Source of the DNA: Clytia hemisphaerica
Taxonomy: Eukaryota; Cnidaria; Hydrozoa; Leptothecata; Clytiidae
DNA length: 64,000 bases
Assembly (NCBI GenBank): GCA_902728285.1
Contig: CACVBU010001193.1
Location: forward strand, 124,001 to 188,000
Direction of reading: 5' to 3'
Below the pieces are notes generated by a model, which was not told the DNA's origin, ran no database searches, and was given only the letters and a program-made list of their open reading frames with translations. Position 1 is the first letter of the stretch; every line of letters begins with the position of its first letter. A program made the position numbers and the translations under genes. Positions 1 through 64,000 of the stretch are shown piece after piece.

Positions 1-150
1 ATTGTCCGGGGGGCCAAAAGTCACCCTGTTCGGGGGGTAAATCACTAAAAATTGTTATATCCTCCACCCCCCATGTACAATTTTTTTCTGGAAGAGCCCA
101 ATACAACGGGGACGAAGGGCTTTGATCTCAAATGTATAAAGATTTTTTTC
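1..150. repeat. Fragment of the G/C-tract repeat family
   Basis: Runs of G at the left, a C-rich stretch near position 65 and the phrase 'tttctggaagagccca' match the interior of the large inverted repeat at 23105-23385 and 58560-59150. This is a truncated or edge copy cut by the window boundary. No coding potential is seen. Confidence 0.55.
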
Positions 151-760
151 GCGCTTAATTATGACAAAAGAATCTAATCTAAGAAGAGCTTGCAATTCTA
201 CCGAGTATCTCAGAAAAAAAGTTCTATGAACTCTTAAAGAATCAATCCTTTCGCATTGGAACGAGGAAGGATAAACTCAAATTTTGAGAAGTCATTTGTT
301 AAATTTGGTCAACTAGATGAAATGTTATGGTCTAAATGCTATAACATTACTTATTAAAAAGGCGAAAAATGAGGTTAGCACAATTAATGATGGTAGCACG
401 GGAAACGAGAGCAGGAATTATACTAGAATGGCTTCATCTAAAAATCCCTTTTTCTTGGTATAAAAAACATGGCAAGTAAAATTCGATAAGGTATAGTAAG
501 GTATAGGTCGGGTACCTAAATTTGAATACTCTATCGTAGTTAGACAGCCATATTCGCGTGGCAAAATTCGATATGAATTAATACTTTAAATAGTAAATCT
601 TATCATTAATTGTCATTTAAAATTATAGTCACATTGCATTGTGAACACTTTGTGGAAGGTAAAATAGTCTTTCGATTCTCTCTCGGAAAAAACACTTTCC
701 AAGGGAGGCGGTGTTAGCCTGGAGAAATCTCCTTTAAAGCGATTAGTCAGAGAGGTTGTA

Positions 761-3700
761 TCACCTCCTGATGTAGAGTGAGTCGATCATTCCACTTTCG
801 ATGGTTTTCAAATCTTCAAAGTCTTCGTTGATGATGGAAACGAGTTGTAGCAAAGCTTCTTGTTGTTTCGATAAGAACTGACAATAAAAAAGAAAATCAT
901 ATTCATTGTCAAAATTTCGCATTGTTTACAAATGAAGGATCTCCATGAAAATAGCGATAAGATTTTATCCTTATTTCGGGTCCTATAATATTTCAGTAGC
1001 TATTCGACACATGAGTATGCTAGGGGTTTAGAATCAATCTTCATGAAGTTTTGATAGATAAACCATTTCAAAAAAATAATACATGGCTGTATTTATTTTT
1101 TCGTAATTTTCAGGGTTAAATGTTCTTAAAATGTCTTTAAAATGTTCTTAAAACGTTCTTAATACACTGTACTTACTTTATTCACTTATTGACATACAAC
1201 AGAAATAAAATCAGAATTTTCTGAGCCAATTTTGAATTATGAGGCTAAGATTGTTCTTAATTATTAGGTTTGTATAAGCCATAAATAGGAGCTGCCAGAA
1301 AGAAGTGTCTTTTCTATAATGCAACACTCTATTCACAAGAATTCCAAGGCTTAGTGTTACTGTTTGTTTTCTTTCTTTGCATGAAACATAATATCATATT
1401 GAGAAGAAGGCTTACTTGTTTAGCTTCGTGTTTGGCCTGCTCGTCGAGTGAGTAGGAGATGTTGCTTGAACTCTTTTTCACTTGTGATTGCAATCGAATT
1501 TGAGAAATTAACTCGTTCAATCGACCCTGAAAAGTACAAGGAATAACGAGTTGATATACGAGAAAATATTTTCATGTCTTCATTCCAGAGTTGAGAGTTG
1601 AATCTCTATCTCAGTAGCTCAGAAATCAATTTGCGAAGTGTACCAATTCTTTGACAGTACACCCATCAACCGTTATCGGCGAGGTCAGCTTTTGAGGAGA
1701 TTGGAAATGAATTTACGGGGAAAATTTCGTACGACGACGGTATCGAAAACACAAGCGAAGGAATGCTAATCGTGAAAAAATGTAAACACCCTTACATTAA
1801 ACTAATAAAATAGCGTCGATTAAGTTGACGGGACTTTGCTTGGTTTGTTTAAGAGGCAACCTAAAAATACAGGCTAAAAGCATTAGGTGTAGAGGAAACA
1901 AACTATACCTTGAATTGCATAGGCGCATTGAGTTCGGCTTGTAAAGATTCCAGTTGGATTCTAGAAAGAAAAAAAAATTTATAAAGAGAAAACAAAGAAG
2001 ATCTCAAATCAAAATTATTTTGAGTATGTGAAAAATCTATTTGCGCGAAGGCGAGCTACCTTCGTTAGTAAAAACTTTCTCTAGGTCAAGAAATCGTAAA
2101 GTTTGCAACAAAAATTTGCGTTTTCGAGAAGAAACATATTTTGTTATACTTTCGTGAATCGTTTAATCAAAAATGAAAAATAAAATATAAAACAAATACA
2201 TATGTTCCTTGAACCTAAAAAAAGCGGTCGTTCTGAAAATTTCATATCTTCTACTATTTCGAAGCTTTAAAAAATTTCAATGTTTTTAAATAACTTCTGT
2301 GTGCCTTAACGTACGCGAACTCATAATATTCACATGACTTAATGTTTTCTATGGAAAGAACCCAGTTTTTGCCAGTAGTGGCAAATTTTATACAACTTTT
2401 GTCCAGTTTAAATTTGCCACTACTGGCTAAAACCGGGGTATTTCCATAGAAAATCATTACGTCATGAATATCATGAATTGCCTTGATAAGAAATTACAAA
2501 CAAATTATCTATAACATTTCTGTCAGCGATAGCACAAACTCTCCCTCAGCCCTCTTTTTCCAAATATAAATATGTATGTTTGTTTGTACCTAAGTTGTTC
2601 TTCATCGGGTTCAATGGAATAACCACCTTTTCGAATCGTTTCTAATTGCGTCATCACCTAAACAAAAACACAGTAATAGTTATGATTTTTGCCCGTTGAA
2701 TGTAGGTATCAAGTGAATACAGTCGCTCTGATGTCGTTTTCCGACAAGCCACCCGAACCAGAACATTTCGAAAATCAACATATCGAACCTAAACTATGTC
2801 ATTCGCAAACATTTGCTCTACTACAAGTCTCTATAACTCAACCACGCAGAACTTCCACAACACAAATTTGTTCGAGTTAAGGAAATCTCAAGATATGGAG
2901 TAAGCACATTGTTAACTGAAGGGACTAGAAAAAAATTTCCAGTTAAGGAGACATTGGAACTATAGAGGTTCAAGTTAAAAGACTCAACTATATTAAGGGA
3001 GATGTCTGTGTGAAACTCGTGAACACAATTGTCACTCAGTTGAGGTGAAAGTGAATTCTCGACTGGTCAGAAAAAGGGATTGAGAAAGCAATATTCACGT
3101 TCGTTGAACTAATTATTACACTGACGGAAGTATGACACTTATATAACTACTCAAGTTAGTAACGCAAACGGTTACCACATTGGTTACCGTCGCGTTAATT
3201 ACAATCATTTAACACAATATGAACCAGCATTATTTTCGAAAACCCTTTTTTTCGCGTTGATAAATTGTCATATTCACCCCCCCCCCCCTCCGTTGGGTGT
3301 TTTCCACCAACCTGATACCTTTTTGCTAATAGCTCACAGAAAAAGATTTTCGACGCTCTGAAATATTTCGACTTGTTAATATATAATTTATGCCAAATTT
3401 TATCATCATACCTTCACTAGATCAGGTTTTATGAGTTTTTTGTGCAGGCATGTCATAACGAAATTCAAGCTAAAACCCTGTAGAATCTCAAAATCTTAAA
3501 ATTAACTTTTGATCTAAAACTTGATTAGTTACATGAGTGTAATAAGGTGTTCTCTGAGTAGATCCTGATTACTCCAAGCACGCCACGTGTTCATTCTAAA
3601 GCCATGGTCCTGTAATATGATCTGCCACGTTTAACAGACCAATTTGATGATTTTAATACAGTCTTAGAATGAATATTTTTTAGCTACAACAGACAGCAAT

Positions 3701-6700
3701 TAAATAAATCAAGAATTTATACCTGTAGAGTTCGATGCGCAAGTTCCAAATGTTTTCGTTTATATTGAGCGAGTTTGGCGATAGTGGTGGACTGGCATGA
3801 TTGAAGCTTCGAAATTTCCTCATTCAAAATCTATGATATCACAAAGCAAATACGATGAAAAGCATTCACAATCAACTGAATTCTTGATGAATTTTCATAC
3901 GAGAAATTTGCTTGATTTGAATACAAAGATTTAGGCTGAAAATTCTCAAACAACAAGTTCATCCAGGCAAGTCAAAAATAAAGACAAAAGCCTGCAGTAG
4001 CACGAACCATAAAACAAGTTTTTCAATTCCGACTTATGCGAGAAAATGGGATCTTATAAGATGTGAGTTTTGAGCAGAGAGTTTAAAAATAATGTAAATT
4101 CTTCGTACCTCCAAGCGACGTTTGTGTTGAGTATTTTGGTATTGTTGATGTTTGAGTCGTGTAAGTAGTTCGTTGAACCCCATGATAGGTACAGGTATCA
4201 AGCTAAATAAAAAAGAAGCAGCTTGAGCAAAAAAATGAGCGGATGGTTTGAAATTGAAAACTGTGGTTTAGGATAGTGTCACTACTCACTTTTTAGAAAT
4301 CCAAGGAAACCGACACTTTAGGTATAGGTAAAGAACTACCCAGGGTGCCCTTCAGAAGGCTGGCTGAAGCTGTCAACATTTTCAAGGTTGAAAATATTAC
4401 GGAACAAGCAAAAGTTCCAAGCCCTTTTGGGTGTGTCTTTTAGCATTTATGCTGAAGGTCATATGTCATCATCCTTTGACCGTTTACTCGTCGACCCTCC
4501 CTACAACCTTTAGAACAACTCCAAACCCCGAGCATTATTCATCTGAAGATGAAGACCATGTTTTAATAATATTATTAAATAGTAAGATCTTAAAATTGAA
4601 TGAAATGTTACGAGCCAACTTTTAACTCAAGATTAAAGATGATATTCAACAAAGGCCGTACTTTTACAACACGAAAATACAAAATATTAACCTGTCAAAA
4701 TACTACGGAACGAGCAAAATAACTTCTTTGCGGAGATAAGGATATGAGCAAAAAAATGGAAAGGGGTAGAAAAATAGCAGGATTAATACATACTTTTTTG
4801 GGTCAGGATTATCTTTTTTTGCTTGTTCCCAAAGAATTGCATCAATGCCTGGAAAACGAAAATTCAGAAAGTTACTGAAAATTAACGGGGAAAGAAAAAA
4901 AATCAAAGTCAAACAAAATTAATTTTAATAAAAAAGGGTGTTTATTTTTAAATTCAAATAAATGAATCTTTCCATACAACTTGTGTAAGAGATTTAATAA
5001 CAGAAGCTGCTTTTGGTTCATTTTGAAATCTATTTTTAGAGTGCCATCATCAGTAAAAAATCTGTTGTAATGAAAATGTTTTTTTCGAAATACTTCAAAA
5101 TGTTAGTGGTTGACAGTTTCCGATGTAGATAAATTTTCAAGCCCGAATTTTTCACAGGGACAAAATACAAACCTAAAGGGGGAGTGTCGAGGAATTGTTT
5201 CAATTGGGATTCGCTCAATGTTGTTTTTGCGACCATGTTCTCTACTCCAAGTTGCGTAAGTTGTGCCTGAGAAAATAATTGCAAGGTTTTGATTTAGCGG
5301 TAAACCATCTTTTGATGATTTTACTGTATGTGCTATATAAAGGGACTTACTTCAAAATCGATAGCGTGATTGCTTTTTATCAGAGCTCACTCATCGATGT
5401 TTGATTTATCTTTCGCGTAGGACGGACACTCGAAAAAATCTCATTCATCAAAGTTTCGCAAAAAAATAACAAGTCATGTCATAATCACTTATGAATTCGA
5501 AATTGATGAATAATTCAAATAATTCTTCTCCGAATACTTCAGAATGAATATTACCTTGATATTTTGCTGACTAAAGAAAGCGTAAAGCTCGGTTGCTAGG
5601 ATACGTCTGGAGGAACCATTGGATTGTCGCTCAACAACGTATATCACAATCTCTGACCTGAAAATATATCATGTGAAGAAGCTGTAACTCCCGCATGTTC
5701 GATAACTTTTTTGTCAACTGATGGCCTTTCTAGAAACAAAATCGTATACCCCCTGCTGAAAAAGAACAGCCTTTTGTTACACACCTCCTTGAAGTCAAAC
5801 TTAAAAAAATACTCTAACCCTTGGAATTCGAAGCACTAGGTTCAAACCATTGAGTTTAAAGCCCGAAGGGCTAGAGTAGAATCTCTAACCTTTCTCAGGC
5901 AAGAAAAAGTGAAGTCTTAAAAAATGCGCCGTATTTTTGACGACAGATTGAATCTAGCAAATCCTTTGTTTATGATTGATATTTTTTTCGAAATTAAGCG
6001 GTAAATTTTAATTTCAATCTGTAATTTGTGTAAAAACCAGGCGAGCCGCTCAAGGTCGTGCAACTTTGGTAGGATTCAAATCCTACCAAAGAGATTGACT
6101 TCTAGCCCTTCGGACTTATACTTCATTGGTTCAAACCCTTCTGGAATTCTCAATTTTTGTAGGATACTAAATGGAATTTTACCCCTTCACATACCCCAAT
6201 GGAAATCCAACACACTTCAAACTTCACTTCGTTGGAGAGGAAATTTCTTCTTAACAGTGGGGACAACAATAGGTTGTTTTCCCGGAGAAATCAAAAATCA
6301 AAAACCACCTAATGGTGTGAAATAACTTGTCATGTTTTCTATTTGCTCTTTCTTAGGATTTAAACGGGCCAACAGCAATTAGAATCTAGCTCTGTTGACG
6401 TGATATGAGAAATATACATTCCTTCTAGAATTCAAGTAAGAAGTAAATTACCTGTCACCAGGAAGACTGCGTAATCCATCAACACATACGGAGAATGTCG
6501 GTTTGTTGCCCATGATTTTACTGATGGATTCGACAAATTGTTGTTGGTTGGTTTTCACGTAATCTTCCTTGTGTTTCAAGTCGAACGAAATGAAACCATC
6601 ACTGTCTTTCGCAGATGGTAAACAACTGTAACCTATCGTCTGTCAGTGATAAAGATTGGATATTATTACGTTTTAGTGTTTGTAATCACCATAGCATGCA

Positions 6701-9700
6701 AAGAGCTGCTTATTACTTTTCTTATTCACAACAAAACCCACTAGCATCGAGCCAAAAGCTTCACTCTTGTTATATTGGCAGAAACCAAGCAATAATATTA
6801 ATAGTGTCTCGAAAAGTAAAATTCATTAAAAGTTCCTAAATAGCAATTAATCAACTGAACAGCCGTACCTTAAATCGTGAAAAAGGGTTTTCTTGTGACA
6901 ATGGAATAGGTTGTGCGTTGTGTGAATAAACAGCTTTCCCTTCACCCCACAATGCTTGCAATTGGTTCAGTTTGGCAATGATGCCATCTCGCTCGTCACC
7001 AAAGATGGTGGGCATTGTCAGTGCACTGGTCATGCTTGCCAATGGATTGTCCAAACCTTGAGCTTGCTGCTGTTGTTGTTGACCTAAACAAGTTGACAAT
7101 CTCGTTTTTTACCACTGAGTAAATTATTTTTTGAGAGGATAAGATTTTACATCAAAACTGACAGAAACTGATGTTAAGTGGATGACACGTTATAAACTGG
7201 AAACTTGAGAAAAAACTACATCATGAAAATGATCATTTGCTACTTGACAAAATAATACAAAGAAGAACTACGTGTCGTACCAGCATTCCATCCTGTTTGG
7301 GTGGGATTGGAAAGAGAGAAACCAGTGCTTGCTGTTGTTGTTTTGTTCAACCCTAAAAATCAAAGGCCATAAAATATACACAAAGAAAACTTCAATAACT
7401 GAAACCTTACTCTGATAAGATTTATAACAGAAACAGTTTTTCGAGAATTCTTCAGAATTTCTTCAGAATTTGTTGAGAATTGACCAAATTTGACCACAAA
7501 GATACCTACCACCAAATAGACTGCCGGTTGTACCAAATCCTGAAAAGAACGATGAGAAATTTAATATCAAATGATATGTTAATATAAAAATTTCTATCAA
7601 AAGTATGTATGTACATTGCACCTACACTTTTAAATAAATAGATTTCAAATTTTCAAATAGCAGGATTTTACATGGTAAGATATTTTAGATTAAACAATTG
7701 GGAAACGACAGGAAGAAGTGATTTCTATGTCTTTAATTGATCAGCCTTTTCTCAGCCGTTTTTTTTATTTTTTCGTATCCCTGGCTTTAAGTAAAATCGA
7801 GAAAAAAGGTAAATTTATACATAGGTATAAAATATGCTAGTGTAAATATGACTGTGTGGCCTGCATTCACCAAACAATCTGAGGGTTGTGGGTTGATCCC
7901 CGGTCACCGCCAACTCACCGATTTCACTCAACTCATCAATTTGGGTGGTAAGTTACTGGAAGCTAAGAGTAGGTGTGGCGCTCCACTTCAGCATTCGATC
8001 TCCCTGTACTAGCGCAAAATAGAAAAGGGGATAGACTCCCTCTCTCCTGGCTCCACACTCAGCCACCAGATGAATATATTTACTTACCATATAACTGAGG
8101 TTTTGTTATCAAGAGAATATTGCAGATTATCATTCATAAAAAAATAATATGAAAACTTATTCAAACAATAATGAGAATAACTTACTACCTGAGGCAGATG
8201 TAGTTGTTGTTCCAAACCCACCAAATGTGGAAGCTGTTGTTTTGGCACCAAATCCTCCAAAACCAGTTGTTGTTCCTGTGCCGAATCCACCAAAACCTGT
8301 AGAAGCTGTTGTTTTGGTTGTTGAACCAAATCCTGAAAAGAGTCCTCCCCCTGTGCTTGTTGCAGTTGATGGAGTTCCAAAAGAGAATCCTGTTGACGCT
8401 GTTGTTTTTGCACCAAAACCACTGAATCCTCCACCTTTGAAAAATAATTAATCATTTCATATATAATAAAGAGATCACGAATTTAAACAACATTAATGAT
8501 AGCCAGTGGTGTCATAAATTAATCCCATTTATCAATTCTCTATGATTACAAGGTACCCCTAAGACTTTGCTATGAATTAGGTGCCCTATTCAGCAACAAA
8601 TTTTCTTTTGATGTGCCATTTTTTTCATCTGAAATCGAATGATTTTTACATCTCCCTTTGCCTTGGATAAAATTGCCTCATGGAATAAAGTTAAATCTTT
8701 CAAGGTTGCCTTTCAAAAATGGCCTACTAACTAAAATAGATCTTGCAACGATAAGACCTCCATTCACTTAATTAAAGAAAAACTTAATAAAGTGTGGAAA
8801 AGACTTAATATATATCATTTGTTTTTAAATAACAAATTAGAATTGTAATCAAACCGGTTCTTAGATGCACACCTCAGGTCTGTGAGAAGAATGTGTCTTT
8901 CTATAAGGAATTTTATAACACTTCATGGCAGATTAAAAAGACGATCAGAAAACGAAAGCTTCTTCGTTTTTCATTTTCGCATTTATTGGGAAGAATGAAA
9001 TATTCAGAGACTTTTTTCCAGTGTGCGCAATTGATTGACATGTCAAAGTTACCGAGTGTCGATAACAGTACTCACAATTTTCCACGGAAAAACAGACTTT
9101 TTTATATCTGTATTTGGACGCTTGTGCGAATGCGTGCGATCACATTTACGTGTTTCTTGTCGCAAAGATTTGTTCCATTTGCGGTGTGAACGCCTACCTG
9201 GTGAGAGTAGCGTATTCACATTATTTGAGCTATAATACTTGGAACTATCTGACAAAACATGGGACGGCAATTTGGCCACCATTTCACTGAACCTCCAAAG
9301 ACATTTGATTTGAGTTAATGAACGGCGTATTAAAAATACACAATTTCTCTTTCGCACCGAGTAAGCTTTTAAATTGAAATATGAGAAAAATCCGTAGTGG
9401 AACACAGGCGAGTGTGTGTGCACTCTAAGAGGAACAAAGAAGTAAGATTAATAAACTTGGTGGAGTTATCAAAACAAATTTATTGTCAAAGAGATTTTTT
9501 TCTTCTCTATTTCTATTTGGTTGAGTCGCAGGAGGCTTTGAGACCCATTTTCGCAACTATAGACGCTTTCAATTATAGTGCCCCGTCAGCACCTTGAACT
9601 GACTACCCAATTCCCCTCACATGGCATGGGTTGACCCAGGCAAAGGTTCATTCACTTGCCAAGTGAACTGCTGCAAGTGGGATTCGAACCTCAGTCGCCT

Positions 9701-12700
9701 GTACATTAACCAAGGTCGATGACCACTATACCAAAGCGCCTTAAACTTCGCATTAGAACTGTCAAGTTGAAGACCGCGGGCATGTCCCTTGAATGTTTTG
9801 ATCGCATTTTAAAGTCTTCTTTTTTTCTCTGTGTCTGGAATGTTTTGATCACAATGTAGAGTCTTCTTTTTCTTACTTTCGATTTTGTTGGTCGCAGACA
9901 GGGCATCTAATTTCAAAACTGATTGCATCAACTTTTTTATCAATATTTCAGAGGAAGGAAGCTGTATTGAGCTGATTTTTATAGAAATGCTTTCTTTCTA
10001 AGGCAGCAATCACAAATATCTTCATCTAAAAAGTGGGTTGGTCGGTTGGTCGGTCGTAAAAATTTTCGGGTTTTCTTACCTCTATCATCCATTTTTGGAG
10101 TGTATTCTTGAATGAAACTGCCAGCCAGCCAGCCAGCCCAAAACAACCACGTGTTATGGGTGGTTTCCAATTATGACCTTTGAACACTGTGACCTCTGAC
10201 AATCAAAAACTGCGCATGTAATGATAAACAAAGTCAAAATGCCGCAAATGCGCTAGAAATCACTCGCAAAAAATTGGCAATAATAAAGTTTTTGAACGAA
10301 AGAAAGAAAAAGTCCGACACATTTACCGACTCAATTCTCCTCAATTTTTCGAGAGTCGGTCGTGCGACGCGAAACGAAGATATTTGTGATTGTCGCCTAA
10401 CATACCGTGAAGTCGGATAGTAACTTGTATCAGTGGAGGCTAACATGCATAGCCCTCAAATGAATGACCTGTCTGGTCCTTTAAATACAAAGTTAAATCA
10501 AAACAAAAATAGTAGAGTAGAGCTGCCCTGCGAGCGAAGCTGTGTAGTTCATTTGTTTTGAAATTTTGCAGCTTTGATTATTGGTCAGTCATTTAAGGGC
10601 TATGCATGTTAGCCTCCACTGATGCAAGTTACCTGACTTCACAGTACTCATTGTTTTGGACAAGTATTTTTTGGAGTGGCAGTTGAAGCGTTTTTTCTTA
10701 CAAAGCTTTTTTGTCCACACCATTTTTAATTTTTTTCGAAAAATCCGGTTATTTCATGTGTTTAAGTGAAGTTGGATCTTTCGGATTCTACTCGTTCTTT
10801 TCTAGAATTTTTTTACATAGTACGGGATATAGGTCAAGGCAGATAACTACCAAATGAAATTCTCCAGAGGTTTGTTATTGTATGACTTTTCTGTATGGCG
10901 CGCCAAAGGGCTTTTTAATACTAACTTTTTTTTATAATATCAACTTTATTTTATAATACTAAATTTTTTTTATAATACCAACTTTCACTTTTATAATACC
11001 AACTTTCATTTTTATAATATCAACTTTTTTTTATAATAGCAACTTTCATTTTTATAATATCAACTTTTTTTTATAATACCAACTTTTTATTATAATACCA
11101 ACTTTCATTTTTATGATATAAATTTTTTTGGTCTCGCTTAGTCAATTTTCTTTTTTCACCATATAGACGGACCTTTACGGTTCTTCACTGGAAAATATTT
11201 TTTGTTTACATGTGAAAGTAAATGTCTTAAATTTCGCGTTAAAATAATAGGTCGATAGGTGAATCGATCGTTAAAGGTTTTGTTTCCAGCTGTTGGTAGC
11301 GTTTTGATCTATGTATCAGATTTAAAAGTTTATTCCCCATGTCAGCAATTTTAGGCCAAATACTGACAGTAAATACCCGTCCAAAACTTAGTCCTAATAA
11401 TAATTACCATCCCAAGAAGGGAATTGGTCTAAAAGTATACTCTAGTCTAACATTTCGATGGCTGGCTGGCGTATTGGCGTATCGAGCCTAGTGTAATCTA
11501 GACTAGAGTCTACTTTTGGATTAACTTTGCATTTTGATGATTTCAATGACGCTGAGTTCAGTAAAGACTAGAAGGCACTTTCGATTTCAAGCGCAACTTT
11601 TTGTCGTCTCCATGGAAACTTCGAATTTCGGTTGATGGATTTTGGTTGGCAACAAATAGGCCATTTCACACTCGAAATGAATCATGGGTAATCAGGACTG
11701 GTTGCGCTCTAGTAACGACTTCCGGTTGGCTAGACGCAAAAATCTTTAAATTTTTTCAAAACTTTGGACCAATAATAAGTCGTCATCAGCGCGCAGTGGT
11801 CCTGATTACCCATTACGCTTTGCATCGCGCTAAGACTCTTTCTACACTTGATCGATTATACACGCATAGTAAGCGAGACAAAAATTGGTGTTATGAAAAA
11901 ACTTCGAACTAAAAAAAAAGTTGGTAGAGTACCCTGCCCAGTTGGCGACCGAAATTTTTGGATTCGAATTTTTCACTTACTTTTAACTTTTTTGAAAATC
12001 CTTTTCAACCAATGGTTAGACAACTTTTAACATGTTCTTCGTGTTTGTTTTGATTTTTTATTTGAGGCGATCTTCTTAGAATAAAAAACTTTCGAAGCGA
12101 GCGGTACTAGTGCCCAGTTCCCGACCGACATACCAGTCTGCGACCGATCGTTAAAAAGAGAAAATCAGTGCTCTACTTACAGGTAAGGTCATATTAATTG
12201 ATCAGGATGATAAAAAAACTCATAAGCTTTCCCGTATTAAATTTATTTACACTTGTTCTTTTGTTTTAAAATAGCTCACTTACATTTCCCTTCGGCATGT
12301 TTTTTCAGAATTTTTCTTCAAGTCGCCATTTTTTTCTAAAGTTTGTATTTGTTTTGTTTTGAAAGTGGCGGTCTATGGAGAGTCTTCATTTGATAAAAAC
12401 GCGGGAATTTTTTATGCCTGTTTTTTTCTCTTCGCGTCTGGAATTTTTTGATCGCAATGTAGAGTCTTCTTTTTCATTTTTTGAGTTTGGTCGGTCGCAG
12501 ACTGGACGTCAAATTTCGAAGCTGATTGCATCAACTTTTTTATCAATATTTCACACGAAGGAAACTGTATCGAGCTGATTTTTACAGAAATGCTTTCTAA
12601 CATACTCAATGTTTTGGACAAGTATTTTTTGGCGTGGGAGTTGAAGCGTTTTTTCTTACGAAGATTTTTTGTCCACAGGTAGCCATTTTTTATTTTTTTT

Positions 12701-13292
12701 GAAAAATCCGGCTTTTTCGTGTGCTTCCGTGCAAAGTTGGATCTTTCGGATTCTACTCGTTTTTTTTCTAAAACCTTTTTTACACAGTACGGGAAATAGG
12801 TCAAGGCAGATAACTACCAAAAGAAATTCTCCAGAGGTTTGTTTATGTATGACTTTTCTGGGTTCAAAGACGTTCGGTCGCCAACTGGGCAGGGGACTCT
12901 ACTATAAAAAAAAAAGTTGGTATTATAATAAAAAAAGTTGGTATTATAAAAAAAAGTTGGCATTATTAAAAAAAGTTGATATTATAAAAAAAGTTGGTAT
13001 TATAAAAAAAAGTTGGTATTATAAAAAAAAGTTGGTATTAAAAAGCCTTTTGGCGCGCCATATTTCTGGGTTCAAAGACGTCCCGAAGGGGACTCTCTAT
13101 TATGGAGACAACAAAAAGAAAACTAGAGGCAAACTCTCTATGACGACTGAAAAAATAAATAGGTAAACTGAACATACCTGTGGAGGTTGATCCAAATCCT
13201 CCAAAACCTGTTGTTGAAGGCTTTGATGTAGCTCCAAATCCACCAAATCCTGAGGTTGAAGAAGAGCTCGTGTTGCCAAAAGAAAACGGCAT
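761..13292 (-). CDS. NUP54: Nucleoporin Nup54
   Basis: Nup54 is the FG nucleoporin of the Nup62-Nup58-Nup54 channel complex at the centre of the nuclear pore. Exons in transcript order: 13292-13178, 8434-8189, 7539-7510, 7352-7281, 7083-6869, 6639-6452, 5657-5555, 5266-5173, 4848-4794, 4202-4109, 3830-3723, 2657-2590, 1960-1909, 1526-1416, 877-761. Every junction is GT-AG and the phases join to 555 residues (human 507). Residues 1-155 are GFGG/FG repeats with Thr/Ser linkers. Residues ~165-225 carry IFGDERD and NPFSRFK. Residues ~227-440 carry the conserved alpha/beta region (IVIYVVER, LTQLGV, LIPVPIMGF). Residues ~405-555 are coiled coil (LAQYKRKHLELAHRTLQ, LNELISQIRLQ) ending ...LYIRR. The start is the ATG opening MPFSFGNT. 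Intron 1 is 4.7 kb and full of nested repeats. The donor of exon 2 could also be 3 bp downstream. Identification is firm; small exons 3 and 4 are the least certain. Confidence 0.95.
2333..2466. mobile_element. MITE with ~50 bp terminal inverted repeats
   Basis: The ends CATGACTTAATGTTTTC and its inverted partner near 2447-2466 pair over roughly 50 bp, through GCCAGTAGTGGCAAATTT and its complement, leaving a loop of about 25 bp. It sits in a NUP54 intron between exons 12 and 13. It has no coding capacity, so it is a non-autonomous inverted-repeat element. Confidence 0.7.
5890..6140. repeat. Dispersed repeat, copy 1 (second copy near 39820-40060)
   Basis: This stretch in a NUP54 intron shares with 39820-40060 the phrases 'caagaaaaag', 'ttgaatctagc', 'tttcaatctg', 'tgtgaaaaccacgcgag' (with variants) and 'ctagccctttcgg', in the same order and orientation. 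The two are diverged copies of an interspersed repeat of unknown class. Confidence 0.45.
7850..8065 (+). mobile_element. tRNA-derived SINE-like repeat, second family
   Basis: Positions ~7895-7915 read GGTTGTGGGTTGATCCCCGG, close to a Pol III B box (GGTTCGANNCC) in a T-arm context. An A-box-like tract lies ~40 bp upstream near 7856. The rest does not fold as a functional tRNA, so a tRNA-headed SINE is preferred to a tRNA gene. It lies in a NUP54 intron between exons 2 and 3. Confidence 0.45.
9495..9740 (-). mobile_element. tRNA-derived SINE, copy 1
   Basis: Read on the minus strand, the head begins GGCGCTTTGGTATAGTGG with A box TGGTATAGTGG (9733-9723) and a perfect B box GGTTCGAATCC (9690-9680). 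A body follows (CAGTTCACTTGGCAAGTGAA...), with a 3' tail AAATAGAAATAGAG followed by an A-rich run. The copy at 14268-14485 shares head, body and tail. It lies in NUP54 intron 1. A retroposed SINE is inferred from the Pol III boxes plus shared tail. Confidence 0.75.
10001..10397. mobile_element. TIR element with GGCAGCAATCACAAATATCTTC ends
   Basis: The left end near 10002 (GGCAGCAATCACAAATATC) is inverted at 10376-10397 (GATATTTGTGATTGTCGCC). It interrupts the older element, and TA lies at both junctions. No coding ORF is present, so it is a non-autonomous DNA transposon. Confidence 0.6.
10405..10644. mobile_element. 240 bp MITE with ~48 bp TIR and TA target duplication
   Basis: The termini are CCGTGAAGTCGG and CCTGACTTCACAG, with inverted pairing extending through CAGTGGAGGCTAACATGCAT. 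TA flanks both sides (10403-10404, 10645-10646), and the uninterrupted homologue near 12599-12610 has a single TA there. This shows a true TA duplication, as in Tc1/mariner-type elements. Related copies occur inside both arms of the large inverted repeat (near 21935-22350 and 60280-60485). Confidence 0.8.
10918..11130. repeat. Minisatellite, TTTTATAATACCAACTTT unit
   Basis: About ten variable copies of an 18-21 bp A/T-rich unit ending in CCAACTTT or TCAACTTT. The reverse complement is repeated at 12905-13045, so the two arrays could pair as a giant hairpin within the 2.17 kb element. Confidence 0.75.
11927..12899. mobile_element. ~970 bp TIR element with GAGTNCCCTGCCCAGTTGG ends
   Basis: Left GAGTACCCTGCCCAGTTGG and right CCAACTGGGCAGGGGACTC are inverted repeats of about 27 bp that continue through GGCGACCGAA. 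TA flanks each side. Its right half (12420-12890) is homologous to the interrupted older copy at 9780-10893. No transposase ORF is visible. Confidence 0.7.
12905..13045. repeat. Minisatellite, AAAAAAGTTGGTATTATA unit
   Basis: About eight copies of an 18-19 bp unit, the reverse complement of the array at 10918-11130, forming the right subterminal part of the TGGCGCGCCA-ended element. Confidence 0.75.
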
Positions 13293-13704
13293 TTTGAATT
13301 GTTATGGTCTATAAGTATACGGCGACGGCAAATGGTTTTTGGCACAAATTTTGTAAGAAAGTTAGTCTCGTGTAACGTAAAAATAGCTTTCGCGGGATTT
13401 TTATATCGTGGAAACCAGCCCTTCAAAATTCCAAGAATTAGAAAATGAAACTAATTCCTAACTTTTTTCAAAATATGCATTTTGCCCATTTTGTCCTCTT
13501 TGTCAATTCCCAAAATCCTTATGACTTTTTCATCTTCATGCAATGACTCTCTATGAGAGACTGGGAATCTTCATTTTGTCAATAATGAAATTACTGCAAC
13601 ACGCATGCGCCGAGCTATTCAGCCATTTTCACGAAAAAACCGCTTGTGGTTTGACGAAATTCTAACGAAGGAAAAACATTCTCTTCGATGCTTGATCTTG
13701 ATCT
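13293..13704. promoter_or_regulatory. Divergent NUP54/SNAPC4 promoter
   Basis: The two start codons lie head to head, 412 bp apart, so both genes must initiate in or near this stretch. It has an ACGCATGCGC motif at 13601-13610, resembling the palindromic NRF1 site, and an AGCCATTTTC motif at 13621-13630, resembling a YY1 core. No TATA box is obvious between them. The factor assignments are inference from motif shape; the head-to-head layout is seen directly. Confidence 0.6.
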
Positions 13705-16700
13705 ATGAATATGAATTTTTCGGAGATCGACAAAGATGTGTTGTTTCAAGAAATACAACAGATACAGAATACTCTTGAAACAAACAATACGTTGGCTGGT
13801 TTGACAAACATTAATAACGATGAGGAAATTTCTGACGATGAAGTGATTTCAGCAAACAAATCACATCCCCAAGGTATCCTTCTCATTCATTTATTCCCTA
13901 ATTTAATACCTTAAAATTTTTAAAAAGCAAGCATTAGATTAGAGATGTTGCCCATATGTTTTTGAAAAAAAGAAACAATGGAATCTCATTTTTAGAGAAG
14001 AAGAAGAAGATTAGAAGGAGGGAGGGCGCTGTATCGCTATACCGCCAGTTTGCAGAGTATGGCAGAAATCATCGAGATCTTGGGGGCAGAGATTGCTTAC
14101 TTTTCAAGAGCAGGAGCAAAATTTTGATAATATCTACATTTCAGGGGCAAAATTATTGAAAACTGGCTAATTTCACCAGTTTTTCTGGCTTTTTTGTGGT
14201 GGGAAACAGATCTCAAGGGCAGAGTTTTGATGTTGGAAATTTTCCTTGGGGACAACCATGAGATGCTCTGAAAACTTGTGGTATAGAGGTCATTGAATCG
14301 ACCTTAGCTGCTGCACAGGCGACTGAAGTTCGATTCCCACTCGCAGCAGTTCACTTGGCAAGTGAATGAACCTTTTCCCAGGTCAACCCATGCCATGTGT
14401 GGGGAATTCGGGTAACTTGCATCAGTGGAGGGAAACTTGCGTATCAAAGCCTCCTGCAGCTCGACAAAATAGAAATAGAATAAAACTGAACCACAACCCA
14501 ACCATTTATAGCCCGGAACTTTGGAAACCCCTTTGCCTAGTAATCCAAGTTTTATGATTTTTATGATGATGATTGCTTCAACAACCGATAGACCTTTTTT
14601 CAAAGAGGACGTCCTGTTGAATAATTATGTAGTCCAGCCATAAAAACAATGATAGAGCCATGCATAATTACTGTATCATGTATATTGTAATAATTATGCA
14701 TGGTTTTATCATTGTTTTTCTGCTGGACTACATAATTATTCAACAGGGTGGCCTCTTTGAAAAAAGGTCTATTCGGTTGCCAGTACGGATATTTAAGAAT
14801 CGTTAATCTATGTCTCCAGTCAAAATTTGGTGTTGATTGCTTTAATAGATTTGAAGTTATCGCCGTCGTTCAATAATGACGTCCTTTGAATTTTACATAT
14901 GATGTGTTTTTTCGACAAATTTCCAGACAGTGTCAATTGAACAACTACGAACAAAAATCGCAAGCGAACCAATCGAACGTAATCAAACACGATTGAATAA
15001 TTGCGATACGATTGTCGAACGTAATCGAATCTCAATCAAACAGCCGATTCCTGGGTAATATTCGATCGTGTTTGATTGCGTTCAAGTAAGGTTAGATTGG
15101 TTCGATTGATAGTTTACTATGTTTGATTGGTTCGATTGATTGTCAATTACATTCGATGTATTCTTTGATTTCGCTTGATTATGATTATGTTTGATGAGTT
15201 TGATTGCGATTAAGTTAAATTGGATCACTCTGTTACGGCTTTTTAGCCTGGGCGGCTGAGCGCTTAAGTACCGTACCAAAGCAAATAAAATCTGATACAA
15301 TTGAATCAATCGAATGTAATCGAATTCAATCAAACGTAATCGAAGCAATCGAACGTAATCAAAGCAATCAAACGTAATCAAAGCAATCGAACGGAAAATC
15401 CTAGGTAATATTTGATTGCGATTCGATTGCGTTCGACAATCGAATTGCAATACACCTTTCCTGTAATTCAAACTTCTCAGAAATGGCTCGGTGGAAGGCA
15501 TCAAAATAATGCGCGCGCACTAGTTTTACGAATTACGGGAAAGGTGTATTATTCAATTGCGTTCAATTGCGTTCAGTTGATTCAGCGTTCAATAAGTTTG
15601 ATTGACACTGTCTGGGAATTTCATAACGTCAAAATCAGTTTTTGGCCGATATCTTGAAATTGGCTTGATTTAAATTTTTGACCTAGCACTTTCTGTAACC
15701 ATCTCGCTAATACGCTTCTTTTGAGCTATATGTAAGAGTTAAGTAACAATGGGAAGCAGTGGAAAAATCGGAAAAACTTTTTTAACAAGGCCCAGAATTG
15801 TTGAGCTAGAAAACTTTGGGTTAACAATTTTTGAGTTAGCTAAATTATTACGTCTTAAGGTCGCAAATTATGACACTACTCAACTCTAACTAGATCGTTT
15901 TTATAATAAGTTTTAGAGTTAGTTTTCTTAGATTTTTTTAAAGTTAACTTAAATTGCCTCTAGTTTTTTCAATACACGCTTTTCTTTTTATAAGAATAGT
16001 CCTTATAAGAATATAAGGGTGAAAAATCAACTGAATGTTAAGATTATCTTAAGAATTCCTTGAGGGTGATATTCTGTAAATAGACAAAACTTTTCTCTGT
16101 AATTCGAATATTTCTGTAATTCAAAGAAAATATTTGACCCCTTGAAGATCGAGTTAGAGAGAATCAACAGTGGCTAACTCGAAAAAAATGTTTGTTTGTG
16201 AAAAAAGATTGAGTTAGAGTTGAGTGAGTGACGTCATGCATAATTTTCAGAAACTTTTGATTTAGGTCAAAAACTCCTAACTCGAAAACTGAAAGTTTTC
16301 CAGCTTGACATTCCGGGCTTATCAAAAAAAAAGTTGGTATCGATAAAAGTAAACATGGAAAAATTGGAGAAAAAAAAGCTGGTATCCAAAAAAAAAGTTT
16401 GTAAAGAAAAAAAAAGTTGGTATTGAAAAAAAAGTTATTTAAAGGTATTAAAAACCCTTTTAGTGCGTCATAAATAATCAACCAAGTAAGAGTGAATATA
16501 ATTTAATACAACCAACATAATCAAATAGAATTGAATACAATTATATCCGTGTTGATAATCAAATCACAATTATTCAATTACGTTTAATTGTGTTCTGGAC
16601 AGTTTCAGCATTCTTTGTCCCAATCAAAAAGCCAAATAATGGATACACACTCTACTCCTTAGGATATTCTTACTATCAACAATATGATGATGACGAAGAA

Positions 16701-19700
16701 GAGGATTCTGACTTTATTGTAAGTTGCTATTTTTCTGATTGGGGTGAAAATCTATGAGGATAAATCTTTCGTTAAAGACACTTGATTTGTTATGACTGTC
16801 TTTTTGCACTTTTTATTAGTAAGGGTCAATCACCAGGTCTATTAGCTTATCGAGATTTAATTACTTTAATGGGATAAACTTTCGCAGGGATTAAATTTTG
16901 CGGTTGGGCCTATCCGCGAAATTCAAAAATTTTGGGTGGCAATACTTTCAAGATTTTGTGACTTTTACTGTCAAATCATGCATATTGGTTGTTGAAATAC
17001 ACATTATTTGCACCTCTTTGATGCAATTCAAATATAGTATTTATTTGACATATTTAGAAATATTTCGCGGATGAGGCCCTTCCAAATTTCCATCTGGACT
17101 TAATTTCGCGGATTTTTGCGAAATCCGCCCAAAATTCGCAAAATTCAATCCCCCGCGAAAGTTTATCCCATTAAAGTATATTATGAAATGTTTATGATAT
17201 AACACCCATTTCTATTTTGCCTCTACTTTCTAAAAAGAGTGTTTTTCAGAAAAAAAGAGATTTGATAAGCATTTCTTTATTCAGGAATCTTTACTCATGT
17301 TTAGTGTCTCTGGTTTGTGCAGTTTTTTATTTACTTTCAAAGGATTCCTCTGGCAGTGACAATGAATCAAGTTACCAGATATATGAAACTAAAGAGCCAA
17401 GTAGGTTTGGTCATTTTTTTGATGCTTTAAAAATAAAGAGCTCAGATAATGAAAACCAACCATCTGCTTCTGGTATCAGTGATAACGTCAAAAAGAGAAT
17501 TCAAGGACAAAGTATTTATGATAATGATGGTAGCCAAAGCCCAAAGATTTACCATGATTTTTCAACACCAATTATGTCACCAGCACAATCCTCTACCAAT
17601 GAAGAAGAAGAAGAAGCAAAGTCCATTGATATTAGTATTCCATCTACCTATTCAACGCTACCAGCTAAGAAAAAACAACAACTGAGCACTGCTAATCTCT
17701 ATGTGGAAAGAATTTTTCGTGAATTTCGTAAAGGATATGAACAACCAACTCTTTCTACAGGTATATAATATTGACCTCCTAGGGATTTTTATTTTGTTGT
17801 TTTACTGATTATAAATTTTCCTTACTTGCCTCTAGCTCACATCATCATACCTTTCTTTCATATCCTATTATTTTGAGATAAAGTAACAAATAACAGATAA
17901 GGGCAATTGCAGTTATTTTCATGAATTTTAGTTAACAAATTTGATACCAGAACACTCAAATCCAGTGGAAGATTGGAGACAATGGAACAATTACTTCTCT
18001 TAAACAGAAGCTATCAGGTTCACAGTTCATTTATTCAAAACAAAATTATTTTCCTTACATTTTTCACAGAACAGTCTGAATTTCGTTTTTTTAATTCCAA
18101 AGAAAATGATAAAAAAATTTAAGTAAAATTCAACCTTAATTTCTACGTTAAAGTTGCCTTGCCTATTTGCCTAAAGATTGTGTGTGGTAATTTTTTAAAG
18201 TTTGTTTCACTTCTCAATATTTCAGTCAATTTTAACGAATTGTGGTACTATTTATTTCACTGCAAATTCAAATTTAGGAAACTCTGGCAGACGAGCTGAA
18301 GATCATACGCATTGCTCTTACAAAAAATGGACTTGCTCAGGTGTGTCGAGTTAACTTTTCCATTCTGCAAAATAGGAAGTCTGTATCGTAGTGCCAATTG
18401 AGCATGACTTCTAAATGTTGTAATCTTTACTAGCCATCTAATTGGAAAATCTGACGCTTAGCTTTTGGAGATGTTTGAATTAACAATTTAGTTCCTTTAC
18501 TTTTAGGATGAGATGTCAAAGACTTCAAACACTGGTGTTGAGAAATTGGGTAAAGGCAGTCTGTATCGCTCATGTTTAGGGAGATTTGGTGTGCCTTACT
18601 TCAAAGATGCAGATGGTTTTGTAAGTTTCTTGTTGTTTTCTAATTAATACAAAGACCCTCCTCAATATTTGAATTTTTTTTTTAATTTTCAAATGTTTTG
18701 GCAGTGAATTAGTACTATTTTTTTCAAAATGTACGCATTTTAGTGGAATTTTTGTATTTACAATACCAAACTATAAATTAATGAAATTACCTTTTTGGTA
18801 TCATATGATAATCAGATTCAAGACAATTTTAAGAGGCGTACATGTCAAGAAGAGAATGAGAGGCTTAGTTTGAAAAAATAACTGTAGGACGCTCTCTAAT
18901 TTGACGTCCTGCCATTCTGTGCCATTCGATACGCTCCATTATTCAATAATATTGAAACCCACCATCAAGAAGAAACTCTCATAAACGACTCTCTACTATT
19001 CGGTAAACTCCCTTATTCGATTAAAACCAAATTCCCCTCGAAAATCAAATTAGAGAGTGTCAATTGTAGTTGAAAAATGTGCAACGATTACATATTTCTG
19101 CTTCAAATTATAGGGTCCAGATGATAACGAAGATACCAAAAAATTAAAGCAGATCTCGAAGGTGAATGTGTTCAGTAAAGGAGGGAGAACTTGTAAGTAA
19201 TTTATATCAGTTATTATTTTTTCTGCAATTTTTGGGTCAATATCTTGCACTACCGAGCTTTTTGACTAATTGTTTAACTTCAATCTTTTACAACAAAAAA
19301 CTTGCAGTTTAGTAACACACCCATCAACCCTAGCAGCGCATTTTCAGCGTTTAAGGTACTGCTTTGGTACACACCATTTTAGACTGCCTCTACATGAATA
19401 AAGCTAGTTTATGTGAAAATTCCGTACGAGAGCTGACGAGAGACAGTTTTCCGAGTCTCTGTAGTGGAGTGCAAACTATTTCAGCATTCGAATAGCTTAA
19501 CTAAATTAACATTACTCTATCGCTTCAATGCACGGGTATAGCTACATTTTTCCCAAGAGCACTCCATGTATTGTCCTTACCAGTCTCCTCAAAGCTAACA
19601 ATACAAGTTAATCAAATTTTTAGGAATCAAATAAGTTTTATTATTTTTATAGGGACATCGTACGAAATCAAATCTTTGAGAGAAGGTGTTTACAATAGCA

Positions 19701-22700
19701 ATTTGGAGAAACGTCTTGATCCTTTGTTACAAAGGTAAGGCCCGCTTGGTAGCATTCGATAAATTTTTTCTGAATCGGTCTATTGCATTGACTAGATATG
19801 AATAATTCTTGTCATAGGATTCAAAATTTGAACATATAAATTGTTTTTGTTCGATTTATGAAAGGTCGTTGATGATATTTTTTACGATTGAGAATTTGAA
19901 TCGAAATCAGTATCTCAGCGGTCTTTCAGTTGTTAGTTTCTACTATTGTTTCACATATAGACTGAAGCAGTACGATAAAGAGTACAGGGAGAAGAAATTG
20001 GAAGGAAAGACAATCGATCGAAGTGGACGAGCTGAAATCACCAAACAAATCTCTGACATCAAGTATGAAATGTTGCATTGCTTCTACTAAAAAACCACCA
20101 ACAAAATACCAATTTTTAAAATCTTCTTTAAATTCTTTTCAGACTGTTTTCTTTGCCTGGCTTTTTTCTTCTTTAATCATTTATCACCAACTTCATTTGT
20201 ACTTCACTTCCTTTGCAGAGCCCTACCTATGGACGAAATACTTAAAGAATCTTATGACATTGATTTCATGAAAGTCGCGAAGAATTTTGTAAGTTGCTAT
20301 CATTTTCTGCATAAATATCTAAGGTACTTCTTTTTAAAACCACTTCAATTATGTAAGGGTTTGTATCTGGCTTTGTTACTATTGTCATTTTCCTGAAAGG
20401 AATTGTGTTTTGAACATTACATTATATTTTTATCCTCATCGGCCAGGTTCCAGATCGTGAGGATTTCGAATGTCAAATTTATTGGTGCAATGTGCTTCAT
20501 CCTTCAATCAACCAAAACAAATTCACCAAAGAAGAGGACAGTAAACTAATCAAACTTGCCAAGAAATACAAAAATCATCGCTGGGAAGATATTGCTAAAG
20601 AACTCGATGTAAGTTTAACCTTTTTGCGCTTTTAATATTTCAATGTTTCACATTTATTTTGTACTGAGAAACTCTAAGAGATTCCCCCTATGGACACGCT
20701 AAATGCACGTAAAGTTTAGCTTTGTTAATGATTTTAAAGGATACAGGAAAGTCATGAGGGAATTCCCAATAACTGGAATAGCCAGAGAGAAAATGGAAAT
20801 CGACTGAAATATGTAGAGCCAAAACTGGTCATCTTATAAGGCAATAGCCTGATAGTTTGATTAATGGAGTTTCGGCTTCGACTTATAAAGGTTTTTATTA
20901 TAGAAATATTATTTCATGGTGTCTTTTCTTTCAGACCAATCGAACGCCAGTTCAGTGCTTACAACGATTCCAAAGAACATTGAACAAAGACATCATCAAA
21001 TCGTAAGTGTTCTGACAACGTTACATATTTCCCTGCTTATTTTCTTTTTTAATAAATACTAAGTGTTAAAATAGTTTAAAAGTGTTGTGCATTAACGCTA
21101 GATTCGAAATTATTTTACAAATGTGTACTCTTCTCTTCGTTAGAAAAGTTATTGTTTTTTATTGACCGGGCCTCTACCTATTGGTGAATTACAAATGGTT
21201 GACAGTTCCAATTTGTCGTCTTTTGTCGATGGCGTGTCCTCCAATTTGTGCTTGATTTGCATTCTGTTCTTAAACTTGCCAATCATTTCGCGGACCTAAA
21301 ACAAATCACATGTTTCGCTAAGTTTTTGAGTGCAATAGTGATATTTATTAATTTCGCTTAGCGAAAGTATTACGATAGGCTTCCGTGTATGTATGTGGCG
21401 AGACATTTTTTGGGGCGCAAATTATGGCGTGGGCGTTTGGCTGCGGGCGTACTACGGCCAATATTCTAAAGGTGGACTCACTCACAAAGATAAAAAGTGA
21501 TAAAAAACAGGGCTTTTCTTAATAAATAAAATACGCTAGTGCAAGAAGTGTAACCAAGCCTTTGTAAACATTCATCGTGAGAACTTTTTAATGGCTGCTT
21601 GATTGCACATGCTTTTGAAACTTGCTGCTGCTGTATAAATTTTTATCATGTTTTCTGGTCTTTTGTAGAGTGTTTAAAGAGGTTCAATATTTGTTTACTA
21701 CTAAGTATTTTATGTTTGTGTAGTTAGTGAATGCACCAACAAATTGATCATGCTCAGTAAGTAGTACAAAAAGAGTTAATTTTCCAGAACAACAACATTA
21801 ACCCTCTCTTCTCTTCTTCACCAAAACTACAAACAGCACATAGGTATGATGTTTTTTTCTTTTTTCACCAGATAGTTATGTGTTAATAGTGAAACCAGTT
21901 GTGACAAACAGTCAGTTTTAGCAAGTACCGTGAACTGAAGTCGGGTAACTTGATTGCTTCAGTGGAGGGTAACTTGCATAGCATAGCTATCAAATGACTG
22001 ACCAATCAAAGCAGCAAGATTTCAAAACAAATGAACTACGCAGCTCCGCTTGCAGCTCTAACCTACCATTTTTGTTTTGATTTAACTTTGTATTTTAATG
22101 ACCAAACGGATCATTCATTTCTTGAGGGCTATGGAGTTAGTTCATGTAATGTTTCCAGCTCACCCAAATAGACACTAATACGCGTGCGTAATTTGCCGTT
22201 CTTTTCAACCACAAGCAGTTAATTCCCGTGACAATCAAAGACGAATGAATCTCTAGGGGTGGATCAGTCACTTTCGGTCGGGGTTGTGGACGGCGAAATA
22301 TGAAATTTGTCGTTCTTTAAAAATTTTTCGTCCACACTGATGCAAGTTACCCGTGCCCATCTCATGATATTTCTTAGAAATCATGTCAAATTGAAATTCA
22401 GCAATCATTTTTGTATAGTCGAAACAACCCTGCCAAGACACTGCCGTACATTGTCATTGTACGGTGATTTACGGTGGGTAAGGTGGGGTGTTACAGTACA
22501 GCAGATTTCAAATTAACCTATTTTCACCGCCGTACAAAGAACATTTAGATCCAGCCCACCATACACCACCGCACAATGTACAGCAGTCCCTCGTTAATGA
22601 TGACAGTTTTTTATCCGATGAAGTTTGATTGGTGTTAGATGAGTTTGGTTAGTAAAAGTTCCAGCTTTTCCTTCCCGATGGGATGATAGATATTGGCTCG

Positions 22701-25700
22701 CTCTTTAAGCTTTAGCGTGGGCGTCTGCTAATAAGCCGTCGGAATGTAAAAAGAATGGGCAACAAGGTAATAAATCAAACTAATCGAGCTTCAATCAAAC
22801 TTCACCGATCTTGATACACCTTTTGCTAATTAGGATTTTCATTTTGAATCATGGTACCGTTGTTTGTATAAGATTCCCATTTCCGCACTACTTTTCTGGA
22901 TTCTTTCCTCTATATATTTTCCAGGGGATAAACGGCAAGATATTGGGAAGGGTTTGTTTAATGGGATGCAGTTTAAAGCAGTTATGAAGGAGTCAAAGTT
23001 TAATCTCAAGGAGTATTATTTCTTTAAAGCTTAAAGTTGGCTAGTTTTTACCCTGCAATTTTCTAGTCAAGAAGCTAGAGCTCAACTACTCAACTGCTTT
23101 TTGCCTTTAATTGGCTCTTCCAGAAAATGACCGTATATGGGGGTGTAGGATATAGTGTCTGGAGGGGGGTAGTGAAAAATCTACAAAAATTGCCTTGTCC
23201 TGGGGGGGGGTAAACTTGCTCTCGATGGGATCAACTGATGCTTGTCCGGGGCGGGGGGGGGGGTTAGACCTGTTGTCCGGGGGATCAAAAGTCACAATGT
23301 CCAGGGGGGGGGCGGGTTTCCAAAAAATGTTATACCCTCCACCCCCCCCCCCATATTCAATTTTTTTCTGGAAAAGTACTATGTGAAAGTGAAAGAAGTC
23401 TTTATCACAAGTTCCTTCAAAGCACAAAACGAGGTTTCTAGCATCAAAGAATGAAAAGTTCATTTTTTCTTCTTCATTTTCAAAAAAATTTGAAATTATT
23501 TTTCTCAAGTATATTGCAGTTCTCTGAATTATTCTGAATTGAAAGATTTTGTTTACGCTTTATAGAATGGAATTCTTTAGTCGCATTTTTGAAGGAATCT
23601 TTTTTTTAATGGATTGAGATTTTTCATTAAAAAAAAACGGGTATCTATGACCTGTGTGTACAATATATTGTGTATATTTTCTGTAACACTTCATTTAAAA
23701 TGCATAGCGTCTTCGTCGTTGATGTTCGAGTATATTATGCGAAATTTTCGACTTTAAAGTCGTCTTGTTATTATTACATTGTATAGATTTCGTTATCTGT
23801 ATTCGGATTAGTCGTTTGCTCTTAAAGATAATATTTACCTGTGGATCCATAAAAACATGTGCCACCAAAAGATACAACCCCTTAAAAATAAAAAAACATG
23901 TTTTTCATCTAAATGATATCCAACCAATTCACAGCCTGTATCGATTGAGCACTCATCAGCGGACTGCTCGGATCAAAACGTTATTTAAGCTTTAAAAACA
24001 CTGTTAAGACCAAGACGAAGCTGATGTAATTACACTGCGAAACGTGATATAGCAGTGATCCGCTGCCCTCAATATAAGCAGGTTTGTGTACTCCTATTAA
24101 GGAAGGAGAAGTGACTACGTTACGATTTTGAAAATCGCGGATAGTAAATTGATGATCTAAAGTCAGTCAGGATCTAGACAAATGAAAAACTTACCGTCTG
24201 CGCTACAGAAAGCACATCATTATTATAAACTTACCGCTGGCGAGTTCAGGATGACGTAGAGATACAACAAACCAGTGTTTATGGTCGTGAAGTTACCCAA
24301 GATGAGAGGTAGCCCGAGTAAAGGAACCAAAATCAAGAAGGCTTTTCTCGAGTTTCTGTTTAAAGTAAAAAGTAACAAAGATTTATTAATAATTATGAGA
24401 CTTGAGAAAGGAGCAGCAAGGCAGAGAGACGAAACTTCTTCAAAACTGACACTTCAAGAGTGTACCGAAAGGAGCGTATATATATTATATTCTGCAACTT
24501 ACACTGTCCGCTTTGTAGATTTGATTTGCTCGTCTTGTTTTGTCAACCCTCGGAAAACCATGCAAAATAAAATGATTTCTACCTAAAGTAATTCAAAAGC
24601 TATTTGTTTAAATTTGAAAGAATCACTATTAATGTTATGGAAAATGAAGCTTATTTGCGAAGCAAGCCAAATATTTTCCAAAAATATCACTCGTATAATA
24701 ATATCACAAAAGAAAAGAGAGGCTTCATGAATAAACTTACAAATTGCAAGAATGCCATTGGTCCTTTAATGATCCATATATTTCCATCAATACTCAAACA
24801 ACTATAGGAAAATATAAGAAATTTATTAGCAGCTCACATATGCCAGGGCGTGCATTGGATTTTTTTAAACGTCACACAAACCAAATTAAATTAGAAGTAA
24901 AACCGATCTGCACATTAAAAATCTTACAACCAAACAACTTTTATTGAGGAAACACTTACTTTTGACTGTTGTAAAACAATTGATAATCTACCATCAACAT
25001 CACTGACAAGATCACCAACGGTGTACCTGGAATGCCAATGGAAAAATTTTAGAACCTCATTGAGGTACTTCTTAGCATTAGGATCCTTAATTGTGGATCC
25101 TTTATCATAATCACAAATTTGCCCTTTTTTGTGACGTTAAGAGTCGATATTTGAAGCAATATAGGATAGGAAAAAAAATCTATTGTTTAAAAAAGCGTTA
25201 CCGTATCCGAAAGCACAATAATACATGAGAAGTTTCTTTTTGTTCGGTAAAATCAATTTGAAGAGCGCAACCAGGTGAATTCCCTCTACCAAAAACCATG
25301 ACAATGTACCGAACAGTCCATAATAAACTAATAATACTGTTACGAAGCAACCAGCCTAAAAAATATTATTTGGACCCGTTTTTATTGAGTTCAGTATAGC
25401 GATGGAGCAATGGCCAAGTGTTTAAAGTGTTACGAACCAGGGGTTCATAGTTGTAATCCCCGTTTCTTCCTATGTCCCGATCAGTTCGTAGATCAGCTGA
25501 TTAGGGACCCCTTAGAAACTATCGAAAGACTCTAAAAGTTCTAGATTTTGGGTTTCCAACGTAAAATATCGAATCAATGATAACCATGTCGACAAAATGT
25601 GATATTTCGAAAACTGGCTTCTGGAAGAATGTATAATTTGTGCAATACGGTAATACAAGGCCGAATGCGTAATGAAGTTGATGAGAGAGTGAGAATTCCA

Positions 25701-28700
25701 TGTTTTCTCTAAACTAAGTGCAGTCAAGTCGAATCAGGAAGAAACAACAGAACATCAAGAATTACGTGTGATTCGTGGTGCAGATGTTGGACAATGTTTG
25801 GTATTTGGTACATGACGATACTGAACAAGTAGATGGCCATCAAGTTCTTATGGATCAGTACTTTAATCGTGTTCTTTACCCTGTTTTTGAGAAGAATATA
25901 TTGTACACTTTATTCGCCAAAATATACTCTTTAGTTGTTTGTGGATAGTACTCTGAATATTTTAATGGAGAGTGATTAAAGGAATGATATTAAAGAGAAA
26001 CGCTCCCCACCAACCAAGTTGAATTATATTTCTTGAGCCGGCACCGGTTAGCATGATTGGGCATGGTTTCATAGATTCTGAAGAACTTATTCAATCACTG
26101 AACGAGGATATTCAAAATGGACCTACTTGAAAAATTTGAGAATGAGCAGACCAGTGATGATTGAAACAACACTGACAGCATTTAACAAATCCTCCAATGT
26201 CCTCCATGCTGGCTTCTCCAATACATTCACTTTTGTCACACTGTTCCTCTCTTGTATTCGTGGTAGAAACTCTCGAATCTACAAAATTTATAAAATTCAC
26301 GCCAGGCTTATTAACTTTATCATATTCATTTCTCAGCTTTTTTATCGATTTTTAAGTAATGTATCTACTACTTACAGTGTCCAATGATATATTCATTTTG
26401 GCGGCTATTTCTTCCAAAGTTTCCTGCGGAAAACGTATTGAAGAATAAGGTTATCCAGTTCAGTTCAATTCAATCCTGTTCAAGACCTAACGAGGACCCG
26501 CCCTAATAATTAGGTTCAAATGGCGTGATCTTATTAGAATGACCATGAAATTGAGTATTGAAGAGGCGAGGAATCTCACTGAGATTTCTGTAAGGTGTAA
26601 GAAATGGAACTTCGCAACTTTCGTATCGACACTATCAAACGTATACAACAACACTTACATACGAATCTATTTCATTATCACCACCATATTGGTTGTTTTG
26701 TTCTTTACTACTACGTGATGGAATAGTCCATTGTGCAGGTTCAATTTTGGCGTCAGGTTTCGCAGACTTTTGTTTTTCAGAAGCTACTCCGGTAATGGAA
26801 ACTGCCCAGGATAATGTATGAACTATAATCCTATAAAACATAGAACGACATTATATCATTTCGTAAATAATTTGTATATGATGGTCAAAAGTGGTCATAC
26901 TACTGTCATAATACTTTTGGCACATGAAATCAAATTTGTATATGATGGTCAAAAGTGGTCATACTACTGTCATAATACTTTTGGCACATGAAATCACACT
27001 GCCAGTTGGCTGTCAACATCCCTCTTATATGTTTTGCTATGTGATTGTGGACTTATAATATAATAACTGGGTTGGGGGAGAAGACCAAATAGGGTTTTGG
27101 GGCCAGGTAAGGGGGAGGGGCTAAAATCTGAAGGGTCTAAACATATTTGTGCTTTATAAAAGTACTATTTTATGCATATAAGCGACCGATCCCGTACCAT
27201 GCACCTCTGAGTGTCAAAGTCTACATCATGTGGCATTTGACACGATGATGAAACCTTTCAAAAATGTTCTTTCTTGGTATTCTTCTTAGTATTGGGTACA
27301 ATGACAGGATAACTTACACATTGAGTTCGGACTTGCACCTTTGAATGTAATTATTGATCATCGCTGTATAGTTCTGTAAAGTTGAAGACAATATTTTGAG
27401 TTTGACAGTAAATTTGCGTCCCTTTATAAACGCAGAACGGTGTGCACGTGTGCAAGCTTGTCAGCATTTACCTTCATTATAAGTTAAGCGAAACGTACAA
27501 CAAATCCTTCTATTTTTCCAAGTTCCTCGATTATTTCCCTTGGAAGTCATAATGTATCTGTAAGCCTAGTATTAAGAATCTTTTTTTTTCCTTGTATTCA
27601 TCGTAACCACGCCTATGGCAATTGTATGTATACACTCGTTAAAGCATTCATTTAGAAGTCGTCGAAGATTAGCGCGATTTTGATGTCAAGAAGCTAAGCA
27701 ACCTCAAATAAAATTTAAAGCAACATTTATACTTACTGTTAGCATCCCATTGCAAAGATCTTTTGCTGAAGTAATACTATCTGCGTTCTAAAAAGAAAGA
27801 AAAATGAGAAAGTTTCTTTCGGTTTCTTTGTATTTAATTCAGTTCAAATTTAACTAAAAATGCGAACGAAAGTCTTACAAACAAGGTGATTTCTTCAGGC
27901 TATTTCAAGATGAGTTTCGTTACCTTGACTAAAGAATTCAATGTTGTTCTTTTGCCTTCAATGAATGATTGACCTTTCTGTTCGTACTGTTCAAATAGAA
28001 CACTAAATATTTGGACAACTTCTTTCTCAATGGAACTCTTGTCGGGTGTATATGTGATGTAGTACCGCAACTCCGTCATTCGATTATAAAGTGAATCCAA
28101 ATCCTTTGGGATGTCGATTGTATCCTGAAAAAGAAACCAGGTACCGTATAACCAGAAAGTCAATAAAACAAACAGATCAAGAGTACCAGCCAGCGGCTCT
28201 CATTCCTCGTCTTTCAAAAACAGTTTCCAATTGTTTTGATTGATAAGTGCCCGATTTGCTTATCAGGGTTCGTTTTTCTTCTCTTGGAATTCAAGAGCGT
28301 GATATCAAGGGTATTCATTACTTACTCCTCCGTAAATGGTGTTATTTGCAATTTTACATGCGCAATAATTCGGCTTCGACCAGACGATCGCTCCTTTTTC
28401 GCTTTGTAAACATTTCCTTTTCGCTTCACCTGTTTTTGTAGTATAAAAAAGAGTTTAAACAAGGATTTAAGAAGAGACAGCTCCTTGCAAGCAAAGAAAA
28501 CTAAACGGTTAAGGTTGTAAACCCCGGGCTTGCCTTGGAAAAGGCTTGAAAGTCTCTCTGCTCAGTACTTTCAAGCTTGAACGAAGACTAGTAAAAGGAA
28601 ATCTTTGGATAGTCATAACACTGCAATTTTCCAGACTTATCCTGTTTCTTTCGTGACTGCTACAATGGCATATGGTTAAGGAGCAAATTCCCTCGAGTAC

Positions 28701-31700
28701 ACACCATGATAGTGAAGGCCTTTGTTTTTGTTTTTGATCAAGCGACAGTCACCGGTCGAAATTCCTCCTACTTCAGTTCGTTTCCATGGCACTCCTTCAT
28801 GTTCCTCACCGCGACAGTAGTCTGTTGAAGAAAAATGTTATAGATATATTATGTTACTATTCAACATTAGAAACCATAGGCCTTCGAAACAGTAAAATGT
28901 TACTGTAAAAGTGTACGCTTGGTCGTTTGTCATTTACGATTGAGCCATTCGAGCCACAAGATCTAAAAGTCAGTTCGATCAGTCATAATAGACTGATACT
29001 TAAGGGCTTCCATGGTCGTAGATGCTGGGTATCGTGCAGACCATAAGGGCACTCAAAGGGATTGTAAAAAGTCAAGTGCCATGAAAACTGGAAACCCTTT
29101 TCTTTAAATCTTGTGCAACCAGTGCGATAAATGAATCAACGAAGCCTACAAGTTTTGCATTGCGTCTCATCGGAAGCGTCCTGACAATCATCCACACCAT
29201 CGCATACACGATCAAGCCAAATATGTTTAGAGGAGTTGGTGCATTTGTGAACCAAACTACCGTACTTCTTCATAAACACCTCTTTTTCTGACGAAAGAAA
29301 GAAGAAAGAAAGAAAGAAAGAAAGGGTTTTTGAATTTAGGAGTGAGTAGGTATCATCGTTTATCCTTTCTCATATTCACTTAAAATGTTTGAAAAATCAG
29401 TCGGCGATGCGGTCTTATAAAGGTCTGAATGATTGGGAAAAATCGAAAAATTTACAAGCGGGGTCGTTTATTGGTCATTTGATTTAATTGTATGTGGTGA
29501 GGCAATCGACACCGGAAAAGAGCATAATTCAAACGAGTTGAACTCTCTTTGTCTTCTATTGTTTTGGAATGGTTGTTTTGCAATTGATTGGCAAGAATAA
29601 AGGACTTTGAAAACTACCGTACATACCTGGACATTTGTTAGAAGAACATGATTGAGATTTCAGAAGGCTATCGCACCATCCTTCTTGAATGACCTGATGG
29701 TAAACTCTCCAGTTGAAACATGACAAACGACAATACTTTGTGGACCAGGTCAGTGGATTGAATGATGGACATTCAACATTCAAAGGATTCGAACAAGCTA
29801 CAAGAAGGAAAGAAGTATTTGATGACTTCACCATCCATTATATTTACAAAAGTAACGTTGGCAAATACAAATTCCTTTATTATAATACGGATCAAACAGA
29901 GATTGCTAGAAGAGCTTTCGGAAAACGATCCGTTTCTTATTCTATCCATAAAGGTTCTGATCGACCTTTATCAATTATTATACCGTACCTTGGAGAAGGT
30001 CTTTGTCTATCATCAACTTCTGACATTCTTCTTCACCGGAACACGTCCTTTTCTGAAGGCCGACCACCTTCAATCCGCCCTTCTTTTTTCCACCTTTTAT
30101 CTCCGCTCCACCATACGTATAGGTTTTGGTTTTTATACTAACAACGCCCTTCATGGCAACGCCTTTTGTTTTCTTAGTGGATCCTCCATTTATTATTGTC
30201 ACACCTCCTCCTTTACGCTTGCTGGTTGAATGTGAAACACCGATACAATCAAGTTGTCCAAAGAAACATCTACATTGCAAACAGAAAGGGAGGTCAGCCA
30301 TTCGAACTTGCTGTACTGTTTGGTGGTGTATCTCTGTACCGTTCAAGAAACAACCTTCAAGAGTATAAAAAATAGGGAGATAAAAAGATAATATTAGGCC
30401 AATTTAACATGTTGTATCGGCTCGAAAAGAACCTTGTCTTTAAAAAGTAACTAGTACCTAGTTTAGAAAACTCAAGAAGAAAGTTCCCTTGATCAGGGCT
30501 CGGTCATACTTCCGACCTACTATGTTATCCAATTAAATTTGCGTAATGAACGATAAAATAAATATGAGAGGCCAACTTACTGTTATCTCTGCTGAAGAAT
30601 GTTCGTGCAAGGTCTTGACTACAATTTCTGCACGCCGCTGAAAACCTGAAAGAACCAATATATTTGCTGACGCTGCATATAATCTCGCCCTCCTTAGTAC
30701 AACGACAAGCCAGTTTTTGACCACCAACAATTATGCTCCACTGGCGAAAAGGAACATAGATAGCTCTCCCTTTACCGGTAGCATCAATACAGTTCTTGCA
30801 ATGATATTTGCGTTGGCCAGTGGTGTAGGCTTGGACCATCTTTTCACAATCTTGGAGATTATAACACTGGTTTTCATCACCGTATGAGCAATACATCTGT
30901 TGATTCCAACTCCTGCATTCGCATTGAATACACGAGTAACCTTCCACTTGAGGTCTGGACCCTAATTTAATTCTTTGACGTGTGAATAATGATAAGCAAT
31001 GGTCACACTGGATCTTGGTTGGAATGAGTTTACATTTGACACATAATGGTTTGACGTCACCCTTGATGTTACGTTGGTAACAAGACATGCTACCATCTTG
31101 TTTGCATTCACAATATGAGCAATGTGTTGTGTTCCATACTCTACCTGGTGTCTTTGTGCATGATGTCGCCAACACTATAAGGGAAAACAAAGAAATTGGC
31201 TCACTACAGTAATTGGGTACTAAGAATACTATCAAACCTAACTTGTCTAATGGTTTGATGGTTATGCCTAAAGGGATCCTGGAAATTTTCATTTTCCTGC
31301 ATTTTAGCTGTTTTTGCTCTATGCTACACGAAGGGATTCGAATAAACCCCCCCCCCTCATCAAAATAGAATTTGATTTCTTGTATTGGATACAATATGCT
31401 CCTAATTTTCAGTCTACACTCAGAAAGAAATGAATGGTTGAGTAACAAATATCTTACTGATTTTATTGGAACTCCGAATTGTACCCTGGCTTGCAGATGA
31501 ATTTTTTTTCTTATTGTTCGATTCCACACAGAGAACATACCTGGTTTTGGTTTCTTCTTTTTCTTGGCATCGCAACTGTGCCAGCTGGACAAAGCAAACA
31601 GCAAAATCAATGACAATGTATACACATTCATTGCAAGAGAAATTTTAGTGCATTTTGTGTTGAGATATTTTCAAATGAAAATTGATATTTCAAAATTTGA

Positions 31701-33392
31701 TATATGATATGATTGAAAAAGTGATAATTTGATTTTAATTTTCACCTGTTTCAAATTTAAAAAAGTAATAATTCTTTTTTACTATATTTCTTCCAACACC
31801 CCAACATTTTCTAAAAGAAAACAAAAGGAAATTAGAAATTTCAACATACAACAACAACAGGCTACAAATAAATTTTCAGACGTGTTTTGTGTTACAAAAT
31901 AATTTCTTTCGGTCTATAGTTTTTCAAAAGTACCAGTAAACATAGGGCTGAGAATATTTATTATTTGCTTATCAATTTCAGAGGTCTTCGCTTTCTCTGA
32001 AAATCTTATTACTTATTTTCATTTTCATTTTCTCAATGGGTCAAATTCTTAGTACACTTAATAATGTTGTTTAAAGTTATCATTACATTTCTCTAACTCT
32101 TCAAAACCCGATTGGCGTGTATACGCATTCTAAATTTGCCAATATACCTACGCCAACTTAAGGTTGTAACTCCTGACCACTTGATTTAAAAGGGCGTAAA
32201 CAGAATGCTTTTAGAAAGATTATTAAAAAATCCTTTCTAATGGTACCAAAAAAAAGGTAATTCTTGCCTGCGAAGCTTGTAAAAATCATCTGTTAACCAA
32301 AACACTCCCTCTTTCCTTTCCCTTCAAATTATGTGTCTCTACATTGAAAATTTAATTTCAAAATTTCAAAGCAAATAATGTAATTTTCAACAGATTGATT
32401 CACAAGTTTTAAAGTAAAATGAATAAAATATTTAGATTTGATGATTCTATAAAAAACTTCAGAGACCGAAAAAAAAAACATTTGTCTCGCTGTCCAAAAC
32501 ATTTGTGAAATTCTAAATATGAAAAATATACATTTTCGTTCAAACTGATCAAACTTGACATAGACTTCATAATGTTAAGCCTCGGTTGTACCCTTTTGCT
32601 CTACCTTAACTGTATTTTTATCATGCACATCTGAAGTTAGGAACATGATAAAATTCCAATAGTGAGACACAAATACATTATTACTCCTATTTCATTATAG
32701 ATAATATATCAACGACATTCAAAAATTGACACATCAAATTTAATGATTGTCAAGGGGTTGCCATATGATTGTCAGTAGCCCTTATAAAGAAAAAATACGG
32801 CCTCGTTTTCAAATTATTACTAAGCTGATCATTTCGATCGTAATCGTACTTGGGAATAAATTGTCATGAAATATCTTCGAAATCGAAGCAAATGTTGTTC
32901 ATATTGGGATCCGCAAAAAGATCTTTTTCAGTCGGACCTTCTCCAAGATGACTTTTAACAAACGTTTCAATAAAACGGTCACTTTATGTTTAATAACTGC
33001 TTTCTACCAATTGGAAGGCAGGACGTATTATTGGCTGGTCAAGCTTGTTAGTTCTCTACTCCGTTAATAAATGTTGGTATAATAATTCTTAAAGATAAAA
33101 GAAAGGCTATCACATACCTCCTACATTTAAAGGTCGATGTTTTCCCTCAGTTGTACAAAAACGTGTTACAATTTAGCTTACCATTGGTTTTCGATAAATG
33201 ACCAGCGCAGAATTTTTTTAACCCTCCTGTTTTGATTTAATCATATGATAATTAATGTAAGATTGCAAAGAAAATCTGTAATTTACTGTTTGCGCCAAAA
33301 ATGAAGCTGATACTAAACGAATGATCTATTTTTGGGCCTACCTCCGGGTACCCCGGTGGAGGTCCTATAAATTAACCCATGTCCGTTCGTCC

Positions 33393-33423
<31 letters not shown>

Positions 33424-36400
33424 TGTTACCAGCTTTTCTCAGGATTGGCTCATTAGTTTTTTCTGATTTTTTGCACAATGATGCAAAATGGCAATGCCCA
33501 GAACGTGACGGAGCCCGATTTTTGAGAAAAAATTTATTTGGGTAAATTTGGGCCAAAAACTACCTAAAAATAGGGTTTTTTGGACTTTGTGCAAAATCCT
33601 GTCATTACTTTTTCCTGATTTTTTGTACAAAGATGGAGGGCAAGATTCTCTAAAGAATGGCTGAAGTGGTTTTTCCCGGAAAATTCTTATTCGCCTTAAA
33701 AAACGGATTTTCGTATTTTGGGGGAAATTCCCTTTAACCAAATAAGAAAATATAGCTTTTAACAATGTTGACTCGTTATTTTTTTCTGATTTTTTGAACA
33801 ATGATGCAAAATGGCAATGCCTAAAATGTGTCGGAGCCCGATTTTCGAAAAAAAGTATATTTGGGCAAATATGGGCCAAAAAAACTGCCTAAAAATTGGA
33901 CTTTGTGCAAAATCCTGTCATTACTTTTTTCTGATTTTTTGTACAAAGATGGATGGCTAGATTCTCTAAAGAATGGCTGAAGTGGTTTTTCCCGGAAAAT
34001 TCTTTTTCGCCTTAAAAAACGGATTTTCGTATTTTGGGGAAATTCCCTTTAACCAAATAAGAAAATATAGCTTTTCTCAAAGTTGACTCATTATTTTTTT
34101 CTGACTTTTTGCACAATGATGCAAAATGGTAATGCCTAAAATGTGACGGAGCCAGATTTTCGAAAAAAAATATATTTGGGCAAATTTGGGCCAAAAACTG
34201 CCTAAAATAGGGTTTTTTGGACTTTGTGCAAAATCATGTTATTACTTTTTTCTGATTTTTTGTACAAAGATGGAGGGCAAGATTCTCTAAAGAATGACTG
34301 AAGTGTTTTTTCCCGGGAAATTCTTATTCGCCTTAAAAGACGGATTTTCGTATTTTGGGGAAATTTCCTTTAACCAAATAAGAAAATATGGCTTTTCTCA
34401 ATGTTGACTCATAATTTTTTTCTGATTTTTTGCACAATGATGCAAAATGGCAATGCCCAAAGTGTGACGAAGCCAGATTTTTAAGGAAAATTATTTTGGG
34501 CAAATTTGGGCAACAAACAGCTTAAAAGGTTTTTTGGGCCTGAATGGTTTAAGTGATTTTCGTATTTGGGGAAATTCCTTTTTACCATTTTACATTATTC
34601 AACACGCAAGCTTTATTTTTCCATTCTGAATTTTTGTACAATTATTGTCACTTTTTTCTTATTTTCATCTGATGTTAATCATTAGGTAGGTCCATTCAGC
34701 ATGTTGCTTGTTCTTCTTCTTTTCACCACGTGTAGACAATGGACACAGCAAGATGATGACCGGCTTATAGAGGGAATCAAACTTTATCAAAGAGACTGGA
34801 TATTAGGTAAGTGAAACCCCTAACATTTCCATTTGTCTAGTGATTGAAGTTCTCATAAGGCATTCTAGTATGCTGCATCGAAAGAAACTTTTTTTTTTGA
34901 TACATTATCAGGGGGAATATTCAGACCGTACTAGCTATAAAAGTTTTTTGTTGGGAAAGTTTTTAGTCACCCAGCTAAAGATATTGTCACAACCTTGTTC
35001 AAACTGAATAGGGCAGCCTTCAGTCGGCAGGGTAGTTGGGAAATATTCTGGTTACCATACAAAAATATTAGCAACTTTCCCTGTATTCTTTTGACTGAGG
35101 CTGTTAATCTGTAACAATCTACAGGGATATAACAAAATTTACCATCTCAAACAGAGAAACTCCGTGACCATGGAATAAATCAAATACTTTGGCTCATTAA
35201 AGATATAGGTTTTTCGCTATAGGATTTTATAACCACTCAGCCATCATCTTCCTACCAAAGCCCTTTCTTAGATCTTCACTCTGTCCCATTCTCCTTCAGT
35301 TGCAGACCACGTGGAAGGGAAGACACAAGACCAATGCATCCATCGTTGGGAACACACATTGAACCCGAACATCAAACGTGGCAAGTGGAGTCAGGAAGAA
35401 GACGAAGTATGTTATATTCCTTTCCTCCTCTCTTCTCCCCTCCTCTATTCATGTGACGTAGTCTGCCTTAACTAGTCAAGTTTTTTTGTCAAGTTCGTTC
35501 TTTACATTTTTTTATATTTTCAGGTTTTCCCCTTAATACTTCAACGCTGTTTTCACCTGTTTCACGCTTTTTTGAATAACTAAATCTGAATCCAAAGCAA
35601 AGCCAATAAGTTTTTAATCTCCGGTAATACTTAAAGGTCTCCAATCTTGAAATAAGGTTGTCATATGTTCTTCAACCATCATAGTTTTCCGACTTTTTAA
35701 ACTATTTAATTAAACCCCCCTTAGGCACTGATGGAAGCCGTTTTACGACTTGGTAGGAAGAATTGGAAAGCTGCAAAGGAATCAGTACCTGGACGAACGG
35801 CCGCTCAGTGCAGAGAGAGGTAGGCACGATACCTCCTTTAAAAAAATTAGATTTGTTCTTTACCGGTTCTTTTACCAGTACATGAAATTCACTCTGCAGC
35901 CAATTTTTTGTTGCAAGGGGTCCCAAATGACCTGGAGATCAAAATGATGGCAAACATACAGTAGAGGCAATACACCCCCTCTGCAGCAGCTTTTCTTTTT
36001 GCGAGGGGTGCCAAATGACCTTAAAGTTCCTCAGATGATTATTTTTGGTGCTCCTTTCCTTTTTTTCTCAAAGAGATACTATATGTATAGCAGTTTATTA
36101 GCCAAGAAAGGAAAACATTCCATGCTCGCGTTATTATTAAAACACTTTTCCGAAAAAGAACCAAAATCCAAATTTCTTGGCCAAACCATCACGCCACTGC
36201 AAACCGACAAAACGAAAAAGGAAATTCTTGTTACTTTAATCGTAGAAATTTTAGCGAGACTAATTTTAGCGTTTTAGTGAGTTTTCCCTATTTTCGCTAA
36301 AATAAATCTCGCTAAAACGCACCGAATTGACAGATCGCTAAAATTTATCCGCGCGAAATTTTTCGAAAAGCTGATTCGCTAAAATAAATCCAGTATGTTT

Positions 36401-39400
36401 TTTCTTTCATTTTTTATCATTTTGTTATCATTTTCATAATTTTTTTCAAAAACTAGTAATGGGGGCGTAAATTTCCAAGTTTTTCTGCTCTTAGTCAAGA
36501 ATTGTGTTACGAAGACATGTGACTATATTGATTTTTGTATTTAAAAACAATATTTTATTCTTCAAAATCATTGCCCTCGCTAAAATTAATCCACGCGAAA
36601 TTTTTGTCAGATGAGTATTCGCTAAAATTTATCCACACGAAATTTTTTGAAATCGTGATTCGCTAAAATAAATCTAAAAAAAATCAAGATTTTCCTGACT
36701 CGCTAATATACGCTAAAATTAATCTCGCTAAAATTTCTACGATCAAAGTATCTTTATTTAATGTTTATTTGTTAAAAATGTCAGTTGTTTGTGGTAACCT
36801 GATTGTTGACATGTTTGCGTTCCATTTTAGATTTGTGTCAAGATTGGATCCAGATATAAACGCAACGTTATTTTCTTTCGAAGAAGACGAGTTATTAATT
36901 GAACTTGTCAATCAGTTTGGAATAGGTAACGCACGCCCGCGTTCTCACATTAATTGTTTTTTTTATCAAACCTTTCCAATCAAAACACTTTCTAGTGTCT
37001 TAAAGGCTAGAAAATAGATGGCGAAAAGCCGATCTTTCTGATCATTATGATGGCGTTCGCAAGCAACGGTTTAGATCACCAGGACAGACCAAGACAGTTT
37101 TCTGAGAAAAAAGATGTAACATAGATAAAAAGAGGAACCTTTTCCAACAAAAATCTTATAATTGTGTCACTCAATAACGCTATGACAAGGGGTGTGTAGG
37201 TGCTATCGGCCAAAAGTATAGAACCAATTTTTTTTGGCTGATGCTTGTTAGTCGTTTTAATAGTTTTGTGATAAATATCTTCAATACTCCCTTTCTCGTA
37301 GGTAAATGGTCGATGATGACAAAATATTTCGACCGGCGTCAAGATTCGTTTTTATTGAGACGGTATAAACAGATCATGCCCAAGAAGGTGAGATATGCTT
37401 TTGTCATAAATTTCTCGCTCAAATTTCTGGCTTTATGAAAGTACGCGCGAAAGCTTGCCTCGTTTTGCCGAAAAATTCGTCCCCAGGCCCAAAAATCAAA
37501 ATTTCTTGAATAGGAAAAACCGATATTCATTAAAGGAAAAAGTGTGCAAGATTTCAATCAAATCGGGCTATTTTTGAAGTCTCCAGTCTGCCCTAAAGTT
37601 TTGAGGTGACATATACAGACATTGAGAACAGCCTCCAAGTTAAGCTACTAATCAACTGAACGTAGTGAAAGCAAACGTGTTTCGCGAATGAAATCGAGTT
37701 AAATTTGCGTCTATTCAATGAAGAGATCTAAAATCTCCAAGATAAAGTTTACTCTCAGCTTATATACAACATGATGGTTATATGTTAAAAGATGTTATAG
37801 TTCTTCAATCAAAGTCTTTTCCATAAACTCTCGATGAAGTATTTCATTTCTTACTTTCTCCGTCTCTGTAGTGGTTACCCCACAAAGATGAAACGACAAA
37901 GCAATCAATTCCTTCTGCTTTTTAAGATATTTAACACTTTGAACCACCCAATCTAACATTTGCTGGTTTGTCGGTGAAGGGATTTTAGAGTTTGGAAAAT
38001 CTTCTAAAACACTTGAAATGAATTTGTGCCAATGAGTTTGTAATCTTTCTCGGAAAAGTTTGTTGATACAGAGAGTAATAGGTTGACATTTAGTGCTGCA
38101 ACCTGTTGGTATCGGTAGAATCTCTGTTCCCTCCTCTTTAAGTCTTTGTTGAAAATTTGTGGTGAAATGACCTTCAAAAGCATCCAATAAAATCAAAGAG
38201 TTCGCTTTCTCGTTATTGACTGCTCTAAGATATTCTGACCAAATTTGATCAAGCCAGGTTTGCATGAGTTCTGCATCAATCCAGCTTTTTTGATTCGCTT
38301 TGCAGAAGATTCTTGTGGGAATGTTTAGTCTTTGTAAAACTTTGTCACTCGTTTCTTTGAATATGACCAAAGGTGTAAGAATCTTTCCATTTGCAGTTAT
38401 CGTCAGTACAACCGTCATTTGTTTCTTTTCAATATTGGAGGTTCGCACAATGTATTCCTTGGCCCCTTTCTTTGTTGGACATTTTGACGAAACGACGTCG
38501 AAAAATACTGGTATCTCATCCATATTGCAAACATTAGATAGGTTCTTGTCCGTTAGAATGGATCTGGCATCTTTGTAGAATCTCTTTAGATTATTTTCAA
38601 GTTCGTTTGGTAATTTTTGACTTAACGGAACTGAGCCTTCAAGAATGTTTTGATGTCGAGCGTAAAATTTCTCGACCCATCCTGTGCTCGCAGAAAATGT
38701 TGGGTTATGGGGTCGAATTATAAGTTTGGCTTTCTCTTGAAGTCCATATGTGGTAATTGGTACGTTCAAATCTTTTTGCACTAACATCCACTCTAATAGT
38801 TGATCATCTAACGCTAATGGATAAGATAAAGGTCTGCCAGCACCTGTGGCATTCTTTCGGTTGGCCTGTGTGATAGGAGGAGTTTTGACGATACCTCGTA
38901 CTGTCGACTCGTTCAAACCATATACTTTTGCTGTGGCGTTGAAATTACCTGTGATAGAGTAATGCTGTCGAATGTCCGCTTTGTCGTCTTGTGTGAATCG
39001 ATGGCGAACTTTCTTTGGAGGTTTGATATCAGGTGGAGCGAAGGATGTGTGATGGTACCAACTAACGCGCTGCTCATATGAATGATAATGTTCAACCATT
39101 TGCCAATAGTCGTGTTGTGAGCTCCTACCGTCGTTCTTTGTCTGTTGTGTGAAGGGGTTGCACAACTTTGTTTTGTCTGGATGTAAAGATATGGTCCAAT
39201 CTGAACGAAAGAATAAGAGCCGAGATAAGTTTAAAGATATGTTATAAAATTCTTCAAATATAACCAAGCTCAACCCATGAAGGATGAAGGTTGGTGGAAA
39301 AAATCTTCTGGTAATTTCAATAAAAATGCACATCTCCACACATATTTAAAAAGTTAGATGAACCAACGCGCCTTCTTGAAAAATACCTTTGTACCTACCG

Positions 39401-42400
39401 TTTTCGTGATTGAATCTTTTCATCTTTTCTGAACTTTCTTCACTTCAACAAGAAATACACGTTGAGTGTTCTCTCTCACAACTTTTTACTCTTACGATTT
39501 TTCTCTCCCCTCTGTTTTTTCTCTTTTAATTTTTCTAATTTAAAGCGGTTATTTGTACAGAGACTGAGACTAATTACTAAATGGTTTTTCAGGAACAAAA
39601 GAACGTAACAACCTGTTCATTCTTGTACTCCCTTGTTGCTTTACAGTAGTTAGCGAATTAGAGGAGAAATGTTTCCTTTTGTAAAACCCCATTATAACAG
39701 AGGAATATTCTCTCCCTACTTGAACTGGCGGGTGCAAGGATAGATGGTGAAAACACTGTATTTATTCTAGCAAGATGGACAACATTAAGTTCTGAAAGAG
39801 ATGGGTAGGAATCTTCAACTTACTCAAGCAAGAAAAAGGGTACCCTAAGATTTGCGCTGCATTTAGAATGGACGGGTTGAATCTAGCCCTTTCTTTATTT
39901 TTAAGCGGCAGGCTTTTCAAAATCTAGCGATAGGTTTTACTTTCAATCTGGTTTTTGTGTGAAAACCACGCGAGCATGCGTTTTGGATGGAAAACAATTG
40001 GCTTCATTTCCCATTCAGGAGTCTCGGATCTAGCCCTTTCGGGGCTTTGAAATCAATGGTGGTCAACTTATTTTGCTAAAGGGTGCATCAGGCTACTTTT
40101 TCAAACTTTTTAAAAAGAATAACGTTGACGTTTTCAGGGTGTTTTGTGATTGATACTTTAGGAAGTCTTGTAGGTTTCTGTATACCTATGTATGTAGCTT
40201 CTGTGAAGTTCCCTCTGAAGGAATTGTAACCTTTTAAATTCAGCAAGCTCGACCGTTCAATTCTCCTTGAAAAATACGTATTACTCTCACCATTTTCTTT
40301 TTCAGTATGCTGAATATCAGAACGAAGTGTTGGCGAAGAAGAAACACGTGTTGACTTATTTCATGCATCGCGAAGATGAAAAAAGAGATTACGATATTAA
40401 GGTTTTTATTTCCTTTTCCTTTTTTGTGAAACATTAAGATGGTTCTTCATGGGCAGTCAGCAAAACTATATCGAAATGGTACAAACTACAATCGCGGGAA
40501 TTTTTTCTGCTCCTTTTTTATGGAATTTTTATGAATTTTCCACCGCTTTTTTGTGCTTCTTTCGGGAAGAATGTGCCAGAAGGAAAAATGTTACCCGTTG
40601 AACTTCATACCTACCCAGTGAATGTTACCTTCCTGACTGATATTCCACCCCTTTTGAGAAGTTTGCCATCTTCCTGTTTAGCAATACTTGCAGTTTTAGT
40701 GCTGCGCACAGGAGATCGTGCGTTTCTTCGCAAGCAGTTTATTCACACAAACTTTAAAGATATAGAGTACAGTACTCATTATGCAACTCAAGCGTAGTAG
40801 ACCTTACTTCCAAATTTCATTTGCTTCCTTTTTCTTTATTTTAGGAACTAGATTTAGAAGTTGGTGAAGTAAGAAAGGTAAAAAAGGTACTTTTCATTGC
40901 TACTTGAAACCCTCTTGGCTAACTATCGAGATAAATCTCGCATACTAAAACAGGGGAACTGAAATAACCGGGTTCGTTGAGAGCTATTTCAAAAACTACT
41001 ATAGCCCAGGGGTGAGAAAAGCAAAGTTAATCATCCTCCATTTCGTTTTTCCATCGAAGCCATCGGAGAAAACGAAGAAAACGAATAACAACAAGAAGAA
41101 GAAAGAGCCTGAAACGCCACAAAAGGAGAAACGCAGACGAAACGCTAATCCGCTTGGTATTCCAATCCCAACAAATTTGCTAGGGAAGAGAGGAGCGGAG
41201 GAAAAAAACAAAGAGGAGGAAAAAGAGTATGGGCCGACTGTTACTTATTATTTGGATGGTTTCGCACAGGTCATAGATGTCAATGAACGTTTGAAGTTAG
41301 TTCTCGATGAAGTTTGTATGGCCGAACCTAAAGCTTTTCGCGCCCGCTGTAATGTAAGTGTTCAGAAATAGATCTTCCATGTTGATTTCACCCTTACTTA
41401 TTCGATTTGCCCTAGTTTGTCCTGAAAATGTAATGCGAGATTCAGCTTCTTTTCAGAAAAGTAGGCTAAACTCTCTAATCAAATTGTTCTTATGTAGTGG
41501 GTAAAGCCCTCAACATTTTTTCATTAGTGTTTGTTCTTTTGACGGTTAGCTATCACTAACACAGTCCTGTATTTCCATCTGAAACTAAGTGCGAATTTAA
41601 TCTTCGTCAATACTCAAAATCAAATTTACCTCTACAATAGTTGTTCCGACCTCCTTTCTAGATAGCAATAACTGACTTAAAGTTGAAGCGAGTAGCACCA
41701 CAAACATTAAAAGATGAATTCGAAGCTTGTCGGCAAGTCTTGCTGACCAGGCTACCAGAGAAAGCAGAATTATTGGAGAAGATCCTGACAGAAACTGTCC
41801 GAAGTGCCGACGCTTTCATCGAACAAGTAGAGGACGTCATTGCATCACATGTAAGTAATGCGATAAGTTCTCTGTGGTAGCTGCAGGTCACCTTTTTACA
41901 ACATTTAAACCAATATCAACACCAACCTGAATTTTTTTAATAAATATTCTCATTAAAACTCATAGTTGTTTTAACTGGAGGTGAATGAGAAAATGAACAA
42001 TCCGACAATTCTTTGTTTTCAACCTTCTTAGAAAAAGAAGATGCAAGCAGGAGAAGAACAACCACAAGAAACACAACAGCCAACAACACCTAGCACAATT
42101 GCTACCTCTGCTGCATCCTCGTTTGGCAGAACGTCACACCATCGGAAAGCCAGTAAACCGTTACGTGTTGTGGAGGTAGGTAAAGTGAGACGTCCCATCA
42201 ATCAAGATCCGATCACCGTCGATGTCAGTGATGAATTCGATTCTGACGATTCGATGCCTGATACACCACGCCCACCGCCAATGTTGGGAAGTCAGCCGCC
42301 CACCAAACGCCCACCCGTTACTGAAACAGACCAACTGAAGATATTTACATGGATTTTGCAGGTTTGTTTCATGTTGTCGTTTGCACAATAACAGGTTTTT

Positions 42401-43994
42401 TTCTGTTTTGAATTGGATTATTCTTGAAATTTGTTATCGTTCTGTTATTATTTGATTCGATTTCGAAGTTTCTTAACCTGGTACATCGGATGATGAGTGT
42501 CTATGCACGAAACTGGTACTAGTGTCTTATGATTTTTAGGAAGAAATTTGTTCTTGCTACTGAACACTTAGTTGATTTGATTCTTTAATTTTCATGTTTG
42601 ATTTGTTACTTTTATTACCAATATTTTGTTTATTCTTCATGTGTTTTCACTACGTTCTTCCTTAGACGCTGCATATAGATACAGCAGGCGTAATGAGGTC
42701 ATTACCACAGAAAGACCTAGCTAACTCCATCAAAGATCAGAACCCATACAATCAAGGAAATACATTCCCAAAATGTCTCCCCCTGTCGCCTAATTCCTCC
42801 ACGTTGCGTGGTTTTCGAACTCTTTTGCTACACCGTAAACGTCTGAGTGAACAAGTCAACAAATCAACCACGCCTATCAATAAAGAAGCTCTCCAAGACA
42901 CACCCATGTACAATGCATTAAGCTCAAGATTCAAGAGTATGTTCGTATGGCCGGCCTTTCTCGCCACCTTCATGCCGAGGAGAGCAGAAGAACTCCCATC
43001 CAAGAAGATATTGGATCAAACACCAACCAAACTTCCGCAGTTCAATTTCAATAAACGTATGAATATTCCAGGGCGTCGTGTACCGACGTCTCCTCAAACA
43101 CGAATGCAACACCCGATGTATGGTTCCGCATCTCCGCAGCGTAATCATAGCCAGTTTCCAGGACAACCACCCTATCCACCTGTGCACATGCACCAAATGG
43201 CTTACACTCGTCAACGTCCAGGGCAAACTATTCTTGGCAACCCATCTCCTTTCAATTCCTCTTCATCTACCACCATGCTGCGTCACACCACAACCAGTGG
43301 CTACGGTCATTCAAGAGCTGAAATAAATCTTTCGCCGCAACGGTTTCCGATAGCCCCTTCATACCCTTACAGAGCACCATACGCACCGGTGGGTAACCCT
43401 CATCAGCGATACATGAGCCAAATGGTACCTTTCCCAATGAGGGCTCCATCTGGTCACGGGACGATGCAACGTCCTCCGACATCGAACACAAGTACTCAGC
43501 AACGTGAAACAACTTCTACACAAATACCTCAACAAGACGAGACTTCCACCAGTAATCCATCAGATAAAGGTAAAACACCTTTGGGTCGAGCAACACGTAA
43601 GAGATCGACCAATAATGAAACTACTCAACCCTCTGCTACTTCTAAACCTAAGGCAAAAGTCAAACATACTACTAAAATATGGTCACAACGCTCAGCTGAA
43701 CTTTCAGACGAAAAACTGTCCAAACTTGTTGATGACTATTTAAACGAACGTAAACTCAACACGAAAGTTTTAAAAGTAGAACCGTCAGAGAAATCAACAG
43801 ATGCACAGACCTCGACATCGCACCAACCAAAGACCTCTAAAGATGTGTTTATGCCACGCCACGTGCTCGATCCGCCGGCTGAGAAACGACAAATGTTAGA
43901 TAATTCGGTAATTGCGTTAGAGACAGGTAAGGAGAAGGATGATAAAGAAAAAGACAAAGAAGAGAGACCTAAGAAAAGGAGAAAATCTCAATGA
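13705..43994 (+). CDS. SNAPC4: snRNA-activating protein complex subunit 4 (SNAP190), Myb-domain
   Basis: SNAPC4 is the largest SNAPc subunit. It binds the proximal sequence element of snRNA promoters for Pol II and Pol III. Exons: 13705-13873, 16663-16718, 17343-17760, 17932-18017, 18278-18340, 18507-18620, 19114-19192, 19653-19734, 19961-20062, 20219-20288, 20447-20608, 20935-21002, 34736-34806, 35300-35406, 35725-35819, 36831-36925, 37302-37387, 40306-40401, 40845-40886, 41060-41353, 41662-41850, 42032-42361, 42666-43994. The phases join to 1400 residues (human 1469). Residues ~400-640 are a half Myb repeat plus four Myb repeats (KFTKEEDSKLIKLAKKY, KRGKWSQEEDEALMEAVL, GRTAAQCRERF). Residues ~955-1060 carry FTWILQTLHIDTAG, TLRGFRTLLLHRKRL and MFVWPAFLATF, as in animal SNAPC4. 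The tail is Pro/Gln/Ser-rich, ending in a K/E/R-rich stretch. Intron 12 (13.7 kb) splits Myb repeat b and hosts an antisense receptor gene; intron 17 hosts a pogo gene. The starts of exons 19-20 are the least certain. Confidence 0.93.
14268..14485 (+). mobile_element. tRNA-derived SINE, copy 2
   Basis: A-box-like TGGTATAGAGG near 14278 and B-box-like AGTTCGATTCC near 14327 are followed by the same body (CAGTTCACTTGGCAAGTGAA) and the same AAATAGAAATAGAATAAAA tail as the copy at 9495-9740. It is inserted in SNAPC4 intron 1. Inside the body lies a short stretch resembling the GGTAACTTGCATCAGTGGAG MITE terminus, so the two families have been joined or one inserted in the other. Confidence 0.75.
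14591..14769. mobile_element. Near-perfect palindromic MITE, 179 bp
   Basis: GACCTTTTTTCAAAGAGG at the left is inverted at the right (CCTCTTTGAAAAAAGGTC). Pairing continues for about 85 bp per arm through GAATAATTATGTAGTCCAGC, leaving a loop of a few bases. TA sits at both flanks (14589-14590, 14770-14771). It is located in SNAPC4 intron 1. Confidence 0.8.
14923..15615. mobile_element. Foldback-like element with internal AATCGAACGTAATC repeats
   Basis: The ends CCAGACAGTGTCAATTGAAC and ATTGACACTGTCTGG are inverted. Much of the interior is made of variants of an 11-17 bp unit (AATCGAACGTAATCAAA) that appears in one orientation in some blocks and inverted in others (TTTGATTGCGTTCGAT). This long inverted-repeat array with short unique spacers is typical of foldback elements. 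A degraded relative lies at 16490-16610 and ends in a similar GTTCTGGACAGTTTC. Confidence 0.6.
16320..16480. repeat. Degraded AAAAAAGTTGGTAT minisatellite
   Basis: Five or six copies of AAAAAAAGTTGGTAT-like units, followed by an element end resembling that at 13035-13060. It is a remnant of the same family as the arrays in NUP54 intron 1. Confidence 0.6.
16864..17176. mobile_element. 313 bp MITE, CTTTAATGGGATAAAC termini, TA duplication
   Basis: CTTTAATGGGATAAACTTTC at the left is inverted at 17157-17176, and TIR pairing extends about 40 bp (through CGCAGGGATTAAATTTTGCG). TA flanks both sides. It sits in SNAPC4 intron 2, under 170 bp from exon 3. The element at 36234-36748 shares the terminal CTTTAAT and TA flanks, so it may be a relative. 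Confidence 0.8.
18888..19063. mobile_element. Small TIR element, GACGCTCTCTAATTTGA termini
   Basis: GACGCTCTCTAATTTGA near 18889 is matched in inverse by TCAAATTAGAGAGTGTC near 19045-19061. The interior repeats degenerate CTCTC phrases. It is a non-coding MITE in SNAPC4 intron 6. Confidence 0.55.
21345..23774. mobile_element. Large dispersed element, left arm of inverted pair
   Basis: The ~2.4 kb from TTAATTTCGCTTAGCGAAAG to CTTTAAAGTCGTCTTGTT recurs in inverse orientation at 58016-61050, with estimated identity around 90% in the blocks compared by eye. It includes a CCGTGAAGTC-type MITE region (~21935-22350), AATAGGTTAATTTG-type sequence with GTACGG repeats, and G/C homopolymer tracts at 23205-23355. 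No transposase ORF is seen. It lies in SNAPC4 intron 12, and its right edge overlaps the last coding exon of the antisense receptor. Confidence 0.7.
23695..31631 (-). CDS. Adhesion-like GPCR with VWC-like, LDLa and HRM domains, lacking a visible GPS
   Basis: This is a plasma-membrane family-B2-type receptor nested antisense in SNAPC4 intron 12. Exons in transcript order: 31631-31541, 31174-30581, 30354-29989, 29797-29627, 29287-29150, 28821-28705, 28429-28326, 28124-27924, 27787-27737, 27373-27318, 26830-26659, 26423-26376, 26278-26127, 25880-25766, 25355-25202, 25026-24960, 24801-24741, 24582-24503, 24355-24235, 23880-23695. All phases join, giving 1014 residues. Signal peptide 1-22. Cys-rich VWC-like repeats ~31-330 (CSYCECKQDGSMSC, CLQCRCFFGQLDC). 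LDLa ~400-452 (CDGVDDCQDASDETQC). HRM ~454-515 (GVPWKRTEVGG, IVWSKPNYC). Linker of ~200 residues with only two Cys and no GPS. 7TM ~735-975 with IHKNLMAIYLF (TM2), LSWFLVEGIHL (TM3), CLSIDGNIWIIKGP (ECL2), LVPLLGLPLILG (TM6) and VILNSPAGLYLL (TM7). The TM3 and ECL2 cysteines are present. The tail is basic. The ligand is unknown. Confidence 0.85.
25390..25510 (+). mobile_element. tRNA-like SINE relic
   Basis: GGAGCAATGGCCAAGTGTTTAAAG resembles an A box with D-arm (TGGCCAAGTGG type), and AGGGGTTCATAGTTGTAATCCCCG resembles a degraded B box and T arm. The acceptor ends do not pair well, so a SINE head is more likely than a functional tRNA. It lies in a receptor intron. Confidence 0.35.
26871..26998. 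repeat. 64 bp tandem duplication
   Basis: TTTGTATATGATGGTCAAAA at 26871 recurs at 26935, and the two 64 bp units are almost identical. It is a recent local duplication in the receptor intron just 5' of the exon ending at 26830. Confidence 0.9.
29291..29334. repeat. (GAAA)n microsatellite
   Basis: About ten GAAA units with one GAA interruption, directly upstream (minus strand) of the receptor LDLa exon. On the transcript it is the polypyrimidine tract (CTTT)n of that exon's acceptor. Confidence 0.9.
31632..33337. other. Receptor 5' flank, AT-rich, no gene seen
   Basis: This 1.7 kb lies within SNAPC4 intron 12, upstream of the antisense receptor. It should hold that gene's promoter. I see no ORF, tRNA or clear transposon in it. 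Confidence 0.5.
33338..34714 (+). mobile_element. Helentron/HINE-like element, copy A
   Basis: It begins CTACCTCCGGGTACCCCGGTGGAGG, a near-palindrome able to form a hairpin. A GTYC tetranucleotide microsatellite follows (33381-33425), then three ~320 bp tandem units (the phrase ATGCAAAATGG recurs at 33481, 33804, 34119 and 34440) and an end AGGTAGGTCCATTCAGCAT. Copies B (51411-52680) and C (61213-62315) share this order. Microsatellite plus tandem core is described for HINE/DINE-1/pearl-type non-autonomous elements; the class assignment is inference. The 3' end lies ~20 bp before SNAPC4 exon 13. Confidence 0.6.
35889..36037. repeat. ~90 bp imperfect tandem repeat
   Basis: CTCTGCAGCCAATTTTTTG...AAATGACCT at 35889 recurs as CTCTGCAGCAGCTTTTC...AAATGACCT at 35979, two diverged units. 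It lies in SNAPC4 intron 15. Confidence 0.45.
36234..36748. mobile_element. 515 bp MITE, CTTTAATCGTAGAAATTTTA termini, TA duplication
   Basis: CTTTAATCGTAGAAATTTTA at the left and TAAAATTTCTACGATCAAAG at the right are inverted, with pairing extending through AGCGAGA. TA lies at 36232-36233 and 36749-36750. The interior holds several further CGCTAAAATAAATC motifs. It lies in SNAPC4 intron 15, ending ~80 bp before exon 16. Confidence 0.8.
37795..39423 (-). CDS. pogo/Tigger-type DDE transposase gene with altered catalytic triad
   Basis: Exon 1 is 39423-39399 and encodes MKRFNHEN with donor ACG|GTAGGT. Exon 2 is 39200-37795, preceded by TTTCGTTCAG. They join in frame to 476 residues around a 198 bp intron; an unspliced ATG at 39339 would give a 514-residue alternative. 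A helix-turn-helix region lies at ~72-122 (FNATAKVYGLNESTVRGIVK). The DDE_1/CENP-B-type catalytic core follows: first Asp in NMDEIPVFF (~236) and second Asp in LILLDAFEGHFT (~348). The third position, usually QPLDxxIN, reads QPITLCIN, so the Asp (~384) is Thr. The ORF has no stops or frameshifts and no TIRs were found nearby. It could be an inactive recent copy or a domesticated gene. It lies antisense in SNAPC4 intron 17. Confidence 0.8.
39820..40060. repeat. Dispersed repeat, copy 2
   Basis: Diverged copy of the repeat at 5890-6140 in the same orientation (shared CAAGAAAAAG, TTGAATCTAGC, TTTCAATCTG and CTAGCCCTTTCGG). It lies in SNAPC4 intron 17, upstream of the pogo gene. Confidence 0.45.
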
Positions 43995-46346
43995 ACTAAT
44001 CAGAGAGTGATACATGAAAGTTGCTACAGATTTCCCCTTTTTGACACTGACATTTTAAAATACTGAATATAGCGAGTGTGCTGCTGACATAAATCATCTA
44101 AGGACGGGATGTGATACAAAACTGACAAAATATCTCTATATATTTTGTATACTGACAAAATTCAGAATTGATTGAAACTGGTCTCACATTGGATCTAAAG
44201 TACTGAAGATACAGCAATTCGATTTGTTAAGCCTCATTGTACGTTAGGAATGCTTGTGTTGTAAATATGAAATTATTGAGAACCTATTTTGTTCCGTTTT
44301 GAAAGCATGATGGTTCATGGAGAAATTTTAATTTTGAAAAAACCTTACCCAAATTTTGTAAACGATTTTTATCAAGTTTGTCTATTTTTTGTATAAGATT
44401 TTTATTGTGTCTAAATAGATCAAGATAGGGTAAATATACATATATTTTGTAGATTTTAAATATGTTTATGTATTTTATTTCATTATGTACAACGAAGTGT
44501 TTTGTTTTCAGCAAAAGCAAACTGGCCCTTAGTTTCATGTCATTTAGGAAAAGTTTGTAATTTTCCAAGGTTATTTATGAAAAAATGTCTTTTTGGAGAT
44601 TTTTTTCAGAATATATCGTTTACAGTAACTTCTTTTTAATTCAAATCTAATCGGTTTTTTTGTAATTCGAGCCAAATGTCTATCTGCAGTTTGCCTATCT
44701 CCCTTCTCCTTTTATTTCAACTTCTTGTTTCGATTAATTTTCATCTAATACATATCTCGATCCACTGTGAGGTCTCAAAGTATTGCTTTTAGCCTAATAA
44801 AAGTAAAAGTAATGAGTAAGCGTTCTGACTGAGTCAACATTTATCGAATTGTTTTGATTTATCAAGTGTGTTGAAAGACGTCAAATAACAAGAATGAACA
44901 ATCTCTGTACTTTGACTTGTATCTTTTATACTTTTTTACAGTTGAGATATGAAAATATTACACGATTTATTATGGTGATGTTTGTGACGAATTAAACATT
45001 GAATATCTACCCAACAAAGTAAGTATCTCATTTAAAAAATACATCAGGTGCTAGGTTTCTTTATTTATTTTCAAGCTAGATATTTTTAATGACCTCCGTG
45101 TACCATCCCCCATTTTCCCTACAAATCAGTGATTTGACTAGAAAATGAAAGTACAGTAGGTAAATTCTAGACGTGAAGTTAATTTAAATTCCAGTGGTTT
45201 AATTAATTTGATCATACTTAATCTTTTTCTACATACTTACTTACTTACTACACATCTTTCAAATCTATGTTCATTGCAATGAATTAATTACAGTATGTGG
45301 CCCCCAGAACGTCGGTCAAATTTCTCTCAAATCGAGAGGAAAAAAAGCTTTACAAAAATTTTTGCTGCATGCGAAACTTTATTTCCGAAAAGTTCTTTTT
45401 CAAAACTTCAACAATATTTTTCAATCGCTAGGTAGCTTTTTTCTGATGGCCCCAAAAATATAGGTTTGCATTATTACCGATTTCATATTTTCTTTAAAAT
45501 ATGAACATATAAACCTCATTTTTTGCAAAATCTAGTCAAACAAATGTATGGTTCCAAGATTTTTTCCGTTACTCATTTTTAGAGTTTTCAGTTCCATCAA
45601 TGCTGGTTCTAGGGGCCCCAAAATACTGGTCCACCTTTAAGATGCTATACCTTTCACTCATCTTCTAAAGGTATTATTATTAGGTATTGAGAAATGTTTT
45701 GATGTTGATGTTTGTTCAGCGTGATATTGGCTACTAATTTTTATGCGGAGAAATATAAATCTCAAAAGTCCGTTTAAGGCTTAAGCTTTTTGATAAAATG
45801 AATGGTCCTGAAAAGTGGTACGGCGTAATTTGACAAGCTCCTTCTTTTAGCCTTGCTTGAACACGAGCTCATTCTCGAGGAAAACAATAAGAAGACTATG
45901 ATCAATTGACCATTTTTTCAAATTTGGGACGTAGCTTTTATGTTTTTGTCATAATTTCATGAACTTCAATGGGGTTATTTGTTCCTCAGTTTTTGCACCC
46001 GCAGGGCGCCTTCATGAGCAACGCGCTCGCGCGTTTAAAGATACGGTTTGTCGGCTTTTTTGTAGGCCTGGTCGAATCTCGGAAAATCCATGTCCTGATT
46101 ATTCAGATCAAATTTACTACGCTTCGATAATCTATTTTGAAATGCGAGAGACAAAATCCAAACGATAACCCAGTTTTTGACTTGATAACTCAAACCTTGC
46201 TTATATTCGTCTTTTATTTCATTTTCCTTCGTAGGTTTTAATCTTTTCTACAGAGTTATTTGTTTAATCGTCGAGTGAATCGTTTGTTTTGAAATATGTG
46301 CTTTAATCTGTTTAATAAACGTTCTTCTGTTTGCGCTTTTGCTTTA
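43995..46346. other. SNAPC4 3' region and intergenic DNA
   Basis: An AATAAA at 44796-44801 is a plausible but distant polyadenylation signal for SNAPC4. At 45296-45640 a weak inverted pair (GGCCCCCAGAAC and GTTCTAGGGGCCCC) may mark another old element. No gene is seen. Confidence 0.4.
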
Positions 46347-47822
46347 AGCCTTGTGTCCACTCCGGAAAGTTTGCAACGGATCGGTATGGATTGGAACGTT
46401 TTCTATTGTTTTAAGGATTATCTTCGACCCAGTTGCCACATATTTTTTTCACGTAAACGGTTGTTCACGTGTTTGGATCAAAACAGATAAAATAATTCGA
46501 TTTCTTTTGTATGAAAGTTGTAAACAGAAAGAATCTACTTTTAAAAAGTCCGAAGTGGAATTTGGAAAACGATTCAGATCGCTTTTCTTCTTCTTTCCAA
46601 TCCGTACTAGACTAGTAAACTAGTCGGTTATTACTTATAATAAAATAGACGATGTTATCGTCCGTATAATATAATATTATGATATAACATAGTTTGTATA
46701 CTATAAAACGTAATATGTTTCGCGGCGGATAGATTCTGTGTTTACGGACGATATCAATTTGGCGCTTTTCTCGATTTTATCTTTGCCCTTACCGACCTTG
46801 GAGAAGGGTCGGTGATTTTTGCGGAAAATCCCTGCAGATTTATAGACGAACTTGGTAAGAAAACCAAAACAACACGGGAAGTAGGGAGTGAACTTTATCC
46901 AAAAAATGGTTGTTTTCTTTGAGCAAGATGGTTCTGGGTCTGGTGAAGAAAAGAAGAATGTTCTTGTATGATAATTTGGAGGCTGAAGACCTTACATAAA
47001 CGCATTTGCTGTTTCTTAAGCTTTTTTGACAATATTAGTTAGAAGGGATTGTTATATTTCCTCAAGGCCCACAAACAAATTCTAACTTAGATTTTTTGGA
47101 AATTTTATTAATTTTTATAAATTTTACCAGTCAGACCCGACTGTTTGTTAACATTTGTTCGAACCGGGCCGGCCGGTCACACCGCTAACCAAAATCCAAA
47201 ATTTACGCTTTTCTACCAAATTGATATAGTCTAAGACAACAGCTACTCCCGTAAAAAATTCCCGTCTTCACGTTTGTTCCTCTTACTTAGATAAGATGAA
47301 ACTCGTCTTAGACTATAGCATAGTCTAATAATAAAACTGTCAATCAAATAATGTAAAAACTAATTAAATATTCAGCGCCCGTGAGAGAAAAGGAAAATAA
47401 CCGACTAGAAGCTACTTCCAACGCCTTTTTTTCTTCACCTAAAATCGTAAGGAGAGACATACAGATTTCTGTATGTCTGACCCGTGCGGGATTGCATTAT
47501 TTTCTTTCTGTTTATTGCGTTTTTAGAAATGCTCGTTTATTTATATGTTCCCATGTTCAATGTTACTATGAAATATCATTTAGTCAAAAAAGTTGGATGG
47601 AATCTCAAAAACCTAAAAAATGTTGTAAAATTAAACAACGTTTTTTTGAGGGAAGTAGCTTCTAGTCGTTGAAATTCAGAAAAGAGACGCAACTTCACCC
47701 CTTCGATTCTTTTTATTTGGAGCTTGATTTTTTGTATATGGGTCTGTTTTCAACGACTAGTTTACTAGTCTAATCCGTACCGATCTGTTGCAAACTTTCC
47801 GGTGGAGTGGACACATGGCTTT
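46347..47822. mobile_element. ~1.5 kb composite TIR element
   Basis: TGTGTCCACTCCGGAAAGTT near 46352 is inverted at 47785-47815 (AACTTTCCGGTGGAGTGGAC), with pairing through GCAACNGATCGGTA. Inside, ACTAGACTAGTAAACTAGTC near 46605 is inverted near 47752. A further inverted pair, AACCGACTAGAAGCTACTTCC (47399) and GGAAGTAGCTTCTAGTCG (47652), marks nesting. No transposase-like ORF is seen. Confidence 0.6.
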
Positions 47823-49049
47823 ACGTATTTAAAAGATTTATTTAGATAAAGAGAATTAAAACTATAAAACTATAAAACTATAAAAACTAAATAAGAGACT
47901 TTTGCAGTAAAGCTTGTTTTGGTCGCTGAGCGCTTTTATACTTCCATTGAAAATTAGATAAAAAGTTGCGAAGTGCACCACGAGCATTAATGAATGTTGA
48001 ATGTTGAGCAATTTTGGTTTTAAAATTTCGATTTCTTTCGAACAACTTCAATTGAAGAATAAAGATCATGGAGGATTTTGTTCTCAACTGACATTCATTT
48101 CTCTTTTACCTGTTCAGACTATATGTGCAAGAAGTGACATAGTGTCCTCCCCCCTTTGTAAAGTCAGAACCCCGACTTTGCCCCAGTTGTTGCTTGTCTG
48201 AGAGGTGAACGTGCGAGTCGCACATTTACCCCAGACCAAGTAGCACTGAAAGATCAAAAGCTGAACGAAGTCTTGTCGTCTTTCCGTGAGTGAGGTTGTG
48301 ATATTTTCATTTTTATTTATTTATTTAAAGACAATTAACTTTTGTAACACAAAAGACCCGTGCCGGGACTGGCTCCGGTAATAGTATATACCAGTTTAAG
48401 AAAAAAAATTTTTTTAATAAAAAAGATTTCTCTTTTACTTTACCCTACTTTAGTGTCTTAGTGGTTGACTTTGCCATTTATATTTTTTCAGTATTCGATG
48501 ATAGACACTGCTAACGTGTTTATGCTATAGTGTCTGATTAAATGCTCTCTGGCACTCTTTCTGGTTATTCAAGGGCTATGTTCGTGTAACACTTCCTCAA
48601 ATTCGATACTCCCTTATGAGCGCGGGCGTACCATGGCCTCTGCTATTGGCTAGTATAATTTTTGAAAACGAAGGTGATGTCTGTTTCATGAACTCAGTGC
48701 CGTCAAAAATCATCAGAAAGCAAAGTTCATTCAGAAAGTAGGGTGGGAAAAAGTTCTATAAATGTTGATTCTAAGACTCGGAATTGAACCAAAAGAAATG
48801 TGCATACGCGCAGCTTCCGATTTATATCAAGAAAAGTTTTGCATTTGAAAAGTATTATCCTGGCTGTATTTCAATCTTTTTCCATTTTTCTTACGCATAG
48901 GTATTTTACCTGTAAGTTTTTTTAATCGATGCCTCATTCCTGGATTGCTTGGAACTAAGACTATAAAACAATATAGCATTGCTGTTTGTGGAATTTCTAT
49001 ATTTGCTTTATTTCTCCAGGTTTACCTGCTGTCATCATAGTCTGAAAAC
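47823..49049. other. SLC19 upstream region
   Basis: No coding region is recognised. A splice acceptor (TTTATTTCTCCAG, ending 49019) lies 30 bp before the SLC19 start codon, implying a non-coding first exon further upstream, within or beyond this stretch. Confidence 0.45.
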
Positions 49050-51258
49050 ATGGCTGGAGAATGGATGAAGCCCACCCTGATCCTTTCATTGTATGGTTTC
49101 TTCAAAGAGATGAAGCCATCGGAATCATTCCTCACACCATACCTCAACAGCACATTTAAAAACATCCCCAAGAAAACCATTTCTGATGAAATCTACCCTA
49201 TATCCACATATTCGTATCTCGTCTTCTTATTCTTAGTACTCATGACCACAGACTTTCTACGTTATAAACCGCTAGTCATCATTGAATCCTTAGCTTACCT
49301 GGCCACACGTGTTATCTTAGTTTGGGGTCAAGGTGTTTTGATCATGCAGATTATGCAAATGACTTATGGTCTTGCAAGTGCCACTGAAGTTGCTTATTAC
49401 TCCTACATCTATGCACTTGTAGATCGTGAGCATTACCAGAAAGTGTCCAGTTATACTCGACTTGCTGTTTTAGCTGGCAAAGGTGTTGGTGATTTGAGTG
49501 GACAACTTCTGTTATCGACAAATACAGTCAATCTATTACAATTGAATTACGTTTCGTTGGCCAGTGTGGCTGTTTCAGTGATCGCTGCCTGTTTCTTACC
49601 TAAAGTCACAGGTTCTGTATTTGGAACCATGAAAGAGGAGAAAGGATTCGAACGGTTTGACAACGAGGAAAGGATAGACGATGAAGATCAAACCGACCAG
49701 ATAACTTCCAGCAAAAACATTGTCCCACAAACTTGTTCCGTTAGATTGCAACAATATTTTAAAAATATTTGGCACACTTTCAAATCATGTTATTCTGATA
49801 AAAAACTTTTACAATGGTCATGTTTTTGGGCCATCGCAATGTGTGGTGGCCTACAAGTAGAAGATTACGTCATGAACCTGTGGTCAGCTTTGCAAGGTGA
49901 TGAGATCAAGAAAGCTTACAATGGAGCTGTTTTTGCTGCAGGCACCATAACAAGTGCCGTTTGTGTGTTTCTCTTTTCTATCGCTAAAGTTGATTGGAAC
50001 TCAGTATCGGAAGTTGTAATTGGTTGTCTCTCTATCGTGCAAAGCACCATGGTCTTTAACATGGCGTGGACCAGTGACGTCACGATCGCTTACGTCATGT
50101 ATGTGATTTTCAGAGCATCGTATGCTTTCAGTTTGACTGTTGCAAGGTAGGTTGGGTTGTTTTCTTTAGTTGGTATGAATACAGAAGATGAATGCCAAAA
50201 CTAATTAGTAGCAATAATTTTGTCGATAAGGTATATGTTTTCAACTTGTCAGTATATTTTTCATGATTAAAGTTTTCAGATAGCAAATCGTTTGACGATG
50301 GATGGTTTTGGTTTAGTATTTGGTTGGAACACTCTGGTCGCTGTTTGTTTGCAAAGTATTTTGACGTTGATCGTTGTTGATAAAAATGGATTAGACCTTC
50401 CTGAAAGCAAGCAGGTATAGTTTTGTACATGATGTGTGCATGGATATGATAATTATAGCCTAAACCCCGGGGGGGGGGTAACCTTGATGGCCGACGGAGA
50501 CGTACCACTGGAGTTTTAAAAGCGGACCCTGTCAGATATGAATGTTTTGTGAATTTTCTAATTTCTACTCTGAAAATTGTACAAAATCATATAAACATTT
50601 TGAAAATTCGTAAATTTGGGACCCTCTGTCAGATATCTTCAAAACTTAAGAGAGAGGCCCTGACCAGCAGTACTTCTCCGTACCCAATTTTGCCTAAGTG
50701 CTCCCTGGGGCCTCAACACAAGCACTATACAGAGAGGACACCGAAAAAGTAACGAGCACATTAATTTTCTTTTGTAATGTCTGACATCTCTTTCTCAATA
50801 TAGATCTTGCACTTGCAATAGCATTTTTTTTATCCACAATAATAGAACGAATTATCATATTCTGATCTCTAGAGTGATTTTGATGAAAACGTTGACTTGC
50901 ACATTGTCAGTGAAGCCAGTACGTCAATATCCCTAACGCCACTGGTACCGTAAAAACATTCAATGTCCTAAATTACATAGTGGTTACTAATAGTTTCGTT
51001 TATTCTAATTCTCTCCAAAACTTTACATGTGACCTTCATTCCTTGTTGGTTTATTGGGAGACAATGCGAGCAAAATTGTGTGTATATCATTTTTAAATAT
51101 TTTTTTTCTAGTTCGTGATTTACGGATGTTATTTTGTTTTGGTGGCTTTGATCTTCTTTCTGCTTCCATTATGGCACGTCTTGCAAAAGTCCTTTGCGTG
51201 GATGAAAAGTCGATCCGGCCGACAGAAGAACGACACATCTAAGAATTCAACTATTTGA
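49050..51258 (+). CDS. SLC19-family folate/thiamine transporter
   Basis: The SLC19 carriers (reduced folate and thiamine transporters) are 12-helix major-facilitator proteins of the plasma membrane. Coding exons: 49050-50146, 50273-50414, 51112-51258, joining in phase to 461 residues (human SLC19A2/3 about 497). Family signatures are LYGFFKEMKPSESFLTPYL near the N-terminus, YSYLVFLFLVLMTTDFLRYKP, ATEVAYYSYIYALV, a charged central loop (~200-240), an IYNGA-like AYNGAVF, and SFQIANRL just after the first splice junction. The exon 2 acceptor is the AG at 50271-50272; the stronger-looking TTTTCAG a few bases later would create a stop. The substrate (thiamine versus folate) cannot be told from the sequence. 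An alternative terminal exon at 50873-50953 is possible. Confidence 0.9.
50466..50750. repeat. G-tract repeat in SLC19 intron 2
   Basis: CCCCGGGGGGGGGGTAACC starts a stretch with GACGTACC, GACCCTCTGTCAGATATC and CCTGACCAGCAGTACTTC. It resembles in layout the insertion at 58800-59110 (CCCGGGGGGGTACTAGG..., CTGGTCAGGGTACC, repeated GTAGGGT). Probably the same or a related repeat family. Confidence 0.4.
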
Positions 51259-51410
51259 ATTTGCAGGTTGACTAGATGAAGTCTTGTCTTTATATTATAT
51301 ATCTTGTATCATCTTAACCCTCCCATAATACTTTTTTTTTTTTGATACCTCGGACGATAGCATCAGGTTTGAAACCTTTTTTTTAGAATTGAAAATTTAT
51401 AGAATTTAAA

Positions 51411-52680
51411 AAATTATTCTAATATAAGCGATCTCATCTCGTTCGTTCGTTCGTTCGTTCGTTCGTTCGTTCGTTCGTTCGTTCGTTCGTTCGTTCGTTC
51501 GTTCGTTCGTTCGTTCGTTCGTTCGTTCGTTCGTTCGTTCGTTCGTTCGTTCGTTCGTTCGTTCGTTCGTTCGTTCGTTCGTTCGTTCGTTCGTTCGTTC
51601 GTTCGTTCGTTCGTTCGTTCGTTCGTTCGTTCGTTCGTTCGTTCGTTCGTTCGTTCGTTCGTTCGTTCGTTCGTTCGTTCGTTCGTTCGTTCGTTCGTTC
51701 GTCGTTCGTTCGTTCGTTCGTTCGTTCGTTCGTTCGTTCGTTCGTTCGTTCGTTCGTTCGTTCGTTCGTTCGTTCGTTCGTTCGTTCGTTCGTTCGTTCG
51801 TTCGTTCGTTCGTTCGTTCGTTCGTTCGTTCGTTCGTTCGTTCGTTCGTTCGTTCGTTTTCGTTCGTTCGTTCGTTCGTTCGTTCGTTCGTTCGTTCGTT
51901 CGTTCGTTCGTTCGTTCGTTCGTTCGTTCGTTCGTTCGTTCGTTCGTTCGTTCGTTCGTTCGTTCGTTCGTTCGTTCGTTCGTTCGTTCGTTCGTTCGTT
52001 CGTTCGTTCGTTCGTTCGTTCGTTCGTTCGTTCGTTCGTTCGTTCGTTCGTTCGTTCGTTCGTTCGTTCGTTCGTTCGTTCGTTCGTTCGTTCGTTCGTT
52101 CGTTCGTTCGTTCGTTACCAACTTTCCTCAGGATTGAATCATAGGAATCTTTTGATTTTTGGTACAAAGGTGCAAAATGGTGGTGGTAAAAATGTGACGG
52201 AGCCCGATTTTCCAAAAAAAAAAATTTTTGGGCCAATTTGGGCCAAAAAACGGCTAAAAAACGGGTTTTTTAGACTTTGTGAAAAATTGGATCATTAATT
52301 TTTTCAGATTTTTTGTACGAAAGTAGGTAAAAGATGGCTCAAGCAGGTTTTTGCAAAAAAAATTTGTTGGCTCAAAAAACGCATGTTTATCTGTAAGAAA
52401 CACTATTAATAAGCATAGATCAATGTTTTTAGCCAAATTACTCAATTTTTTTATGAGATAGATGTTTTTTTTTTTGCTCGCGAAGTCTTGAATATGAAAG
52501 ATTACTTCAAGAGCATGAAATTTTGGTTTCTAAACGTTTTTTTATAAGAAACAAACGACTAATTTGGATAGATCGTCACTATTTGTGTTCTGAATGATTC
52601 TTTAACGGTCATGCTCACGTAGATATCAATTATATTTGTTAAATGCATAACCAGGTAGGTCCATAAAAGTATCACTTGTT
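51411..52680 (+). mobile_element. Helentron/HINE-like element, copy B
   Basis: The expanded GTTC microsatellite (51437-52115) is followed by GTTACCAACTTTCCTCAGGATTG, by GTGACGGAGCCCGATTTTCC-type core sequence, and by an AGGTAGGTCCAT end (52654-52665), the same order as copies A and C. The CTACCTCCGGGTACC head is missing at the left. It lies between SLC19 and the HEPN gene. Confidence 0.6.
51437..52115. repeat. Very long (GTTC)n microsatellite
   Basis: About 170 consecutive GTTC units, with only two visible irregularities: loss of one T near 51702 and an extra T near 51858. On the minus strand it opens two long overlapping NERT-repeat reading frames that are artefacts of the 4 bp period. Confidence 0.98.
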
Positions 52681-52869
52681 AAAATATATATGGACATAAC
52701 TGAATACGTAAAATTTAAGGGTTTAAAACAGGTCCAGTTAAATTGTCCCATGTTGATCTCTTGTATGTCAACATAAATTTGTATCCAGAGACAATACATG
52801 AAGTTTTATGACTACATATCATTTTTATCGTTTCAGCGCAACAAAAAAAAAACAATAAAACAATAAACA

Positions 52870-54630
52870 ATGGCAACAGCTGCACCACCATCAACGACAT
52901 TACATTTGCATCATCTACAATTATTTGGTATTTGTTCAATCGGCCAATATGCTTTACAACAATTACTAATGGATTTCTCGCTTACTGCTCATCCATCATC
53001 ACCAAACGCTTTCGAAGCATTGAGTCAGATTCTCACACTCCATAAAGACAAGGTGCGGAAAAAGTTCAGCAGTATCTTCACAACTCCTACAGTAAGAGAT
53101 GCTATCTACCTAGATGTTTCCAAGGATATTTTCCACTCGAGCATTCCAATTGACCGACTGGATATCAATACATTGATGGAGATTCTCCGTGAAATCAAAG
53201 ATTTTCATTCTGCAAGCCCAAGTCACCATGCTGGATGGACTTGCTCAGATATATCGAACCACCGGACTAAGTGCTGTGTTGACTGTGACCACAAATGTTC
53301 CATTTGTGGGAAAGATCAATGCAAAAAGAACATATGCTGTGATTCAAAAAAGAAGTGTGCTCATAAATGTAATGTGTGTAATTCAGAGCAGTATGATTGT
53401 GTTGAAAACAAGTATGTGTGCTGTTCATCTTGTAAGATGTGTCTCAATTGTGTTTTGAATAAACATTCCCTTTCCGCGTGGAACGAATTGTATGAAAGAT
53501 GCGTTGATAGGACGATCGGTGGTATCTGCGATTCTTTGAAATTACGACTGTCCATAAAAATCATTCATATTTTCCGCAACATTACGATGCATTTGACAAG
53601 TGCAAAATGTGATGACATGGATAAAGGATCTTTCAAAGACCCAAAGGCACCGGCTCATTGTGACACATGGAAGAAAATAAGAGAAACTCTATTTTTTGCC
53701 GTAAAATTTGTTTTGGATGTCTTGAAAAAGAATGGCCCAATAGGAACGAATGAGTACGATCAGCAGCTGTATACCCTTAGATCAATTTCCTCGGCAACTA
53801 GTGTAGATCCTCTGAAATTTTTTGATGGTAGAATCCAAACATTTCTGAGCATTGAGGGCTACACGCATACGTCGGAAGTATTGGAGGATATCTGCCAAAA
53901 GTTCGAGGCTGTAGATTTAAAGATGAGTGAGAAATCTTTAAAACTTGACGTCAAATTTGCTCTTCAGAAAGATGTCGACTTTGATTTAGATTGTGAAGAA
54001 GCAGTAGACATTGAAAATCGATTCCATATGGCTTTAACAAATTATGAAAGTTCTCTTCAAGCCTACATGGTCGACTACAGGTTAGAAAACTCTCACATAG
54101 CCGAGGCTCATATGATTCGTATTGAGTTCAAAATCAGTTCAACTGAACTTTCTTTTAAAGAATACGCTGACCGAAAATCTGGTCAATCATTGAGTTTGTG
54201 GAATGAGATAAAGAAAACTTTTTTGACAGAAGAATTCCAGAAGAAGTTTCCGTTTGCTACAAAAATAACACGAGGACATTGGGAGCTGGGATCACTGATT
54301 ATTCATGTGGTCTTGTTGAAGGAGAGTGGGGAAAATTGGACGGAATGTGAACATCAGATCATTGATTTGTTTTTACCATCACTCTCTGCCTCTGTTGTAA
54401 ATTATCTGCCACTTGTCGAATGCTGCTGCAGAAGGCTCAGCAATGATGATGCGATTGGATCAGAACCGTCAGATGCGTCTGGTCAATCTGAAATGAAAGT
54501 CACCGTCACATTCAATATCCCTACAACCTCTGTAGAAAAATTTCTACATATGAATTGGCTCTTTCCTGATTTTCTGACTGCTTTTTGGCAATCATCATGG
54601 AAGAATGGCGTCCAAATAAAAGGTAGGTAG
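52870..54630 (+). CDS. DZIP3-type HEPN protein with inserted cysteine-rich module
   Basis: Single-exon ORF of 586 codons. Residues 40-123 (AFEALSQIL, VRDAIYLDVSKDIF, IDRLDINTLMEILREI, then GW) look like the first half of a DZIP3-type HEPN domain. Residues 205-245 complete it, with RNITMH (236-241) fitting the HEPN R-x4-6-H motif of RNA-binding or RNase helices. Between them, 125-194 is a module with about 18 cysteines (CSICGKDQC, CNVC, CCSSCKMCLNC) that probably binds metal. The C-terminal ~240 residues have no recognised domain (GSLIIHVVLL resembles the beta-rich tail of invertebrate HEPN proteins). A splice acceptor (TCGTTTCAG) lies 31 bp before the ATG, so the 5' UTR is probably spliced. 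The stop sits beside AAAG|GTAGGT, a good donor, so an alternative 3' exon is possible. The role is unknown; immunity or RNA decay is a guess from the family. Confidence 0.7.
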   Translation: MATAAPPSTTLHLHHLQLFGICSIGQYALQQLLMDFSLTAHPSSPNAFEALSQILTLHKDKVRKKFSSIFTTPTVRDAIYLDVSKDIFHSSIPIDRLDINTLMEILREIKDFHSASPSHHAGWTCSDISNHRTKCCVDCDHKCSICGKDQCKKNICCDSKKKCAHKCNVCNSEQYDCVENKYVCCSSCKMCLNCVLNKHSLSAWNELYERCVDRTIGGICDSLKLRLSIKIIHIFRNITMHLTSAKCDDMDKGSFKDPKAPAHCDTWKKIRETLFFAVKFVLDVLKKNGPIGTNEYDQQLYTLRSISSATSVDPLKFFDGRIQTFLSIEGYTHTSEVLEDICQKFEAVDLKMSEKSLKLDVKFALQKDVDFDLDCEEAVDIENRFHMALTNYESSLQAYMVDYRLENSHIAEAHMIRIEFKISSTELSFKEYADRKSGQSLSLWNEIKKTFLTEEFQKKFPFATKITRGHWELGSLIIHVVLLKESGENWTECEHQIIDLFLPSLSASVVNYLPLVECCCRRLSNDDAIGSEPSDASGQSEMKVTVTFNIPTTSVEKFLHMNWLFPDFLTAFWQSSWKNGVQIKGR

Positions 54631-56689
54631 GGAGAGTTTTCTAACGTCTTTAATTTACATTGATTCAAGCTAATTGTAAGGAAGGAAGAAGTCTAAAGCT
54701 TCTGAGGATGGCATTCATAGCTTCACGCATAAGGAAGTTGGGCAAACATCTCATAATTTTGCAATATCTGAAGATTTTTATAGACAATGAATAAATTGTC
54801 TCAAACAATGAAAAACTAATGACTTATTTTTGTGGAATGCATTTTGTATCTAAGTATCTGTAAGTGTCTAGCGGGGGCGCTTATTACGAGGTCTCCAGCG
54901 CAACTAACAAAAGAGAAATAAAATTTCTATGACTATGGTGTAGAGTTTATAATTTATATCCTGGTCCATATAACCAGGGTCTCTTTTAGTTCATACTTTT
55001 GTATAGAGAAAACACGTTTTGTCAAACTGCAATTCATTCGTCTGCATTGATTTGCAATTCTACTCGTTCGTTACGAAAGTGCAAGTAGCATAGATCTATT
55101 TCCTATATCAAAAATCAAAATCAAAAATTCAGAAATCAAAAATTAATAAACCAGCTGCGCTGGAAAGTCAGCCCAAAATGCTTAGAAGGCTTAGAATGAT
55201 TAATAGGAAGTACAGATAAGAAATCTGGCTTTGTTAAAATCTGAGCAGCTTGAAAGAACGTATCAATTTGCTTGAAACGTTCAGAAGAAAACAGAGCAGT
55301 GCATAGTGGAATCCGTATCCAAAGCAGAAGTCGGTGAAAAAGATTTATTCCGTTGTTGTTATACTCTTTCCATGAGAATAATAAAAGACCCAGTTAGAAG
55401 AAATAGTCTACACTACAAGTAGTATATAACTTTTAACATTATTCGAAGGAAAAAAATTTCTTTGATATACACGTTTTTTTTTTTATTAGAACACCTAAAA
55501 TTTGGCTCAGCCTGGATGTGCTTATTTTTTTTAGCAATTTTCAGCCTAAAATGTTCTTAAATGCGTTCTTAATTTTTCAGACTACTATAAATCGACAATA
55601 TGATACAAAATAAAGAGCACTTAAATTTGGCAAAATTTGGACAATATTTGACTCTCGACTTTTGAAGATCCACCCCTAAATTCGGTTAAAACTGCTTAAA
55701 AAGAGGAAAGAATTGCAGTTTCTTGTCATTTTTTTCCAAAGTGAGGCTGGGCATGTTCTTAAGATGTTCTTAATTGTTCGACGAATTTCAGCCTATATGT
55801 TCTTATAAACTAGGTTCTAATAAAAAAAAAAACGTGTACTCACTTTCTCCACATATGCTTTCTCTATAATTAGCTCTCTTTATTTACAATACAAAAGCAT
55901 CTTTTATTAACTATTGGATATGACGCAAAAAAGAATTTTTTTTCTCTTCTTTTTTTCTTATTATTAATTATAAGGCTTCTTTTTATGTTATGTGTTTTTT
56001 TTCTTTTCTAATTTTATCTTGCTAAGAAAAAATTATTTTCGCGCGCTAAATAATCCCGAAATCCTGTTTCCCGAAAAAATCCGAAATCGGAATTAAAAAT
56101 GAAAGTCTTAACGACGACGACCAGCGGGAAAAAAATCTTCGAACCGATTTGAAGAGTCACCGGGGCTGACTAATAAACGGGAGGCTTAATTACTGCTAGG
56201 AGTTTGCAAATATATCCCCTAAAAAAACGTTATCATATACTAAAACCAACCTTCTATTTTAAGAGCCATTCGGCCTTTGAGAAATAAATGGGGTCCTGAT
56301 AAGAAAGGTTTACCGCTGTTGAAAACACAACTAAAAAATGTCATCAACGCTTTTCAAAAATAGCCAGTGATAGAATCATAACATAGGGTGGGAGAATCGA
56401 TTAACACTCACTTTGTCGATAACAATTCAGAACATAAAGGTCTTGTTCAGACATGAAAGTTTAAGTTTATGCTTAAGTAGTACTAAGTTGATATGGGAAT
56501 TAAGAAATGTAACGACTTAATTGCTATTTCATTTTTTAAATAGATTACATAAGCGAGGAAAAAGGAATCCCCTTTTGAATGTTTGAATACGGACTTTACA
56601 AAGATGGTCGGAAATGTTGGTTCAGCTGATCAGATTGATAATCCTGGCTTTGAATGAAAGAGGACCCCAGCGGACCCTCAATTCATGCA
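54631..56689. other. HEPN gene 3' flank and repeats
   Basis: An AATAAA lies at ~54789. From 55475 to 55830 is an element rich in ATGTTCTTAA, with inverted ends (ACGTTTTTTTTTTTATTAGAAC / GTTCTAATAAAAAAAAAAACGT), similar to 1090-1170 and flanked by TACAC/GTGTAC-like sequence. No coding gene is seen. Confidence 0.45.
55469..55836. mobile_element. TIR element with TTCTTA-rich interior
   Basis: ACACGTTTTTTTTTTTATTAG at the left is inverted as CTAATAAAAAAAAAAACGTGT at the right, and the interior repeats ATGTTCTTAA. It is non-coding. A fragment with the same ATGTTCTTAAA phrases lies at 1120-1175. Confidence 0.65.
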
Positions 56690-57015
56690 ATCACTCAATT
56701 TTTTTATCGAAATTCACGCATTCACGCAAATTTTCCTCGAGTTTCACGCAATAACCCGATTTTTCAGGAAATCGGTAAATTTTCGAGAAAAATCGGGGAG
56801 ACATTGGAAAATCGGGAAAACTGCACATGATCGGTGGGAAAAAGGGAAAATTCACGTATTCACGCACAAAATAGCCCAGATTCACGCATTCACGCAATCA
56901 AAAAGTTAATTTTCACGTTCACGCAAGTTTTTTAAATTCACGCATTCACGCACCTTTTTTTCCAATTTTCACGCATTCGCGCAACCGAAAATGCCCATTC
57001 ACGCATTCACGCAAA
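56690..57015. repeat. CACGCATTCACGCAA short-period repeat
   Basis: ATTCACGCATTCACGCA-type motifs recur about ten times with AATTTTC spacers, ending at a G9 tract near 57020. This is an irregular minisatellite, probably the body of a transposon. Confidence 0.7.
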
Positions 57016-57025
57016 CCGCTGGGGG

Positions 57026-57248
57026 GGGGCCTTGAAATGAAGGATTTCGGCTGGAGGATGGAAATTAACTTTGACCTTGTGATGTAGTGAAGATTTGCGT
57101 TGGACTTTGATGTCTGATAGGCGGCACACTCTTCGAATGTCGGTGGTTGAAAGGCGATTCCATACACACTTTTATAGGTATCCACCGTATCTTTATACAT
57201 CTGCCTCCACTCTGCATTAGACATGATACTCCTTTTTTCAACTTCCAC
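57026..57248 (-). CDS. Short unassigned ORF, doubtful
   Basis: From the ATG at 57248 (or 57224) the minus strand encodes ~70 residues with ordinary protein composition (NAEWRQMYKDTVDTYKSVYG, AFQPPTFEECAAYQ) before running into repeat sequence. I do not recognise it. It could be one exon of a gene, a gene fragment carried by the adjoining repeat, or chance. Confidence 0.25.
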
Positions 57249-57529
57249 TCAAAACAACTTTCTTCTCCCTCTATCACTATTCATCAAAAATGGATTTACG
57301 ATCCTTTGAATTTAGAGTTAATTGCAGCATGGTATGACAAATTTTAACTGAAAGTAATCATAAATCAGTCGTTTTTATAAGCAGCTCTCCAACAGTGGAG
57401 GCAGTTCTTTCATTTTATGCAAAACCAAACCATTTCACTGCTGATAAATGTTGATGCTCTGAATACTATTTTATTGGAAACAATCTATTTTCGGTGTAAC
57501 TTTGGTTTAATTGGTCATTAGGCCTTCAT

Positions 57530-57995
57530 TGTATATTTTTTACAATCCTTAGAAATTTATGAAAAGGACCGTTGATGAGAACCACCTATCTATCTAGCGT
57601 AGTGAAAAAGCACCCGTATTGTGTCCAGTTGAAATCTAAGACGGTTGAATATAGAAAAACCATAGTCGCATTCTGAAATGAACCAATCAGAAATTAGGGA
57701 AAATCAATTATGCTTTTCAAAGGAATCAAGATGGAATCAAAAGAAATAGTGCGATTATCATTGTATTCCTTAATCTATTCTCTCCTAGATGTAAACCCAC
57801 CCTCTACCCCTCTCTTGGAGAACAAAAGGTTTAATAACCAATTTTCGTTAAATCTAGAATTTTAATATGAAGCGATCAAAATCTGATGTTAAGCACGAAT
57901 CTTCATGGTATATTTTTTACAACCCTTAGAAATATATGAAAAGGACCGTTGATGAGAACCACTTATCTATCTAGCGTAGTGAAAAAGCACCCTTG
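57530..57995. repeat. Direct repeats of ~75 bp, 378 bp apart
   Basis: TATTTTTTACAATCCTTAGA through TAGCGTAGTGAAAAAGCACCC at 57533-57612 recurs with few changes at 57910-57991, in the same orientation. The second copy ends ~25 bp before the right arm of the large inverted repeat. It is either a duplicated element end or a short tandem duplication. Confidence 0.7.
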
Positions 57996-58015
57996 GTCTG
58001 AACACGACCAAACTA

Positions 58016-61000
58016 AACAAGACGACTTAAAGTCGAAAATTTCGCATAATACTTGAACATCAACGACGAAGACGCGTGAAACGTGACTCCTGCAGCATTA
58101 TGCATTTTGAATGAAGCGTTACACAAAATATACACAATGTATTGTACACACAGGTCATAGATGTCATAGATACCCTGTTTTTTTTAATGAAAAATCTCAA
58201 TCCATTAAAAAAAAGATTCCTTAAAAGAATTAGAGAAAGAATTCTATTCTATAAAGCGTAAACAAAATCTTTCAATTCAGAATAATTCAGAGAACTGCAT
58301 TATACTTGAGAAGAATAATTTTAAATTTTTTTGAAAACGTAGAAAAAAAAATGAACTTTTCATTCTTTGATGCCAGAAACCTCATTTTGTGCTTTGAAGG
58401 AACTTGTGATAAAGACTTCTTTCACTTGCGCAAAGTTTATATCAACTTCTTTTTATAAACATTAGAATTTATCTAAAATTGAGAAAAATGGCTAGGCAGA
58501 AAAATCTGTTGTATATTATCTTCGCTTTCTGATATAAATGATGGCCCACCACCATCAAAATCATTGGACTTTTCCAGAAAAAATTCGAATATGGGGGTGG
58601 GATGAAGGATATAACATTTTTTGGAAATCCCCCCCCTGGACATTGTGACTTTTGATCCCCCGGACAGCAGGTCTAACCCCCCCCCCGCCCCGGACAAGCA
58701 TCAGTTGATCCCATCGAGAGCAAGTTTACCCCCCCCCCCAGGACAAGGCAAATTTTGTAGATTTTTCACTACCCTCCCCTCCAGACACTATATCCTCCAC
58801 CCCCATCCCGGGGGGGGTACTAGGGCAAGATGGGTTACGGGGATGCTCCGCTGGTCAGGGTACCTTTTTTGACCTCCACGAGTCCCAGGTAGGGTCGCAA
58901 AAACACCAAAAAGAAAAATAAGTCCCTCGTAGGGTGCCTATTTTTGGAAAATTTGAGGAAAAAGTAGAAAATTTGAGAAAATTTTGGAATTTCAGTCCCA
59001 TTCAGGGTCACTTTTTTCGCAAATTTCGAGTCCCACGTAGGGTCCATTTTTCGATCCTCAGCGGAGCACCCCCGTCGGTCGACAAGGGTAGTACCCCCCC
59101 CCCGGGACCCCCATGTACAGACATTTTCTGGAAGAGCCCATTAAAGGCAAAAAGTTGAGCACACACATTTTTTTTATAAACATACGGTAAATTTCGGCTG
59201 AAGCTCACTATGCTTAAGTAAAGCTCAATTTTGAGACTCGAATTATGCTTAACCCTATGCTTGGTAAAAAAAATTTGTAAGTTTAGATAGTGTACATTCT
59301 TAAGAGACCAAGTTGTGTTATTTATAAGAGATTAAACAAAATAAAATCACCAATTTTTCGAATTTTGTTTGTAATTCTCTTCTTCATTCTTCTGTTATTT
59401 TCTGAAGTCTGGGAAATTATGATTCTAAAGATTTCTTTGGCTGAGCCCAAAGGTATGCTTAGCATATGCTTAATTTTTCTGGAAATTTGAGCTTCAGTAT
59501 GCTTATAAACGTTATGCTTATAAAGAAAATGAGTGCAGTTGAGCTCCAGCTTCTGGACTAGAAAATTGCAGGGTAAAAACTAGCCAACTTTAAGCTTTAA
59601 AGAAATAATACTTCTTGAGATTATTAAACTTTGACTCCTTTATAACTGCTTTAAACTGCACCCCATTAAACAAACCCTCCCCAATCTCTTGCCGATTATC
59701 CCGTGAAAAATATATAGGGGAAAGATTCCAGAAAAGTTACAAGAATCATAGTGCGGAAATGGGAATCTTATACAAACAACGTACCATGGTTCAAAATGAA
59801 AATCCTAATTAGCAAAAGGTGTATCAAGATCGGTGAAGTTTGATTGAAGCTCGATTAGTTTGATTTATTACCTTATAGCCCATTCTTTTTACATTCCAAT
59901 GGCTTATTAGCAGACGTCCACGCTAAAACTTAAAGAGCGAGGCAATATCTATCATCCCATCGGGGAGGAAAAGCTGGAACTTTTACTAACCAAACTCATC
60001 GAACACCAATCAAACTTCATCGAATAAAAAACTGTCATCATTAACGAGGGACCGCTGTACATTGTACGGTGGTGTACGGTGGGGCTGGATCTAAATGTCC
60101 TTTGTACGAAGGTGAAAATAGGTTAATTTGAAATCTGCTGTATTATCTGTATACCCCACCTTACCCACAGTAAATCATCGTACAATGACAATGTATGGCA
60201 GTGTCTAGGCAGGGTTGTTTTGATTATACAAAAATGATTGCTGAATTTCAATTGACATGATTTCTAAGAAATACCGCCCGTGAGATCGGGTAACTTGCAT
60301 AAGCCCTCAAATGAATTACCCATTTGGTCATTAAAATACAAAGTTAAATCAAAACAAAAATGGTAGGCTAGAGCTGCAAGCGGAGCTGCATAGTTCATTT
60401 GTTTTGAAATTTTGCTGCTTTGATTGGTCAGTCGTTTGATGGCTGTGCAAGTTACCCTCTGTTACCGGACTTCATGGTACTTGCTAAAAATGACTCTTTG
60501 TCACAACTGGTTTCACTATTAACACATAACTATCTGGTGAAAAAAGAAAAAAAAGATCATACCTGTGCTGTTTTGTAGTTTTGGTGAAGAAGAGAAGAGA
60601 GGGTTAGTAATGTTCTTGTTTGTTGTGGAAAATTAACTCTTTTTGTACTACTTACTAAGCATGATCAATTTATTGGTGCATTCACTAACTACACAAACAT
60701 AAAGTACTTAGTAGTAAACAAATATTAAACCTATAAACACTCTACAAAAGATCAGAAAATATTATTTATACAGCAGCAGCAAGTTTCCAAGCAGCCATTA
60801 AAAAGTTCTCACGATGAATGTTTACAAAGGCTTGGTTACACTTCTTAGCTTTAGCGTATTTTATTTATTAGGAAAAGCCCTGTTTTTATCACTTTTTTAT
60901 CTTTGTGAGTGAGTCCACCTTTAGAATATTTGCCGTAGTACGCCCGCAGCCAAACGCCCACGCCATAATTTGCGCCCCAAAAAATGTCTCGCCAGCCAGA

Positions 61001-61050
61001 CACACGGAAGGCTATTGTAATACTTTCGCTAAGCGAAATTAATAAAAGCT
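58016..61050. mobile_element. Large dispersed element, right arm of inverted pair
   Basis: Inverse copy of 21345-23774. It is longer because of at least two insertions: a G-tract repeat at ~58800-59110 and a ~385 bp TTATGCTTA element at ~59155-59540. Conversely, the MITE near 60280-60485 lacks a segment present in the left arm. Shared blocks include GCGCAAATTATGGCGTGGGC and GGCTGCGGGCGTACTACGGC (as complement here). No transposase is seen. Confidence 0.7.
59155..59540. mobile_element. TTATGCTTA-rich insertion in the right arm
   Basis: Compared with the left arm, which has CAACTACTCAACTGC here, this arm carries ~385 bp bounded by GTTGAGC at both sides, a likely 6-7 bp target duplication. The interior has repeated ATGCTTAAG/TATGCTTAT and inverted ends (AAGCTCACTATGCTTA / GTATGCTTATAAACG). 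Relatives occur at 63450-63960. Confidence 0.55.
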
Positions 61051-61212
61051 CAAAATCACTTTTACGAATTCTTTTATAAACATAATCGATCTTCCCCTCG
61101 CTATTGCCATTGTTACAAGAGGCAGGTTTGGGTACGCCTCTTAAGACAAAGGACGTAACGAGGAGAAGATCCATTAAGTTTTGAAAAGAAATCGTGTAAA
61201 CGATTTTTGGAT

Positions 61213-62315
61213 CTACCTCCGGGTACCCCGGTGGAGGTCCTATAAATTAACCTGTGTTCTTCCGTCCCGGTCGTCCGTTCGTTCGTTCGTCTGTTACCAG
61301 CTTTTCTCGAGATTGGCTTTTTTGGCGCAATGATGCAAAAATGATGATTCCTAAAAAGTGCCCGATTTTCGAAAAAAAAAATATGCCGGAAAAACTGCTT
61401 TTTTGGCATTTTCTCCTGATTTTATCATTAGTTTTTTCTGATTTTTTGCTCAAAGATGAGCATTAACAATGCCCAAAACATGGCCGAGTCCGATTTTTTT
61501 CCGGCTGAAAATGCTGGAAATATCCCGGAAATCGCCGTTTTTCTGGATTTTAATTGGACTTTTTCCTTATAATTGGTTGCTTTTTAATTCAAAACATTAT
61601 TAATAACAATGCCCATCATCAAGCATGTTTCAATTTTCAATAAAATTGATATTTGAAGCCGGAACTATTTAAAAATCGCTGGAACAACCTATTTTCGCCG
61701 GTAAGACAGTATTTCTTGAATTTCTCGAGCTTCACATTATATTTTTTTATGAAATTTTGCACACTGATGCAAAATGACAATACCTAAAATGTGATGGAGC
61801 CCGATTTTTGAAAAACATTCTTTTTCAGGCCGAAAATGCCGGAAATATGCCGGAAAACCCGTTTTTTTGACATTTTCTCGAATTTTCATCCTTAGTTTTT
61901 TCTGATGTTTTGCAGAAAGATGCGTATTCGCAATGCTCAAAACATGGCCAAGTTCAATTTTTGAGAACATTTTTTTCCCGGTTGAAAATACCGCAAATCG
62001 CCGTTTTTACAGATTTTCATTGGGTTTTTTTCCTCATATTTTTATGTTTTTTCACACAAAAACATTATTGATAACAATGCTCACCATCAAGCCTGATTCA
62101 ATTGTCAATTAAATTGATTTTTGCGACCAGAACTTTCTATTTATTTTTTCCCTACAACCCTTCCGTCTCCCCCCATCAACAATCAATGATGAATTTATTG
62201 CGTTATGCATTTTCGCTAAACGCTATATTTTCTGACTGATTTTTTTCATTTTTCTCCTCGCATTGATATCTAACTTTCATCATCAGGTAGGTCCATTCAG
62301 CATCTAGCTTGTTCC
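61213..62315 (+). mobile_element. Helentron/HINE-like element, copy C
   Basis: Same head as copy A (CTACCTCCGGGTACCCCGG), a short GTYC tract (61262-61290), CTGTTACCAGCTTTTCTC, diverged core units containing GGAGCCCGATTTTTG, and the same end (AGGTAGGTCCATTCAGCAT, 62285-62303). The microsatellite is only a few units long here. Confidence 0.6.
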
Positions 62316-63490
62316 AATTCATTTTAAATGAGTAAATTGGAAAATGATTTCGATGATGAGATGACGATGACAACTACACAAATGATCTAAAGCCATTTAA
62401 AAAATCTAAAGATTACACCAAAGTATCCATAAACAAGTTTGCATGTATAACCATGACTAACCATGATTTCTTGGAAAATGAACTCGCCCCTGTTTCTTCT
62501 TTTTCATGTTTTTATTTAACAGAAAGCTGTATGTTCAGTAGCAAGTAGAGGGTTACCTAGCCTGGTTAAGGCTCACCCTATTTTTGTTGCAGTGTTTCTC
62601 CGTGCCCTTACGGCTTTAGTGGAGTTGGTACAAACAAGCGGACTGCATTCTGATCTGAGAATGCAAATCGTTCTAGGGAGACCAGGCTGTAAACCAGAAC
62701 ATAAAATATCAAAAGCTAGACTGTGAAATAGTTTACAGCCTGAATATCCAGGTTAATTAACAGTTAGAGCTTGCGTACCTTAAATTGGTTTGCTTTGCAT
62801 AGTTTTTGATCATGTGATTAAAAAGTTAACCAATCCTAAGAGTCAAAAATAGTAACGTGATCAAAAGATATGCAAATCGCAACTTGCCTTTTATTCACAA
62901 CAAAGGAAAAGTTGACAATAAAGCTAAAACAATACAGAGTATGACAATAGAGAGTGGTGTCCAGATTTGGTGTAAAAAGTAAGTTAAATAAACCGAAATA
63001 AAACAAAAGATTCTTTTGAAGAACGACAAATAAACAAGAAATATGTTCAATTTGCCTTTTTGAGTGGAGTGGAGTGGAGTACGGGATTCACATAAGGATA
63101 TTCTATTAACACAGGCTTTGAACTTTCACATGGCATTTTTTAATCCACAAAAAAATTATTCCAGCGATAAAAGAGATACAAGTATACACGCAGTTGAAAT
63201 TCTGCACTTTAGAGACAGTGCCGTAGGAAGCATTTTTTGAGGGGGGCATAAGTTCAGTGACACCGCCAGCCCCCCTGGTCGAAAATCTTGATAAGATCTT
63301 GCAATTACTTCCTTGGATTCAAGAATTTTGCAAGATCAGGCAAGATCTTACATGTCAAAAGGGTTCATGGATTTAAGAATTTTAGGTAAGATCTTACAGG
63401 GGCTGATAGATTTTATTCTTTGTTAAGTAGATCAAGGTACCAAGGGCTACGAAATAATACATATTTTTTCTATAAGCATATTTTCTTTGG
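62316..63490. other. Intergenic DNA, no gene seen
   Basis: An imperfect inverted pair (CTAGCCTGGTTAAGG near 62558 and AGACCAGGCTGTAAACC near 62678) and a (GGAGT)n stretch at 63065-63080 are the only structures noticed. Confidence 0.4.
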
Positions 63491-63832
63491 AAAACAGGCT
63501 CAGTTATGCTTAGCTATATTTTGGAATCAAGCACAAATTATGCTTATTTATATTTCCGAAAAAAACAGAGATAGATTTTTTCTGTAGATTCTTCTGCCAC
63601 CGAATTGAGTGCAAATAATAGCAAGCTCTCCATTCACTGAATTCTTCTAAGGTTCATTTAAAAAACAGGCTCAGTTATGCTTAGCTATATTTTGGAATCA
63701 AGCACAAATTATGCTTATTTATATTTCCGAAAAAAACAGAGATAGATTTTTTCTGTAGATTCTTCTGCCACCGAATTGAGTGCAAATAATAGCAAGCTCT
63801 CCATTCACTGAATTCTTCTAAGGTTCATTTAA
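63491..63832. repeat. 171 bp tandem duplication
   Basis: AACAGGCTCAGTTATGCTTA at 63493 recurs at 63664. The two 171 bp units appear identical through GAATTCTTCTAAGGTTCATT. The unit belongs to the TTATGCTTA element family that continues to ~63960. Confidence 0.9.
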
Positions 63833-64000
63833 AATGGAAAAGAAAAATGAATCTTCCAAAGTACACAACCCATGACCAATGACCAAAGCTCACTAATATG
63901 CTTATTTTTTTCACTGATTACCCAGGTCTCAGCATGCTTAGAAACGTTATGCTTATAAAAAGAAAAACATTTTTTAATTTCATGACTAACTCGAGGCTAT

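Follow-up and report, generated by a model that had tools for sequence, protein, structure and literature searches.

A multi-copy family of predicted class B receptors without a recognisable GPS in the hydrozoan Clytia hemisphaerica

Secretin-type receptors (B1), such as those for secretin, CRF and calcitonin, combine an HRM with a 7tm_2 region and carry neither GAIN nor GPS. They are thought to have descended from adhesion receptors (PMC8584163), and the GAIN domain would have been lost on that route; one account describes them as a bilaterian innovation (PMC4302439). Adhesion receptors (B2) have a long modular ectodomain in which the HRM lies ahead of the pre-TM region and the 7tm_2 region, and the distance from HRM to TM1 is given as about 280-330 aa (PMC12716839). 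Receptors with 7tm_2 but no GPS or GAIN include human ADGRA1 (PMC11697300) and 12 of 40 adhesion receptors of the sponge Amphimedon, some of which have short N-termini and may be incomplete models (PMC4302439). Receptors of the Methuselah/NvX/PARF1 type also join a class B 7TM region to a non-GAIN ectodomain, which in NvX and PARF1 carries a somatomedin B domain (PMC3261222).

The window analysed here is a 64,000 nt stretch of the C. hemisphaerica genome (contig CACVBU010001193.1, positions 124,001 to 188,000), and it contains a real, intact class B (7tm_2) receptor gene. As had been described, the gene is nested, lying on the opposite strand inside an intron of a Myb-repeat gene; the best match of the latter is SNAPC4, which is the probable identity of the host. 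The predicted protein begins with a signal peptide, followed by VWC-like Cys repeats, LDLa, HRM, pre-TM linker and 7TM (Table 1). The chain of 20 exons as first read was rebuilt; it yields exactly 1014 aa in an uninterrupted frame, and has GT..AG at 19 of 19 introns. Most of the exons of the preliminary description therefore stand, together with the open frame and the splice sites, and only the 3′ end (residues 968-1014) is revised below. Phases of exons 6-20 agree throughout with those of a paralogue, C254, and on that account the small exons 9-12 ahead of TM1 are considered genuine. Log-odds of codon usage did not discriminate exons, as TM exons with good support likewise scored around zero or lower.

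Table 1. Positions in the window of the nested receptor exons and of neighbouring features.
Feature	Position	Strand	Content and basis
Exon 1	31541..31631	-	Start codon and signal-peptide-like leader (leader judged by eye)
Exon 2	30581..31174	-	Repeats rich in Cys, their spacing VWC-like; three paralogues conserve the Cys columns
Exon 3	29989..30354	-	Another VWC-like core and Lys/Gly-rich insert; matched at C38 and C308
Exon 4	29627..29797	-	Cys/Trp module (CSNP...W...C...C); also in C254, C38, C435, C419+
Exon 5	29150..29287	-	LDLa domain; Pfam PF00057
Exon 6	28705..28821	-	HRM first half; PF02793 under cut-off, CRFR2 ectodomain by profile
Exon 7	28326..28429	-	HRM second half; basis as for exon 6
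Exon 8	27924..28124	-	Probably helical pre-TM segment; counterpart in five paralogues (by eye)
Exon 9	27737..27787	-	17 residues with the invariant linker Cys; 51-nt same-phase exon in C254
Exon 10	27318..27373	-	Linker; C254 counterpart in same phase
Exon 11	26659..26830	-	Hydrophobic stretch and hydrophilic linker; C254 counterpart in same phase
Exon 12	26376..26423	-	16-residue linker exon; 42-nt same-phase counterpart in C254
Exon 13	26127..26278	-	Linker end and TM1; comparison with C254
Exon 14	25766..25880	-	TM2; Pfam 7tm_2
Exon 15	25202..25355	-	TM3; Pfam 7tm_2; whole-genome 7tm_2 match at C823:149197
Exon 16	24960..25026	-	TM4; Pfam 7tm_2
Exon 17	24741..24801	-	ECL2 Cys and TM5 start; Pfam 7tm_2
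Exon 18	24503..24582	-	TM5 end and ICL3; Pfam 7tm_2
Exon 19	24235..24355	-	TM6 and TM7 start; Pfam 7tm_2
Exon 20 (corrected)	23839..23880	-	42 nt, remainder of TM7, then donor GTAAAT
Dispersed repeat in intron 20	23560..23769		Source of the last ~24 residues and stop of the first model
Proposed exon 21	21149..21295	-	Helix 8 plus the C-terminal tail (VREMIGKFKNR...); 48 aa before the stop
Host gene (probable SNAPC4), Myb-repeat exon	20935..21002	+	One side of nested receptor
Host gene (probable SNAPC4), Myb-repeat exon	35314..35406 (approximate ends)	+	Other side of nested receptor

The receptor belongs to what the genome sequence presents as a multi-copy family of about nine loci. Seven of these show similarity in both the ectodomain and the TM region, and two (C308 and C128) were assigned by proximity and have no TM match to the window receptor; C308 matches its exon 3. 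The arrangement of the mitochondrial genes indicates a medusozoan cnidarian.

Over residues 737-955, the predicted protein matches 7tm_2 with 97.8 bits (E 7.9e-28), which passes the curated cut-off of 20.6 and assigns it to class B. Features retained in this region are the Cys at the start of TM3 and that in ECL2, W..VEG in TM3 and the PLLG motif in TM6. In the ectodomain, the proposed LDLa domain was confirmed when exons 5-7 were scanned alone (25.4 bits, Pfam cut-off 24.1), and fell under the cut-off in the whole protein (21.4 bits). When segments were scanned, the HRM scored between 18.9 and 22.5 bits, below the Pfam cut-off of 26.2, and it was not listed in the Pfam scan of the whole joined receptor. 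A profile built from five family members had the ectodomain of CRF receptor 2 as its top PDB hit (E 0.0098), which supports the HRM assignment. As the HRM never attains that cut-off, hormone binding is uncertain. Residues 23-407 include three C..C.C.{4,9}C cores, a number equalled in 4 of 10,000 shuffles, but no Pfam VWC model exceeded its cut-off in exon 2 of four family members (the window gene and three paralogues). A VWC2L-like match at E 0.89 was obtained for one paralogue exon, and none for exon 2 of the window gene and of the other two. The repeats previously called VWC thus have a Cys spacing beyond chance, and the name denotes a resemblance in that spacing.

No GPS or GAIN was detected in the joined 1014-residue protein by domain-profile scan, or in minus-strand ORFs of ≥18 aa from ∼28.4 to 26.1 kb (one frame to ∼26.36 kb only). 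A six-frame search of the 417-Mb genome returned 53 GPS matches, with none on the contig of the receptor. A GPS match lies within 15 kb of 34 of 55 other 7tm_2 clusters, compared with 0 of the 9 family loci, two of which are the loci assigned by proximity only (Fisher p 0.0005). No GPS lies between HRM and TM1 in the window gene or in five of its paralogues (four assembled, C38 by eye). Additional GPS-encoding exons hidden between 28326 and 26127, raised in the preliminary description as what might overturn its view, are rejected on the ORF scan, the genome search and C254, in which exons 8-13 recur without a GPS. In the window, a set of four loose GPS-type patterns matched four times, at 19700 and 43895 (minus strand) and 1008 and 59045 (plus strand), none of them in the receptor gene; that at 19700 is the sole C.C.HL core in the window and hits a stop within a few codons. 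The claim that a GPS and space for a full GAIN domain are lacking is upheld, and judged from these sequences the lack of a GPS is a trait of the whole family and not of the window gene alone.

Of 177 discriminating columns, the 7TM region agrees with ADGRD1 at 31 and with the secretin receptor likewise at 31. In an unrooted tree with three paralogues and a reference set of 6 B2 and 3 B1 receptors, the four family members form a clade (100/98) that is outside both B1 (99/99) and B2 (95/97). In a tree of 28 rows, the window 7TM falls on the B1 side (99/95) and the B2 rows are not a single clade. In the trees with 6 B2 references the window 7TM does not fall inside the B2 clade, and it lies beside, rather than within, the clade of the 3 B1 receptors sampled. 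The helices had been called clearly B2-type, which neither the column comparison nor the trees bear out, and the 7TM region instead appears as a separate class B branch beside secretin and adhesion receptors. In the tree with three paralogues, which has no root, only a very short branch (0.029) links the family to B1, which leaves more than one origin possible. The genome also includes a large set of single-exon genes recognised by their look as Methuselah/NvX/PARF1-like, and no GPS match lies less than 15 kb away from them. Many of these carry somatomedin-B-like modules, whereas the window receptor has VWC-like, LDLa and HRM modules. The window 7TM does not group with this set in the 28-row tree, where 16 such genes, all from this genome, form a clade without it (100/99). 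No relative emerged from viral and bacterial collections, in which 8 and 47 pattern matches, respectively, were obtained and none was confirmed.

It is scarcely credible that ectodomain and 7TM exons from two transcripts have been joined in error. AATAAA/ATTAAA motifs do occur in the receptor introns, but they are expected in AT-rich DNA, in several paralogues the ectodomain and 7TM exons share a single strand and follow one another as they do here, and the C254 phases match throughout exons 6-20. Decay of a functionless copy, to which the repeat inserted in the last intron and the C435 copy, which as read here ends after TM5, could point, is very improbable given some 967 stop-free codons across 20 exons, every splice site intact and a conserved Cys pattern.

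Two further readings concern the GAIN domain. The pre-TM region might be a degenerate, uncleaved GAIN with a helical subdomain A and a collapsed subdomain B, making this an adhesion receptor minus autoproteolysis only. The linker does occupy the GAIN position after the HRM, the segment from exon 8 looks helical, 2-6 helices being possible in subdomain A (PMC11697300), and ADGRD1 is the top PDB match of the 7TM. However, HRM and TM1 are separated by ∼207 aa in the window receptor and the mainly helical-looking linker is about 165-210 residues across the family, compared with 280-330 (PMC12716839), which leaves no room for a 12-14-strand beta-sandwich. Residues 528-735 contain two Cys, as originally counted, and across five members the linker retains a single invariant Cys and a single invariant Gly. 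A five-member profile had no GAIN among its 9 PDB matches; we consider this reading unlikely. Somewhat doubtful, though possible, is independent loss of GAIN in an adhesion receptor close to ADGRD, which would make the family derived rather than a branch tied to the origin of secretin receptors. ADGRD1 outscores the secretin receptor in PDB searches (66.7 and 57.7 bits; 64.9 and 61.7 with the 7TM alone), and in a 10-row tree pairing the query with ADGRD1 is not rejected (p-AU 0.065) whereas pairings with the secretin receptor (0.009) and calcitonin receptor (0.024) are. Yet family plus ADGRD1 is rejected once three paralogues are added (p-AU 0.022), and the 28-row tree favours the B1 side.

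We favour, as probable, an uncleaved class B receptor family working much as secretin receptors do. As GPS, a GAIN-sized domain and a tethered agonist are missing, the receptor would not be cut and a tethered agonist would not be its switch. The proposal of an uncleaved receptor type is retained on these grounds, and that it is adhesion-like with B2 helices is not. An external ligand seems more likely; a peptide bound to the HRM is plausible, and the VWC-like/LDLa part may give selectivity or anchoring. Acting on the 7TM in the manner of secretin receptor ligands, it would signal through G proteins. The family resembles B1 receptors in having a probable HRM and 7tm_2 with no recognised GAIN or GPS, but differs in its additional VWC-like and LDLa modules, its linker, a 7TM outside the sampled B1 clade and its presence in a cnidarian. 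With B2 receptors it shares the long modular ectodomain, and differs in the absence of GPS, full-GAIN space and tethered agonist, and in a 7TM outside sampled B2. Unlike the short N-termini of some GPS-less sponge receptors, its ectodomain is long and confirmed in paralogues. A rather speculative extension is a third class B branch in Cnidaria, HRM-bearing, GAIN-less and uncleaved, that keeps or re-creates the step from adhesion to secretin receptors outside Bilateria. A multi-copy family of this kind in a cnidarian, in which HRM and 7TM occur in the absence of a GPS, provides concrete genes for testing the step from adhesion to hormone receptor, and for testing activation without a tethered agonist.

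Revision of the 3′ end moves the most likely end of exon 20 to 23839, and residues 968-1014 would be read-through into the intron. The dispersed repeat located there has at least 40 further matches, with identity up to 99%, and may continue below 23560, where the query ended. The last exon is probably that at 21149-21295, outside the interval 23695..31631 first given for the gene; the protein would then measure 1015 aa. With both strands covered, the window has no other match to a helix-8-like exon pattern that was chosen post hoc, and the support for this exon consists of the motif and one paralogue, C254, whose exon 20 has the same length of 42 nt, with a donor after it and a suitable exon 21 beyond.

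The minus-strand receptor was rebuilt from the genomic sequence as the chain of 20 in-phase exons that had been proposed for it, giving a stop-free frame of 1014 residues with GT-AG at all 19 introns. A revised 3′ end is proposed. The final 25-44 residues of the proposed protein match at eight unrelated places in the genome, the underlying DNA is a dispersed repeat with 40 matches besides its own locus (up to 99% identical), and in the paralogue on contig C254 exon 20 ends with ...RDEE and is spliced to a further exon that reads VKKEIRKRLL.... A donor is present in the window gene, and a fitting next exon, analogous to the C254 splice, predicts VREMIGKFKNR... (48 aa, then a stop) and a corrected protein of 1015 aa. 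This exon is the sole match on both strands to a helix-8-like exon pattern that was set after the exon had been seen.

Features in and around the receptor gene (window positions)
Feature	Position	Strand	Remarks
Myb-repeat stretches of host gene	~20471, 20956, 35335, 36880	+	
Host-gene intron holding the receptor	21002 to ~35314		
Proposed terminal exon	21295-21149	-	48 aa, stop
Dispersed repeat	from 23769 downward		
Donor of exon 20	23838	-	
64-bp tandem duplication	26869-26996		receptor intron 10; copies 100% identical
Transposase-like ORF	37798-39345	-	DDE_1 + HTH_Tnp_Tc5
Reduced folate carrier (SLC19-type) exon	49041-50147	+	E 7.1e-117
TCGT tandem array	51439-52116		~170 copies
587-codon open frame, part Cys-rich	52867-54627	+	no Pfam family above cut-off

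Pfam places 7tm_2 at residues 737-955 (97.8 bits, cut-off 20.6). The VWC-LDLa-HRM ectodomain of the preliminary description was recovered in part. LDLa reaches 25.4 bits (cut-off 24.1) when exons 5-7 are scanned alone and 21.4 in the whole-protein scan. HRM, the hormone-receptor domain, scores 18.9-22.5 bits in segment scans, at no time the 26.2 of its cut-off, and is absent from the whole-protein listing. No VWC model matches the joined protein or its segments, and a VWC2L-like match (E 0.89) occurs in one of three paralogue exons scanned; the protein has three VWC-like Cys cores, a number equalled by 4 of 10,000 shuffles.

The reported absence of a GPS, the autoproteolysis site within the GAIN domain, holds, since no GPS/GAIN family matches the joined protein or the minus-strand open stretches of at least 18 aa scanned for a hidden GPS between exons from ~28.4 to 26.1 kb (three frames, one only to ~26.36 kb). 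Four loose GPS-type patterns gave four matches in the window, none inside the gene.

A search of the genome (417 Mb, 951 contigs) with the receptor found related exons on C38, C419 (both strands), C308, C775, C254, C435 and C128. TM exons match on C38, C419+, C419-, C775, C435 and C254; C308 and C128 are assigned to the family by proximity because only their ectodomain exons match, with 7tm_2 some 16-17 kb away. On C308, an exon-3 match precedes an exon-2 match. Four paralogues (C254, C435, C775, C419+) were assembled by eye, and pre-TM exons were read for C38. In C254 the phases of exons 6-15 and 16-20 equal those of the window gene, and exons 9 (51 nt) and 20 (42 nt) have the same length in both; exons 4 and 5 of C254 were treated as a single uninterrupted open frame. 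Whole-protein Pfam scans of the four found 7tm_2 above cut-off in all, LDLa above cut-off in one and weak in three, HRM weak in two, and GPS in none. Scanned alone, HRM segments of two paralogues score 20.4 and 17.2 bits. The C38 locus L049 (C38:2484000-2490000) carries the ectodomain exon set twice in tandem (exons 3-4-LDLa, then 2-3-4-LDLa), which suggests a paralogue with a duplicated ectodomain; a long TCGT array also lies in the C38 paralogue (locus L050, ~2010-2340). Over the stretch that was read, no exons beyond TM5 were apparent in the C435 paralogue (L051), which is possibly truncated or has later exons farther away.

Genome-wide, the GPS family PF01825 matches 53 times with an E-value of at most 1; contigs C823 (which holds the window at 124001-188000), C419 and C128 carry none of these matches. 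Clustering 102 7tm_2 matches at 12 kb gave 64 loci, 9 belonging to the family. A GPS match lies within 15 kb of 7tm_2 at 0 of 9 family loci versus 34 of the other 55; the Fisher p of 0.0005 should be taken as indicative because loci are non-independent and matches are lower bounds. Members of a single-exon clade occupy 14 of the other 21 GPS-less loci. The clade comprises 16 members of a large set of mostly single-exon 7tm_2 receptors without a nearby GPS match (loci L001, L004, L007-L013 and L016-L023), many with somatomedin-B-like Cys modules. The set resembles NvX/PARF1/Methuselah-like receptors, which are not known to carry a GPS.

The linker between HRM and TM1 is possibly a degenerate GAIN. 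It spans ~207 aa in the window gene, ~165 in C775 and ~185 in C254 (by eye), shorter than the ~280-330 aa of adhesion receptors (PMC12716839). An HRM+linker profile of five members matched nine PDB entries, five of CRFR2 (best, CRF receptor 2 ectodomain, E 0.0098) and four of PI3K p85, none being GAIN.

Assignment of the helices to the adhesion type (B2) was not upheld. In the PDB the 7TM scores highest against ADGRD1 (66.7 bits), followed by the secretin receptor at 57.7 bits. It agrees with the two equally (31 versus 31 of 177 discriminating columns), and it carries 4 of 19 residues fixed in secretin-type receptors (B1) and 5 of 41 common in B2. It falls on a long branch between B1 and B2 in a 10-row tree. 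In a 28-row tree its branch is likewise long and lies on the B1 side (99/95), though not within the B1 clade itself. That tree also groups 16 further receptors from this genome in a separate clade (100/99) that leaves out the window gene; many of the 16 carry a somatomedin-B-like module. Once three paralogues are included, the family members group together (100/98), separately from both B1 (99/99) and B2 (95/97), as judged against few reference receptors (6 B2 and 3 B1, all from PDB, none cnidarian). Grouping the family with ADGRD1 was rejected in this tree (p-AU 0.022).

A receptor of this kind would undergo no cleavage and have no tethered agonist, and would therefore be activated by an outside ligand, plausibly through HRM, like secretin receptors. 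Among the matches listed in the open-access literature, no VWC/LDLa/HRM class-B receptor without GAIN is described. GPS-less 7tm_2 receptors in general have precedents: a sponge has 12 among 40 (PMC4302439), and human ADGRA1 has no GAIN (PMC11697300). Methuselah-like (PMC4768249) and NvX/PARF1 (PMC3261222) receptors also belong to class B and have ectodomains of different kinds.

When the Myb-repeat stretches of the plus-strand host gene are joined by eye, their top match is SNAPC4 (84.3 bits, E 6.6e-23), closely followed by c-Myb (82.6 bits). The host gene is taken as SNAPC4 because of the repeat order, which is presumably that of SNAPC4.

Contig C900 (locus L058, 14,551 bases) is apparently mitochondrial, and its gene order would place the animal among the medusozoans. 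In 9.9 kb of the contig, ARAGORN set to the bacterial code detected no tRNA. Pfam identified COX1, CYTB, ND1, ND4L, ND3, ND6 and an ND5-specific domain, and ND4 and ND2 (antiporter family) were named by position. COX1, at the very end of the contig, has three in-frame TGA. The minus-strand order is ND2-ND5-ND6-ND3-ND4L-ND1-ND4-COB-COX1, which we take to be medusozoan.
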